Origin: Basidiobolus meristosporus CBS 931.73
Taxonomy: Eukaryota; Basidiobolomycota; Basidiobolomycetes; Basidiobolales; Basidiobolaceae
Direction of reading: 5' to 3'
Length of the DNA: 57,387 nucleotides
NCBI GenBank assembly: GCA_002104905.1
Contig: MCFE01000565.1
Location: forward strand, 1 to 57,387
Shown here: positions 1 through 57,387 of the stretch, one piece after another
How the letters are laid out: each line of letters begins with the position of its first letter
Position numbering within the stretch: the first letter of the stretch is position 1
Notes under the pieces: generated by a model
Told to the model about the DNA's origin: nothing
Databases searched by the model: none
The model's input: only the letters and a program-made list of their open reading frames with translations
Position numbers and translations under genes: made by a program

Positions 1-2124
1 AAAATCATACCGGGATGCAACTTACCATGTACATGGTACAAGTGGACAACGGTCATGCTGCTGGCAACATATGATCCAGAGACTGTCCTGATTCCAGCAT
101 GTGTTAACAGTTGTATGGCATTCACATCCAAAAATGCTACCATTGCAACATGTCCAAATTGTCAGGAATCCACCACCATTGAGGGAAAACATTGTTCACA
201 CTCCAGATATATTCCGGTCATACCCTATCTGAGAAAGCTGATGCAGTCCAACAAATATTGCAAAGCTACAGAGTATTGCACCCAGTATCAATCAAGCGCA
301 AACATATCCAATATATTTGATGGCAAACACTACAAACAGCTAAGAAGCAAGGGCTACTTTGAAGGTATATATGACCATGCCTTTGCTTTAGCACTTTATG
401 GATTCTCATTAAACAAGTACTCTACTAGCAAATCCTGCTGGCAACTGATTCTCATCAATCTGAGTCTGCCACCCATCTTACAATATCAGAGCAATAATCT
501 GATGGTAGTCTCACTGGTATCTGGGCCTAAATCACCTTCCAACCTGGATAGCTACCTGTATCCATTGCTGAATGAGTTTTGGATGCTTTCCAGCGGGATA
601 ACAATAAATGGCTGTCATGTAAAAGCACATATTATTATCTGCATTGGTGATACCCCAGCCATCAGCAAGATAGCAGGTTTTTCTGGGCACAATGGACGGT
701 ATTGCTGTTGAATGTGTGAGATCCAGGGGATTTACTCCATAACTCACACATATTATTATTACCCAAACACCAGCACTAAGAACATCATCTTTCCACAGAG
801 AGAACGTACAGAAGTAAGCATGCAATTGCAGCAAAGTTGGCAAGCTATAAGCCATTGGCTGGAATATGGAATCAATCAGAAACTGGAGATACTTAAGATA
901 GAGGGTATCTGTTAGAGCAAAAGCTTTCCACTGGGAGCAATGCATTTTCTTTTCAACAATATCCCTATACTGATGACCAAGTTGTACATGGGGAATCTCA
1001 AGCTAAATGAGCCCTTTGAGATACCGGAGAAATTTGAAAAAACTGGCAAGATATTACAGAGTATCTGCTACCCTAAGTACTTCTCATGGGCTCCAATTAA
1101 TATTCATATGCATATGTGACAATACAAATGCAAAGGCTTGATGAACTGGATATGTATTTATTCAAGTGGTGTTCTGAAGCCATTCCCACCAAGAGTACAT
1201 TGGAAGCATTGGGAGTCATATGTGGACATTGTAGGAATATTTATCCAGAAGCGGATCATTAATGCCAACTTGACGCATCTACAGCTGTTGTGTGAGGAGT
1301 TTGTGACGGGATCTGAGCGGTTATACTACAAACATAAAGCTGAATGCATAGATTTCTACCGCTGCTGTATCCATTCTCTACTGCATCTTGCATGGTGTGT
1401 GGAGAATATTGGGCCTTGCTTTACCTTTTGGGAGTTTCCTATGGAGCAGATGTGTGGGGAGATAGGAAGGCAAGTCAAGTTGCACGGACTACCATATCCC
1501 AATCTCATCAAGAATATTACCTTCTAGTCCATCATGTATGTGATGAGTTGCACACGGAGGATAGCCAGAAAGAGTTGGAAAATACTGAGGACAAATGTGC
1601 ACATGGAGACACCTATGCCTATGGCATTAAGAAGCTAAGCAGCTCCAATGCATGGGTAATCAGTTAAGTAATGCAAAGTTGGGTTGGGTGCAACAAGCAA
1701 CTAATTTTTATCAGGAAAGCTCTACCAAGATATGCCGGATTTCTTGTGGTCACAAGCAAACTTTGACACCATTCATTATGGAATTCACACAAACAAAAGC
1801 CAGAGCACACCTATAAGGGGGACTAGAATCCAGCAGGGAGAAGGAATATATTGGCTAAATACCAAGAAGTTCTTTCCCAATATTCAGGAGGTATTCATGG
1901 CAGAAGTGGCAACAACCAAGCATATGTTTGCAAGATGTATATGCTACCAGCAGTACAAGGTATATGGCAACTTTGCAAGTATCACACTAAAAAGCCGTAA
2001 AGTTGAGGTGATAGAAGTATGTCAATTGCAGCAGGTGTGCACATTTGTAGAGGTTAGTAAGCAGGAGGCCATAGTTTTTTTTGATTCAAACTATATGTGG
2101 AATACCCAAGGTAGTAGTGGGTAA
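1..2124 (+). pseudogene. CACTA/Plavaka-type (tnp2-like) DNA transposase, decayed
   Basis: Reading frames at 55-711, 712-915, 1138-1527 and 1732-2124 line up in order with the tnp2/Transposase_21 family of CACTA (EnSpm, fungal Plavaka) elements. Visible landmarks are a CPNC zinc-binding pair, a NLSLPP block, a SGPKSPSNLDSYLYPLL block (the family's 'pgp..p.nl.sfL.Pl' segment), a GDTPA block followed by CCxMC, a TYYYYP block, and a C-terminal domain with EVIEV that resembles the end of Plavaka transposases. The protein is broken by an in-frame TGA at 709-711 and by later frame changes, so it is not expected to work. The element continues beyond the left edge, and no terminal inverted repeats are visible. 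Family placement is by motif order only. Confidence 0.6.
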
Positions 2125-2594
2125 GCAAATAAAGAAAGGTGATTCTACAGTGGAATATATGAATTGCACAAGGGGGGTAGAAAAAGGAAATACCATTTGG
2201 TAAATTGGTACAGTAGCATTATACAGAACCAGTGGCAGGCTGTCATACTGCCAAAAAAAGTCATCAGAGTCTCACTGTGAGGCCGTCAAAATACTGTCAA
2301 GTTTCTTGCCATATAAGGCAATTGGAAGTCCTGGCCCACTGGATCCACTTAAAATAGTAATAGAGCGCTGAAACACTGCAACAATACCATGCAAATATTG
2401 CCACAGCACCAATCAAATATCATCAAGTTTTATCCCTTTATTTGGCTGTAAAATTTGCAAAACACTATCATGATCTTGTTATAAGATTGTCAGGAGGGTC
2501 ACCAATTCCAAGCTGCTATTATTATGAAGGTCTCTAAACAGGATCTTGACAAATGATCCAGATTGGATCCACCTGTGGGACCAAATTATTTTTC
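2125..2594. other. No gene seen; AT-rich transposon flank
   Basis: There is no convincing reading frame. The stretch sits between the CACTA remnant and the first Copia-derived bases and is probably decayed transposon sequence. Confidence 0.4.
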
Positions 2595-2794
2595 ATAGGG
2601 AAAAACCATAGGATAAATTTTGATCATAGATCATAGATTGTGCAATCTCATTTATTGATCTGTTTGCATAATCTGCTACTGCATTTTACTGTGGGGAGTA
2701 TGGTACAGAATACTCTTACATTATCCCATGAATTTTGTAGAAGTGGATGAAGAGTTTTGAGGTATATTCTTGACTGTTGTCGGAGCAAATTTTC

Positions 2795-4645
2795 TTACTT
2801 TTTTGCTGGTTTCTCTCTCACCATGGCTTCAAACTCCCTGAACTTAGCCTGAGCTTCTTCCTTTCTCTCCATGAAGTAGACCCACATGTATTGCGTATAA
2901 TCACCAATAAAGGTGAATAAATACTTCATGCTGACTAAGGATAAATTTTGCATAGGTCCACACAGATATGAGTGAATTAGATCTAGTTTTTTCTTGGTTT
3001 TGACTAACCCAGAGCTCTTGAATGGTTGTCTGGCTTGTTTCCCATATATGCAGGCTTCACAGTGCTCCAAATTAGCTGATCTTTGATCAGTCAACTTAAA
3101 CAAATTCTGATCTCTGATATCTGAAGTAATATGAGCACCATTTTGATCAGTTATCCTGTATCCAGAATTGTCAAGCTGAAGCTGAGTCCTTCCGCTGTGG
3201 CCTTGCTTACAGATAGTAGGTTTTGGCTATTTCTGGTACAGAAAGTACTTATATAAAGGTCAGTGCAAGGCTTCCTTCACTGCTTCTAAGGTTTACTTGG
3301 ATATTTCTGTCTCCCACTGCATCAAGTGTTCTATTTTTACCCATGAAAGCCATCTTAATTGGAGTTTCTTGATATTGTTGTAAGAGTCTTAGAGATATTG
3401 GAAGTGATTGGGAGAACAAGTAGATTATGTGGTTTTCACTTAATGATTTATTGAATGTAAAAGTAGTATTTATACTTTTACCTGGTCTTAGCATTACAAA
3501 TATGTAGAGTAGGTTAAGGAAGGTCCCAAGAACACGTGTGCAAAGTTTGGGGCTGTTTGGACAACTTTGAGAATTTTCATGTTCTGGGTACCTGGTATTT
3601 TGGTGAAAATATTCTAAGTAAATCCCGACAAGGAATTTGGTCAGTATTCTCTAGGATTTGAGGGTAATGATCTAAGTGACTAAGTTAGGTGAATATTTAG
3701 GTGGAAATACAAATATTTACAGCAGATATTGGGAAAAAAGTTCTTTTTGGTTTGTTAAGTGTTGGGATGCTCCAGAGTCAATGTACCACATCTGAGAATC
3801 CTTGTTTGTGGTCATATTTAGTGCAGATATGAATAGTCTATCTTCATTTGTTGCAGCAGTCCCAAATTCCAGCTTTTTCTACTGACTATCTCTCTTTTTC
3901 AAGCACCAGTCTGATGTGTGTCCATTCCTTTTGCAGCAGTTGCAAAACAGGTTGCTATTGCCTTTAAAAGGTCTTGAGTATCTTCTTTATTGGTTATTAT
4001 TGCTTATTAAATCATTTCTTCTTCCTTCTTGTTGACACTTGATTTTCTTATTTCTTTATCCAGAAGCCTTCCATATACTTGATTTAAGGTCAAATCTTCA
4101 GTTCTGGACTCTAGGGTCAATACAAGGCCCTGAAACCTGTCTGTCAGGCTACTCAAGATGGTTACTACCACATCCTCATCAGTAGTTGGTATGTCCACAG
4201 ATTCCATCTCATCCACCAGCAGGGTAATTCTGTTAATTAGATTTTTCATTTCTTTGCCTGGCCGCAACTTTGTAGTAAAGAATTTTTGTCTCAGATACAT
4301 TTTCTTAGCAGCTGAGCATGACTGGTAGATGTCTTCTAATGCCTTCTAGGCATTCTTTGCTGCTTTTGCTCTTGAGCATTGAATTAGCAACTTGTCATTG
4401 ACATTAAAGCAAATGCAGTTAAAAGCACTTTGTTCTTTCTTCTGGTACTTTAAGGCTTCCTCTCCCATGTTTTTAGGAGGGCACTCTTCTTCCATGACAA
4501 TATCCCAAAGGCCTCTTTCTTGTAGCAGCATCTTCATCTTCACCTTACACACTTGGTAGTTAGATCCATCCAACTTTTCAGCAGAGGGAAGAGTTACAGG
4601 AATAGCAGTAGTAGACATTGCAGATAGAGACAGCTTGAGGCTCAC
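2795..4645 (-). pseudogene. Copia gag-pol remnant
   Basis: Fragments of the Copia polyprotein are readable at 4645-4346 and 4300-4007 (gag), and at 3103-2795 (integrase zinc-binding region and start of the catalytic core). They match the intact polyprotein of this window nearly residue for residue but are separated by stops, frameshifts and the solo LTR. The reverse transcriptase half is missing. Confidence 0.8.
3376..3724 (-). mobile_element. Solo Copia LTR nested in the decayed Copia
   Basis: A 349-bp LTR begins TGTTGTAAGAG and ends ACAGCA (a decayed ACAACA). It is flanked by a perfect 5-bp target duplication GATAT (3371-3375 and 3725-3729). The surrounding integrase/protease sequence resumes exactly across it, so it is a later insertion reduced to one LTR by recombination. 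Confidence 0.9.
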
Positions 4646-4649
4646 AACT

Positions 4650-4988
4650 TGTTGTAAGAGTCTTAGAGATATTGGAAGAACAAGTAGGTTGTGTGGTTTT
4701 CACTTAATGATTTATTGAATGTGAAAGTAGTATTTATACTTTTACTTGGTCTTGGCATTGCAAACACATAGAGTAGGTTAAGAAAGGTCCCAGGCACATG
4801 TGTGCAAAGTTTGGGGCTGTTTGAACAACTTTGAGAATTTTCATGTTCTGTGTACCTGGTATTTTGGTGAAAATATTTTAAGTAAATCCCAACAAGGATT
4901 TTGGTCAGTATTCTATAGGATTTGAAGGTAATGATCTAAGTGACCAAGTTAGGTGAATATTTAGGTGGAATTACAAATTTTTACAACA
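4650..4988 (-). repeat. 5' LTR of the decayed Copia
   Basis: It begins TGTTGTAAGAG and ends TTACAACA and is similar over its length to the LTRs of the intact element. It lies immediately upstream (minus strand) of the decayed primer-binding site and gag. Confidence 0.85.
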
Positions 4989-5044
4989 GTTGCTTGCCAG
5001 TATCCACTTAAAATATTATAATCAGAGCAACAGACACAAAGAAC

Positions 5045-5355
5045 ACAAATTTTTGCAAAGTTGTTTAAGCAGCCCAAGACTTGCACACTTGTTCTTGGGA
5101 CCTTCCTAAATATTTGTACAGGTTTGTTTTGTCAAGGCTATGTAGCAGTATATATACTACTTGTATATTCAATAAGTTACTGATTGAATACCATACATCT
5201 TACTTCCCACAGAATATGAGCCCCAAGCTTATTCTACATGCTTGCTTTGCCAAGACCATGTCAAAGTATAAATACCACTTTGACATTCAAGAAATGATCA
5301 AGTGAAAACTACAAAATCTACTTGTTCACCCAATCACTTCCAATATCTCCAAAAC
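5045..5355 (+). repeat. Diverged Copia LTR remnant, opposite orientation
   Basis: Segments such as TTCTTGGGACCTTCCTAA and AATCACTTCCAATATCTCC are the reverse complement of the LTRs elsewhere in the window, ending near CTCCTACA. The middle part looks partly duplicated. It is an old solo LTR or fragment. Confidence 0.6.
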
Positions 5356-7707
5356 TCCTACATCACCACTGGCTTCATGATAGAGATTATTGCACTAGAT
5401 GGTGCTGTAGCATGCCAGATTAATCTAGCACCATAAATTGGCTGGCACTATGTGGCACTATTGAACAGAATAAGACTTATGTATACCACTTCTGCAGTCA
5501 GTCATTCAGCATAGTAACCATAAGTATTGTGTAGCCCTTACAGAGGTACAAGTCTCAAGTTTTGATCCAGAGAAAAGTATCAACAAGTAACCATCATGCA
5601 GCTGCTCTAATCCTTTAAATCACTCTTGATATTCCCCAAAAGCCTGCAATATCTGCTACTTGGAGAACTCAAAGCCAATTGACTTATTTAAAATATTGCA
5701 CTAAATTTGTTGATTTTGAAATTAGGCAAATGCTGAGGATTGCTGAGGGTTTTGGCTATGTCCCATGGGCCTTGGCTTTGTACACTTTAGGTACTTTCAC
5801 CAACCATTCTTACCATGACCTTCACAGTGCTCAACTGAGGGTTTAAATGATCGGATTTAATTCATCCATAGCTTAATCATTCTAGCGATGTATCTCCCAG
5901 AAATCCTGGTCATGGGCAATATTGCAGCATAATACCATTAAAATACCTAGATCCACAATGGCCCATACAAGGTGCTGGCTTTCTCATGAGTAATGACCAT
6001 CGCTATACCTTGGTTGCAAGTGGAACAAACCACTGTCAGGTCAATGTACAAACGAGGCGTTGCAATAAACCAGAGCATTCAGGAATCCCAACCTAGCCCG
6101 AAGGTTTCACATAACTCGGGGATCTTCCACCAAATGCACCTTCCATTACCATCACGAAGCTCTGTATGTGACATAGATACTGGACTCCAACTCAGCTAGC
6201 AACGCTCTCTTCCTGTATTCCCGAATCCCATCAAGGCTCCCACGCCACCTGTACTCTATCACCGGTAGATGACCTTGAATGCGCTTTGAGAAATATTGAC
6301 CACCCACCACTACCCCACCATAGTCATGCATCATCAGTGTTCATTGGGGCAGGTAACTCGCTACAACCTGAATCGCCCAAGCAATATGTAGAAAATCTGG
6401 CGGTCAAGCTATTTGCGGTAGGGAAAATTCCACATCTAGTTGATGATCTGGCCTAGAAGTAGCCGGCGAGATTGGGGAACGGTCCACCAGGAATCTGATT
6501 CGATCTCCCCCCCCCCATTCGTCCCCACATTCACACCAATGGGTTCAGATGAATCTAATCTTCGAATCCCGCGCTGGTCAGCCCTCCCAATACGCCACAA
6601 GTGTTGAATCCATTTCCCCGCACTTCACTTCGTGGCCTGAGGGTAAAACATACGGGCGTCATGGATTGTCACCCAGCAAGCATGGTGCTGGTGTTCCAGA
6701 CTCCGAGGATGGCGAACAGGAAACCTCAGCCCATCCGTTGTCTGCTTTCGTAACGATCAGTGCACCGAAGATCCCGGATCCGAATCTGGTCCTACGCCAG
6801 CTAGCGTCACCGGAGTCCAAGGTCGCTAGCCATGATGGGACAAACAAACAAAGTTTGGGAAGGTGCTGTTCGTGGGATCATTGATCAAGTCACCGACCGG
6901 ATTTGTTGACTGGCTCAAGGTGGAGAAATTCAGCGGATGGGCCGCGGCTTTCTACATCTCTCTGGTGAGGTCCAACGGAGCAGAGGATCACTTGATCTTG
7001 AGGTAGGGGCGCCCTAGGGAAATTTCCTTCCGGTGGAGAATTTTCCCTGGTCAGGCAGCAAGATGCAACATACCGCGGCCTTCCCATCATATCCCCCATA
7101 GCGGAGTAAGCATGCCTATGATGTCATGCGATGCATTTCCAACCCAGAGCATGGAGGTCAACCATTGGCCTGGGGGAAAGGCAATGCCGGATTGAGACAC
7201 AAAGATAGGTACCACTCCAACCAGGTACAGCGGCCATTTAAAATGGAGTTGGCGTAGATCAACACGCAACACGCAATACGCAACCCGTACCGGAGGGCTA
7301 TTTTGAAAGGAGAGTTGTATTTTTATTCGGACGCAGTAAAACTGGTCGAATCAACGAGGCGGGGGCCTACAAATGGCCAAGGGCAGGCGACGTTACACCG
7401 GGTGGTGATTGGGGGTGAGCTCGATGGGCCCGATTAGGCAACGGTTTAAATGGGATTCCACCGACATATGTAGTGGTGTGCATTCATGAATGGTCTCCGA
7501 ATACACGAACATGGGCCTTTGTTCGTAATTCGATAAAACCCGAGGATCTCCGCGGATTCCATTGCTTGCCAATCCCTTTATTAGCCCTTTCCAGCTTCCC
7601 ATCTCCTTATACCGGGTCCACTCTATCCCATTGTCCAGTTTTGTTAGAAGAGTGATTATTCCTTTGCCCCTCCCATTGTTGTGCTTTTGTGAGGTGTTTC
7701 TACAACC
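5356..7707. other. Long intergenic stretch, no gene recognised
   Basis: Short open frames on both strands (for example 6549-6884) show no motif, no codon pattern like the neighbouring genes and no convincing splice partners. Composition changes near 6000 from AT-rich transposon-like DNA to the more balanced gene island. The part near 7300-7707 probably holds the chitin synthase promoter. Confidence 0.45.
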
Positions 7708-10700
7708 ATGAAAGGTACACCCCATGGTCCCACCCGTCTACCTTCGCCCCCTTTTTAATGGCTCCCTTCCCTGTAGGCTCTCATAGGCATTCCACAAGTG
7801 TACATACAAACGTCGAGTTGGACGAATTCGGACACGACGTTAGCAGTAGGGCACATTTGATGATCCAGTGAAGGCAGGCTGGCGTTTATTAACGTGGACT
7901 TGCGTTTAGGTCCGTCCATAGAAAATGCCACCCAGGGGAACCACCCCCGTCGGCAGAGATCGTTGATCAGACCGGAACGCCGGCCTACGTACCGAAGATT
8001 CCCCCAACGGGAGGAACCAACCTTTGACGAGAACGCCGACCGTCGAGATATCCTTGGTAGAAGCGACAGCTACTCACTACCGAAAAAGCCCAAGAAGATC
8101 ATGCTGATGGCGGAGACGAAACAATGCCCCTCCTGCTGGATGATCTTCTCCAAAATAGCTACCATCTACGCCCCATCCCCACTGCTGGTGTGCTGTGGTA
8201 CGTAAGGACGTTGTCCCGGTCTCTCTTGTCAACCCATTCATTCTAGTTTGCTCCAGGTATGAGAACTCCAGAGATCCGGCAGGCCTGGAGAGAGAAGATG
8301 GCCCTTTGTACCATCATCTTCTTTCTCTGTATCGTGGTCGGGTTCTTGACCTTTGGGTTCCAGCAGGTGCTGTGCGGCTTCGACAATGTGGGCCGCGTGA
8401 AGCAAGGAACCATGAGCATGTCTGACGGGTCCCTGTACGGTAAGGCACTGAGGTTGGATGGATTGAACCATCCTGCGGCCGCCGGGATTCCCACCGGAGG
8501 CAGTGTTGTTCCGCTCGCTGGAGGAAGGGACATATCTTTCATGTTTCAGAATGTGAACGGTCGGTGTAAGGGGGTTCTCGGCCTCACATCCGGCGCGGAC
8601 AGTAATGGGAATGTCATCAACTACTTTCCCTGCATTGTCCGTGGCACCAACACCACCTTGGATCCCTTGGCCGACCCCGAGAAAGCGGGATGCCATTCCT
8701 CCGCACTGGCCAGAGACACCCTGAAGCGCCTCCAATTCAACGGCGATATCTATTACGACTGGAGTGATCTCAAGTCAAAGCAAAGAGCCATGGTGGTGTA
8801 CAACGGGCACGTGTTGGATTTCGATCTGGTTTCGTGGCTGGTACCTGGAATCCAAGCACCCCCCATCTTTTACCAGCTCATGGATCCCAACTCGCCGTAC
8901 CGCGGGACCGACGTCACGTACCTTCTGAATAGCTACTACAAGGCTGAGGCAGACTGCGCGATGGACATCCTGAAGGTGGGTGTGCTTGACACGACCAGCA
9001 TGGGATGCATCATCTCCAACGTGGTTCTCTACGTATCCCTCATTGTCATTCTTGGGGTGGTGTTGACCAAGTTCTTCCTCGCCGTCTTCTTCGGCTGGGT
9101 GTTAAGCTGGCGCCTTGGCTCGTTCCGTGAGGAAACGTACGAGGAGCGTATGAAGCGGCTGGAAGCGATCGAACAGTGGAGTGAAAATCCCAACAACCTG
9201 GCCATCGCCTCGACTAGATCGAATGGCACCGCGATTCCTCACAAATCGAGCACCGGCTTCCTGCCAACCACGAGTCGCTACTCCTCCCCCGCCATGATCG
9301 CCGAATACCATAGCCGAAGGAACCCCAGTCAGCCCAGCCCCCTGTCCTCCGAAAAAACCAAGATCAGCCTTAACTCAGCCTCGGCCAACTCTCTGGCCGC
9401 ACAGACCCGATCTGGCTCCACCCCACCCGATTCCCCACGCACGCTCTCCCGCCGCTCGTCACACAGCTCGGCCACCGCCATCTCCAACATCCATACACCA
9501 CCCACACCACCACCCGTTTCCTTCCAGCCGTTCAACTTCCGATTGGCCCACACCATCATGCTGGTCACTTGTTATTCTGAAGGGGCGGAGGGGATGCGCA
9601 CCACGCTTGATTCGTTGGCCATCACGGACTACCCACAGTCGCACAAGCTAATCCTGGTGATCGCGGATGGCATCATCACCGGCAGCGGGAACGACATGTC
9701 CACCCCGGACATCTGTCTGTCGATGATGAAGGACTTCGTGATCTCGCCCGAGCACGTCCAGCCCTACTCCTACGTCGCCATCGCCGATGGCTCGAAGCGG
9801 CACAACATGGCCAAGGTGTACGCGGGCTGCTACAAATACGACGACAACACGGTTCCCCTGGAGAAACAGCAACGGGTCCCGATCATCTTGATCTCGAAGT
9901 GCGGGACCCCGGAGGAGGCGAACACCCCCAAGCCGGGGAACCGGGGCAAGCGCGACAGTCAGATCATCCTGATGTCCTTCTTGCAGCACGTGATGTTCGA
10001 TGACCGGATGACCGAGATGGAGTACGAGCTGTTCAATGCCGTCTGGAGCACCACTGGCGTGAGTGCCGATCAATTCGAGATCGTCCTCATGGTCGACGCC
10101 GACACGAAGGTCTACCCAGACTCGGTGACCCGTATGGTGTCCTGCATGGTGCGGGATCCCCAGATCATGGGCCTCTGCGGGGAGACCAAGATCGCCAACA
10201 AGAAGGATAGCTGGGTGTCGATGATCCAGGTGTTCGAGTACTACATCTCGCACCACCAGAGCAAGGCGTTCGAATCGGTCTTCGGTGGAGTGACCTGTCT
10301 GCCTGGGTGCTTCTGCATGTACAGGATCAAGGCCCCCAAGGGATTCAACGGGCTGTGGGTCCCGGTCCTGGCCAGCCCCGACATCGTGGAGCATTACTCG
10401 GAGAATGTGGTGGACACGCTGCACAAGAAGAACCTCTACCTCCTCGGGGAGGATCGGTTCCTCACCACCCTGATGCTGCGAACCTTCCCCAAGCGCAAGA
10501 TGGTCTTCGTGCCCCAAGCGGTCTGCAAGACCGTGGTCCCCGATTCATTCCAGGTTCTTCTGTCCCAGCGTCGCCGCTGGATCAACTCCACCGTACACAA
10601 CCTCCTGGAGCTGGTGCTGATCCGCGATCTCTGCGGGACGTTCTGCTTCTCCATGCAGTTCGTGGTGTTCATGGAGCTGGTGGGCACCACGGTGCTGCCC

Positions 10701-11231
10701 GCGGCCATTTGCTTCACCATCTACCTTATAGTCATCTCATTCATCGTCACCCCGGTCCCGGTGATCCCATTGATGCTGCTGGCGATTATCCTGGGCTTGC
10801 CCGCCGTGCTCATCCTCATGACAACCCGAAAGCTGGTGTACGTGGGCTGGATGCTCATTTACCTTGTATCCCTCCCAGTGTGGAATCTTATCCTCCCGAT
10901 CTATGCCTTCTGGCACTTTGACGACTTCAGCTGGGGCCAAACGCGCATGGTGGCTGGCGAGGCAGTCGGGGGAGACCACAGCAGGAAGGAAGGGGAATTC
11001 GATTCGAGTCGCATCGTCATGCGCAAGTGGTCCGACTTCGAACGTGTCAAACGTCGCAAGGCCAACCACGTTCTTTCCGAAATGATGTCCTACGGCAGCT
11101 CCAACGCATCCATCGAGAAGCTTGGCTACCACACGCCCAGTCAGCTGGCTCGATTCTCTTCATTTAATGTCTCCGCCAACCAGAGCGAGGCAGATAGCGA
11201 GTTCACGTATCAGAGTCGTGGCACCAAATGA
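7708..11231 (+). CDS. Class IV chitin synthase (Chs3-like)
   Basis: A membrane glycosyltransferase (GT2) that makes chitin from UDP-GlcNAc at the plasma membrane. The main exon is 8257-11231. Exon 7910-8197 precedes it across a 59-nt intron (8198-8256, GTACGTAAG to CTCCAG). Before that, a 7-nt first exon 7708-7714 (ATGAAAG) with a 195-nt intron gives an open frame of 1089 aa; this start is my inference, and the nearest in-frame ATG otherwise is 8101. N-terminal membrane segments lie in FFLCIVVGFLTFGF and further down in the stretch around VVLYVSLIVILGVV. Catalytic signatures are VDADTK, GEDRFLT and QRRRWINS, followed by several C-terminal membrane helices. The TPDICLSMMKDF and KPGNRGKRDSQI blocks are typical of class IV rather than classes I-III. 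A serine/proline-rich loop (about residues 400-520) separates the membrane part from the catalytic domain. An AATAAA lies at 11266. Confidence 0.93.
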
Positions 11232-11358
11232 ATATGAATAGTTTTGTTTGTATAGAGCAGGTAGTAATAAAGTGAATTAATTTAGATGACACGCATCACT
11301 TTATTGCAGTGGCTATCTTTATCCACCCCGGTGATGTGTACAATAGCTCTATCTACAG

Positions 11359-12394
11359 TCAACTGGCCTCGGGTTTATCCGGCATCGACACGACCCCGGT
11401 ACGCTTCTTCAACTCCATTTTGCGTAGCTGCTCTTCAACACAGCGCGCCAACGATGAATCCTTCCCCCTTCCGACGCGTTTGAAGAGTGGCTTCGCGGGG
11501 GCTTCGTCGGATCTCTGCTCGGTTTGTGGGGATGGGTGGGCGGTAGGACTGGTGGTTGTGCTTGGGGTGAGGCCCACTAGGATGTATGTTAGAGAGATCC
11601 CGCATGTCTTAAGGGTGGCATCCAAATTACCATTTTCTTCAGTAGCTCCGGATCCATCCTCTCGTCGAGTGGAAAGTCTTCCTGCAGTTGTCTCAAGTGG
11701 GTCTCCAAGGCTTCCAACCGTTCGTATACATTGAATGGGATATGAGATACTAGAGGATGGAAATATTAAGTCCGCAAAGAATCCCGGCCTCTGCAGCGGT
11801 CGATCTTGAACTTACCTGGCTTGATGTTGAAGTGCTCTTCGATGGCTCTTAATCTCTCTTCAACACCAGTAGACAAAGTGACCATGTCGGTTTTCTTGAT
11901 CTTGCGGGCGGATTCGTTCGTAGCATGTTGCATGGAACGCATCAGTGGCCCCCAGTCGTTATTGACCACGTCGATCTTCATTTGTAAAGAACGATTCAGT
12001 TTCACCGCATCAGTTCTAGCACAGGTGTCTGCGCCTGGTTACCAACAGAACACAAGCTGAATGAGTAAACAAACAACCAAGTCTCTCTAAGTCAGCGCTT
12101 CGTTACCCTGGGTGCTGGGATATTGCTTTAAAAACTCGATCCGGTTACTCTCGTCAATCTCTCGCCGCTTAACATGAATGAAGTTGTGCAACCTTTGGTC
12201 GATCTGTGGACTAGTTTAGTATGCTATCGTGAAAACCAGCTTTCCTCGAGGAACTGTACTTCTTGCTTGCCCCCACGAATCTGAATGGAATCCGGCTCGA
12301 GAACGGCCTCCGGTGCTGTTAAAGCGACAAGGTGAGACGTCTACTCAATAAAGCGAGCCTTTCCCAAGGCAAGCAACTTACTTCCAACCGACAT
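11359..12394 (-). CDS. MBIP-like coiled-coil protein (tentative)
   Basis: A six-exon model: 12394-12382, 12315-12260, 12203-12107, 12034-11816, 11749-11631, 11514-11359. It gives 219 aa with all phases consistent. The middle contains IDQRLHNFIHVKRREIDESN, then a helical stretch, then VEERLRAIEEHFNIKP followed by HIPFNVYERLEALETHL. This pair of helical repeats recalls MBIP (MAP3K12-binding inhibitory protein, a subunit of the ATAC acetyltransferase complex). The match is from memory of the family pattern, not a search. The last exon's acceptor is the least certain: an alternative at 11577 would change frame and end. It lies tail-to-tail with chitin synthase and in the same direction as HAP3. 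If the family is right, the protein would be nuclear and linked to chromatin. Confidence 0.5.
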
Positions 12395-12664
12395 GGTAGG
12401 TGGAGAAAAGGGATCCATGGTGGGGGCACGATAGGTGATGGTTTGAAAAAAGCGACCGAGACCAATCAAAATGGAATTTATAGAATCGATGGCTTCAACA
12501 ACAATGTGACTGGCCAATTTCACATATTTTATGTGTGGATTGCAATGGAAAATATAGCTACAACGAAAGTAGAAAATTCGGAAGGGAAGCAACGAATGAG
12601 CCATTGGTTGCTCAGCCCTCCTCACGAACAATGTTGGATGTGGGGGGAGGGGAAATGGGTCGTT

Positions 12665-13297
12665 CTAGAAGTCGTGGGACTGTGGCGGGTAGGTAGCACT
12701 GGTGTAGTAAGGTGCGGGGTACTGCTGTTGCGGATGAATGTGGTGCTGCTGCTGAAGATCCTGCGGCTGCTGGAATAGGACACCGGATGCCTCGCCCCCT
12801 TCCTCATCCTTGTAATTCCCGCTGCCTTTGTCCACCTTGATGGTCTATTTCAATTGGATGGTCATTCGCTGGCTGTCTAAAAGCTGGTCTGATAAAGGAT
12901 GGGTACCTCTCTGTATTTACTCAGATAGACTTTGAGAACCTCAGCATAATTCTCGAAGCCTAACGACTGCATGGCCCACAGTATATCCTCCCCGTTGATG
13001 GTCTTCCGTTTTTCTTGAATACAACGATCACTAGCTGTTAGTGCGGGTTAAGGTAATGGAAGCAGACGGTGGTGGTGGTGGTGGTGCTAACTACACTTCG
13101 ACAAAAGGATATTCGCTGGTGATGAAAGAAATGAATTCCGAGACGCACTCCTGAATGGTCTCCTTCGCCTCCTTGGCAATCTTGGCATTGTCGGGAAGAC
13201 TTCGCTTCATTATGCGGGCTACGTTGGCGATAGGTAGCAGACGATCTTGCTCGCGAATGTCGTCGTGGTCGTCCATACCTTGCTGGGATTCCCCCAT
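12665..13297 (-). CDS. HAP3: CCAAT-binding factor subunit HAP3/NF-YB
   Basis: Histone-fold subunit of the heterotrimeric CCAAT-binding transcription factor, which pairs with HAP5/NF-YC and then HAP2/NF-YA. Exons are 13297-13113, 13036-12907 and 12844-12665, giving 164 aa. The conserved core is present: [18 protein letters not shown], then [15 protein letters not shown], then [14 protein letters not shown] and ending [10 protein letters not shown]. The first intron (13112-13037) does not fit GT-AG. It starts ATATCCTTTT and ends AC, and only that reading restores the family sequence ITSEASDRC across the junction. The second intron is GT-AG (12906-12845). The C-terminal tail is rich in Gln, Pro and Tyr. 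A start at MGES is chosen; the frame stays open further upstream to about 13399. Confidence 0.95.
13037..13112 (-). other. U12-type AT-AC intron in HAP3
   Basis: The 76-nt intron begins with ATATCCTTTT at the 5' splice site, carries TACCTTAAC as a branch-site match about 11 nt before the 3' end, and ends ...CACTAAC. These are the three hallmarks of minor-spliceosome AT-AC introns. It also contains a short (CCA)n tract. No GT-AG choice gives the correct frame. Confidence 0.88.
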
Positions 13298-14491
13298 TCT
13301 ACCGGGGAAAGAGTGGTCTAGAGTAGGTGGTGGGAGAGAGAATACAAGAAGCAAGCCAGCGAGTCCTGTGCTACGTTTCGGATAAATAGAGAAAATCAAT
13401 CAGACACTTTCTTAACGATATCCCTCCTCACACAGACGTATTTCCAGGTCGAAAAAGAAATCCAAAAGTGCGGAAAATGGAGATTTCATCCAAGAAAAAA
13501 ACAAAGGCCCTGATCAGGGCTCGGATTATATATTTGATTTGATGGACCATCCGATGGACACCCGATGAACCGCACATTCATTACAATCCGAATTCAACGC
13601 GAAAACCAAGGCGCACGCGTTCCAGCCATTTTTGCTCCAATCACTTCGGGCACCACGGGCGGTTTCATGCAGCCGATATTAGAGGCTGAGAAGGCATAAT
13701 CAACACCTTCTGTTTGGTTTGGTGTGATCTAGGTTTCATAAGCTCTTATCATCGATCGTTGAGTTGTCCCGCCCAAATCCGTACATTGTGACTTGTCATC
13801 GTCTAGAGGATATGTCTAAGCAGCATCGGACCAGGAAGTTTGGTTTGGCTAAGCAGCATTGAACCCGCGAAGCTAACCACCTTGGTTTAGCTAAGCAACG
13901 TTTAACCAGGAAGCTGCATAAATCCGAACATTCATGCATGTCGTAAGCAGTGTGACGAATTCCACTACGGCAGTGGCCAATCAGAGGGCTCCCCGAGATT
14001 GGTGTAACATGCGGGCTATTACAGCCTAACCAACCTCTCAGCCGATTTTTTTTATCAAAACACGGTTGCTCGTAGGCAGTTGGTGGGTCAAGAGTGGACC
14101 GCATCCCAAGAATGAAATTTTTTTCATCATCCCATCCAACACCAACGTAATCAGAAGTGGCCAGAATAGCAGGGTTTTTTATCCCATTTATAATCACCGA
14201 TTCATTGCTGATTTGGCGAGTTGTTGGGTAAAAGCGCAGGGTTAGCAAAATCGGAATCTGCTCAGAGTTTTCGAGGATTTTAATATTGTTTTCGAAAATA
14301 CTTGACTGGGACGTTCCTCTTGGTTCACTTGCTCTCAACGTATTCAACCTAGCGTTCCCTTTTTCTTTTGGTTGTTCTCTTCTTTGGCATCTAGTGTACC
14401 CACCAAACTAAGAAGATTCCTCTCATTCTCCCGGATATCCCCACTATCTCCCTTTGAACCTTTTTCTGTATTTGCCCCATCTGAACCGCAA
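13298..14491. other. Intergenic region between divergent HAP3 and PP2A
   Basis: It is a shared upstream region for two divergently transcribed genes. It contains an imperfect repeat near 13805-13915 built on CTAAGCAGCAT..GAACC and GAAGCT units (three copies). A minus-strand open frame at 13796-14347 has no recognisable domain, and I do not call it. Confidence 0.5.
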
Positions 14492-15551
14492 ATGTCTGAT
14501 ATTTCCGCTGATATTGGTGCCATCGATGCTTGGATCGAACAACTCAAAGAATGCAAACAACTGTCCGAGGCCGAAGTCAAAAAGCTCTGCGACAAAGTAA
14601 GCTCATCTGAAACTTGTGTGCGTTTGCCTTCTATTAACTGCGGTTTGGACCCAGGCCAAAGAAGTTCTCAAAGACGAGTCCAACGTCCAGTATGTAAAGT
14701 GCCCGGTCACCGTATGCGGTGACATCCACGGCCAATTCCACGACTTGATCGAGTTGTTCAAGATTGGAGGAAACTCTCCAGATACCAATTATCTTTTCAT
14801 GGGGGACTACGTGGACCGTGGTTACCACTCTGTTGAAACGGTGACTCTGCTGGTTGCCATGAAGCTTCGTTACAGAGACCGCATTACCATCCTTCGTGGA
14901 AATCACGAGTCTCGCCAGATCACCCAGGTATACGGCTTCTATGACGAGTGCCTGAGAAAGTACGGAAACGCCAATGTCTGGAAATACTTCACCGACCTGT
15001 TTGATTTCCTGCCACTCACCGCCCTGATCGAGGACCAAGTATGCCCCAAGCATTTATACGCAGATGCCCAGCTGTTTGTACTGATCTCTGGTTCTCTCCC
15101 TTATTAGATCTTCTGTCTCCACGGCGGATTGTCTCCCTCCATTGATACTCTTGACAACATCCGCTCACTGGATAGAATCCAGGAAGTTCCACATGAAGGA
15201 CCCATGTGCGATTTGTTGTGGTCCGATCCCGATGACCGCCCAGGCTGGGGCATCTCACCAAGAGGTGCAGGGTACACCTTCGGTCAAGATATCTCGGAGG
15301 CATTCAACCACAACAACGGATTGACCTTGATTGCTAGAGCTCACCAGCTTGTCATGGAGGGCTACAACTGGAGCCAGGACCAGAATGTTGTCACCATCTT
15401 CAGTGCGCCAAACTACTGTTATCGCTGCGGCAACCAGGCGGCCATCATGGAGATTGACGAGCACATGAAGTACTTCTTCCTCCAATTCGACCCAGCTCCT
15501 AGAAGAGGAGAGCCACACGTCACCCGTCGTACGCCCGATTATTTCTTGTAA
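14492..15551 (+). CDS. Protein phosphatase 2A catalytic subunit
   Basis: Ser/Thr phosphatase catalytic subunit, which works with a scaffold (Tpd3-type) and regulatory B subunits. Exons are 14492-14596, 14655-15038 and 15108-15551 (310 aa), with introns of 58 and 69 nt. The PPP metal-site motifs GDIHG, GDYVDRG and GNHE are present, followed by the [11 protein letters not shown] segment and [11 protein letters not shown]. The C-terminus is TPDYFL, the methylated leucine tail of PP2A rather than PP4 or PP6. Length is as expected for PP2A (about 309 aa). It is convergent with fumarase. S. cerevisiae homologues are PPH21/PPH22. Confidence 0.96.
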
Positions 15552-15850
15552 TCCATCTAGTTCTCAACCTTTATTTGAAGTACGTTCATCTTTCTACACT
15601 TATAACCAATCTGTCTTCTTCATCATCAGTTTGGCTTTAATTGAAAGACTCAAAAGCCATGTATCATAAGCTAATTGATAAAGCCAAGAAAAAATCCCTT
15701 CTAAGACAGACGTTGTTTTTACTACTATACTTTCTTTAGAAGCCATTTTAATAAATATATGATTATATCCGATGGTTTATTCAGATATCTAGGAGGGCGT
15801 GTGCTGAGTATCTGGTGGTGAAAATGTGGAAGTGAGTGAGGGGGGGGGGT
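15552..15850. other. Convergent 3' intergenic spacer
   Basis: About 300 bp between the stop codons of PP2A (+) and fumarase (-), AT-rich, presumably holding both 3' UTRs. No gene is seen. Confidence 0.6.
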
Positions 15851-17390
15851 CTAGTCCGAAGGGCCGATCATGTTTTCTGGACGAACCCAGAGATCGAATT
15901 CCTCGGCGGTCAACAACTTGAGGGCGATGGCTGCCTCTTTCAGCGTGGTTCCTTCCTTGTGAGCTTTCTTGGCACATTTGGCTGCATTATCGTATCCGAT
16001 GTGTGGGTTCAGTGCGGTGACCAACATGAGCGACTGGTTCATGATGCTGGTGATTTTCTTCTCATTAGCCACGATCCCGACCACGCAGTTCTTGCGGAAG
16101 CTGATGCACCCGTCTGTCAACAGTCGGATGGATTGCAGCAGGTTCTTGATCATCACCGGCTTGAACACATTCAGCTCGAAGTGCCCGTTGGACCCAGAAA
16201 TGCTGATGGTAGTGTTGTTGCCCATCACCTGAGCGCAGATCATGGTCATTGCCTCGCACTGGGTGGGATTTACTTTGCCTGGCATGATGGAGGACCCTGG
16301 CTCGTTTTCCGGAAGGCTTAGCTCTCCCAGCCCACATCGGGGTCCAGAGCCGAGCAGTCGGATATCATTGGCAATCTTCATCAAAGATACGGCCAATACA
16401 TTCAATGCTCCGCTCGCCTCGACGATGGCATCATGAGCAGCAAGCGCCTCGAACTTGTTGCTTGCGGTTTCGAATGGCAGCTTCGTGATTTTACTAATTT
16501 CGTCGGCAATCTTGACGTCGAAGCCTTTGCGTGTGTTGAGACCAGTACCAACTGCTGTTCCTCCTTGGGCGAGCTTGCTGAGGCGGGGGAGAGTGGCCTT
16601 GACACGTTCAATACCGTAGGTGAGTTGTTGGGTATACCCAGAGAACTCCTGACCTAGCGTGAGTGGTGTAGCGTCTTGCAAATGGGTGCGGCCGATCTTG
16701 ATAATCTTGCTAAACTCCTTCACTTTCTTCTCGAACTCATCACGGAGTTCAGTTATAGCGGGAAGCAGTTTCTCGCTGATCTCCACCACAGCTGATACGT
16801 GCATAGCGGTGGGGAAGGTATCGTTTGACGACTGGCTCATGTTTACGTGGTCATTAGGGTGGACTGGCTTCTTGCTTCCAAGTTCGCCGCCAAGAAGCTC
16901 GATAGCGCGGTTGGAAATAACTTCATTGGCGTTCATGTTGGTTTGGGTTCCTGAGCCCGTTTGCCAGACAACAAGGGGGAAATGGTCCAGGAGCTTCCCT
17001 TCTATTACCTGCACAAATAAAAATTTCGTTAGTACTTGATGCTAGCCTGAGGGTTGTTAGTCATTACCTCATCGGCAGCTTGAATAATGGCGTTTCCGAT
17101 TTTAGGATCAAGTCCATAGCTCATGTTAACAATAGCAGCAGCCTTCTTAAGTACACCAAAAGCCTTGATAAGAGGTTCAGGCATACGCTCCCTTGGGCCA
17201 CCGATGTCAAAGTTTTGAAGAGATCTGGGCAAAGAGTTCTGATGAGTATGGAAGCGTCTAAACAAAACGCTCTTGATACTCACCTTTGGGTCTGGCAACC
17301 CCAATAGCGGTCTGCTGGCACTTCTAGCTCGCCAAAGGTATCTCTCTCCACTCTGAACTTTCTTTTCTGGTCTTCTTGGTTAACAGTCAT
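15851..17390 (-). CDS. FUM1: Fumarate hydratase, class II
   Basis: Fumarase interconverts fumarate and L-malate in the TCA cycle and, in the cytosol, takes part in the DNA damage response. Exons are 17390-17284, 17224-17068 and 17008-15851 (473 aa). The superfamily signature [17 protein letters not shown] is intact, as are [13 protein letters not shown] and the [14 protein letters not shown] substrate-binding region. The N-terminus [20 protein letters not shown] starts right at the catalytic fold, with no mitochondrial presequence in this model. A longer mitochondrial form would need an upstream exon that I do not see. The WGCQTQR motif has Cys where WGAQTQR is usual. Confidence 0.95.
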
Positions 17391-17865
17391 GATTATGATA
17401 TGGACCAGAAAATTTCCAGGCGACGCCTACTTATTACTAGCGTACTTCTTGACACCGATCTATTTCATTGGTTGATGCATATCCGGATGTTTCTTAAGAA
17501 CTTCTGGGTGGCCACATCTGGGTGGTCAACATACTCTAGGCTTCCGGTTCCCACGGTAATTTGACATGCGATTGCACAGTATTCAGTCTACTGGTTATTT
17601 AGCCACTGCTGGTCTGAGTCTGATCATTACACCTAGCCACTACCAGCTGGATCGAGGAGTAAGCCACTAAGGCCAGCTGTTTCTATACACTCTCCACACT
17701 TTACGCCCGCAATCCATCCGACAAGACGTGTCAGTGGCATATTGCGAGGCAAATACTCGGGTTTGATATAACCATATAGGGTTTGGTGTAACCTCGATTT
17801 GTATTGACAGCAAATGGTTTAGGCTTTATTGTTCAGGGTGCGGTGGCTTCGAATATACAGTAACC
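17391..17865. other. Intergenic spacer, nothing recognised
   Basis: It lies downstream of the aldo-keto reductase and upstream of fumarase (both minus) and probably holds the fumarase promoter. No open frame of interest. Confidence 0.5.
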
Positions 17866-18999
17866 CTAAGTGTGTCCGGCAATGGCTTTGGGTTTGTAAA
17901 GTTCTTCAAGATATGTGACTTCTTCTGCAGTAAGCTCCACGTCAAGAGCACCCACCAGGTCTTCCAGGTTTTCCACCTTGCCGGCCCCGATGATGGGCGC
18001 GGCTACCACATCTTTAGTCAGCACCCAAGCAAGAGCGACTCTAGCCGGTGAGATGCTCTTCTTTTCGGCAATTTCAATCACCCTTTCAATAATTGGCGAG
18101 TCGACATCCGATTCAAAGGCCTGTTTGTGTGCATGATCACTCTCACTACGGGTTGTGGACTGATTTTTCCTGGCCAGTCGGCCACGAGCGAGAGGAGACC
18201 ATGGAATGCAGGAGATCTTCTCATCAAGGCAGTAAGGGATCATCTCTCTTTCCTCCTCGCGATACAATAAATTATAGAAGTTCTGCATAGAAATGAACTT
18301 GACCCAGCCATTACGTTCGGCAATGGCATTCGCTTTATGGAACTGCCAGGTGTACATAGAGCTTGCCCCGATATACCGAACAAGGCCAAGTTCAACCAGA
18401 TCATTGAGAGCCTTCATTGTTTCCTCGATGGGGGTTTCATAATCCCAACGATGAATTTGATAAAGATCAATATAGTCAACGCCAAGCCTCTTCAAGCTAT
18501 TTTTCACCGCATTAAATATGTGCTTCCGACTTAATCCTCGCCCATTAAGGAATCGTTTATCGGTTTGTCCCTGAGCCAATGTGTTGAATGAAACATCATC
18601 TGATACTGGGAAGTAGCATTTGGTGGCGATCACAACATTATCTCGGGGAATGTTGTGTTCCTTCAGAGCAAGCCCTAGAACTCGCTCGCTTTCCCCGTTG
18701 GAGTACACATCTATAATGAAGAGTTTGACTCAGCTTCGAACAATTGGGAAGCATTGTGGTTACCTACCTGCAGTATCGAAGAAGTTGATTCCAAGGTCCC
18801 AAGCCCGTTTTACGATCCTCTTCCCCTCCTTTTCATCCATGACCCATGGCTGCCACTTTGAAGAACCAAATGACATGCAGCCAAGGCATAATCTTGACAC
18901 CTATAGAATTTCAGTATGTCGTGTTAGAACTGGCCTATTCGCAACGCATCTCTTCAATGCAAACCTTCAGCCCAGTAGAGCCAAGTTTGGTATATTTCA
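17866..18999 (-). CDS. Aldo-keto reductase (aryl-alcohol dehydrogenase-like)
   Basis: NAD(P)H-dependent oxidoreductase with the AKR TIM barrel. Exons are 18999-18964, 18900-18768 and 18710-17866 (337 aa). The N-terminus MKYTKLGSTGLKVSRLCLGC is typical. The catalytic tetrad can be placed: Asp in FFDTADVYSNGESE, Tyr in DVYSNG, Lys in VIATKCYF, and His in YQIHRWD. Overall it resembles the AKR9/YakC-like group acting on aryl aldehydes or alcohols; the physiological substrate cannot be read from sequence. It is divergent from the TMEM41 gene about 1 kb away. Confidence 0.93.
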
Positions 19000-20035
19000 T
19001 CTGTGGATGAGTCGACATTTCAAGGACTGCACTTGCATTGGAGACAGGAAGGCGTTGGCCTTTTATGCGAAAACGAGGTTCTACAATCATCCACATCATC
19101 AAAGCCTATTAGTCATTGCTCCCTTGAGTAATGACGTTTACGGTTGACTAATCATGCATGCATTCCAGTACCAACTCTCGTGAAACTTGCAACAGGAACA
19201 TGGTTTTAGACGAAAAGTCAAGCATAAGTTAAATACCTTGACTCATTTTTTGCATAAAGATAATCATCTTTACTGGAGTGGCATAAACATACTCCAAGTA
19301 GCTTTAGGCAGCTCGTGTGATTGATCTTAATCTACCAGTGATCAGCTTCGGCATCAGTAACCTACCAACAATAGAATCAGGAAAATCTGTAGATAAGAGG
19401 TCATGGAATGATTAAATCAAGATTAGTGAAACCACTTTATTTGGACAACATTCAAACAAATTACAACGTGCTCCAACCAGATGGGGGAACTAATGGTCCG
19501 CAGCTCGTGATCACCTCTCTAGCGGATATCCAGTAGCCTAAAGAATAGGCCGTTGTGGTGATACTGATTGGGTTAGTGATTATGTAAACCACTAGCAAAC
19601 TTCATTTACCATGAATAATATGCTGCTTCTCGAGAATTCTCCGTAAATAACCCTCGTTTGGTACGCCCAATGAGCGAGTGCGGGCGGATGAATCGGGAGG
19701 ATAGCTATCCGGAGTGGTGCTAATATTTCCACTACAGAAGAATCATGATCATGATCATGTGCTGCTATATTCAGAACTTTTCGTACGCAAGATTTGATTT
19801 CATGTAGTTGGTCTGTATTTCATAAATCTATAAAACCTGTAAGTTGGGCGAAGGTTGCATCAAATTTCCCTTCCTTCACGGCAGTCACGGCCATCCTTTT
19901 AATCGAACCTGGACAGCTGTACTCCTTAACTCTTTCATCTTAATTTTAACTCTCTTTACCTCGTGTATTATAATTTTGCTGCTACCCCGTTGTAATTGTT
20001 CTATTTTTACATAATATAATTACTCTCCACTCGGT
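19000..20035. other. Divergent intergenic region, no gene seen
   Basis: About 1 kb between the aldo-keto reductase and TMEM41 starts. It contains a short palindromic tandem ATCATGATCATGATCATG near 19743. No coding or RNA gene is supported. Confidence 0.5.
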
Positions 20036-21018
20036 ATGACTGTTTCCAACTCAACTTTTCGCCCTAGCCATGTTCTCGGGCTTGCGTTCGCTTTTATACT
20101 CTCCTGCTTGTTAGTCTATTACTCGCTGACCCTAACGTTCGCCACCTTCAATGGGTAAGTTGTTGGTTCCTCTCTGTAGGCTCACTTACACGCAGTTTGA
20201 CTGAATGGTGATTTGTTTCTAGTGAGATCGAGTTGAAATTCCCAAAGAATATGAGTGACGTGAAGGTCCTTGCGTTGGCTTTGTCCAAGTTCATGGATGG
20301 CCACTATTTCTCTGTTCTATATTCTTATGTCATTCTTTACATATTGTGAGTAGACTGGTTGGTAGCCCTCGCCCTCGAAACCCTTTGCTTATCTCTCTTT
20401 ATCATATAGCCTCCAAGCATTCGCTATTCCTGGTAGTGCTATGCTAAGTGTTCTTGGTGGCGCCCTGTTTACCAAATGGCCCGCTCTGTTCTTGATCTGT
20501 CTTTGCTCTGCCGTTGGGGCAAGTATCTGCTACTTGATTTCCTACTACATCGCCACTCCCTTCGTGGAGAGATACCTGACGGAGCGCTTGGTTGCTTGGA
20601 GTGAGCAGGTAATTTCATATGGGCGTTATCTTGTTGAGTCCTTGAGCTAAATCATACACCACAGATCGCACGTAGACGTGAACATCTCTTGAATTATCTG
20701 ATGTTCTTGCGCATCACGCCCATTCTACCAAACTGGTTCATCAACATAGCCTCCCCCCACCTGGATGTACCAATCGGCACATTTTTCGTGGCCACCTTCT
20801 TTGGGGTGGCTCCCATTTCCTTCTTACATGTGCAGGCCGGTGTCGCCATCCAAGAGCTATCGGCAGGAAAAGAGATATCTTTGTTCAATATCACCACCAT
20901 CTTGACCATTACCATTGCAGCGGCACTCTCGTTGTTGCCTATCATTTACCACAAGAAAAACCCGGAGGATATACCCGTCATGTCGCAATCCGAGAGGACC
21001 CCACTGCTCCCCAAATGA
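20036..21018 (+). CDS. TMEM41-like VTT (DedA/TVP38) membrane protein
   Basis: Multi-pass membrane protein of the VTT/DedA superfamily. Animal TMEM41B members are ER phospholipid scramblases needed for autophagosome formation. Exons are 20036-20154, 20223-20345, 20410-20608 and 20665-21018 (264 aa). An N-terminal membrane segment is followed by the VTT core: IPGSAMLSVLGGAL (first re-entrant region), a hydrophobic stretch ending CYLISYY, then MFLRITPILPNWFINIASP, which is the TMEM41-type F-x-P-NWF motif. Two further helices follow, then a short tail PLLPK. The NWF signature separates it from the TMEM64/Tvp38 branch. Confidence 0.88.
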
Positions 21019-21214
21019 TCGATGATCACCCGAATGTTTGTTGTAAATAATTATTAGTGAAAATTTTAATAGAAATCAAGGATCGTTCACGAGGAATAAA
21101 CAACCAATGTTCCTTCCTATTTGTGTTGACCATCCACCCATCCACCAAAATGGGTTATATTCACATTTCTTGGCACCAGGTGTCTAGATGAAGGATCGTG
21201 GGATATGCATTTGT

Positions 21215-22222
21215 CTAGGCAGAGTTGCTTTCAGTTGCCAAGAAGCCTCGATTCTTGGGATCCGAATACCAAGCTATGAAATGGACGATTAGCTAGGGCT
21301 GGGTGAAGGGGGATGCGCGTACGTACCGATGTCTCTCTTCTTGGTAGGCAATGCGAGTTTGGGTTGGACAAAGAATCGGGATGGTGAGAGTATGCTTTGG
21401 AGACCGGTGGAGTTGTAGTAGACGCAGGTAACCGTACCGCCCATGCGTTCGATCTGTTTCATAGCTTTCTGAGACGCACGAGACACCTCCAAGTCTATCT
21501 TATGTTTGAATCCGCTGGAGCCCTATTACGAACAAATCATCATTAATTGAAACCAGTCTGCGGTTCATAACCAAACACGATGCATACATTGCCCAACAAT
21601 TTCACTCCATCCTTAACCCCTTTAACTAGCCCGGCCACCTTCAATTCACGCATAGTTATTTTCTGTGCAGGATCAATGCGCCCGGTTTCGATCCAACGCC
21701 CGAGTTGGTCGAGGTTGACTTCAGTGTAGTCCTTGCCATGGCTGGGTATAAAAGCTAGTTAGCGGGCATTTGCTTTCCTGAGGTATCCAGGACAAACTTA
21801 CATATTGGTGAAGCCACGTTTGGGAAACCGTTGCATAATTGGAGTCTGCCCGCCCTCAAAGCCGGGTGTGGGTTTCCCATTGCCAGCTCGAGATTTTTGT
21901 CCTTTGTGACCACGACCGGAGGTCTTGCCCTTGCCTGAACCAGGACCGCGACCTAGGCGTTTGGCCTTGGGGGAAGGCTGTGTATGAGTATCTGTCTGTA
22001 AGTATGTATTCTTGGAATTAAGTTTCATACTTGGGATTTGGAGCCAGGGTTGTCTTTCAGCGAACTCAAGCCAATTAGTTCTTTAGGTGGAGTAATGCGA
22101 GCGGTAACAGACATATAACGTGCATTGAGAAATGCCCCAGGCCTTGCTGCATTATGGCTTACGCCGAACATGGAGGGTTGGATATATCTAGCTCCACGAA
22201 GAGAGATAGTCATTCGATTCAT
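21215..22222 (-). CDS. Mitochondrial large-subunit ribosomal protein uL15m
   Basis: Structural protein of the mitoribosome large subunit (yeast Mrpl10 family). Five exons: 22222-22031, 21977-21802, 21741-21588, 21522-21327 and 21273-21215 (258 aa). The N-terminus is Arg/Ser/Ala-rich with few acidic residues, as in a mitochondrial targeting sequence. The L15 core follows: [20 protein letters not shown], then [17 protein letters not shown] and a VNLDQL segment. The last splice joins RDI to [13 protein letters not shown], a typical L15m C-terminus. A second in-frame ATG at 22213 is an alternative start. Confidence 0.93.
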
Positions 22223-22429
22223 GAGGACTTACGAGCCAAGCTTAGAGCTCAAAAATATCCTGACTTGCAGTTGTGAACCACTAAAGGAAAAGAAATTTTA
22301 TACCATCACTTACCTAGCCTAACCAATAATTTAGCTCTAATTAATCTGAAGTTAGTCGAATTCCTGGATACATCCATTTCAGAGTTATGATTAACAATAT
22401 GATAATTAAATTACTAGCCTTATCAAGGT

Positions 22430-22502
22430 GACCAAGATAGCGTAGTGGAATACGCGATGATTCAATAATCAGAGGTTGATGGTTCGAATCCATTCCTGGT
22501 CT
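22430..22502 (+). tRNA. tRNA-like sequence (degenerate, possible pseudogene)
   Basis: A 73-nt stretch has GACCAAG paired with CCTGGTC as an acceptor stem (one A-C mismatch). It also has an A-box-like TAGCGTAGTGG, and a T-arm GATGG-TTCGAAT-CCATT that contains a perfect B box GGTTCGAATCC. The anticodon arm does not fold in the standard way: TGAT/ATCA pairs around a six-base TCAATA loop, so no isotype is assigned. No run of four T follows. It could be a tRNA pseudogene or an unusual functional tRNA. Confidence 0.4.
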
Positions 22503-23032
22503 GTCTTAAAAATGGATAACTGTGATGAAAAATTCCAATTGTCGGTTCAGTGAACTGGGGCCCCTTCATGTTAACATGGAGTGAACCCACCCCAGTCCTG
22601 AATCAGTTTGACATCAAATTCGCCCTCTAAGCGTGTCTGAGTTATCCTTTTGTTTAGCGGGCCGGCGATGCCGTTTTCAATGGCGGAATATATACGGAAT
22701 TGACCCAAGTGTGGGATTTATTGATATCTAGAACCTTACCATGACACAGAGATGTACTTGGCATCGAGTCCAGCCGAATTTAGAAGTGACCGATATTTAT
22801 TGGGTGGGTCATTTTTGCCCTCATTCATGTACCAGTCGATATGCCCTGTAATTGGGTTGGTGATTCCTCAATCATCCCTCGTTCAAAGCCACACAAACTC
22901 CCATTCATCGGCGGCGGAATTTCTTGGTTTACTCTTCAAGAGAATATATTGTCAGAATTATCGCCGCACTTACCAACACCACCTCGTGAAAGTCTCCCCC
23001 GTACTGCCTCCCCCACCAGCCCTCCACCCGGT
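22503..23032. other. Intergenic, C2-gene upstream region
   Basis: No further gene seen. The frame of the C2 protein stays open upstream to 22841, but the C2 fold begins only after the ATG at 23033. Confidence 0.5.
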
Positions 23033-24700
23033 ATGAGCCACTCCATCTCCGCCATCAAAATCGAGGTCATCCAGGCCCGTAACCTCACCCCCAAGGATCG
23101 TAATGGACTCTCGGACCCGTTTGTGGTCATCAAAATACTGAACAAGAAGAAGTCCTCGAAGGTGATCTCTAAAAGTCTGAACCCAGTGTGGAACTTCTCC
23201 TACGAGTACAAGGTGAACATGCGCTCGCCACCCAAGTTCTTGCAGCTCGTGTGCTGGGATAGCGACTTCCTTGGCCGAGACTTCATGGGACAGCTTACCC
23301 TGTCCTTTCGGGAATTCTTCTTGGACGGGGTCCCCATCGCTTTCGACCCCAGCAGAAAGAGAACCGCCTGGTACCCGCTTCAGCAAAAGAGCAGCAAGGA
23401 CCAGATTAGCGGGGAAGTGGAGTTGAACATGGGCTTTGTTCTCACCTCTTCCTCTACTCGCCCACAGGATTGGGCTCCGGTGTATGAAGCACTCGTTGGA
23501 AAAGCACCCTCGTTCACCTCGAACCAAGGTGCTGTCGAGAACTTCGATGCCTTATCTGGTACCGACTCCGAAGACGAATTGCCCTCTCCAGCTGGCCAAT
23601 ATCAGCAACCTTCAGCTTACTCGAATAATGGTGCTTATCCACCTAGACCTGTACAAAACCAAGGGCTATATCCTAGTAGTGGGAATGGTAGCTATCCACC
23701 ACAAAGAGTTCCATCACCTAGTGGTACCTCGTCTGGCTATCCACCACAAAGTGCGCCCTCACCTTTACCAGGAGGTGGTTATCCCCCTCAAAGAGCTCCA
23801 TCTCCCAGCGGAGCTTCCTCAGGCTACCCACCACAAAAAGCTTCCTCGCCGGTCCAAGGCAGTGGATATCCTCCTGGCAGAGCCGAGCCATCCGGATATC
23901 TACCACAAGGGGGTGCTTATCCACCTAAACGCAATGACAACCCATATCCGCCTGTAAGAAATGAGGCCAGCTATCCCCCTCAACAAGAAGGTGGTTACCC
24001 ACCACCAAGAAATCCGGCCGGCTACCCACCACAAAGCGGGGCTTATCCACCCACCAAGAGTGACACTGGCTATCCGCCACAAAGCGGACCTTACCCACCT
24101 ACCAAGAGTGACACCGGCTACCCACCACAAAGCGGGGCTTATCCACCCACCAAGAGTGACACTGGCTATCCGCCACAAAGCGGACCTTACCCACCTACGA
24201 AGAGTGACACTGGCTACCCACCACAAAGCGGACCTTACCCACCTACCAAGAGTGACACTGGCTATCCACCACAAAGCGGACCTTACCCACCTACCAAGAG
24301 TGACACTGGCTATCCACCACAAAGCGGACCTTATCCACCCACCAAAAGTGACACAGGATATCCTCCTCAACCAGGAGCCACACCCAAGTATTATGCGAAG
24401 TATGCGTCGCAACAGGGCGGTGCCTATCCACCGAAGGACGACGGCATCTTTCCTTCTAGCGATAACGATACCTACCCACCAAAATCAGGAGAAGGCTACC
24501 CTCCGGCCAGAGGTAATGGTGGATACCCACCTCAACAGGGAGAAAGGTACCCTCCAGGCCAGAGCGGATCAGGCTATCCGCCACCACAGGGCACACCCTA
24601 TCCACCTAGTAACAACGGAGGTGGCTACCCACCAGCTCAAGGGGCCTATCCACCAAAGAGAGAGTACACTGCGTCCGCTGCCAACCCTGGCAACCAATGA
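23033..24700 (+). CDS. C2-domain protein with long Pro/Tyr-rich repeat tail
   Basis: A single-exon 555-aa protein. Residues about 1-140 form a C2 domain (IKIEVIQARNLTPKD, then NGLSDPFVVIK, then KSLNPVWNF, then WDSDFLGRDFMG), with the Asp residues that bind Ca2+ in membrane-binding C2 domains. Residues about 185-555 are low-complexity Gly-Tyr-Pro-Pro-Gln sequence. Their core is a 16-residue unit YPPQSGPYPPTKSDTG, repeated about seven times (24015-24360, 48-bp DNA unit). Such tails recall annexin VII/synexin-like or phase-separating linkers and may self-assemble. A role in Ca2+-dependent membrane binding is inferred from the C2 domain only. The start at 23033 is chosen because the C2 fold begins there. 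Confidence 0.85.
   Translation: MSHSISAIKIEVIQARNLTPKDRNGLSDPFVVIKILNKKKSSKVISKSLNPVWNFSYEYKVNMRSPPKFLQLVCWDSDFLGRDFMGQLTLSFREFFLDGVPIAFDPSRKRTAWYPLQQKSSKDQISGEVELNMGFVLTSSSTRPQDWAPVYEALVGKAPSFTSNQGAVENFDALSGTDSEDELPSPAGQYQQPSAYSNNGAYPPRPVQNQGLYPSSGNGSYPPQRVPSPSGTSSGYPPQSAPSPLPGGGYPPQRAPSPSGASSGYPPQKASSPVQGSGYPPGRAEPSGYLPQGGAYPPKRNDNPYPPVRNEASYPPQQEGGYPPPRNPAGYPPQSGAYPPTKSDTGYPPQSGPYPPTKSDTGYPPQSGAYPPTKSDTGYPPQSGPYPPTKSDTGYPPQSGPYPPTKSDTGYPPQSGPYPPTKSDTGYPPQSGPYPPTKSDTGYPPQPGATPKYYAKYASQQGGAYPPKDDGIFPSSDNDTYPPKSGEGYPPARGNGGYPPQQGERYPPGQSGSGYPPPQGTPYPPSNNGGGYPPAQGAYPPKREYTASAANPGNQ
24015..24360 (+). repeat. 48-bp coding tandem repeat in the C2 protein
   Basis: About seven near-identical 48-bp units encode YPPQSGxYPPTKSDTG. 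Differences between units are mainly synonymous third-position changes (tatcca, tacccacc) and a Pro/Ala alternation. Confidence 0.9.
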
Positions 24701-25120
24701 AGCGAGCTAGCGGAAATTGACCATAGCATCGATTGCGAATCCCATACCACTTAGCAGATTACATGTAACCTTGATTCCGCATATAAACCCAACCAACCAA
24801 AATATACTGGACTTGGCTTAATAAACCACCCTATTCAACCCATGTGGATCGATGGATCGGGCGGATCAGTGGCCCAGGGGAATCGGTTCGTGATGATCGA
24901 GTGTTGGGTGGGGCGGCCAGGCGAGGCCGAAAATCAAGGGAGATCCGGCTTCGAATCAAGCCAATCTGTGGATGATGACGTGACCGGATGTACCCGGGGC
25001 ATAGGGTGGTGGGTGGTGATGGAATTGGAATTGGAATTGGAAAGGTGGATATTGTCTCCAGTATCTAGCCATTCTCACAACAAACATCCAGTTCCCCAAG
25101 GACCACTTGACCGGATAGGC
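24701..25120. other. SEC18 upstream region
   Basis: No gene. A short (GGAATT)n tract lies near 25020-25041. Confidence 0.55.
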
Positions 25121-27800
25121 ATGGATTCGTTCAGAAAACCATTCTCAGGGACCGCGAGCCCCTACCGCTCGCCCACCCCCCAGGCCACTCAAGGAGGTAG
25201 CTTCAAGGTGGCGAAGTGTCCAAGCGACGCTTTGGCTTTGACGAACTTGCTCGTCGTAAGCCCCAAAGATTTCGACCCCTCCACCCGCTACGTCTCGCTA
25301 AACGACCAATTCGTGTTCACCATCCAGTTAGTTTCTGCCTTCCTTCATACCCCGCCGGGCTGGACCGGACCGATCGTATTAATGCACAGTACTTTTTGAA
25401 ACTAGTTTTGACAACAGCTTCCCATCTGGCCAGATCGGGACCACCCTGTTCCACAGACGGTGGGCCTCCCTATCTCTGAACCAGGAGGTCTACATACAGC
25501 CGTACGATCCCCTTTCCGAAGGGGTCGATGTGTATTTGGGCAGCCTCAATCTAGAAGTAAGCCACCCGTCTGTCGGGGTTTTCGTCGTATGCAGATGCTG
25601 ACGTCTGGTTTCCCTCATCGTAGGTCAAATTCCTTAGACGCGGCTTCGAGATCAACAAAGAATTTGATACCGAGGAGATGGGCCACGTATTCACTCAGGT
25701 CAGTAAGCCCGGGTGCGAACTCCCGTGAGTGAGGAGTGCTAACGTTTTATTCCGCAGTCCTTCGGAAACCAAGTGTTCACTAGAGGGCAGCAGCTCGTTT
25801 TCGACTTCCACGGGTTGAACCTTCAGGTGCAGGTGTTGGATCTGGAGGTGGCCGAGCTCGAGAGCTTACGCTCCGGACAGACCCAACCGAAGAGTGGTGG
25901 TATGTGAAGCATACGGAATTCCCCTGGCCAGTTGAGCCTGACCTTAAGATCTCCTCCCTCTAGCACCCAGTAACCCGAGCAGAGGTATCCTGATGCAACA
26001 GACTTTGGTCCAGTTTACCAAGGCGCAGGATTGCACGATCCGCCTGAAGGGGACATCCCGAAGGTATGTACTAGAAGTGAGAATGTATGTAGATCGGATG
26101 GTGATTGATGGTGTATGCGTATAGCTCAAGAGCCAACGCCATTATCCAGCCCAACTTCAAATTCGAGGACATGGGCATTGGTGGCTTGGATTCGGAGTTT
26201 AGCGGGATTTTCCGTAGAGCATTCGCCTCGCGCATTTTCCCCCCGTCGATTGTCGAGAAGCTGGGGATTCAGCACGTCAAAGGTACGCCGTGGTTGAGTA
26301 GCGGTCCGTGGGTCAGAACTAGTGGCTAACCTCCAGAGACGCTTAGGTATTCTGCTGTACGGACCACCAGGTACCGGTAAGACCTTGATGGCCCGCCAAA
26401 TCGGAAAGATGCTGAACGCCGGAGAGCCCAAGATCGTCAACGGACCCGAAATCCTGAACAAGTACGTCGGACAATCGGAAGAGAACATTCGTAAACTGTT
26501 CACGGAGGCCGAGCAGGAGTACAAAGCCAAGGGGGATGAGAGCTCACTTCACATCATCATCTTCGACGAACTGGACGCCATCTGTAAGCAGCGTGGTGGA
26601 AAGAACGACGGGACCGGAGTTGGGGACTCAGTGGTCAACCAGCTCCTTGCCAAGATGGATGGTGTGGAGCAGCTCAACAACATCCTGATCATCGGTATGA
26701 CTAATCGACTGGATATGATCGACGAGGCCTTACTGCGTCCTGGACGTCTGGAGGTCCACATGGAGATCGGTCTCCCTGATGAAAAGGGCAGATTCCAGAT
26801 CCTGAAAATCCACACATCCAAGATGCGTCAGAACGACATCATGGGAGAGGATGTGGACATCGAGGAGTTGGCCAAGTTGACCAAGAACTTCAGCGGTGCC
26901 GAAATAGCCGGTCTGGTCAAGAGTGCCTCATCGTTTGCGTTCAACAGACATGTCAAGGTTGGGACCTTGGCTGGGGTTGCCCCCGATGTAGAGAACATGA
27001 AGGTGATGCGGGATGACTTCCTCAATGGCCTGGAGGAAGTCCGACCGGCGTTCGGTATTTCCGACACCGAGCTGCAGCAGTGCGTTCAGAACCACATCAT
27101 TCCCTTCGCCCCACACGTGGACAGAATATTGTCCGATGGCCAGCTCTTCGTCGAGCAAGTCAAGCGTAGTGAGCGTACGCCTTTGGTCAGTGTACTGCTA
27201 CACGGTCCGCCTGGAAGCGGAAAGACTGCCCTAGCGGCCACCATCGCCATGGGCAGTGAATTCCCCTTCATCAAGCTGATCTCTCCAGAGTCCATGGTGG
27301 GTTATTCCGAGAACGCGAAGATGACCGCCATCAACAAGACGTTCAGCGACTCGTACAAGTCGCCCTTCAGTATTATCGTGATCGACAATCTCGAGCGTCT
27401 CTTGGATTGGGTGCCGATTGGCCCCCGCTTCTCCAACTCCGTGTTCCAGACGCTGATGGTTCTCCTTAAAAAGCGCCCACCCAAGGACCGCAAACTCCTA
27501 ATCATTGCCACGGCTAGCCAGCGCTCCATTTTACAGCAGATGGATATGATCGACGCATTCAACGCGGACATTTACGTACCCAACATCACCGACCTCTCGG
27601 CCGTGGATATAGTACTCAAAGAGCTGGCATTGTTTAACGAGCAAGAGCACGGCGCCGCCCTGAACGCGCTTCAACGGGAATTCCAGAACCAGAGCGTGTC
27701 GATCGGCATCAAGAAGCTCTTGAATGTCATCGAAATGGCCCGACAAGATGTCGACAAGGTGGACAAGTTGGTGACCACCATGGCGGGGCTTGGATTGTAA
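25121..27800 (+). CDS. SEC18: N-ethylmaleimide-sensitive factor (Sec18/NSF) AAA ATPase
   Basis: Hexameric AAA+ ATPase that, with alpha-SNAP (Sec17), takes apart SNARE complexes after membrane fusion. Seven exons: 25121-25326, 25406-25556, 25624-25698, 25758-25899, 25964-26063, 26125-26282 and 26347-27800 (761 aa). The N domain (about residues 25-220) is followed by D1, with Walker A GPPGTGKT, Walker [11 protein letters not shown] and the second-region motif [17 protein letters not shown]2 follows, with Walker A GPPGSGKT and the degenerate Walker [14 protein letters not shown] that is characteristic of NSF D2. Splicing of exon 7 at 26347 restores [12 protein letters not shown]. It is convergent with CFAP410. 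Confidence 0.97.
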
Positions 27801-27932
27801 CAACACACGTAGTAATTGTATTTCTTTCGTCGTAACCCATTTTTTTATTACGTTGGCTGAACTGCACTCACTTCACGAGTCTAATCTGTTCTAATTTGTG
27901 GTGGATGATGATCAAATCCGGTGGATTTTAGT

Positions 27933-28960
27933 TCATTTCTCATCTCTTTTGCCACCATGGCCACTCAGAGTGTAGATGGCTAGCCACCAGCGATGTATTT
28001 CTCGAAAACCCGGTGAATTAAACGTATCTCTTCTGAGCCTAGTTCCCTTAATAGAAGTAGTACGGACAACACTATGTTTAGCTGGCTCGGTTTCTATGAA
28101 GGAAGGTTGAGTGTGTGGTGCACTGGCGAATTGAATTCCCACGTGGATTACCTTGCGGGGGGCTTTCGCAGCGGGGCGAGGCTAAACAACGAATGTTTAT
28201 GATAATAGTGTGTGTGGACAGAATGCCAATCAGAAGTACCTCGTCAGTCTGAACACCAATCGACCTATGAGCTGCAACATGCTGTTTGAGGGGATATCCG
28301 TGATCCTCGGCAAGCTTAGTATCCGGCGATAGGATAATAGAACTCTGTTGGATGGCTATATATACATATGTGTGTGGAAGCACTGAGCAACAGTCGTTTA
28401 TGCCTTCATGCGGGCTTGCCTACCTTTATTATCCAGCTTTTGCAACGACGGCAGTCGACGTATCAGGAAGCTGGGATAATGGGCCTCCTCGACACACGGA
28501 TTTTCAGATAACCAGAGGACATGCAATGCGGCCAAGTGATAGATCTCCTTCAAGTCGCTTAATCTGATGGAGTTCCTGCGTAGATAGAGCTCCCGTAGCT
28601 TACGACCTAGACAGAGACAGTCAGCAACGCTCTACGGAGCCGAATTGCGTATATGGCACTGACAATGGTATAATGGTCGGATGGACACGACTTGGTTAAC
28701 ACTGGCCACCATCAGTGATGTTCCGTGGCTGGGAATTGCAAGTTGGTGCTTACCTCAGATCCAACACCTCCAAATTCGCCGCATTCCTCAGAACGCTAAT
28801 GTCTTTCAGGCCCAAGCCCCTTAAATTACGCTTAGTTGATCGCGGATTGGGATCCGAAGCAGGAGAAGCAAAGCTCACTCTACCATAAATTCAGCACTCG
28901 GATGTCTTCTAATCTCCTCGCACCCGCCTTCTTGAGAGCCAACGACTCCGTCAAGATCAT
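27933..28960 (-). CDS. CFAP410 (C21orf2)-like leucine-rich-repeat ciliary protein
   Basis: Seven small exons: 28960-28884, 28819-28754, 28701-28664, 28606-28424, 28355-28240, 28181-28152 and 28085-27933. They give 220 aa with every phase matching. The rebuilt N-terminal part has MILTESLALKKAG, LNLWGLGLKDIS, LEVLDLSVN, CRKLRELYLRRNSI, LHVLWLSENPC and LPSLQKLDNK. This matches, block by block and with the same spacing, the leucine-rich repeats and LRR cap of animal CFAP410/C21orf2, a basal-body and cilium protein that works with the NEK1 kinase. The C-terminal part (exons 5-7) is basic and less certain. It is divergent from the PH-CRIB gene. Presence of a ciliary gene implies a flagellated life stage or a relict of one. 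Confidence 0.82.
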
Positions 28961-29490
28961 CTTATGGAAAGCAGAAATGGAGGAACGGCCTGTATCTTAT
29001 GTAATAACTGGGAGTAAGATCTATGAAAGCTTGCTAAGCCACGAGAAGTCTAATAAATTGGATGGGACCTGCGGGTGGGATCAGTAGCATGTATGTAGGT
29101 TCTGGGGTTGCTAGGCAAGTCATCTTACAAAGCTTAAAGTGGACACTCGCGCTGCAATGTTGAAGAACATCACTCATAGGAGGGGCATCGCTCATTCGGT
29201 TGAAATCCCTATCCCGCATGGCCTTGGAAAACCACCGACCGTAGTGTTTATATTCACCGCCCCTGAACTGCTCAACAAATCATCAAGACTTATAAAAAGA
29301 AACACCAATCTGGTTCAAAATACCGGTTGATATTGCTATTACTAGGAGCCTCCACCTTCCCACTTGCCTGTTGTTTCCTTTAGTCCCAGAGAATATATAT
29401 ATATATATATATATAATACCCTTGATTATTTTAGCCCTAACCATACCACTAATTCTCCCGCTGCCCTTATCTCTTTAATTTTTCCGACAG
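28961..29490. other. Divergent promoter region of CFAP410 and PH-CRIB gene
   Basis: About 530 bp without a supported gene. A (TA)n microsatellite lies at about 29395-29415. The sequence before the ATG at 29491 ends TTTTTCCGACAG, so a 5' UTR intron is possible. Confidence 0.5.
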
Positions 29491-30313
29491 ATGAGTGAAC
29501 ACTGCCCAAGTACGAGCACTAGCTCTTCTCCTACCGACTCACAGGAGAGTATTTCTCTAGAAAGCGGTAATAGAGGCCTGCTCTCGATTCGCGGAACGGG
29601 AATGACTAGCTGGCTATGGTACAAACGGCTGGCCATTCTGAAAAACACCTGTATAACAATCCACAAACTACACGTAAGTACTCTATCCGACAGCTCTCAA
29701 GGGGTCGTCACTAAACCAAGCTCTCCTCACAAGAACGAAGTAAGAGCACTGGACACCATCTTCTTCGACGAGATTCGAGACTTGTCGAGATCGGAGCTCA
29801 AACCTTACTGCTTCAAGATCTGCACAGAGACCAGAAACATCTACATCGCGTGCAAAAACGAAGAGGAGTTGTGGTCGTGGATGGACCCAATATACAAGGT
29901 AAACAAGCCCCTCTTCCAACATTGCTCTTCGTCTCTGATACGCGTGTTAGTGCTCACCAATGAAAGGGGTCTCCAGTCCAACCAACTTCAGTCACCGCGC
30001 GCACTTGAGCTTTGATACCATAACAGGAATGCTGACGGTGAGCAAGCTTTACCATAAATGCGGTGCATGACTTTTCAATAACATTTGCATCTCCCAGACA
30101 ACCAATCAACAGTGGGATGTGACATCGCCCACGCTCTCGAAAGACGAATATCTAAACAACCCGGAGATTTTGATGGAATTCATCCAAATGTGTACTGGAT
30201 ACTCGCGGATCAATGAAAAGCCACAATTTCGATCGGTGCAGCTGGGAAGCTACGATCTACCAGAAATCCCCAAAATGTCCACGTTTGAAGAGATGCCATT
30301 TCAACATAAATGA
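29491..30313 (+). CDS. PH-CRIB protein, Cla4/PAK-like without a kinase domain
   Basis: Three exons: 29491-29898, 29951-30037 and 30098-30313 (236 aa). Residues about 28-136 are a PH domain of the Cla4/Skm1 type (WLWYKRLAIL, LKPYCFKICTE, ELWSWMDPIYK). It is followed by a CRIB motif SSPTNFSHRAHLSFD..TGMLT and the post-CRIB segment with SPTLSKDEYLNNPEILMEFI. In fungal PAKs these precede a Ser/Thr kinase, but here the protein stops soon after at 30311-30313 and no kinase sequence follows before the chitinase. It should bind phosphoinositides and Cdc42/Rac-GTP, perhaps as a dominant competitor or scaffold. That role is inference. Confidence 0.8.
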
Positions 30314-30534
30314 TCGCGTAGATCACCCTATTACCATTTAAAGTGGCCCAACTGCCAACCATTAATCACCTCTTGTTTACACGCTTAAAAAAAGGTTTTG
30401 CTGATTACACCTTTTAGTCAAGTTCCCTTGCTTACACGGTTAAATAAAGGTTTCGTTGTTTAACGTATTGTTGTTATTGACACGGTATTGATAGAACATA
30501 TATATCGATATTATACATATAGGTACTTGGTCAT

Positions 30535-33039
30535 TTAGATCTCACCAAGGTCCCAGAATTTGGCGCCGATAGGAACGATATCGCTTCCGTTCTTATGGGT
30601 GCCCATAATGTCGAAGAGGATGGCCATGTTCCAATCGGGTTCCTTTTTGGGAACCGAGATGACGGTAACCTTGTTACCCTTTTGAGAGAACACCCCACGG
30701 GTGTTGTTCACAATGGTTTGTCCACGGGGAAGCTCGAATTGAATTCTCCAGTTATTGGAGAAGGCGGTGGTAGTGGTACGGATACGAACGGTGGTCTTGA
30801 ACATGTTGTTGCTGTACTCAGGTGCTGCGTAGTCGATCAAAGCGTGGTTGCTGGGGCCCTCGATAGCGCGCTTCTTCATTCCACCGTATGGGGTGGTGCA
30901 GGCTGGTTGATGAGGATGCTTGTAGGCCCAGTCGCAGTAGACAAGAGCATTATCTTGAACACAGGTGAGAAGGTCGTGGGCGTCACATTTACGAAGGACC
31001 CATTTGCCAAACACACACTGGGCATATTCGTTACCGTTGCAAGCTAGGTTGACGGTGTTGCATGGTGCGTTTTGAACAGGGCAAACGCCAGTGGGCTTAG
31101 GAGCATGTGATTCGGTAGTACTGGGCTTGTGAGTCTCATGGGTTTCAGAAGTATGGTGAGCAGAAGACTTGTGAGACTCGGTGGTGTGGTGGGAAGGCTT
31201 GTGAGTCTCAGTAGTATGGTGAGCGGAAGACTTGTGAGTCTCGGTGGTGTGGTGGGAAGGCTTGTGAGTCTCGGTGGTATGGTGAGTGGAAGACTTGTGA
31301 GTCTCGGTGGTGTGGTGGGAGGATTTGTGAGACTCAGTAGTATGGTGAGTGGTAGGCTTGTGAGTCTCGGTGGTATGGTGAGTGGAAGACTTGTGGGCCT
31401 CGGTAGTATGGTGAGCGGAAGACTTGTGAGTCTCGGTGGTGTGGTGGGAAGGCTTGTGAGTCTCGGTGGTATGGTCAGTGGAAGACTTGTGGGCCTCGGT
31501 AGTATGGTGAGCGGAAGACTTGGGAGTCTCGGTGGTATGGTGGGAGGATTTGTGAGACTCAGTAGTATGGTGAGTGGAAGACTTGCGAGTCTCAGTAGTA
31601 TGGTGAGCGGAAGACTTGTGAGTCTCGGTGGTGTGGTGGGAGGATTTGTGAGACTCGGTAGTATGGTGAGTGGTAGGCTTGTGAGTCTCGGTGGTATGGT
31701 GAGTGGAAGACTTGTGGGCCTCGGTAGTATGGTGAGCGGAAGACTTGTGAGTCTCGGTGGTGTGGTGGGAGGAGTTGTGAGACTCAGTAGTATGGTGAGT
31801 AGTAGGCTTGTGAGTCTCGGTGGTATGGTGAGTGGAAGACTTGTGAGTCTCGGTGGTGTGGTGAGCGGAAGACTTGTGAGTCTCGGTGGTGTGGTGGGAG
31901 GATTTGTGAGACTCAGAAGTATGGTGAGTGGAAGGCTTATTATGAGTCTCAGTGGTATGGTGAATGGAAGACTTGTGGGTCTCGGCGGTATGAGTGGTGT
32001 GATGGGTAGAGGCAGGCTTAGAAGGCTGAGGATGTCCAGAGCATTTTCCGCCTTCCATCAGAATATTTTTAACTGATTGAGCGAAGCTGACTCCGTTGAT
32101 CATGGACGACTCGGAGGTAGAGGCTTCCCAGGTCATGACACCACCGAAGCTAGAATATTGTTGACGGGTACTGTCGATGAGTGGCTTCAACTCATCAGGG
32201 GTCATGTAACCGTAACTACCGGCCTTAGGGTTACCCAAAGTACCAATGAACAGCTTGACATCGGGATTGACGGACTTGGTTTTGGCCCAATGATCCCAGA
32301 TGCCATAGTTGAAGTGGCCTGGAATGCTGGGAGTGCAGTAGTTGTTGTAAAATTGAATATAAACCATATCGAACCAAGCTTCATCAAGAGCATTGCCGAG
32401 GAACATATCGGGATATGGGCATTGAGGAGCAGCTGAGGTAATGTACTTTCTGCTCTTGTCGGTATCGAAGTATGTACGGAGCTTACGGATGAAAGCACCA
32501 TAACCTGTGCTGACGCCAGCCTCAATGTCTAAATCAATTCCATCAAGGATTGTAGAGCCAAATGGACGAGTGTTTGAAGAACCACCAAGAAGCGTATCCC
32601 AAACGGTCTTGGCAAATCTCTCACCGTCGGCATCATTGTCGAGGCCATAGGATCCAGCAGCGCCACCCAAAGACATGGTCACCTTCTTCCCCTTCGATTG
32701 GCAATATTTGATATCTTCACCCACATCAGGGCAGCTCAACAGAGTAGTCCCAGGAAAGTGGGTACCACCACAATGGCACGAGAGGTTAATCTGAGGAAGA
32801 TTACCGGCATCCCCGTTGAAGACATTCATGAAGCCAATGTTGATGACATCCAGGGTGTTGTCATTACAGTAATCGCGGAGCGGTTTTTCCCATTTACTCT
32901 TGTCGGTGGGATTCAGAATACCCATGGTGTTCTGACCCCAATAAGTGACTAGGTTACTGTTACATGATTCATCGAAGGCCGAAGTCAGCGAGAGACTTGC
33001 TAAGACAACGGTCAAGGCAGCAAGGCGAGTGGAAACCAT
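30535..33039 (-). CDS. Secreted GH18 chitinase with His/Thr-rich repeat linker
   Basis: An 834-aa intronless gene. A signal peptide (MVSTRLAALTVVLASLSLTSA) leads into a class III GH18 domain (about residues 25-325) with the catalytic motif DGIDLDIE (general acid Glu intact) and SLGGAAGSYG. Next comes a linker of about 290 residues built from HHTTETHKSS-type units. It is followed by a cysteine-rich chitin-binding region containing YAQCVFGKWVLRKC, which resembles CBM19, and a C-terminal beta-rich domain of unknown type that ends FWDLGEI. The same C-terminal domain type ends chitinase 2. The enzyme hydrolyses chitin, for wall remodelling or for feeding on chitin. The ATG at 33039 is chosen because it begins the signal peptide; the open frame extends upstream without meaning. 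Confidence 0.93.
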   Translation of the reverse strand: MVSTRLAALTVVLASLSLTSAFDESCNSNLVTYWGQNTMGILNPTDKSKWEKPLRDYCNDNTLDVINIGFMNVFNGDAGNLPQINLSCHCGGTHFPGTTLLSCPDVGEDIKYCQSKGKKVTMSLGGAAGSYGLDNDADGERFAKTVWDTLLGGSSNTRPFGSTILDGIDLDIEAGVSTGYGAFIRKLRTYFDTDKSRKYITSAAPQCPYPDMFLGNALDEAWFDMVYIQFYNNYCTPSIPGHFNYGIWDHWAKTKSVNPDVKLFIGTLGNPKAGSYGYMTPDELKPLIDSTRQQYSSFGGVMTWEASTSESSMINGVSFAQSVKNILMEGGKCSGHPQPSKPASTHHTTHTAETHKSSIHHTTETHNKPSTHHTSESHKSSHHTTETHKSSAHHTTETHKSSTHHTTETHKPTTHHTTESHNSSHHTTETHKSSAHHTTEAHKSSTHHTTETHKPTTHHTTESHKSSHHTTETHKSSAHHTTETRKSSTHHTTESHKSSHHTTETPKSSAHHTTEAHKSSTDHTTETHKPSHHTTETHKSSAHHTTEAHKSSTHHTTETHKPTTHHTTESHKSSHHTTETHKSSTHHTTETHKPSHHTTETHKSSAHHTTETHKPSHHTTESHKSSAHHTSETHETHKPSTTESHAPKPTGVCPVQNAPCNTVNLACNGNEYAQCVFGKWVLRKCDAHDLLTCVQDNALVYCDWAYKHPHQPACTTPYGGMKKRAIEGPSNHALIDYAAPEYSNNMFKTTVRIRTTTTAFSNNWRIQFELPRGQTIVNNTRGVFSQKGNKVTVISVPKKEPDWNMAILFDIMGTHKNGSDIVPIGAKFWDLGEI
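31120..31990 (-). repeat. Coding repeat of HHTTETHKSS-type units
   Basis: About 20 or more imperfect 27-33 bp units encode His-His-Thr-Thr-Glu-(Thr/Ser/Ala)-His-Lys-(Ser/Pro). The opposite strand is open over the same stretch (31129-32076), which is a by-product of the repeat composition. Confidence 0.9.
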
Positions 33040-33113
33040 TAGGAAAATAATGAATATATTAGGAAGTGCCAACTTTTGTTTCCAACGATTTATTCCACAA
33101 CACATCCCGTTCA

Positions 33114-33123
33114 CTTTTATATA
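33114..33123 (-). promoter_or_regulatory. TATA box of chitinase 1
   Basis: TATATAAAAG on the minus strand ends 74 nt upstream of the ATG at 33039. Confidence 0.65.
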
Positions 33124-33758
33124 CTCGACGCATACTTGTATCCAGGTCCAGCGATCCGCCCAATCTGACCAAGTGCAATGCAGGAAAAGCATCGTCAACA
33201 CTGGTGCTCTTGCCATATTGGACTGGGAAGTGAAGTAGCATTAGGAATTTTCTATAGCAGGACTGATATACCAAAGCCGCCAGGTGTCGCGTATTTTTAC
33301 CAACCTCATCATATTAGGGCAATGGACAATCATACAATAAAATGTAAACATTCCAGAGTCACTCGCGCGTATCCAAGCTGAACGACCACTATTTGGGGTA
33401 CGGAACATTGGAAGCGGAGGCAAAAAAGGAATCCACCCCTATATTCTCACTCTGCATATAGATATTTCATGCACAATGGAGAAAGCCTCGTTCGCGTCAA
33501 GCAAAGGCATAGCATGTTTATCCAGAACAAGGGCCGCATGCAAAAATCAATTTAACTTGCTTCCAATTAGAAGGTTCTGACACAAATCGCCAAGTGATCC
33601 ACCAAACGATCCACCAAACGATACATGGGTATGTTTACCTATTTCCGAAGGTGGATACAAAAAGTTTTATTGGGTTAGGGGATCTGGAGATAGTCACGCA
33701 AGTGTCCCAAGCAACGATCAGGGTAACTGGTCAAAGGGATTTAATATACTGCTTTTAT
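33124..33758. other. Intergenic spacer, no gene seen
   Basis: It holds the upstream region of chitinase 1 and the 3' region of the PPR gene. There is a short direct repeat GATCCACCAAACGATCCACC near 33596. Confidence 0.5.
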
Positions 33759-34880
33759 TCAGCGTATGGGGTTTTTATTTTCCGTGCATTTTCCGGCATT
33801 TTCCGTGTATTTTCTGCCTCTGCTGAACTCGATTAGACTGTCTTCATCTACCACTAGACCCTTCGACTTCATATCGGATATGACGAGCTCGATATCTCTC
33901 TTGCTGCCATATGCGGGTAAGTGAAGGAGAAGGTATTGGTAGAAGAATTTGTAGATGTCATCCATCAAACTATCGCTGAAATTCACCCGGTACCTCTGAT
34001 GGATATCAAATGGAGTTTGTTTCGAGCTCATGACAGGTAATGTGGTGAAGAGTCCAGCCGCCCCTGAGCGCAAGCAAAAGAAGATCGTTAGCGCAACCCC
34101 CATGCTGCCTATCTGGGGTATGTTGGGAAGCAACATCCCAAGGGTTATAGTTAGCCAACCACCGCAAAGCGCTCCGATACCTACTCGCATCCCTATCTTC
34201 ATTCGACGCTGGGTGTTCACCGATTGACAGATATCTTGGGTTCCCATCTCGACTATCTCTAGGGCTTGAGGAACCTTCTGTGCCTTGACGGCACAATGGA
34301 TCATCAATTTAAAGGTGGCTACGTTCGGTACGAATCGTTTCTGTCGCATCTCTGAGTAAACTTTAAACACCTCATCCACTTGAAAAGTATATACACAAAC
34401 GTCTAGATATGCGTTGATTATGTTGAGATCCAATACGGGTGTGTCTTTGACTCGTTCAAATAGCCCAGCGGCAATCTCGAAAGTCTGCTCGGTCACACTC
34501 TTTTCGTTGGCTAGTAGAATATCTATCTCATCTTTCTTCTTGGGTGGTCTTTCTTTGGCATTGGCGGCCAGGTCGCTGCAAGCATGCAATGCAGAAAGGA
34601 TGGAGCTGGGTAAGGGCTGTGGCTGCTTGTAGAAGTGGCGATTGATTTGTGAACGAAGTTGTTTGGGGGTGTTGCAATTTACAAAATGGCCACCGCTTGA
34701 ATATTTTCGCAGCCCGGTATAATTATGCCGCTTGGAAAAATGAGCCAACGAGCACTTGGTGAGGACGGAGGCTCGTTGAACATCACTTCTTGTTTTTAGT
34801 CTCTGTGTGCTACAAAAAAGCACTGATAACTGAGAGGAAACCTTTGAGCATACGGGAGGACTGTGTTTATAAAAAGCCAT
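33759..34880 (-). CDS. Mitochondrial PPR-like protein with membrane segments
   Basis: A 373-aa intronless gene beginning MAFYKHSPPVC. The N-terminus is basic and rich in Ser, Lys and Arg with few acidic residues, which suggests mitochondrial import. A helical repeat region contains NIINAYLDVCVYTFQVDEVFKVYSEM, then VATFKLMIHCAVKAQKVPQALEI, which read as two pentatricopeptide repeats. Then come two membrane-spanning stretches (IGALCGGWLTITLGMLLP and MGVALTIFFCLRSGAAGLF) and a further helical segment. PPR proteins generally bind organellar RNA; the membrane anchor would place this one at an inner or outer mitochondrial membrane. The exact role is unknown. Confidence 0.7.
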   Translation of the reverse strand: MAFYKHSPPVCSKVSSQLSVLFCSTQRLKTRSDVQRASVLTKCSLAHFSKRHNYTGLRKYSSGGHFVNCNTPKQLRSQINRHFYKQPQPLPSSILSALHACSDLAANAKERPPKKKDEIDILLANEKSVTEQTFEIAAGLFERVKDTPVLDLNIINAYLDVCVYTFQVDEVFKVYSEMRQKRFVPNVATFKLMIHCAVKAQKVPQALEIVEMGTQDICQSVNTQRRMKIGMRVGIGALCGGWLTITLGMLLPNIPQIGSMGVALTIFFCLRSGAAGLFTTLPVMSSKQTPFDIHQRYRVNFSDSLMDDIYKFFYQYLLLHLPAYGSKRDIELVISDMKSKGLVVDEDSLIEFSRGRKYTENAGKCTENKNPIR

Positions 34881-35703
34881 GATAACAAAAATTTTGCTTT
34901 CCAAGCCTTATGCCAAGTTCTCTTATTCGTAATCAAATCTTGATTACAATTTAGTTGCTGCTTAGGATGATCATGGCGAGTATGGTATAGTGAGAATAGC
35001 ATGAAAAAAGAGAAGAGGAACTAATATTGCAAATTTGAAAACGAAGACTTGTATGCCAGCTAAGAATTGGTCGAGTGGAAAAAATATGAGATTCGCATAG
35101 CCGGAAATATATGCACTTGATCAACGGATTCCATACCACTTGTAATGGGAATCCATTTTTGTTTTGTAAGCAAGTCATTGGCCAATAGGATTTTGATTGG
35201 CAAGTAATATCGTAGATCTAAATCTCGAGCTTACCTGAACTTCACACTTGCGCTTGGCGTGTGCAAGTAGAAAGGAAAGTTCCACGGTCATATATTTAGT
35301 AACCCTTGTTAACCGGTCTGACGCGTTGTAAAGTTAATCCCACCGGTACGAAGGGCTTTTCTATACACCAATAATCCCGCCAATACGAATGACTTTCCTA
35401 TAGACGTCAGCCATCCCTACACCACAAAGCCACACTTTCTATGCAGCCGCTTAACCTAACATCTCAAGCGTGTCAGACATCTAGTCTCGGTAAAATCCTA
35501 ATCCCACATGTTGATGGGTGGCCGAAATAGTAAATAGCCAAGTTAGTAAAGTAGGATGGTGCATCAACTTTTTTGGTTGACAACAAAGATTTCCCACCTT
35601 TTGAATGGTTAATTACACTTCGTGGCGCTGCCGCTAAGACTCAACCGTGACTATAAATTGAGCGGTAGAGTCCCGCTGAACTTCAGAGGTTCTAACTATC
35701 ATC
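34881..35703. other. Divergent region between PPR and chitinase 2
   Basis: No coding gene is supported. Includes a TATA box at 35652 and repeated CACCGGTACGA/CGCCAATACGA-like motifs near 35340-35390. Confidence 0.5.
35652..35658 (+). promoter_or_regulatory. TATA box of chitinase 2
   Basis: TATAAAT lies about 45 nt upstream of the ATG at 35704. Confidence 0.6.
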
Positions 35704-38456
35704 ATGACTTCTTCAAGATTAGCATTGTCCACAATCGCGTTGATGATCATTGCTCCCAATGCCCTTGGCAGCGATCTCTGCGCGAATGTTCCCCAATGGA
35801 GCTCTGCGGACGTATACACCGGTGATAAGCAAGTTTCTTACGACGGAGACTTGTGGAAAGCCAAGTGGTGGACGCTGAACGATAAGCCAGGTCACAATCA
35901 GGATAATGTATGGGTGAATCTGGGTGCCTGCAACGGAGAGCCAGAATCTAAGCCTGATGCTCCAGTCGGAAGTGGTGCATGTGCTAATGTTCCTCAATGG
36001 AACTCTGCAGTTGCATACACCGGTAGCAAGAAGGTGGCATTTAATGGTGACTTGTGGCAAGCCAAATGGTGGACGCAGAACAACGAACCTGGTCACAATC
36101 AGGAAAATGTTTGGACCAACTTGGGTCCATGCGGTGGTAGTAAACCCCAGCCATCAACTCAACCCAAACCCAAACCAACCGAATCCGAATCCGAACCCGG
36201 AAGCGGAATTTGTTCCGATGTGGCTCAATGGAATTCTGGTTCCATCTACGTTGGCGATCAGAAGGCAGTCTACAATGGCGATTTGTGGAAAGCCAAATGG
36301 TGGACCAGAAGCGATGAGCCCGGACACAATCAGCAAAATGTATGGTTAAACCTTGGATCTTGTGATGGAAAGCCTAATACCGTGAAGCATACTACCACAC
36401 CAAAGCCTACCACCACTAAGCATACTTCCACACCAAAGCCTACCACCACCAAGCATACTTCCACACCAAAGCCTACCACTACCAAGCACGAGGAGACCGC
36501 CAAGCCTACCACCACTAAGCATGCGGAGACCACCAAGCCCGCTACAACCAGTAAGACCGAGACCAAGCCAGTAGAGACGAACAAGCCCAGCCAACCAAGC
36601 AGCCCTTCCAATGGGTTTGATGCCTCTTGCAATGACAACGTCGTCATGTACTGGGGTCAAAACAGTTACGGTGGAAGTGGTGGTGGCCCTAGTGGCTGGC
36701 AAAAGAACCTCGCCTACTATTGCCAAGATGATACGGTAGATGTCATCCCTGTTGCATTTTTGGACACTTTCTTCGGTACCGGTGGACTCCCCGAGTTGAA
36801 CTTGGCCAACACTTGCAACATGAAGGATAACAAGGTGTTCCCCAACAGCAACTTGTTGTATTGCCCCAATGTTGGCGAGGATATCAAATTCTGCCAGTCT
36901 AGAGGAAAATCCGTCGTCCTTTCCCTCGGTGGAGCCGGCGGTTCCTATGGATTCCAAGATGATGCACAAGCCAAAAACTTCGCCACTCAGCTCTGGAACT
37001 TGTTCCTTGGTGGTGAATCCAATACAAGACCATTTGGTGACGCTATCCTCGATGGTGTTGATCTTGATATCGAGGGCGGTGGACCCACTGGCTACGTGGC
37101 TTTCGTCAACCAACTTCGTTCCCACTACGAAGAAGATAAAAGAAAGAAGTATTTGGTCACTGGTGCCCCCCAATGCGTCTACCCTGATGCTAATCTTGGA
37201 AGCACCTTGAACAATGCCTGGTTTGATCTTGTATTTGTACAATTCTACAACAACCCATGTGGCTTGCAATACTACGATAACTACAGGGCATGGAATTTCG
37301 GAGTTTGGGACTACTGGGCCACTCATATCTCCCCCAATCCCGATGTCAAGGTTTACATTGGTGCTCCAGCTGCGCCAAAGGCTGCAGGCTCAGGTTACGT
37401 TCCTATTAACGAACTCAAGACCATTGCTCAAGAGACTCGTTCCAAGTTTACCAGCTTTGGCGGAGTAATGTTCTGGGATGCCTCGCAAGCTTGGGCCAAC
37501 CAGGTTGAAGGAGGAAACTATGGTGAAGCAACCAAACAATTCCTTAAAGATGGCGGTAGCTGCAACGCCAAGCCAGACCTCCCTGCTTGCAGTTCTGCTG
37601 CTGCTTGGTCCTCAGGCGGTTCATATCCTGGCGGCTCTATGGTTTCACACAACGGATATATTTGGAAATCACTTTGGTGGGTCAATGGTCAAGCACCAGG
37701 AGTTAACGGTGGATATTGGAGCGCCATTAGCGCATGTTCCAAGGACGGTCACGGTTCATTGAATGTTGATACTCCTAAGCCTGAAGGAAAGCCTTCTACC
37801 CCTACTTCTACTTCCGCTTCATGCTCTGGAGCCCCCGCATGGGTCTCAAGTGAAGTATATACCGGTGGCCACAAGGTTAGCTACAACGGCCACTTGTGGC
37901 AAGCCAAGTGGTGGACTCAAAACAACACTCCTGGCAAAAACCAAGAGAATGTTTGGGTTGATTTGGGTGCCTGTAACAGTATCCGTAGAAGATCTCGCCG
38001 TCAAGCTCCTGAATTTGCTATCAGCCCACGCGATCAATTGGCCGATTTCTTGGTTCAAAGATATATTGGTGACTACTTGGTTACCTTCAGCAACCTCAAG
38101 CTTGAATCCGAACAGTTCCAGATGGGGGTAAGTATCGAGCAGTGGTAAAGAACGTGGAACATGGTACTAACTAGATTCCAATATCTTAGGTCAAGGTCTC
38201 CTCACAGAAGCCAGGACACGCTATTTCCGACCAATGGAAGCTTTCTTTCCCATTCAACTCCACCGTTGTCAAGGTTGATGGTGCCACCTCCAAGCAAGAG
38301 GAGGGAGCTTTGGTTCTATCTGCTATTACTCCTAAGCAAGAATTCAAAGCCACTCAATACATGTCTGTATTCGTTGATGTCCATGGTAAGGTAGATGGGA
38401 AATCGACCGATCGATTCCCCTTCCCTGATATTACCAAGGCCGTTTTCTCTCCATAA
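35704..38456 (+). CDS. Secreted GH18 chitinase with five CBM5/12-like modules
   Basis: Two exons, 35704-38127 and 38190-38456 (896 aa), with a 62-nt intron carrying an ideal branch site TACTAAC. A signal peptide (MTSSRLALSTIALMIIAPNALG) is followed by three chitin-binding modules. Each has a VPQWxS..YxG start, a WKAKWWT core and a P-G-x-N-x-x-x-VW end, about 50 aa long. A Thr/Lys/Pro linker then leads to a class III GH18 domain (about residues 300-620) with DGVDLDIE. Two more CBM5/12-like modules and a C-terminal beta-rich domain follow. Multiple binding modules suggest action on solid chitin. Together with the LPMO downstream it forms a degradative pair. Confidence 0.94.
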
Positions 38457-39197
38457 ATTTGTAATATCCTGTAGGTAAATAAACTAATAATGATTAAGAT
38501 ATACATTGGTTATGCGATGTATGCGACATAAATGGCTAAGATAGAGATGTGCGTTTAGTGGTGTGAGATAGCGAGATGTGCGTTTGTAGATCGGATAAGT
38601 TATGCCAGTTCAACGCGATAGAGTAATCTCTCCATACCGGGACATTCAACTATCTGGGTACTATCCAGGTGGGTTTCCATGTAAGATCCCATGAAATCGA
38701 TAAAGGAAATAAGACCAAATAAGATTCCAATATAACCACTCTGAACGCGTTAACTCAAGGTGAAATCTATCCCGATATGCTATCCCGATACGAAATGCAA
38801 AGCAGTCTTTTATCATCCAGATGGGAACATGGGGAGAATAAACCGCAAGGTGCTAAAATGGCAATGATCCGTCACCAACCATGAAAATGTTATCTTGAGA
38901 TAAAAACGACTATAGTGTTAGGCCGTAGAATAGAACTAGACTCATTCCCATAACAGAAGTAAGTGTAGCGACATGGCTTGGTCAGGGACGTCTGCTACTT
39001 TTAGAGTTATTAACTGAAAGACGCATTGTCGGTTTTGGCACATATGAGTTTACCTAAAACAGCCCTTGTCTTTAGTGGCTAATAAGCTTCTGTGGAGGTA
39101 CATTTCGATTGCAGTGGACAGAGGTAGATCCATATAAAAAGCAAACCGTGCTACTTCATATCTCCAAACGATCTACTGGTATAGATCCATTGCTATC
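38457..39197. other. Intergenic spacer between chitinase 2 and LPMO
   Basis: No gene seen apart from the TATA box at 39133. Confidence 0.55.
39133..39140 (+). promoter_or_regulatory. TATA box of the LPMO gene
   Basis: TATAAAAA lies 58 nt upstream of the ATG at 39198. Confidence 0.65.
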
Positions 39198-40313
39198 ATG
39201 TCTTCTTCGAAACTGGCTCTGTCTGCATTTGCATTGATGCTCTTGACTCCGTATGCATTTGGCCATATGGAGATGGTGCAGCCTCCTCCCCGTCGCTCAA
39301 AATACAATCCTACCTACACCGGGAATCCTGACTACGATATGATCTCCCCATTGAATGCGGAGAAATGGCCATATCCTTGTCGTGGATACGAAAAAGGTGG
39401 GGTGGTTCAGACCGTCAAGGCTGGAAGTAGCATTTCTGTGAAGCTTGGAGGCGTTGCCAAGCATGACGGTGGCCATTGTCAGTTCGCCATTTCTTATGAT
39501 GACAACACCTTTGTGGTCCTTAAGGATGTGTACGACGATTGCCTCATTTCTTCTCTAGACTATAGCATCCAGATTCCAGCTGGGGCCCCTAGTGGTAAAG
39601 CAACCTTCGCCTGGGCTTGGATTAACAAGATAGGCAACAGGGAGTATTACATGAATTGCGCCGATATCGATATCGAAGGAACTGCTGATGGATCAGTCAG
39701 TGGCCCTAAACTCCTTGTGGCCAACCTGCCAGGATACCCAACCATACCTGAGTTCGGTAATGGAGGGTACAGTGGTAAAGACCTGTTTGAGAGCCGACCT
39801 AATGTTAAGGTCACTCACGCTGGTAGTAGTGAGGAGAATCCCGTGCCTGAGTTAAAACCCACGGAGACAATCAAGCCTACTGAGACCAGCAAGCCAGTAC
39901 CAACCACCGATGGGGGGTCAAGCAACTGTGGAGATGTTCCACAATGGAACTCTGGAACTTCATACAATGGAAAAGATAAGGTTGTATACAACAATATTCT
40001 ATGGGAAGCAAAATGGTGGACCCGCAACGATCAGCCCGGAAACAACAGTCAAGATGTATGGGCTAGCCAGGGCGCCTGCGACGGCAAGCCGGTTGAACCC
40101 ACAAAGCCTGTGACATCTGTTGAGCCAACACCAACTGTGGAAGTAGGGTCAGGGGCTTGTTCCGGTATTGCCGAGTGGAGGCCTAATGTAGCATACAATG
40201 GAGAACAAAAAGTTGTATACAACAACAGAGTCTGGCAAGCAAAATGGTGGTCTCAGAATGACAAGCCTGGGAATAACGGGCCCAATGTTTGGGTGGATCT
40301 AGGAGCATGCTAA
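39198..40313 (+). CDS. AA11-like chitin-active lytic polysaccharide monooxygenase
   Basis: A 371-aa secreted protein. The signal peptide MSSSKLALSAFALMLLTPYAFG would be cut just before His (HMEMVQPPPRR), giving the N-terminal His of the copper histidine brace. The second copper His is in KHDGGHCQFAIS. A later block FAWAWINKIGNREYYMNCADI is typical of AA11 enzymes. After a Thr/Pro linker come two CBM5/12-like modules (VPQWNSGTSYNG, then WEAKWWT; and IAEWRPNVAYNG, then WQAKWWS). The enzyme would break chitin chains oxidatively and help the two chitinases. AA11 rather than AA9 or AA10 is my best family call. Confidence 0.88.
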   Translation: MSSSKLALSAFALMLLTPYAFGHMEMVQPPPRRSKYNPTYTGNPDYDMISPLNAEKWPYPCRGYEKGGVVQTVKAGSSISVKLGGVAKHDGGHCQFAISYDDNTFVVLKDVYDDCLISSLDYSIQIPAGAPSGKATFAWAWINKIGNREYYMNCADIDIEGTADGSVSGPKLLVANLPGYPTIPEFGNGGYSGKDLFESRPNVKVTHAGSSEENPVPELKPTETIKPTETSKPVPTTDGGSSNCGDVPQWNSGTSYNGKDKVVYNNILWEAKWWTRNDQPGNNSQDVWASQGACDGKPVEPTKPVTSVEPTPTVEVGSGACSGIAEWRPNVAYNGEQKVVYNNRVWQAKWWSQNDKPGNNGPNVWVDLGAC

Positions 40314-40654
40314 TGGGTGTTAGGCTATGTGCTCTATATCGGACTGAATAAACTATATAAGCTACTCTGAATAATTTTATATTATCCGATATAACGACAT
40401 GTCTTTTGTCAATACAAAGAGCAATAGCTAACCTTTCAACTTAGTGTACATGGCCAAAGAATATATATCTTTGATGTAACATTCCCACATTTATGATATC
40501 AACGCATATTTGCAACAAAAATTATGATGATATTAAACCTGCTTGGGGACCTAGGGTATTTTGTTCCTTTCACTTGAGCATTCATTTAATGCATACGCTA
40601 GGAAAATCTTCGAATGCCAAATATTCACTGGGGGTTATTTTATTTTTAGGAAGG
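40314..40654. other. Edge of gene island, no gene seen
   Basis: AT-rich transition into transposon sequence. Confidence 0.5.
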
Positions 40655-41408
40655 TCCTCAGAGTATGTGTGCATAGTTCGGGGAATTTTGATGTTCTGGG
40701 TACCTGGCATTTTGGTGAAATTATTCAATGCAAACCCCAACAAGGAGTTTGGTCAGAGCTCTCTAGGATTTCCCAACAAGGAATTTGGTCAGAGCTCTCT
40801 AGGATTTCCCAACAAGGAATTTGGTCAGAGCTCTCTAGGATTTGAAGGTAGCCTGGAAATAGGAAAGTTTGTAAGTCATAATCTAATTGCTCAAGCCAAC
40901 AATAATCATATAGGCGTAAATACAAAATTCATGTTGATGCTTATATGCAGGTTTAAAACACTCCTACTCTGCGAATAATCAAACACATCAACGATCATAT
41001 ATATTCACGCAATCCTCTAGTTTGTGACCATTTAATGTGAGTACAATTTGCTTATCATCAGTGTAGTCAACTATACGAGTCAATCTATCTTCACTCGCTT
41101 CCCTGATGAGGTGGTGTCCTGTATCAAATGCTTAGCTCAAGCCCTGAAGGATGGATATATATTTATTCAGAGACCAAAGTGATTTTTGAGCTAAATTAGT
41201 AGAAGAGGGCTGAGTCACGCATCAGTCATAAGACACCTCTTGGGTGAATATTCAGGTGCAATTATCAGCTTTTACAACAATATCTTGGCAAGATATTTCA
41301 GGTAAATTGTAGGAAAAGTTTTAGGCAAAATTTACTAGGATTTGCAGACTAGGATTCAAGTGACTAAATTAGGTGTAAATTTAGATATAAATACAAAACC
41401 TACAACAG
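40655..41408 (-). repeat. Patchwork of decayed Copia LTR pieces
   Basis: Blocks matching the Copia LTR are at 40655-40850 (with an internal 36-bp triplication), at about 41239-41280 (ending TTTTACAACA) and at about 41290-41408 (ending CTACAACA). They are too diverged to pair into elements. Confidence 0.65.
40735..40842. repeat. 36-bp tandem triplication inside an LTR remnant
   Basis: Three copies of a 36-bp unit CCCAACAAGGAATTTGGTCA... begin at 40735, 40771 and 40807. The unit is a single segment of the normal LTR. Confidence 0.9.
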
Positions 41409-41472
41409 TGACACTTTATATTACTGACACAGAATATATGTTATCAGGCCAAGCTAAAATGCAAGCACCGTG

Positions 41473-41642
41473 ATGTTGGGAAAATTCAAAATTCCACCTA
41501 AATACTCACCTAACTGAGTCACTTAGATCATTACCTTCAAATCCTAGAGAATACTGACCAAATTCAATAAGTCATTGAGTGAAATCATATAATCTACTTG
41601 TTCTCCCAATCACCTCCAATATCTCCAAGACTCTTACAACAG
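41473..41642 (+). repeat. Internally deleted Copia LTR, plus orientation
   Basis: It is the reverse complement of the LTR ends, from CCACCTAAATACTCACC to CCAAGACTCTTACAACA, with the middle missing. Confidence 0.7.
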
Positions 41643-42790
41643 CTTCTTTGATAGTTTCACAGGTAGCTATTTACTCAGCCTCTGTGGTGCACAGTGCTAT
41701 AGTTGGTTGCTTTCCTGAGTACCATGAAATCACTTATCTACAACAAAGGAAGATGTATCCTGTGGTGGATCTTCTGCCTTCTAAATTTTTCACTCAATTT
41801 GCATCAGAGTATCACACAAAACTCTTTTCTCAGACCCTATATGTGCACCTTATCCAGATATCAGCAGTCCCTGTTAAATATTTAAATCCGCTGTACTGAA
41901 GAATATGGTCAGATTCTTAACTCTGTTGTAAGAGTCTTGGAGATATTGGAAGTGATTTGGGAGGACAAGTAGGTTGTGTGGTTTTCACTTAATGATTTAT
42001 TGAATGTGAAAGTAGTATTTATACTTTTACCTGGTCTTGGCATTACAAACACGTCGAATAGGTTAAGGAAGGTCCGAACAACATGTGTGCAAAGTTTGGG
42101 GCTGTTTGGATAACTTTGAGAATTTTCATGTTCTGGGTACCTGGTATTTTGGTGAAAATATTCTAAGTAAATCCCAACAAGGAATTTGGTCAGTAATCTC
42201 TAGGATTTGAGGGTAATGATCTAAGTGACTAAGTTAGGTGAATATTTAGGTGGAATTACAAATTTTTACAACAAACTCTGATTGGGTTGCCTGACCACTC
42301 CTGCTGAATACAAGATATCTGAGTTTGTTCCTTGCAGGCAATATGTCAAACTACCAACTATAGACTGTCAAGGACAGTCCAGGCTCTAAGATGGCACTAA
42401 GTTCACTTGATTTGATTCATTTTTAACCAAGTTAAGGGCAGTCTTGATTGGGGTAGCAATCAGTTTATATTCTGCATTTAGACCACATTTAGTATTTCTT
42501 GAATATATTGGACAGACTCAAGGTGGTGGTCCAAATACTTGTGTCTATAGAGCATTGTATCCTTAAGTAGTAGCTGAGCTCTCATGTATCAGACATCTTG
42601 AATTCCTTAAATAGGTGGGATTTATTCACCTTCAGTGCTTTTTGGTTAATGGTGACTATAATTATTGTAAGAGTTTTAATGATATTGAAAGTGATTGAGA
42701 TATCAAGTAGATTATGTTGTTTACACATAACTGTTTATTGATAGTCAATATAATATTTATACTTGTACATCATCTAGGCAGAATACATAG
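41643..42790 (-). mobile_element. Decayed Copia 3' part with nested solo LTR, truncated at 42790
   Basis: 41643-41923 and 42274-about 42660 match the RNase H and reverse transcriptase end of the intact Copia polyprotein. A further LTR piece at about 42664-42790 stops inside the LTR, exactly where the first TTAGGGG junction begins. The abrupt stop suggests an old chromosome break. Confidence 0.75.
41924..42273 (-). mobile_element. Solo Copia LTR with target duplication
   Basis: A 350-bp LTR, TGTTGTAAGAG to TTTTTACAACA, is flanked by AACTC on both sides (41919-41923 and 42274-42278) inside the decayed Copia. It is close in sequence to the intact element's LTRs. Confidence 0.93.
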
Positions 42791-42833
42791 TTAGGGGGGG
42801 GGGAGACAGTCACCAACAGGTGAAATCTCTAAT
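42791..42833 (-). mobile_element. LINE-A micro-copy (unit a)
   Basis: TTA plus ten G, then AGACAGTCACC and GGTGAAATCT: the last ~40 nt of LINE-A (reverse complement), cut off after the hairpin. It is the innermost unit of the array. Confidence 0.85.
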
Positions 42834-43251
42834 TTAGGGGAGGGAAAGTCACTAAGTTGATGAAATCTTTATTTGAGTCAAGAACTAATCTAAGTACAAA
42901 TAAAGAAGCCAATTAAGAGGTCTAGAACCTCTCTAATAAGTAATCTAATTTATGTTTTGTTTCATCTCTAATGTTTGTTTCAATAAAGTAAAGCTCATCA
43001 GGGGTAAATATGAAATTCAAGGGTTTTGGAGGGAAGTCCAAATTGTAGATGTTTCTGATCAATATAATCCAAGACTGGAGCCCAGCCTGGGATTAGGTGT
43101 AGTAGGAAAGGTGTGTGGACTTGTAAGTAGCTCTGCCACATAGATCCTAGATGGTCCTGAGCCAGTAGTCTTGGTTTCTCTGCTTTTTGAAGTTTTGAAG
43201 CAAGCTCTGTTACTACAGCAGAGCCAACCAGGGTGTGCCAGCAAGAAGATT

Positions 43252-45972
43252 TCAGGGAGGAGTTAGATTTAAGCCACTGTTTGATGGAGGGGTTATGTGA
43301 TTTCTGAAGTTGACTAGGAAGGAAGCACAAAGATAGACCATTTGGATTTGGTATGGGTAGAACCCAAAGGCTCCATTAGTTGCATGGATATAGGGAGACA
43401 CCAAAAGATAAGGTACCAAGGATCTGATACACTGATGGAGAAATTTATCCAGGCGGTGAAGTTCTCTGGAGGTTAGGGGTATAATGTGGAGACCAAATTC
43501 AAGTATGAGCAGTACATACTGCTTCAGAAGTATAGGGATCTTTTGAATTGGAGTGTCTGGAGTGACTACTACCAGAAGCTTTTTGAGAGGCTGTTGGGCA
43601 AGACAGATCCTATTTTTCAGGTGGAGCTTTGAGTCAATCCCATGTTGACAAAACGGCAGACCTAGATATATTGCAGTTTGTTGTGGCAGAATGCTAGTGT
43701 TCTGTATAGTTGTAGTGCACCCAATTGGGACTGTCTTGGAAATTGAGAGTGAGAGGTTGTTGGCAGCCAAGTACTTCTCAATGATGGCAGTGTCTGCTAT
43801 GGGATTAGGAGTAGCAATCTTGATATCATCCGCATAGAGAGTTAGTAGTGGATAGGGAGAGTCTGGTGAGGGGCCTTTTGGAAATAAAGGAAAGTTGAGT
43901 AGGAATATCACAAATAGTAAGGGACCTAGTACAGATCCTTGGACTACTCCATTTGGAACCTCATAAGTCTCTGATGTGCAACTTGGATGCAAAATTTTGG
44001 CTGAGTTCTCACAAAATAGAGAACATACAAGAAGGTTCATTGGTAGTGTGGTAACTGCTAATAGCTTTCTCCAAAGCAGAGCTCTGTCCACAGAGTCAAA
44101 GGCTTTAGTAATGTCAAACAGAATGGTTGGCAATGAGAATTGAAGTGAATGATCATGGCTTAGCACTACAGCCATATCCAAGGAGAGTTTGGGCAAGAAG
44201 CCAAACTGAGAAGGATGGAATGGATATAGTTGAGATTGTAAGGATCTTGCTATTATAAGCTCAAAGATTTTCTGGCAGGTTGGTAGGAGTGAAACTGGCC
44301 GGTAAGAACCTGGAAGTGAGTGTTTCCCCTTCCCTTTGTATAAGGGTGTTACATTTGCCTGTGACCAGGCCTTTGGGGTAGTCAATTGTTGCGCACAGAT
44401 AGAGTAGAATGGGATAAGTAAGTGACTCATTTTGGAGTAGCACACCCAGAGTAGATTGTAGGTAATCAAGTCATGTCCAGGTGCAGTATTTGCAGGACGC
44501 TTCTTTAAAATTTTCTCCAGAAGCTTTGCTGAAATCAAAATTGGAGATGTTGGACTGCTGGATATGTTACCAGTATGGTAGAAAGGAGGAGTGGGATGCA
44601 CAGATGAATCAAAGAATATAGGGGCCAGTTTGTCTGGTGATGATATACTCCTTGCTTGGGGTCTCATGGCTTTGTATACTCTTGATATGGACCTTGTGGT
44701 GGCATTCATATTTACTAAGGGCAAGGTATCCATGATATGAGCCCATAATCTAGTATGCTCAGTGATCTGTAGTGACTTGGAGTAGGAGATTGCGCTTTCC
44801 AGGAGGTTCTGTGTTTTTGGGTTAGGGAAACATAGGTAGCTGGAATTTAAGACAGAAATGATGGATTTCCATTTAAGTTGGTTTGCAGATGGCTTTTGGT
44901 AGGACTTGGTGGGTAGGGCTAGACAGCCAGTGATTATGATGAAATGCTGGTAAAATAGCCATAATGCATTTATATCATCACAAATCCATGTAGGTAAGCT
45001 GGGAAATGCATATTCGGTAAGCAAGGATAGGTAGTTGGCAAAGTCCTGTGTCTGTGATACTGAAGCTTTGGCTGGCAAGATTGTAAATGGCTGAAGAAGG
45101 GTGCCAATTGGTAAGGTTTTTCTGGCAGAAATGATAATATGTATTGGCTTGTGATCAGATTTCTTTAGTGACCCACAACTGATATCCTCTGGAATGCTTG
45201 TAACCTGGTGGATGTACTGTAAGGCAGCTGGAGTAGCTGTTACCCAGCCAACACAACATTGAGCTTGCTGAGTGTTTACAGTGACCAGATGGTTTTGTTG
45301 GAGGAACTTTGTAAAGTGCTCCTCTTGGGTTCTAAGTCTGGATGAAATAGTGGTGATATTTTCAGGGTGGGGAATATTTATATCTCCCACTACCATACAA
45401 GGGATTGATGAGCTGTTAATGAACTCTGATGTGGCTAAGAAAATTGCCAGTGTTATGGAGCTAGACAGAGATGGAGGGAGATAGATAGTAATGGCTACTA
45501 TAGCTGGAAGTGTTAGAGCATAGCAGTAATACTCATAGATGATGGATACATTTGCTGAGGGTGCAAGCTTAGAAGATGAAAGAGCAATGAGTGCCATTGA
45601 GTGAGCTGGAAATTTTGGGTGAGCAGATGAATATGCATTCAGTCTAGAGGGAAGTTTGGGCAACTCAACATCAATTAGTAGGAGCAAAGAATATTCCTTT
45701 TTCAGTAAGTTTTCTAATTCAGCTACTGTTGGAGTGATGGAGTTGAAATTGAGTAAGAGTATGTTCTGTAGTTGGGCAGACTCTGAGGTTGCCTGTTCCT
45801 GCTGAAACTCTTGCACTGCCCTTTGTAAATTTCCAGAATTATTCCACAACTCTTCAAATGGAGCTTGTGTAATGTCTTTCAGGATTCTAATTGCTTCCTC
45901 TTTCAAGAAGTAGGCCACATCATAGGTTGGAGCCTGTTTCTTAATGGCAGCAAAGAATGCCATAATTGCCAT
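43252..45972 (-). CDS. LINE-B ORF2: endonuclease and reverse transcriptase
   Basis: A 906-aa intact frame. An apurinic-like endonuclease domain (about residues 65-285) has NFNSI, a Glu in LIDVELP, VVGDINIPHPE and SDHKPI; the core acidic and His residues are present although the domain is diverged. The reverse transcriptase (about 470-750) has FDITKAFDSVDR, NGVVQGSVLGPLLF and LYADDI as the catalytic YADD. No RNase H or CCHC knuckle is seen after it. The start at 45972 overlaps the end of ORF1 by 70 nt in another frame. The protein would cut or use telomeric DNA and copy its own RNA there; that target is inferred from the insertion pattern. Confidence 0.92.
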   Translation of the reverse strand: MAIMAFFAAIKKQAPTYDVAYFLKEEAIRILKDITQAPFEELWNNSGNLQRAVQEFQQEQATSESAQLQNILLLNFNSITPTVAELENLLKKEYSLLLLIDVELPKLPSRLNAYSSAHPKFPAHSMALIALSSSKLAPSANVSIIYEYYCYALTLPAIVAITIYLPPSLSSSITLAIFLATSEFINSSSIPCMVVGDINIPHPENITTISSRLRTQEEHFTKFLQQNHLVTVNTQQAQCCVGWVTATPAALQYIHQVTSIPEDISCGSLKKSDHKPIHIIISARKTLPIGTLLQPFTILPAKASVSQTQDFANYLSLLTEYAFPSLPTWICDDINALWLFYQHFIIITGCLALPTKSYQKPSANQLKWKSIISVLNSSYLCFPNPKTQNLLESAISYSKSLQITEHTRLWAHIMDTLPLVNMNATTRSISRVYKAMRPQARSISSPDKLAPIFFDSSVHPTPPFYHTGNISSSPTSPILISAKLLEKILKKRPANTAPGHDLITYNLLWVCYSKMSHLLIPFYSICAQQLTTPKAWSQANVTPLYKGKGKHSLPGSYRPVSLLPTCQKIFELIIARSLQSQLYPFHPSQFGFLPKLSLDMAVVLSHDHSLQFSLPTILFDITKAFDSVDRALLWRKLLAVTTLPMNLLVCSLFCENSAKILHPSCTSETYEVPNGVVQGSVLGPLLFVIFLLNFPLFPKGPSPDSPYPLLTLYADDIKIATPNPIADTAIIEKYLAANNLSLSISKTVPIGCTTTIQNTSILPQQTAIYLGLPFCQHGIDSKLHLKNRICLAQQPLKKLLVVVTPDTPIQKIPILLKQYVLLILEFGLHIIPLTSRELHRLDKFLHQCIRSLVPYLLVSPYIHATNGAFGFYPYQIQMVYLCASFLVNFRNHITPPSNSGLNLTPP

Positions 45973-46037
45973 GTGAGCTGGGGCTTGTTGAATATTCCTG
46001 GCTCAGTGTCCATTGACTCTGGTGGAATGATTGTGAA

Positions 46038-46042
46038 TTTGG
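46038..46042. repeat. Copia target duplication, left copy
   Basis: TTTGG, matched by 50730-50734 on the other side of the Copia. Confidence 0.95.
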
Positions 46043-46392
46043 TGTTGTAAGAGTCTTGGAGATATTGGAAGTGATTTGGAGAACAAGTAGATTATGTGGT
46101 TTTCACTTAATGATTTATTGAATGTAAAAGTAGTATTTATACTTTTACATGGTCTTGGCATTACAAACACGTAGAATAGGTTAAGGAAGGTCCCAAGAAC
46201 ATGTGTGCAAAGTTTGGGGCTGTTTGGACAACTTTGAGAATTTTCATGTTCTGGGTACCTGGTATTTTGGTGAAAATATTCTAAGTAAATCCCGACAAGG
46301 AATTTGGTCAGTATTCTCTAGGATTTGAAGGTGATGATCTAAGTGACTAAGTTAGGTGAATATTTAGGTGGAAAATACGAATTTTTACAACA
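46043..46392 (-). repeat. 3' LTR of intact Copia
   Basis: 350 bp, TGTTGT...ACAACA. It differs from the 5' LTR at only three positions that I can see. A purine tract GAGTGGGAG sits immediately inside it as the plus-strand primer site. Confidence 0.95.
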
Positions 46393-46403
46393 CTCCCACT
46401 CAG

Positions 46404-49400
46404 CTAAATGTTCATACTGACTAGTCCTAATTTTGACCTAAGATATTCAAACTTGTCTCTAGCTAATGGTTTGGTAAATATGTCTGCAATCATTTCATCT
46501 GTAGGACAGTAAACTAAGCTAACTAAGTTATTCTCTATAGCTTCACGTATGAAATGATGTCTAATATCTATGTGCTTGGTTCTAGCATGAAAAGTTGGAT
46601 TTCTACCTAATTGTATACATCCTTGATTATCTTGAAATAAAGTAATAGGCGTTTTTTGACATAGGCCTAAATCTGTAAAGAGCTTTCTTAACCACATTGC
46701 TTCTTTTGTAGCTTCACAGGCTGCCATATACTCTGCCTCTGTAGTAGAAAGTGCTACGGTTGGTTGCTTTCTTGAATTCCATGAAATGGCTCCTTTACAG
46801 TAAAGAAAGGTATATCCTGTGGTGGATCTTCTGTCTTCTAAATTTCGTCCCCAATCAGCATCAGAGTATCCCACAAGATCCTGTTCTGAATCCTTATAAG
46901 TGTATCTTAAGCAGATATCAGCAGTTCCTTTTAGGTATCTAAAAATCCGCTTAACTGCTGCAATATGATCAGATCCATAATTCTGATTATGTTGGCTGAC
47001 AACTCCCACTGAATATGAGATATCTGGACGTGTTCCAAGCATGATATACATCAGACTGCCGACCATAGATTGATAAGAAAAGTCAGGGCTTTCAGATGGC
47101 ACCAAGCTCTCTTGATTTGGTTGAGTTTTGACCAAGTTAAGGTTTGTCTCCATTGGGGTAGCTGCCGGTTTACAGTCTTCCATTTTGTACTTCTTTAGTA
47201 TATCTTGAATATACTTGGATTGGCTTAGGGTAATAGTCTGGGTACTTCTGTCTATGGAGAACTTAATCCCTAAGTAGTAACTGAGTTCTCCTAGATTGGA
47301 CATCTTGAACTCCTTAGATAGGCTGGATTTAGTCTCTTCCAATGTTTCTAGGTTATTGGTGGCTATAATAAGATCATCCACATATAGAGCTAATAGAACT
47401 GGATTTGCTCTATCTGGCTTATAGTATATACTATAGTCAGCATTACTCCTTTTGAAACTCAAAGATTCCAAATAAGAATCTATCTTGCAATTCCAGGCTC
47501 TCGGTGATTGTTTGAGACCATATAGTGACTTTTTAAGCTTGCAGACCAAATGGGGGTTATCTTGGTCAACAAAACCATCAGGCTGGTCCATATACACGTC
47601 CTCATCAAGTTCTCCATTCAAAAATGCAGTTTTTACATCCATTTGATGAATAAAAAACTTATATTTGGCTGCAATAGCCAATATTAATCTGATGGAATTA
47701 AACTTGGCTACCGGTGCAAAGGTCTCAGTATAGTCAAGTCCTTTTGTTTGAGAGTATCCTTTGGCTACAAGTCTTGCTTTGTATCTTTCAATTGTACCAT
47801 CAGCCTTGTATTTTGTCTTGAAGACCCATCTGCATCCAATTGATTTTCGGTTGATTGGTAATTTGACTAAGTCCCAAGTTTGATTTTCCATCAGGGCCTG
47901 ATATTCCTCAGTCATTGCAGATCTCCAAAACTTCGTCTGAGGGCTATTTAGGGCCTCTTTTACAGTCTGGGGTTCATCAATATGGACTGAATAGGCATAG
48001 GCTAAGTTTGTACCCTCATTAATATAGTAATTTGGGCTATTTCTTGTCCAATTTGATCTCCGGGCATTTGATACTGGAATGATCACTTCTGGGATATTCC
48101 TGGGCACTGATTCTGGCTGAACCACGGTTGTAGAGTCCTCTGGAGTGAAAAAAGTTTCATTGTTTTGCTCTGATTCAATCCTGACAATTGGTGGACTTGA
48201 GATCAAATTTTCGTCATCATCTGATGTCATTTTTTGTGAAAATTTTGAATTTTCATCAAACAACACATCCCTGGACTTGATCAGCTTCTTTGCTTCGGTA
48301 TTGTAGAGTCTGTATGCCTTACTCTCATTGCAGTAGCCCAAAAATATGCATTTTACACTTTTTGGCTCAAATTTTGACTGATTTCCGGCCAGTTTTTTGG
48401 CATATGCTGTACACCCAAATATTCTTAGATGTTCTGCACTTGGTCTGTGTCCATACCATGCTTCAAATGGAGTAGAATCACAAAGTATTCTGTTATAACT
48501 TCTATTTTTAAGATATACAGCAGTGGCAACTGATTCCGCCCAAAAATCATAGGATAATTTTTGATCATGGATCATAGATCTTGCCATATCAATTATTGAT
48601 CTGTTAGCTCTTTCTGCTACTCCATTTTGCTGTGGGGAGTATGGTACAGTAGTCTCTTGCTTTATCCCATGAATTTTGCAGAAGTGGATGAAGAGTTTTG
48701 AGGTATATTCTCCACCATTGTCAGAGCGTATTTTCTTGATTTTTTCACCAGTTTCTCTCTCCACCATGGCTTTAAACTCCCTGAGCTTAGACAGAGCTTC
48801 TTCCTTTCTCTCCATGAAGTAGACCCATGTGTATCTTGTATAATCATCAATAAAAGTGATTAAATACTTCATCCCGCCTAAGGATAAATTTTGCATAGGT
48901 CCACACAGATCTGAGTGAATTAGATCTAATTTTTTCTTAGTTTTGATTAACCCAGAGCTCTTGAACGGTTGTCTGGCTTGTTTCCCATATATGCAGGCTT
49001 CACAGTGCTCCAAAATAGCTGGGGGATCAATTTTCACTCCAGAAATTAGCTGATCTTTGATCATTTTACGCAAATAATCAAAATTGATGTGTCCAAATCT
49101 CCTGTGCCAAAGCATTGGTGTTTCTTCATTTAAGTTACTTATATTGGCTTCCAGATATGATGGAATATAAGTCAACTTGTATAGGTTCTGATCTCTGATG
49201 CCCGAAGCAATATGGGCACCATTTTGATCAGTGATCCTGCATCCAGAATTGTCAAAACTGAAACTGAGTCCTTCTGCTGTGGCCTTGCTTACAGAGAGTA
49301 GGTTCTTGGCTATTTCTGGTACATAGAGTACTTCTTTAAAGGTCAGTGTATGGCTTCCTTCACTGCTTCTAAGGTTTACTTGGATAGTTCCTTCTCCCAC

Positions 49401-50375
49401 TGCTTCAAGTGTTCTATCGTCACCCATGAAAACCTTCTTAATTGGAATTTCTTGATATTGGGTAAAAAGTTCTTTTTGGTGTGTAAAGTGTTGAGAAGCT
49501 CCAGAGTCAATATACCACGTCTGAGAATCCTTGTTTGTGGTCATATTTAGTGCAGATATGAATAGTCTATCTTCAGTTGTTACAGCATTTCCATATTCAG
49601 GCTTCTTTTGCTGATAATCTCTCTTTTTGAAACATCGGTCTGATGTGTGTCCTTTCCTTTTGCAGTAGTTGCAAAATAGGTTGCTGTTGCCTTTGTAGGG
49701 TCTTGGGTACCTCCTTTGTTGGTTATCATTGCTTATTAAAGCATTTTCTTCTTCCTTCTTATTGGCGCTTGATTTTCTTAATTCTTCATCCAGGAGCCTT
49801 CCATATACGTAATTTAAGGTCAAATCTTCAGTTCTGGACTCTAGGGCTGATACAAGGCCCTGAAACTCGTCTGTCAGGCTATTCAGGATGGTAACTATCA
49901 CATCCTCATCAGTAGTTGGTACGCCCACAGATTCCATCTCATCTACCAGCAGGGTAATTCTGTTAATTAGATTTTTCATTTCTTCTCCTGGCAGCATCTT
50001 TGTAGTAAAGAATTTTCTTCTCAGATACATTTTCTTGGCAGCTGAACATGACTGGTAGGTGTCTTCTAATGCTTTCCAGGCATTCTTTGCCGTTTTTGCT
50101 CTTGAGCATTGAATTAGCAATTTGTCCTTGACATTAAGGCAAATGCAGTTAAAGGCACTTTGTTCTTTCTTCTGGTACTTCAAGGCTTCCTCTCCCACGT
50201 TTTTAGGAGGGCATTCTTCTCCCATGACAATATCCCAAAGGCCTCTTTCTTGTAGCAGCATCTTCATCTTCACCTTCCACACTTGGTAGTTAGATCCATC
50301 CAACTTTTCAGCAGAGGGAAAAATTCCAGTAATAGCAGTAGTAGACATTGCAGAGAGTGACAGCTCGGGGCTCAT
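46404..50375 (-). CDS. Copia gag-pol polyprotein
   Basis: 1323 aa, one frame. In order: gag, a CCHC-type knuckle (CNYCKRKGHTSDRC), aspartic protease (WYIDSGASQHF), integrase with a zinc-binding HCEACIYGKQ and a core with DLIHSDLCGP and SPQQNGVAERANR, reverse transcriptase (MDVKTAFLNGEL, then LYVDDLII), and RNase H (GYSDADWG, then STTEAEYMA). This is the Pseudoviridae/Copia order with integrase before RT. The ATG at 50375 is chosen because upstream codons lie in the LTR; it overlaps the primer-binding site. All catalytic motifs are intact, so the element may be active. Confidence 0.95.
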   Translation of the reverse strand: MSPELSLSAMSTTAITGIFPSAEKLDGSNYQVWKVKMKMLLQERGLWDIVMGEECPPKNVGEEALKYQKKEQSAFNCICLNVKDKLLIQCSRAKTAKNAWKALEDTYQSCSAAKKMYLRRKFFTTKMLPGEEMKNLINRITLLVDEMESVGVPTTDEDVIVTILNSLTDEFQGLVSALESRTEDLTLNYVYGRLLDEELRKSSANKKEEENALISNDNQQRRYPRPYKGNSNLFCNYCKRKGHTSDRCFKKRDYQQKKPEYGNAVTTEDRLFISALNMTTNKDSQTWYIDSGASQHFTHQKELFTQYQEIPIKKVFMGDDRTLEAVGEGTIQVNLRSSEGSHTLTFKEVLYVPEIAKNLLSVSKATAEGLSFSFDNSGCRITDQNGAHIASGIRDQNLYKLTYIPSYLEANISNLNEETPMLWHRRFGHINFDYLRKMIKDQLISGVKIDPPAILEHCEACIYGKQARQPFKSSGLIKTKKKLDLIHSDLCGPMQNLSLGGMKYLITFIDDYTRYTWVYFMERKEEALSKLREFKAMVERETGEKIKKIRSDNGGEYTSKLFIHFCKIHGIKQETTVPYSPQQNGVAERANRSIIDMARSMIHDQKLSYDFWAESVATAVYLKNRSYNRILCDSTPFEAWYGHRPSAEHLRIFGCTAYAKKLAGNQSKFEPKSVKCIFLGYCNESKAYRLYNTEAKKLIKSRDVLFDENSKFSQKMTSDDDENLISSPPIVRIESEQNNETFFTPEDSTTVVQPESVPRNIPEVIIPVSNARRSNWTRNSPNYYINEGTNLAYAYSVHIDEPQTVKEALNSPQTKFWRSAMTEEYQALMENQTWDLVKLPINRKSIGCRWVFKTKYKADGTIERYKARLVAKGYSQTKGLDYTETFAPVAKFNSIRLILAIAAKYKFFIHQMDVKTAFLNGELDEDVYMDQPDGFVDQDNPHLVCKLKKSLYGLKQSPRAWNCKIDSYLESLSFKRSNADYSIYYKPDRANPVLLALYVDDLIIATNNLETLEETKSSLSKEFKMSNLGELSYYLGIKFSIDRSTQTITLSQSKYIQDILKKYKMEDCKPAATPMETNLNLVKTQPNQESLVPSESPDFSYQSMVGSLMYIMLGTRPDISYSVGVVSQHNQNYGSDHIAAVKRIFRYLKGTADICLRYTYKDSEQDLVGYSDADWGRNLEDRRSTTGYTFLYCKGAISWNSRKQPTVALSTTEAEYMAACEATKEAMWLRKLFTDLGLCQKTPITLFQDNQGCIQLGRNPTFHARTKHIDIRHHFIREAIENNLVSLVYCPTDEMIADIFTKPLARDKFEYLRSKLGLVSMNI

Positions 50376-50379
50376 AACC
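50362..50379 (-). promoter_or_regulatory. Copia primer-binding site (half-tRNA-iMet type)
   Basis: Just inside the 5' LTR the minus strand reads GGTTATGAGCCCCGAGCT. GGTTATGAGCCC is the complement of the initiator-tRNA anticodon stem-loop (GGGCUCAUAACC), as in Drosophila copia and yeast Ty5, not of a tRNA 3' end. It contains the ATG start of gag. Confidence 0.85.
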
Positions 50380-50729
50380 TGTTGTAAGAGTCTTGGAGAT
50401 ATTGGAAGTGATTTGGAGAACAAGTAGATTATGTGGTTTTCACTTAATGATTTATTGAATGTAAAAGTAGTATTTATACTTTTACATGGTCTTGGCATTA
50501 CAAACACGTAGAATAGGTTAAGGAAGGTCCCAAGAACATGTGTGCAAAGTTTGGGGCTGTTTGGACAACTTTGAGAATTTTCATGTTCTGGGTACCTGGT
50601 ATTTTGGTGAAAATATTCTAAGTAAATCCCAACAAGGAATTTGGTCAGTAATCTCTAGGATTTGAAGGTGATGATCTAAGTGACTAAGTTAGGTGAATAT
50701 TTAGGTGGAAAATACAAATTTTTACAACA
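50380..50729 (-). repeat. 5' LTR of intact Copia
   Basis: 350 bp, bounded by TGTTGT/ACAACA. Followed by target duplication TTTGG at 50730-50734. Confidence 0.95.
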
Positions 50730-52076
50730 TTTGGTAGGCACCCAGTTTAGATTTTTTGCCAGATACTTATTCAATGCAGTGGAGAAGTTTCTGTCTACAA
50801 TCATTTCTAGGATCTTTCCTCTTCTCCAAGCTAGGTTAACAATTTTTGAAGTGTCAATATTTAGAGAGCGGAATGTACGTCTGATGTTTGATATAGTAGT
50901 CCATGGAACATTGGCAAAGTATAGCAAGGACCAATTCTGGAGCCGAGGTAAGTTTGCTGGAGGCCTATAGGTAGACTTCCTGGCAGGTTGTGTGGTAGGC
51001 TTTAGTGTTTCCAAGGTAGCAAGTTGTGGTTGAGACTTTTTGGAATTATGTATGACTTTGGAAAGAATTCTGCCAGCAACTGTGTCAGGAATGTTAGTAC
51101 TCATTGATGGTGAAGGGCCTGGCTCCTGGTACTCCTTTTGTAGAATACTTGAGTATGTCTCTTTTTGTTTTCCTTTATCCAATGTGCTATGCCTTGGAAT
51201 GGGATTTTGGGGAATAGAGACTTCAGGTATCAACTCTGGGGTCTGGTGACTGTCCAACATTGTTGCTTGAGCTTCCAGCTTTTCCTCTAAGATTTGAACT
51301 CTCTGCTTAAGCTCATCATTTGACACTATAAGTGTTGCATTGTTTGGAGCCAGGTCAGGTGTTGAGTTATGAAGGCAGGTTGAGCAGCGTTCTAACTCCT
51401 TTGTTTGGTCATCCAACTTTTCTTCTAAGGTTTGAACCCTCAATTTGAGTGCACCATTTGAGGTTAGAAGCTCCAAGTTATCAGCCTGCAACTTCTTTAG
51501 ATCCCTAAATATCTCAAATATCTGTGCCTGCAAGTCTTTAGCAGTGATATTTCTGATGGGTACTATTTCCTCTAGGGGCTCTTCTTGAGCCAGGTGATCA
51601 TTGGGACTTGAGCATTCTACTGGAGGAGTTGCTGGAATCTCCTCAATGTCTGACAAAACTTCTTCACTTGCAGCATCAATTGTATGATTATCCTGAGTAG
51701 CAGCAACAGTCTCAAGCTCACAAGGACCAGTTGAAGTAAAACATCTCTTAGGTGGGACTATCTCAAGAGGCTTGGGTGGGACTTTTGCTTTGAATGGTGA
51801 GGTACTAGTATCAAGAATTGGGACTGGGACAGAAGCTAGGGTGTCTATTTCAGCAGCAGTTGCTGTAGAGCTATGGGGCTCTGACTGGCCAGTTTTTTGG
51901 TCTTTGCCTTCACTCCTGCTACCAACTGGTCAAGACCACAAATCTTTGTACAGGCCTTGCATTGGACCTGCTTAAGCTTATTCTTGCCAGCACAGCCATT
52001 GAGCTTCCATTTGCCTCTGATACCACAGGCAGTGCAGTCAAGTCTTGAATACCATCTTCTGAAGAGAGTCAGATCC

Positions 52077-52392
52077 TTAGGGGGGGAGACAGTCACCGAC
52101 AGGTGAAATCTTTATTTCAGTTGAAACAAAGAAGCCAGCGCTACTGTTGTAGCTTTGATACAAGAGTGTGTAGCTGAGGGGAATTTGTAGTTAAGTTAAT
52201 AAGAAGTGATGATAGTTCTTCAGTGCTCAAGACACTGTTGAGTGGGAAGGGGGGTAGCAAGAGAGGTAAGAATGACTTGTGAACAACATTAATGAGGGGA
52301 ATGTGATAAGGATTGATATTCATCATAAAGGGAGTGTGCTGCTGCAGATATTGCTGCCAAAGGTCTGTCAAGTACTTCAGGTAGGGTTAGGG
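52077..52392 (-). mobile_element. LINE-A truncated copy (unit c) plus interstitial telomere repeats
   Basis: Starts TTA plus seven G, then the LINE-A 3' end and the last 76 codons of ORF2 (52371-52141, stop intact). It is cut at ...CTTCAGGTAGG, which runs straight into GTTAGGGTTAGGG. The LINE-A sequence at that point already reads GGTAGG, so telomere addition used microhomology. Confidence 0.9.
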
Positions 52393-52398
52393 TTAGGG
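52380..52398 (+). repeat. Interstitial telomere repeats between units c and d
   Basis: GGTAGGGTTAGGGTTAGGG: two to three TTAGGG units left between two retroposons, the longest internal telomere remnant in the array. Confidence 0.9.
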
Positions 52399-53795
52399 GG
52401 GAGGGAAAGTCACCAAGGTAGGTGAAATCTTTATTTGATTGCAGACAAGTCTAACTACAAATAAAGAAGCCAGCTGGGAATAGAGGATTCCCAAAGTAAA
52501 CACCAAGTTGAATATGAATAAATCTAAGCTAAAGTTAAGGCAGTATCCCAGAGTACACTGGAGTTCAGGTTCATGGGGGAGTGAAGTAGATAAGCTTGAG
52601 AGATATAATAATCTTTAAGGAAGTGGGTAACAGCAGGTGAAGGTGAGTTTTTGATAAGTGAAGTGAATCTTGAGAGCAGAGATTCCTCTAATGAGAAGGC
52701 CTTATAAACTGGAGAATCAGGAAACTCTTTAAAGGCATGGTGTTGTATCCAAGAGAAAGTGTAATAAAACTCTTGAATGGTTTAACTGAACCAAAGGGAC
52801 AATTAAGCGCAGAATCTTAGAATTGTCAGAGAGTGGCGGAAATATTAGCAGAAAGATTCTGATCTAATATTGGTCTTGGATATAGCTGGGTTGGCTATAA
52901 AGGCAATGATATTTGTTAGCTAGGCAGGCTAGGCTTGGTGTTCTTTGGAGTGCTAGATATACTAGGCTTGGATAGAAACTAGAACGGAATTGTTGGATTC
53001 GTATTTTTGCTGAGACAGAATCTTAATTTCATTGAGACACACACTAAACCAAAAGGTTCAGTACACTTTATTTACACTTTTCTGATCAAGTTGAATTAGT
53101 AAGCGCCAAGGGACTGGATTGATTGAAATCAATTTGGGTGTTCATAGGTGCTTAAGATAAATGAAAATTACATCATCAATCAACTGATGTCTTGGCAACT
53201 GCACAGTGGTTGGATAGATCTCAGATGACTAATCACCTGGGAAGGCTTGGCAGATAGGTTGATAACGTGATGACCATTTGAAAATAGATCAGGTGTGATA
53301 GCTAAAAATAGATTCTGAGGTGGGATCAAATAAACTGTAACTGGGATTTGTTATGTTTGGGTTAGGGAAAATCAGTTAGGGTACTAGATTTTCAAACGGA
53401 GTAAAATTGGCAAAGTTTTAAATGTTGATGCACAACATCACTTCCTTCCGGAAGAGGAGTTTTTTGATACCTTCTGGGTTCCTCTGCGGCTCCAATACTG
53501 ATTGATAATGGCAACATCATCAAAGTTGGTGTAAGGTTCCCAGGTGTTGTGTTTGGCATCATAGCCTTTCCACTTGACTAAATAAAGGCAATTTGGTTCT
53601 TCTCCATCATGGTCCAAAATAGCTTCAACTTCATAGGATTCTGAAGTTACTGGGTCTTGAGAAATAAGTTTGAGTGAGGAAGGTGGAAAGTTTTTGGGTA
53701 GCAGTGCTCCAGTGTTATCTTGAAGTACATAAGATCCTCCAGTAGTGCGTCTGACAACCTTGAATGGTCCTTCATACTTGGGGTCAAGCTTAGAT
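52393..53795 (-). mobile_element. Chimeric retroposon: Ty3/gypsy chromovirus 3' part with LINE-B-type tail (unit d)
   Basis: On the minus strand: integrase C-terminus and chromodomain (53795-53438), a purine tract GGAAGGAAG followed by TGATGTTG, which looks like the start of a 3' LTR, about 950 bp of non-coding sequence, then the LINE-B-type end (AAATAAAGATTTCACC, then GGTGACTTTCCC, six C, TAA). No LINE coding sequence is present. Probably a gypsy transcript copied onto the end after template switching, or a passenger that acquired the tail. Confidence 0.7.
53438..53795 (-). pseudogene. Gypsy integrase C-terminus with chromodomain (fragment)
   Basis: About 118 residues. The GPY/F-type module (KYEGPFKVVRRTTGGSYVL, then FPPSSLKLI) is followed by a chromodomain (YEVEAILDHDG, LYLVKWKGYDAKHNTWEPY). 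Chromoviral integrases use this chromodomain to target heterochromatin. The rest of pol is missing because of 5' truncation at 53795. Confidence 0.85.
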
Positions 53796-53881
53796 TTAGG
53801 GGGGAGGAAAGTCACCAAGTGGTGAAATCTTTATTTACTTATGACAAGTATCTAAAGAAGCCAAGTTAATCTGAAGTTATT

Positions 53882-54000
53882 CCTAGAAAGCTAGGTCTGA
53901 GAGATATCTCCCTGGTAAGCCAGGTCTGAGAGTTGAGAAGCTGAGTGGTACTATATTTCCTAGTTAGCTAGGTGTGAGAGAGGTTTCCTGGAAAGCCAGG
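53882..54000 (-). repeat. Four covarying hairpin repeats in the SINE body
   Basis: Palindromic 14-mers at 53882-53895 and 53959-53972 (CCTAG/CTAGG) and at 53911-53924 and 53987-54000 (CCTGG/CCAGG), each with a 4-nt loop. They alternate in a two-unit pattern of about 77 bp. Confidence 0.85.
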
Positions 54001-54249
54001 CCTGAGAAGTGAGAATCTGAATATATCTGAGCTAAGTTATACTGGTTTGCGGTAGCTGAATTGTGGCCGGAATGGCCAGTAGACTGGGGGAACTGAGATG
54101 AATTTCTGGGCGATCACTGGCCAAATTTACTAGGCAAATCTGGCCAATTAGCATTTCAAGGATTTCAGCCAATCAGAGCCTTTACTTTGCCCGATGGTTG
54201 ATCAAGCCATCTCCCAATGAGCACACATTAATTTATTAATCAAATTTTG

Positions 54250-54310
54250 TTGGATCCAGGATTTGAACCCACAACCATGGGTATGGAAGGGTTAGGGATA
54301 ACCACAAGGC
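54250..54310 (-). promoter_or_regulatory. Pol III A and B boxes of the SINE head
   Basis: A box TAGCCTTGTGG and B box GGTTCAAATCC, about 40 nt apart on the minus strand. Confidence 0.6.
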
Positions 54311-54323
54311 TAAGTGTTCTTGG

Positions 54324-54701
54324 TTAGGGGGGAGACAGTCACCAACAGGTGAAATCTTTATTTCAGTTGAAACAAAGAAGCCAGCGCTACTGTTGTAGCT
54401 TTGATACAAGAGTGTGTAGCTGAGGGGAATTTGTAGGTAAGTTAATAAGAAGTGATGATAGTTCTTCAGTGCTCAAGACACTGTTCAGTGGGAAGGGGGG
54501 TAGCAAGAGAGGTAAGAATGACTTGTGAACAACATTAATGAGGGGAATGTGATAAGGATTGATATTCATCATAAAGGGAGTGTGCTGCTGCAGATATTGC
54601 TGCCAAAGGTCTGTCAAGTACTTCAGGTAGGCCAGCTTGGGTTTTTCTGACTGCAGAATAAATTCAGCAAACTTCTTGACTTCAGGATCTCCAAGTATAG
54701 T
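54324..54701 (-). mobile_element. LINE-A truncated copy (unit f)
   Basis: Begins TTA plus six G and matches the last ~378 bp of LINE-A almost exactly, including the ORF2 end (54617-54387). Cut at ...CCAAGTATAGTT, where the next junction TTTAGGGG starts. Confidence 0.92.
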
Positions 54702-57116
54702 TTAGGGGGGGGGGAGACAGTTACCAACAGGTGAAATCTTTATTTCAGTTGAAACAAAGAAGCCAGCGCTACTGTTGTAGCTTTGATACAAGAGTGTGTA
54801 GCTGAGGGGAATTTGTAGGTAAGTTAATAAGAAGTGATGCTAGTTCTTCAGTGCTAAACACACTGTTCAATGGGAAGGGGGGTAGCAAGAGAGGTAAGAA
54901 TGACTTGTGAACAACATTAATGAGGGGAATGTGATAAGGATTGATATTCATCATAAAGGGAGTGTGCTGCTGCAGATATTGCTGCCAAAGGTCTGTCAAG
55001 TACTTCAGGTAGGCCAGCTTGGGTTTTTCTGACTGCAGAATAAATTCAGCAAACTTCTTGACTTCAGGATCTCCAAGTATAGTTCTCCAGCAGGAGCCAG
55101 GTGTTGTGTGGTGTGTTCTCTTCCAGGCCTTAATCATTGGGTTCTTGCAGTTGTGAAGTCTGAGGTATAATCTGGTTCTAAGGTAGAGAAGTCTAATCTT
55201 ATAGGGCATAAACCCAAAAGCACCAAGAATAGCATGTCTGTAGGGGCATTCAGGCAAATGAGGCACCAAGGAGGTAATGCACCATACTGCAAACTTGTCA
55301 AGCTTAGTGCAGTCTCTAGAAGTAAGAGAGAGAAGTGCTAAGCCAAATTCCAGGACAGGGAAGACAAACTGCTTGAGTAGAAGGAGGCAGCTGGGAGCTG
55401 AAGTTGTAGGAGGAGTAACAGCCAGTAGCTTGTGGAGTGCCTGTCTTGCCAGGATAATTCTCTTCTTCAGGTGTGCTCCAGAGTCTAGTCCAGTAGGAAG
55501 GAAAGGAAAGCCAAGATATGTAGCAGAAACCTGAGCAGGTAGAGTGGAGTTCTCTAAGGTGATGGGAGAGCCCAAAGGTACTGTCTTTGCAATGGAAAGC
55601 TGGAGATTATTCTTCTGCAGATACTGGTGGATGGTCTGGGAGTCTTGTTGCACATTGGAGGAGGATATTCTGATGTCATCAGCAAAGAGAGTAACCAGGC
55701 AGTCAGCTGAGAGTCTTGGGAAATCATTCAGGAAGATGGCAAACAGTATAGGACCAAGCACAGAGCCTTGAACCACTCCATTAGGAACTGAGAACACAGC
55801 TGATTGCTCACTTGGGTGCAGAATTCTTGCTTGTGGATCCAGAAACAGAGACCTGACAAGGAGGGTGAGAGAGGTAGTGGAGAAGCATTGTAACTTGGAC
55901 CAAAGCAGATTTCTGTCAACTGAATCAAAGGCCTTAGTAATATCAAACAGAACAGAGGGATACTTGCACTGGAGAGAGTGATCTTGGCTAAGTATGACTG
56001 CATATTCCAAGGAGAGGCCAGAAACAAAGCCAAACTGTGCAGGATGAAACTTGAGGGAGTCAGAGTAGAGCTCCTGAGCAAGCAGAAGCTCAAACACCTT
56101 TCTGCAGGTGGGCAGCAGAGATATTGGCCTGTAGGAGCTAGGATCCAGGTGCTTTCCTTTACCCTTGTACAGTGGCAGAACATTTGCAAAGGACCATTTC
56201 TCAGGAGTAGAAAGCTGGGCTGAGCATTGCTGAAACAGTGGAAGCAGAAGTGCAGACATGGCCTTGGTACTAGTCTTCAGAAGCTCATAGGAGATTGTGT
56301 CCACACCTGGAGCAGTAGAGTTGGGAAGCCTCTTGAGCACATTATGGATTCTCCTTTGATCAAGTGCAAGTGGGATGGGCAGAGTCTTGAAGTCAGGATG
56401 AAAGCCAGGAGTTGAGTACTGCTTTGTAGAGAAGAAGATGTTAGCCAGCTGTTCTGTTGAAGGTAACATCCTGGAAGGGGGCCTCATTGCCCTGTAGAGT
56501 CTTGATACTGTTCTTGTTATAGAGTTGGAAGATTGCAGAGGCAAGGAACTCATAATATGATCCCAGAGCTGAGTATGCAGAGTGTGGTGAATTGCCCTGG
56601 AGTGGTGTATTGCTGTCAGGAGGAGTTTCTCTGTTTTTGGGTTAGGGAAACTCAGGTAGCTTTGTTGCAGGGCTGAAACAATGGATTCCCATTTTCTTGA
56701 GGTAACAGCAGTAGTCTTGCATGGCAGTGAGAGGGAGGCAGACACCAGAATCAGATGCTTCACAAAGAGCCAGGCATAGTTAAGATCATCTGGCAGAGAA
56801 AGTAGCAAACTGGCAAGCTTCAAGTAGTTCCCAAAGTCTTTCTTCTGATTCTTGGTAGCTTTGTGGGTGAGCACAGTAAGTTTTGGCAGCTTCTTCTTCA
56901 AAACTGGTTGCATAGAAAGGGACCAGGCTGGGTGGTCAGAGGCTCTGAAGGATCCTAGCTCAGCTCCAGAGAATTGCTTAACTTCATTCACAAAGTAGAG
57001 GGCAGCAGCAGAAGGGCAGATCCAGTCAACACATCTTTTCTCAGATTGAGCACCTAGTGCTAGCAGATGGCTTTCTCTCAGGAAGTTCAGTAGGAATGTA
57101 GACCTTGGCTTCATTC
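54702..57116 (-). mobile_element. LINE family A, longest copy (unit g)
   Basis: 2415 bp. Begins (3' end) with TTA plus ten G and AGACAGTTACC and carries an open ORF2 from the end of the endonuclease through the reverse transcriptase. 5'-truncated in the endonuclease domain, at the junction with unit h. Confidence 0.93.
54769..57114 (-). CDS. LINE-A ORF2, 5'-truncated: reverse transcriptase
   Basis: 781 aa in one frame. The first ~75 residues are the tail of an APE-type endonuclease (RASDHPAW carries the Asp-His pair); the rest of that domain is absent. The reverse transcriptase has FDITKAFDSVDRN, NGVVQGSVLGPILF and LFADDIRI (catalytic FADD), a thumb, and a helical C-terminus ending LHTLVSKLQQ. 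It shares about the whole layout with LINE-B ORF2 but is clearly a different family. The ATG at 57114 is only the first Met after truncation. As a copy it probably cannot initiate its own cleavage, but its RT is intact. Confidence 0.9.
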   Translation of the reverse strand: MKPRSTFLLNFLRESHLLALGAQSEKRCVDWICPSAAALYFVNEVKQFSGAELGSFRASDHPAWSLSMQPVLKKKLPKLTVLTHKATKNQKKDFGNYLKLASLLLSLPDDLNYAWLFVKHLILVSASLSLPCKTTAVTSRKWESIVSALQQSYLSFPNPKTEKLLLTAIHHSRAIHHTLHTQLWDHIMSSLPLQSSNSITRTVSRLYRAMRPPSRMLPSTEQLANIFFSTKQYSTPGFHPDFKTLPIPLALDQRRIHNVLKRLPNSTAPGVDTISYELLKTSTKAMSALLLPLFQQCSAQLSTPEKWSFANVLPLYKGKGKHLDPSSYRPISLLPTCRKVFELLLAQELYSDSLKFHPAQFGFVSGLSLEYAVILSQDHSLQCKYPSVLFDITKAFDSVDRNLLWSKLQCFSTTSLTLLVRSLFLDPQARILHPSEQSAVFSVPNGVVQGSVLGPILFAIFLNDFPRLSADCLVTLFADDIRISSSNVQQDSQTIHQYLQKNNLQLSIAKTVPLGSPITLENSTLPAQVSATYLGFPFLPTGLDSGAHLKKRIILARQALHKLLAVTPPTTSAPSCLLLLKQFVFPVLEFGLALLSLTSRDCTKLDKFAVWCITSLVPHLPECPYRHAILGAFGFMPYKIRLLYLRTRLYLRLHNCKNPMIKAWKRTHHTTPGSCWRTILGDPEVKKFAEFILQSEKPKLAYLKYLTDLWQQYLQQHTPFMMNINPYHIPLINVVHKSFLPLLLPPFPLNSVFSTEELASLLINLPTNSPQLHTLVSKLQQ

Positions 57117-57179
57117 TTAGGGGGAGACAGTCACCAACAGGTGAAATCTTTATTTCAGTTGAAACAAAGAAGCCAACGC
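57117..57179 (-). mobile_element. LINE-A micro-copy next to the telomere (unit h)
   Basis: TTA plus five G, hairpin, AAATAAAG-type signal and GAAGCCAACG, 63 nt in all, then directly TTAGGG repeats. The most recent visible addition. Confidence 0.93.
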
Positions 57180-57221
57180 TTAGGGTTAGGGTTAGGGCTA
57201 GGGTTAGGGTTAGGGTTAGGG

Positions 57222-57281
<60 letters not shown>

Positions 57282-57387
57282 GGTTAGGGTTAGGGTTAGG
57301 GTTAGGGTTAGGGTTAGGGTTAGGGTTAGGGTTAGGGTTAGGGTTAGGGTTAGGGTTAGGGTTAGGGTTAGGGTTAGGGTTAGGGTT
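57180..57387 (+). repeat. Telomere, (TTAGGG)n
   Basis: About 208 bp of TTAGGG repeats to the window end, G-rich strand running 5' to 3' outward, so this is a right chromosome end. Variant units occur in the inner part (GGGCTAGGG near 57195; TTTAGGG near 57240 and 57259), and the outer ~120 bp is uniform. Confidence 0.97.

Follow-up and report, generated by a model that had tools for sequence, protein, structure and literature searches.

In Drosophila, elements attach to ends without telomerase, and telomerase repeats are lacking. HeT-A, TART and TAHRE form end stacks with their 3′ ends directed inward, HeT-A encoding only gag beside an element that codes for reverse transcriptase. Athena-type Penelope-like elements, which are endonuclease-deficient and carry a Penelope-type reverse transcriptase, are also stacked at ends, with short telomeric stretches at their junctions, and TRAS and SART are inserted within telomeric repeats. 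The accessible part of one source presents TRAS and SART as telomeric LINEs of Bombyx and other insects, and also touches on HeT-A/TART/TAHRE (PMC10088271).

In fungi, the available portion of a study of Magnaporthe oryzae describes one-way arrays of MoTeR1 and MoTeR2 whose 5′ ends face the chromosome end, with short TTAGGG tracts between units, 5′-truncated units under new telomeres, a non-autonomous partner with a common 3′ end, inserted LTR elements and internal relics (PMC7367193). According to the same portion, interstitial tracts of at least three repeats break, and one new truncated MoTeR1 sat a single repeat from the telomere edge (PMC7367193). FoTeR of Fusarium oxysporum is described, in the part of the source available, as lying only at chromosome ends with telomeric repeats at its 3′ junction, as encoding a restriction-like endonuclease and as grouping with MoTeR1, Cnl1, SLACS, CRE and CZAR (PMC12857005).

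Organization of one chromosome end

The window analysed here corresponds to contig MCFE01000565.1 of Basidiobolus meristosporus CBS 931.73 (57,387 bp; C830 in our numbering), one of the 1,311 contigs of the 89.0-Mb genome that was searched. Eight junctions (42791, 42834, 52077, 52393, 53796, 54324, 54702 and 57117), proposed in the original prediction as a telomeric TTA-G run abutting a retroposon, were all read in the sequence, each as TTAGGGG followed by the reverse complement of a retroposon 3′ end. They account for eight of the ten occurrences of TTAGGGG in the window, and the opposite word, CCCCTAA, does not occur in it. The resulting array comprises eight units in one orientation, 3′ ends inward (Table 1), and the window terminates in TTAGGG repeats that include 33 exact units. 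The window also contains a chitinase reading frame, identical (100%, over 97% coverage) to a protein of B. meristosporus CBS 931.73.

Table 1. Units, inserted elements and telomere at the right end of the window, listed from the innermost outward
Feature	Position	Strand	Evidence
Unit 1, innermost: TTAGGGG(G) stub and ~30 nt of LINE-A 3′ end, a very short cDNA	42791..42833	-	junction read; LINE-A tail family D5/D6
Unit 2: LINE-B (tail, ORF2, part of ORF1), interrupted by copia element	42834..52076	-	junction; ORF frames; RVT_1 E 2.2e-19
LINE-B ORF2 frame, 916 aa, endonuclease and reverse transcriptase	43252..46002	-	fold matches: LINE-1 ORF2p, R2, R1, TRAS1 endonuclease domains
copia LTR retrotransposon within LINE-B	46043..50729	-	target duplication TTTGG on both sides; LTRs 337/340 identical; copia Pfam domains
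LINE-B ORF1 part	50676-51929		reading frame
Unit 3: LINE-A, 5′-truncated, ~0.3 kb	52077..52381	-	junction; repeat family D2
Unit 4: telomeric stub of ~three repeats, then 3′ part of LINE-C (ORF1-only element)	52382..52740	-	
Piece of gypsy LTR element with chromodomain, inserted in LINE-C, distally cut by next unit	52741..53795	-	Chromo E 1.1e-14; LTR end at four flanks
Unit 5: complete SINE with shared tail	53796..54323	-	junction; near-identical 519-nt copies
Unit 6: LINE-A, 5′-truncated, ~0.4 kb	54324..54701	-	junction
Unit 7: LINE-A, 5′-truncated, 2.4 kb, most of ORF2	54702..57116	-	junction; ORF; RVT_1 E 6.9e-26
Unit 8, outermost: LINE-A 3′ end, 63 bp including junction	57117..57179	-	junction
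Terminal telomere, TTAGGG repeats, 208 bp	57180..57387	+	

Two LTR elements interrupt the array. The copia insertion in LINE-B is a later passenger outside the mechanism considered below. A gypsy chimera had been thought to share the telomeric arrangement; this assignment was dropped in favour of an LTR insertion, the identical LTR end abutting four different flanks. The unit at 52393 was likewise considered as a second SINE and rejected because its longer copies carry an ORF1 frame, that of LINE-C. Rfam gave no match within 42000-57387.

Genome-wide distribution of tails and telomeric stubs

The arrangement extends throughout the genome, where the shared retroposon 3′ end occurs in at least 1,566 copies (1,435 forward and 131 reverse; 0 in the reversed control). 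A search with the two junction words of the original prediction gave 106 matches on the forward strand and 9 on the reverse (control 0). For the 37-nt LINE-A tail, allowing at most three mismatches, the figures were 796 and 83 (control 0), and for a pattern requiring TTAGGG 1-14 nt upstream of the tail 1,454 forward and 96 reverse matches, double repeats being counted twice. Among the first 100 tails listed, a whole TTAGGG stood directly upstream in 85. The strand bias of the tails parallels that of TTAGGG-repeat matches themselves (6,568 forward versus 68 reverse) and thus probably reflects contig orientation.

In place of the internal, randomly oriented copies lacking TTAGGG that had been named as evidence to the contrary, all 38 tails on the 11 large contigs represented among the first 100 listed had their 3′ ends facing inward and were no more than 22.2 kb from a contig end, the lengths of seven of these contigs having been read and those of four inferred from neighbours in size order. 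Across 37 contigs a single orientation was found per contig end; minus-strand junctions occur on three contigs, in each case at the left end. At 106 junction places on these 37 contigs, a set that leaves aside two loci on contig C27, which are turned, 103 distinct upstream strings were found, the repeated ones being complete SINE 5′ ends; these differences indicate that units were added one by one.

Most stubs are short. Among 105 parsed junctions, including places selected by TTAGGGG, 20 held no whole TTAGGG unit, 67 held one, 13 two, four three and one five. In 63 distinct junctions selected without TTAGGGG, a G-run of at least three was invariably present and a whole TTAGGG was found in 51 (44 by script and seven with G-runs of at least 8 by eye), the remaining 12 showing partial or altered repeats. 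Stubs of at least four telomeric repeats were restricted to 25 distinct sites (32 rows). At LINE-A junctions the commonest G-run length was 6 (20 of 42; range 4-10). Very short units (~16-40 nt), each with a repeat and a further unit beyond it, were found at 42791 in the window and at three further loci (L005, L012 and L027).

Retroposons also underlie the live telomeres. All 15 telomeric ends that were read, on contigs selected for holding a tail, stand on a LINE or SINE (LINE-A 7, SINE 6, LINE-B 1 and LINE-C 1), with TTAGGG arrays of 49-235 bp. The gap between telomere and unit is at most 6 bp in 13 of them; in C302 it measures 16 bp, in C1 56 bp. In the first four telomeric contigs listed (C1, C2, C21 and C22), which were not selected by tail, tails lie within 2.8 kb of the telomere. 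The 312,558-bp contig C424 has telomeric repeats and mirrored, outward-facing arrays at both ends. The one-way arrays with inward 3′ ends, stubs at the 3′ junctions and a real telomere just beyond are as originally described.

At complete SINE 5′ ends, the first repeat directly adjoined the unit in 27 of 37 rows that have tracts of at least three repeats and in 82 of the 100 listed rows (of 148) with TTAGGGG one-repeat stubs, with patterns that require TTAGGG within 6 nt and are blind to partial starts. This equal register at long tracts and stubs is the best evidence on the nature of the stubs, which look like the first repeats of former telomeres.

Two loci depart from the general arrangement. 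On C402, a LINE-A copy lies 80.7 kb from the right end, is 9.6% diverged and has a two-repeat stub; it is read as an old internalised end. On C726 (69,561 bp), a LINE-A copy at 56-59 kb adjoins a SINE through a TTAGGG stub and points away from the near end, with a normal array at the right end beside the inverted one, representing either a rearranged end or a mis-join.

Element families and their enzymes

Four families bear the tail: LINE-A, LINE-B, the ORF1-only LINE-C and the SINE. Two APE-type LINE families and a SINE had been proposed to share the arrangement, which stands with LINE-C added as the fourth. LINE-A comprises part of ORF1 and a 922-aa ORF2 frame. The best 49 of 1,385 first-look ORF2 candidates were all at least 99% identical over their full length and 45 of them stop-free, figures that describe the best copies and are no measure of how many copies overall are intact; LINE-A ORF2 is young. 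Of these 49, 47 lie on the minus strand; the other two are a copy at the left end of C1257 and the exceptional one on C726. For LINE-B, 50 of 1,108 candidates were scored; all but the window copy itself are 85-95% identical to the window copy, and the two on the plus strand both start within 0.5 kb of the contig start. In four copies of LINE-C, the ORF1 stop lies 128-129 nt before the 3′ end with no ORF2 between, and the predicted protein is 34% identical to LINE-A ORF1 over 133 aa. The SINE is short and non-coding, with 519-nt copies and the 3′ tail common to the LINEs. Its head contains words resembling the A- and B-box consensus, as a tRNA-derived head would, but neither ARAGORN nor Rfam called it.

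The tail has the same order in all four families, namely a first hairpin, AATAAA, a second hairpin and a C-run, with AATAAA ~30 nt ahead of the C-run. Complementary changes between families are seen in the first hairpin; the stem of the second hardly varies and hence gives no covariation support.

The elements carry a LINE-type reverse transcriptase, with RVT_1 above the cut-off, a sequence match to LINE-1 ORF2p and fold matches to the LINE-1 and R2 reverse transcriptases. The N-terminal endonuclease (residues 75-298) has an APE-type fold match and keeps N85, Y174, D207, N209 and H284. Its Pfam match was above cut-off only in the relative P0005 and below it in LINE-A, and LINE-B gave none at E 0.1. 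The metal-binding Glu is replaced by Asp in all four members covering the site (LINE-A, LINE-B, P0001 and P0003), versus Glu in all five outside relatives aligned. A pattern search of five proteins found no C-terminal restriction-like endonuclease with a CCHC motif in any of them, and no relative turned up when viral contigs were searched with LINE-A ORF2.

Comparison with described telomeric elements

As far as the available portion of the Magnaporthe study goes, the likeness to MoTeR is extensive, since array direction, TTAGGG tracts, truncated capped units, a partner with a shared 3′ end, LTR inserts and internal relics all recur here. MoTeR1 differs, according to that portion, in its restriction-like endonuclease and telomere-like 5′ repeats, whereas the Basidiobolus LINEs are APE-type and are accompanied by a SINE and an ORF1-only element. 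FoTeR, in the part of its description available, likewise resides in a fungus with telomeric repeats and is telomere-directed, with its 5′ end outward and repeats at its 3′ junction; it has 3-7 repeats there, against mostly one in Basidiobolus, and a restriction-like rather than an APE-type endonuclease.

TRAS and SART resemble the present elements as APE-type LINEs tied to telomeric repeats, with a fold match to the solved TRAS1 endonuclease, but the Basidiobolus arrays differ in their one-repeat stubs, in the C-run tail that the families share, and in including a SINE and an ORF1-only partner. With HeT-A/TART/TAHRE they share end stacks, inward 3′ ends and a partner without reverse transcriptase, and differ in their TTAGGG caps. 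Stacking at ends and short telomeric stretches at junctions are common to them and Athena-type elements, but they have a LINE-type reverse transcriptase with an APE-fold domain and so do not share the lack of an endonuclease.

Fungal ends capped by TTAGGG and carrying APE-type LINEs together with a SINE and an ORF1-only passenger did not appear in the literature searched. The geometry itself is not new, being identical in MoTeR and FoTeR as far as the available parts of those sources describe them, which makes the finding less novel than proposed. Among titles and abstract openings, no paper naming telomeric retroposons in Basidiobolus was found, subscription papers lying mostly outside this coverage and absence being therefore unproven.

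Proposed mechanism and alternative explanations

The geometry, orientation, telomeric stubs, retroposon-tipped live telomeres, open ORF2, shared tails and telomerase gene pieces are direct observations, for which we propose the following mechanism. RNAs of LINE-A, LINE-B, LINE-C and the SINE would finish in one two-hairpin tail and C-run, and a LINE reverse transcriptase, acting in trans on the SINE and LINE-C, would copy them from the TTAGGG-3′OH of the telomeric G-strand, the G's of the primer presumably pairing with the C-run of the RNA. The cDNA would extend outward, often stopping early; telomerase would then cap the 5′ end of the unit with a new array of ~200 bp, after which the cycle could start again.

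Orientation and stubs together point to the G-strand TTAGGG-3′OH as primer, which we consider likely and which is common to priming at an end and at a nick. Our main reading, with a probability of roughly 0.5, places this priming at an end that is healing or almost bare, as a rule after about one repeat. A free or healing end best accounts for the short stubs and for units of ~16-40 nt, such as successive attempts at an open end would produce. Several observations weigh against it: a purely end-primed element would not need the endonuclease domain that is kept, stubs of exactly one repeat (67 of 105) are more precise than random erosion would leave, and the exceptional loci on C402 (an internal copy) and C726 (an inverted array) count against it as well. 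When the relative age of units was compared, distal units were not clearly younger, with adjacent pairs divided 11 versus 9 and outermost versus innermost units 8 to 4 with two ties on 14 contigs.

The retained endonuclease and the one-repeat stub would both be explained if the APE-type enzyme nicked the G-strand in the first TTAGGG beside the subtelomere, with target-primed reverse transcription following and the old telomere kept beyond the new unit. We regard this as rather unlikely, given the replacement of the metal-binding Glu by Asp in LINE-A, LINE-B, P0001 and P0003 and the greater ease with which very short abortive units would arise at an open end. Nicks anywhere in ~33 repeats would, moreover, leave longer stubs, whereas four or more repeats are so rarely found, unless, as happens in MoTeR arrays, the longer ones disappear. 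In Magnaporthe, as far as the available text goes, both the breakage of tracts and the truncated MoTeR1 one repeat from the telomere edge are compatible with a nick and with an end.

A further alternative holds that the stub is templated by RNA, the 3′ end of the retroposon RNA reading CCCCCCUAA after read-through of its own junction and being copied onto any broken end. From the position of AATAAA, ~30 nt ahead of the C-run, cleavage would be expected near CCCCCUAA, and most stubs are indeed about one repeat; yet stubs of 2-5 repeats with differing start phases, and a start register that live telomeres and stubs have in common on SINE ends, make this improbable. Spread of arrays between ends by break-induced replication or unequal exchange, without new insertions, is known for MoTeR arrays from the accessible part of that work and fits the inverted array on C726, but is very improbable when 106 junction places show 103 different upstream strings. 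An assembly artefact, suggested by telomeric repeats nearly all in forward orientation, which is odd for randomly oriented contigs, and by the right ends of 16 tail-bearing contigs, of which five finish in TTAGGG and 11 stop without a telomere, is scarcely credible beside distinct junctions in one orientation per end in 37 contigs and telomeres at both ends of C424.

Coexistence of retroposons and telomerase

The chances appear evenly balanced that a telomere-dedicated LINE machine with passengers, primed where the chromosome is healing or almost bare, builds these ends. In its fullest form, which we advance only tentatively, an APE-type LINE reverse transcriptase would be a second end-extending enzyme beside telomerase, taking the TTAGGG-3′OH at healing or nearly bare ends and copying through their shared tail a guild of four RNAs, a telomere-only SINE included. 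If so, the chromosome ends would be built by retroposons and merely capped by telomerase.

Two known ways of end upkeep, telomerase and retroposons, are joined in one organism, which suggests that the two may build its chromosome ends together. To a fungal niche so far represented, in the available parts of the sources, by elements with restriction-like endonucleases, Basidiobolus adds APE-type LINEs, a SINE and an ORF1-only element (PMC7367193, PMC12857005). Well over a thousand junctions are available for learning the rules, and the choice between a nick and a free chromosome end becomes directly testable. The functional telomere setting envisaged in the original prediction is borne out in the same genome by pieces at C880 that score 40.5 and 34.7 bits against Telomerase_RBD (cut-off 25), one of them interrupted by a stop, and that indicate a putative telomerase gene.

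Telomeric ends and exceptional array copies

Across all contigs of the B. meristosporus assembly (G000), the (TTAGGG)6 pattern returned 6,568 forward vs 68 reverse matches, and telomeric ends are therefore found almost exclusively on the right side of contigs, a bias likely caused by assembly habit. Contig C424 (G000:C424:1-312558; 312,558 bp) carries telomeric repeats at both ends and is thus likely to be an entire small chromosome. Even the longest contigs measure just 345 kb, which suggests many small chromosomes.

A LINE-A copy on contig C402 (G000:C402:165381) is internal, lying 80.7 kb from the contig end, with a divergence of 9.6% and a telomeric stub of two repeats; it could be the trace of an old fusion between chromosomes or of an internalised end. 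On contig C726 (region G000:C726:56456-69561), an array is inverted and located ~10 kb inside the contig, and the right end bears a normal array; the inverted array represents either a rearranged end or a mis-join. LINE-A ORF2, the frame encoding the endonuclease and reverse transcriptase, has five protein relatives (P0001-P0005) at 48-80% identity.

Other features of the window

The copia element inserted in LINE-B retains an open frame of 1,416 aa and LTRs that are identical at 337/340 positions. A diverged copy of its LTR occupies 42000-42780, adjoining the first retroposon junction. Within the chitinase cluster, the frame at 35680-38148 matches chitinases, the other genes being assigned by eye. 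A SeC-labelled tRNA with anticodon TCA is unusual in a fungus, and 73 nt is short for a selenocysteine tRNA, so the label may be false.

Coordinates of additional features in the window
Feature	Position	Setting	Details
Copia element	46043-50729	within LINE-B	target duplication TTTGG
Chitinase and chitin-binding gene cluster	30535-40313	near subtelomere	
tRNA (ARAGORN)	22430-22502		73 nt; anticodon TCA; labelled SeC
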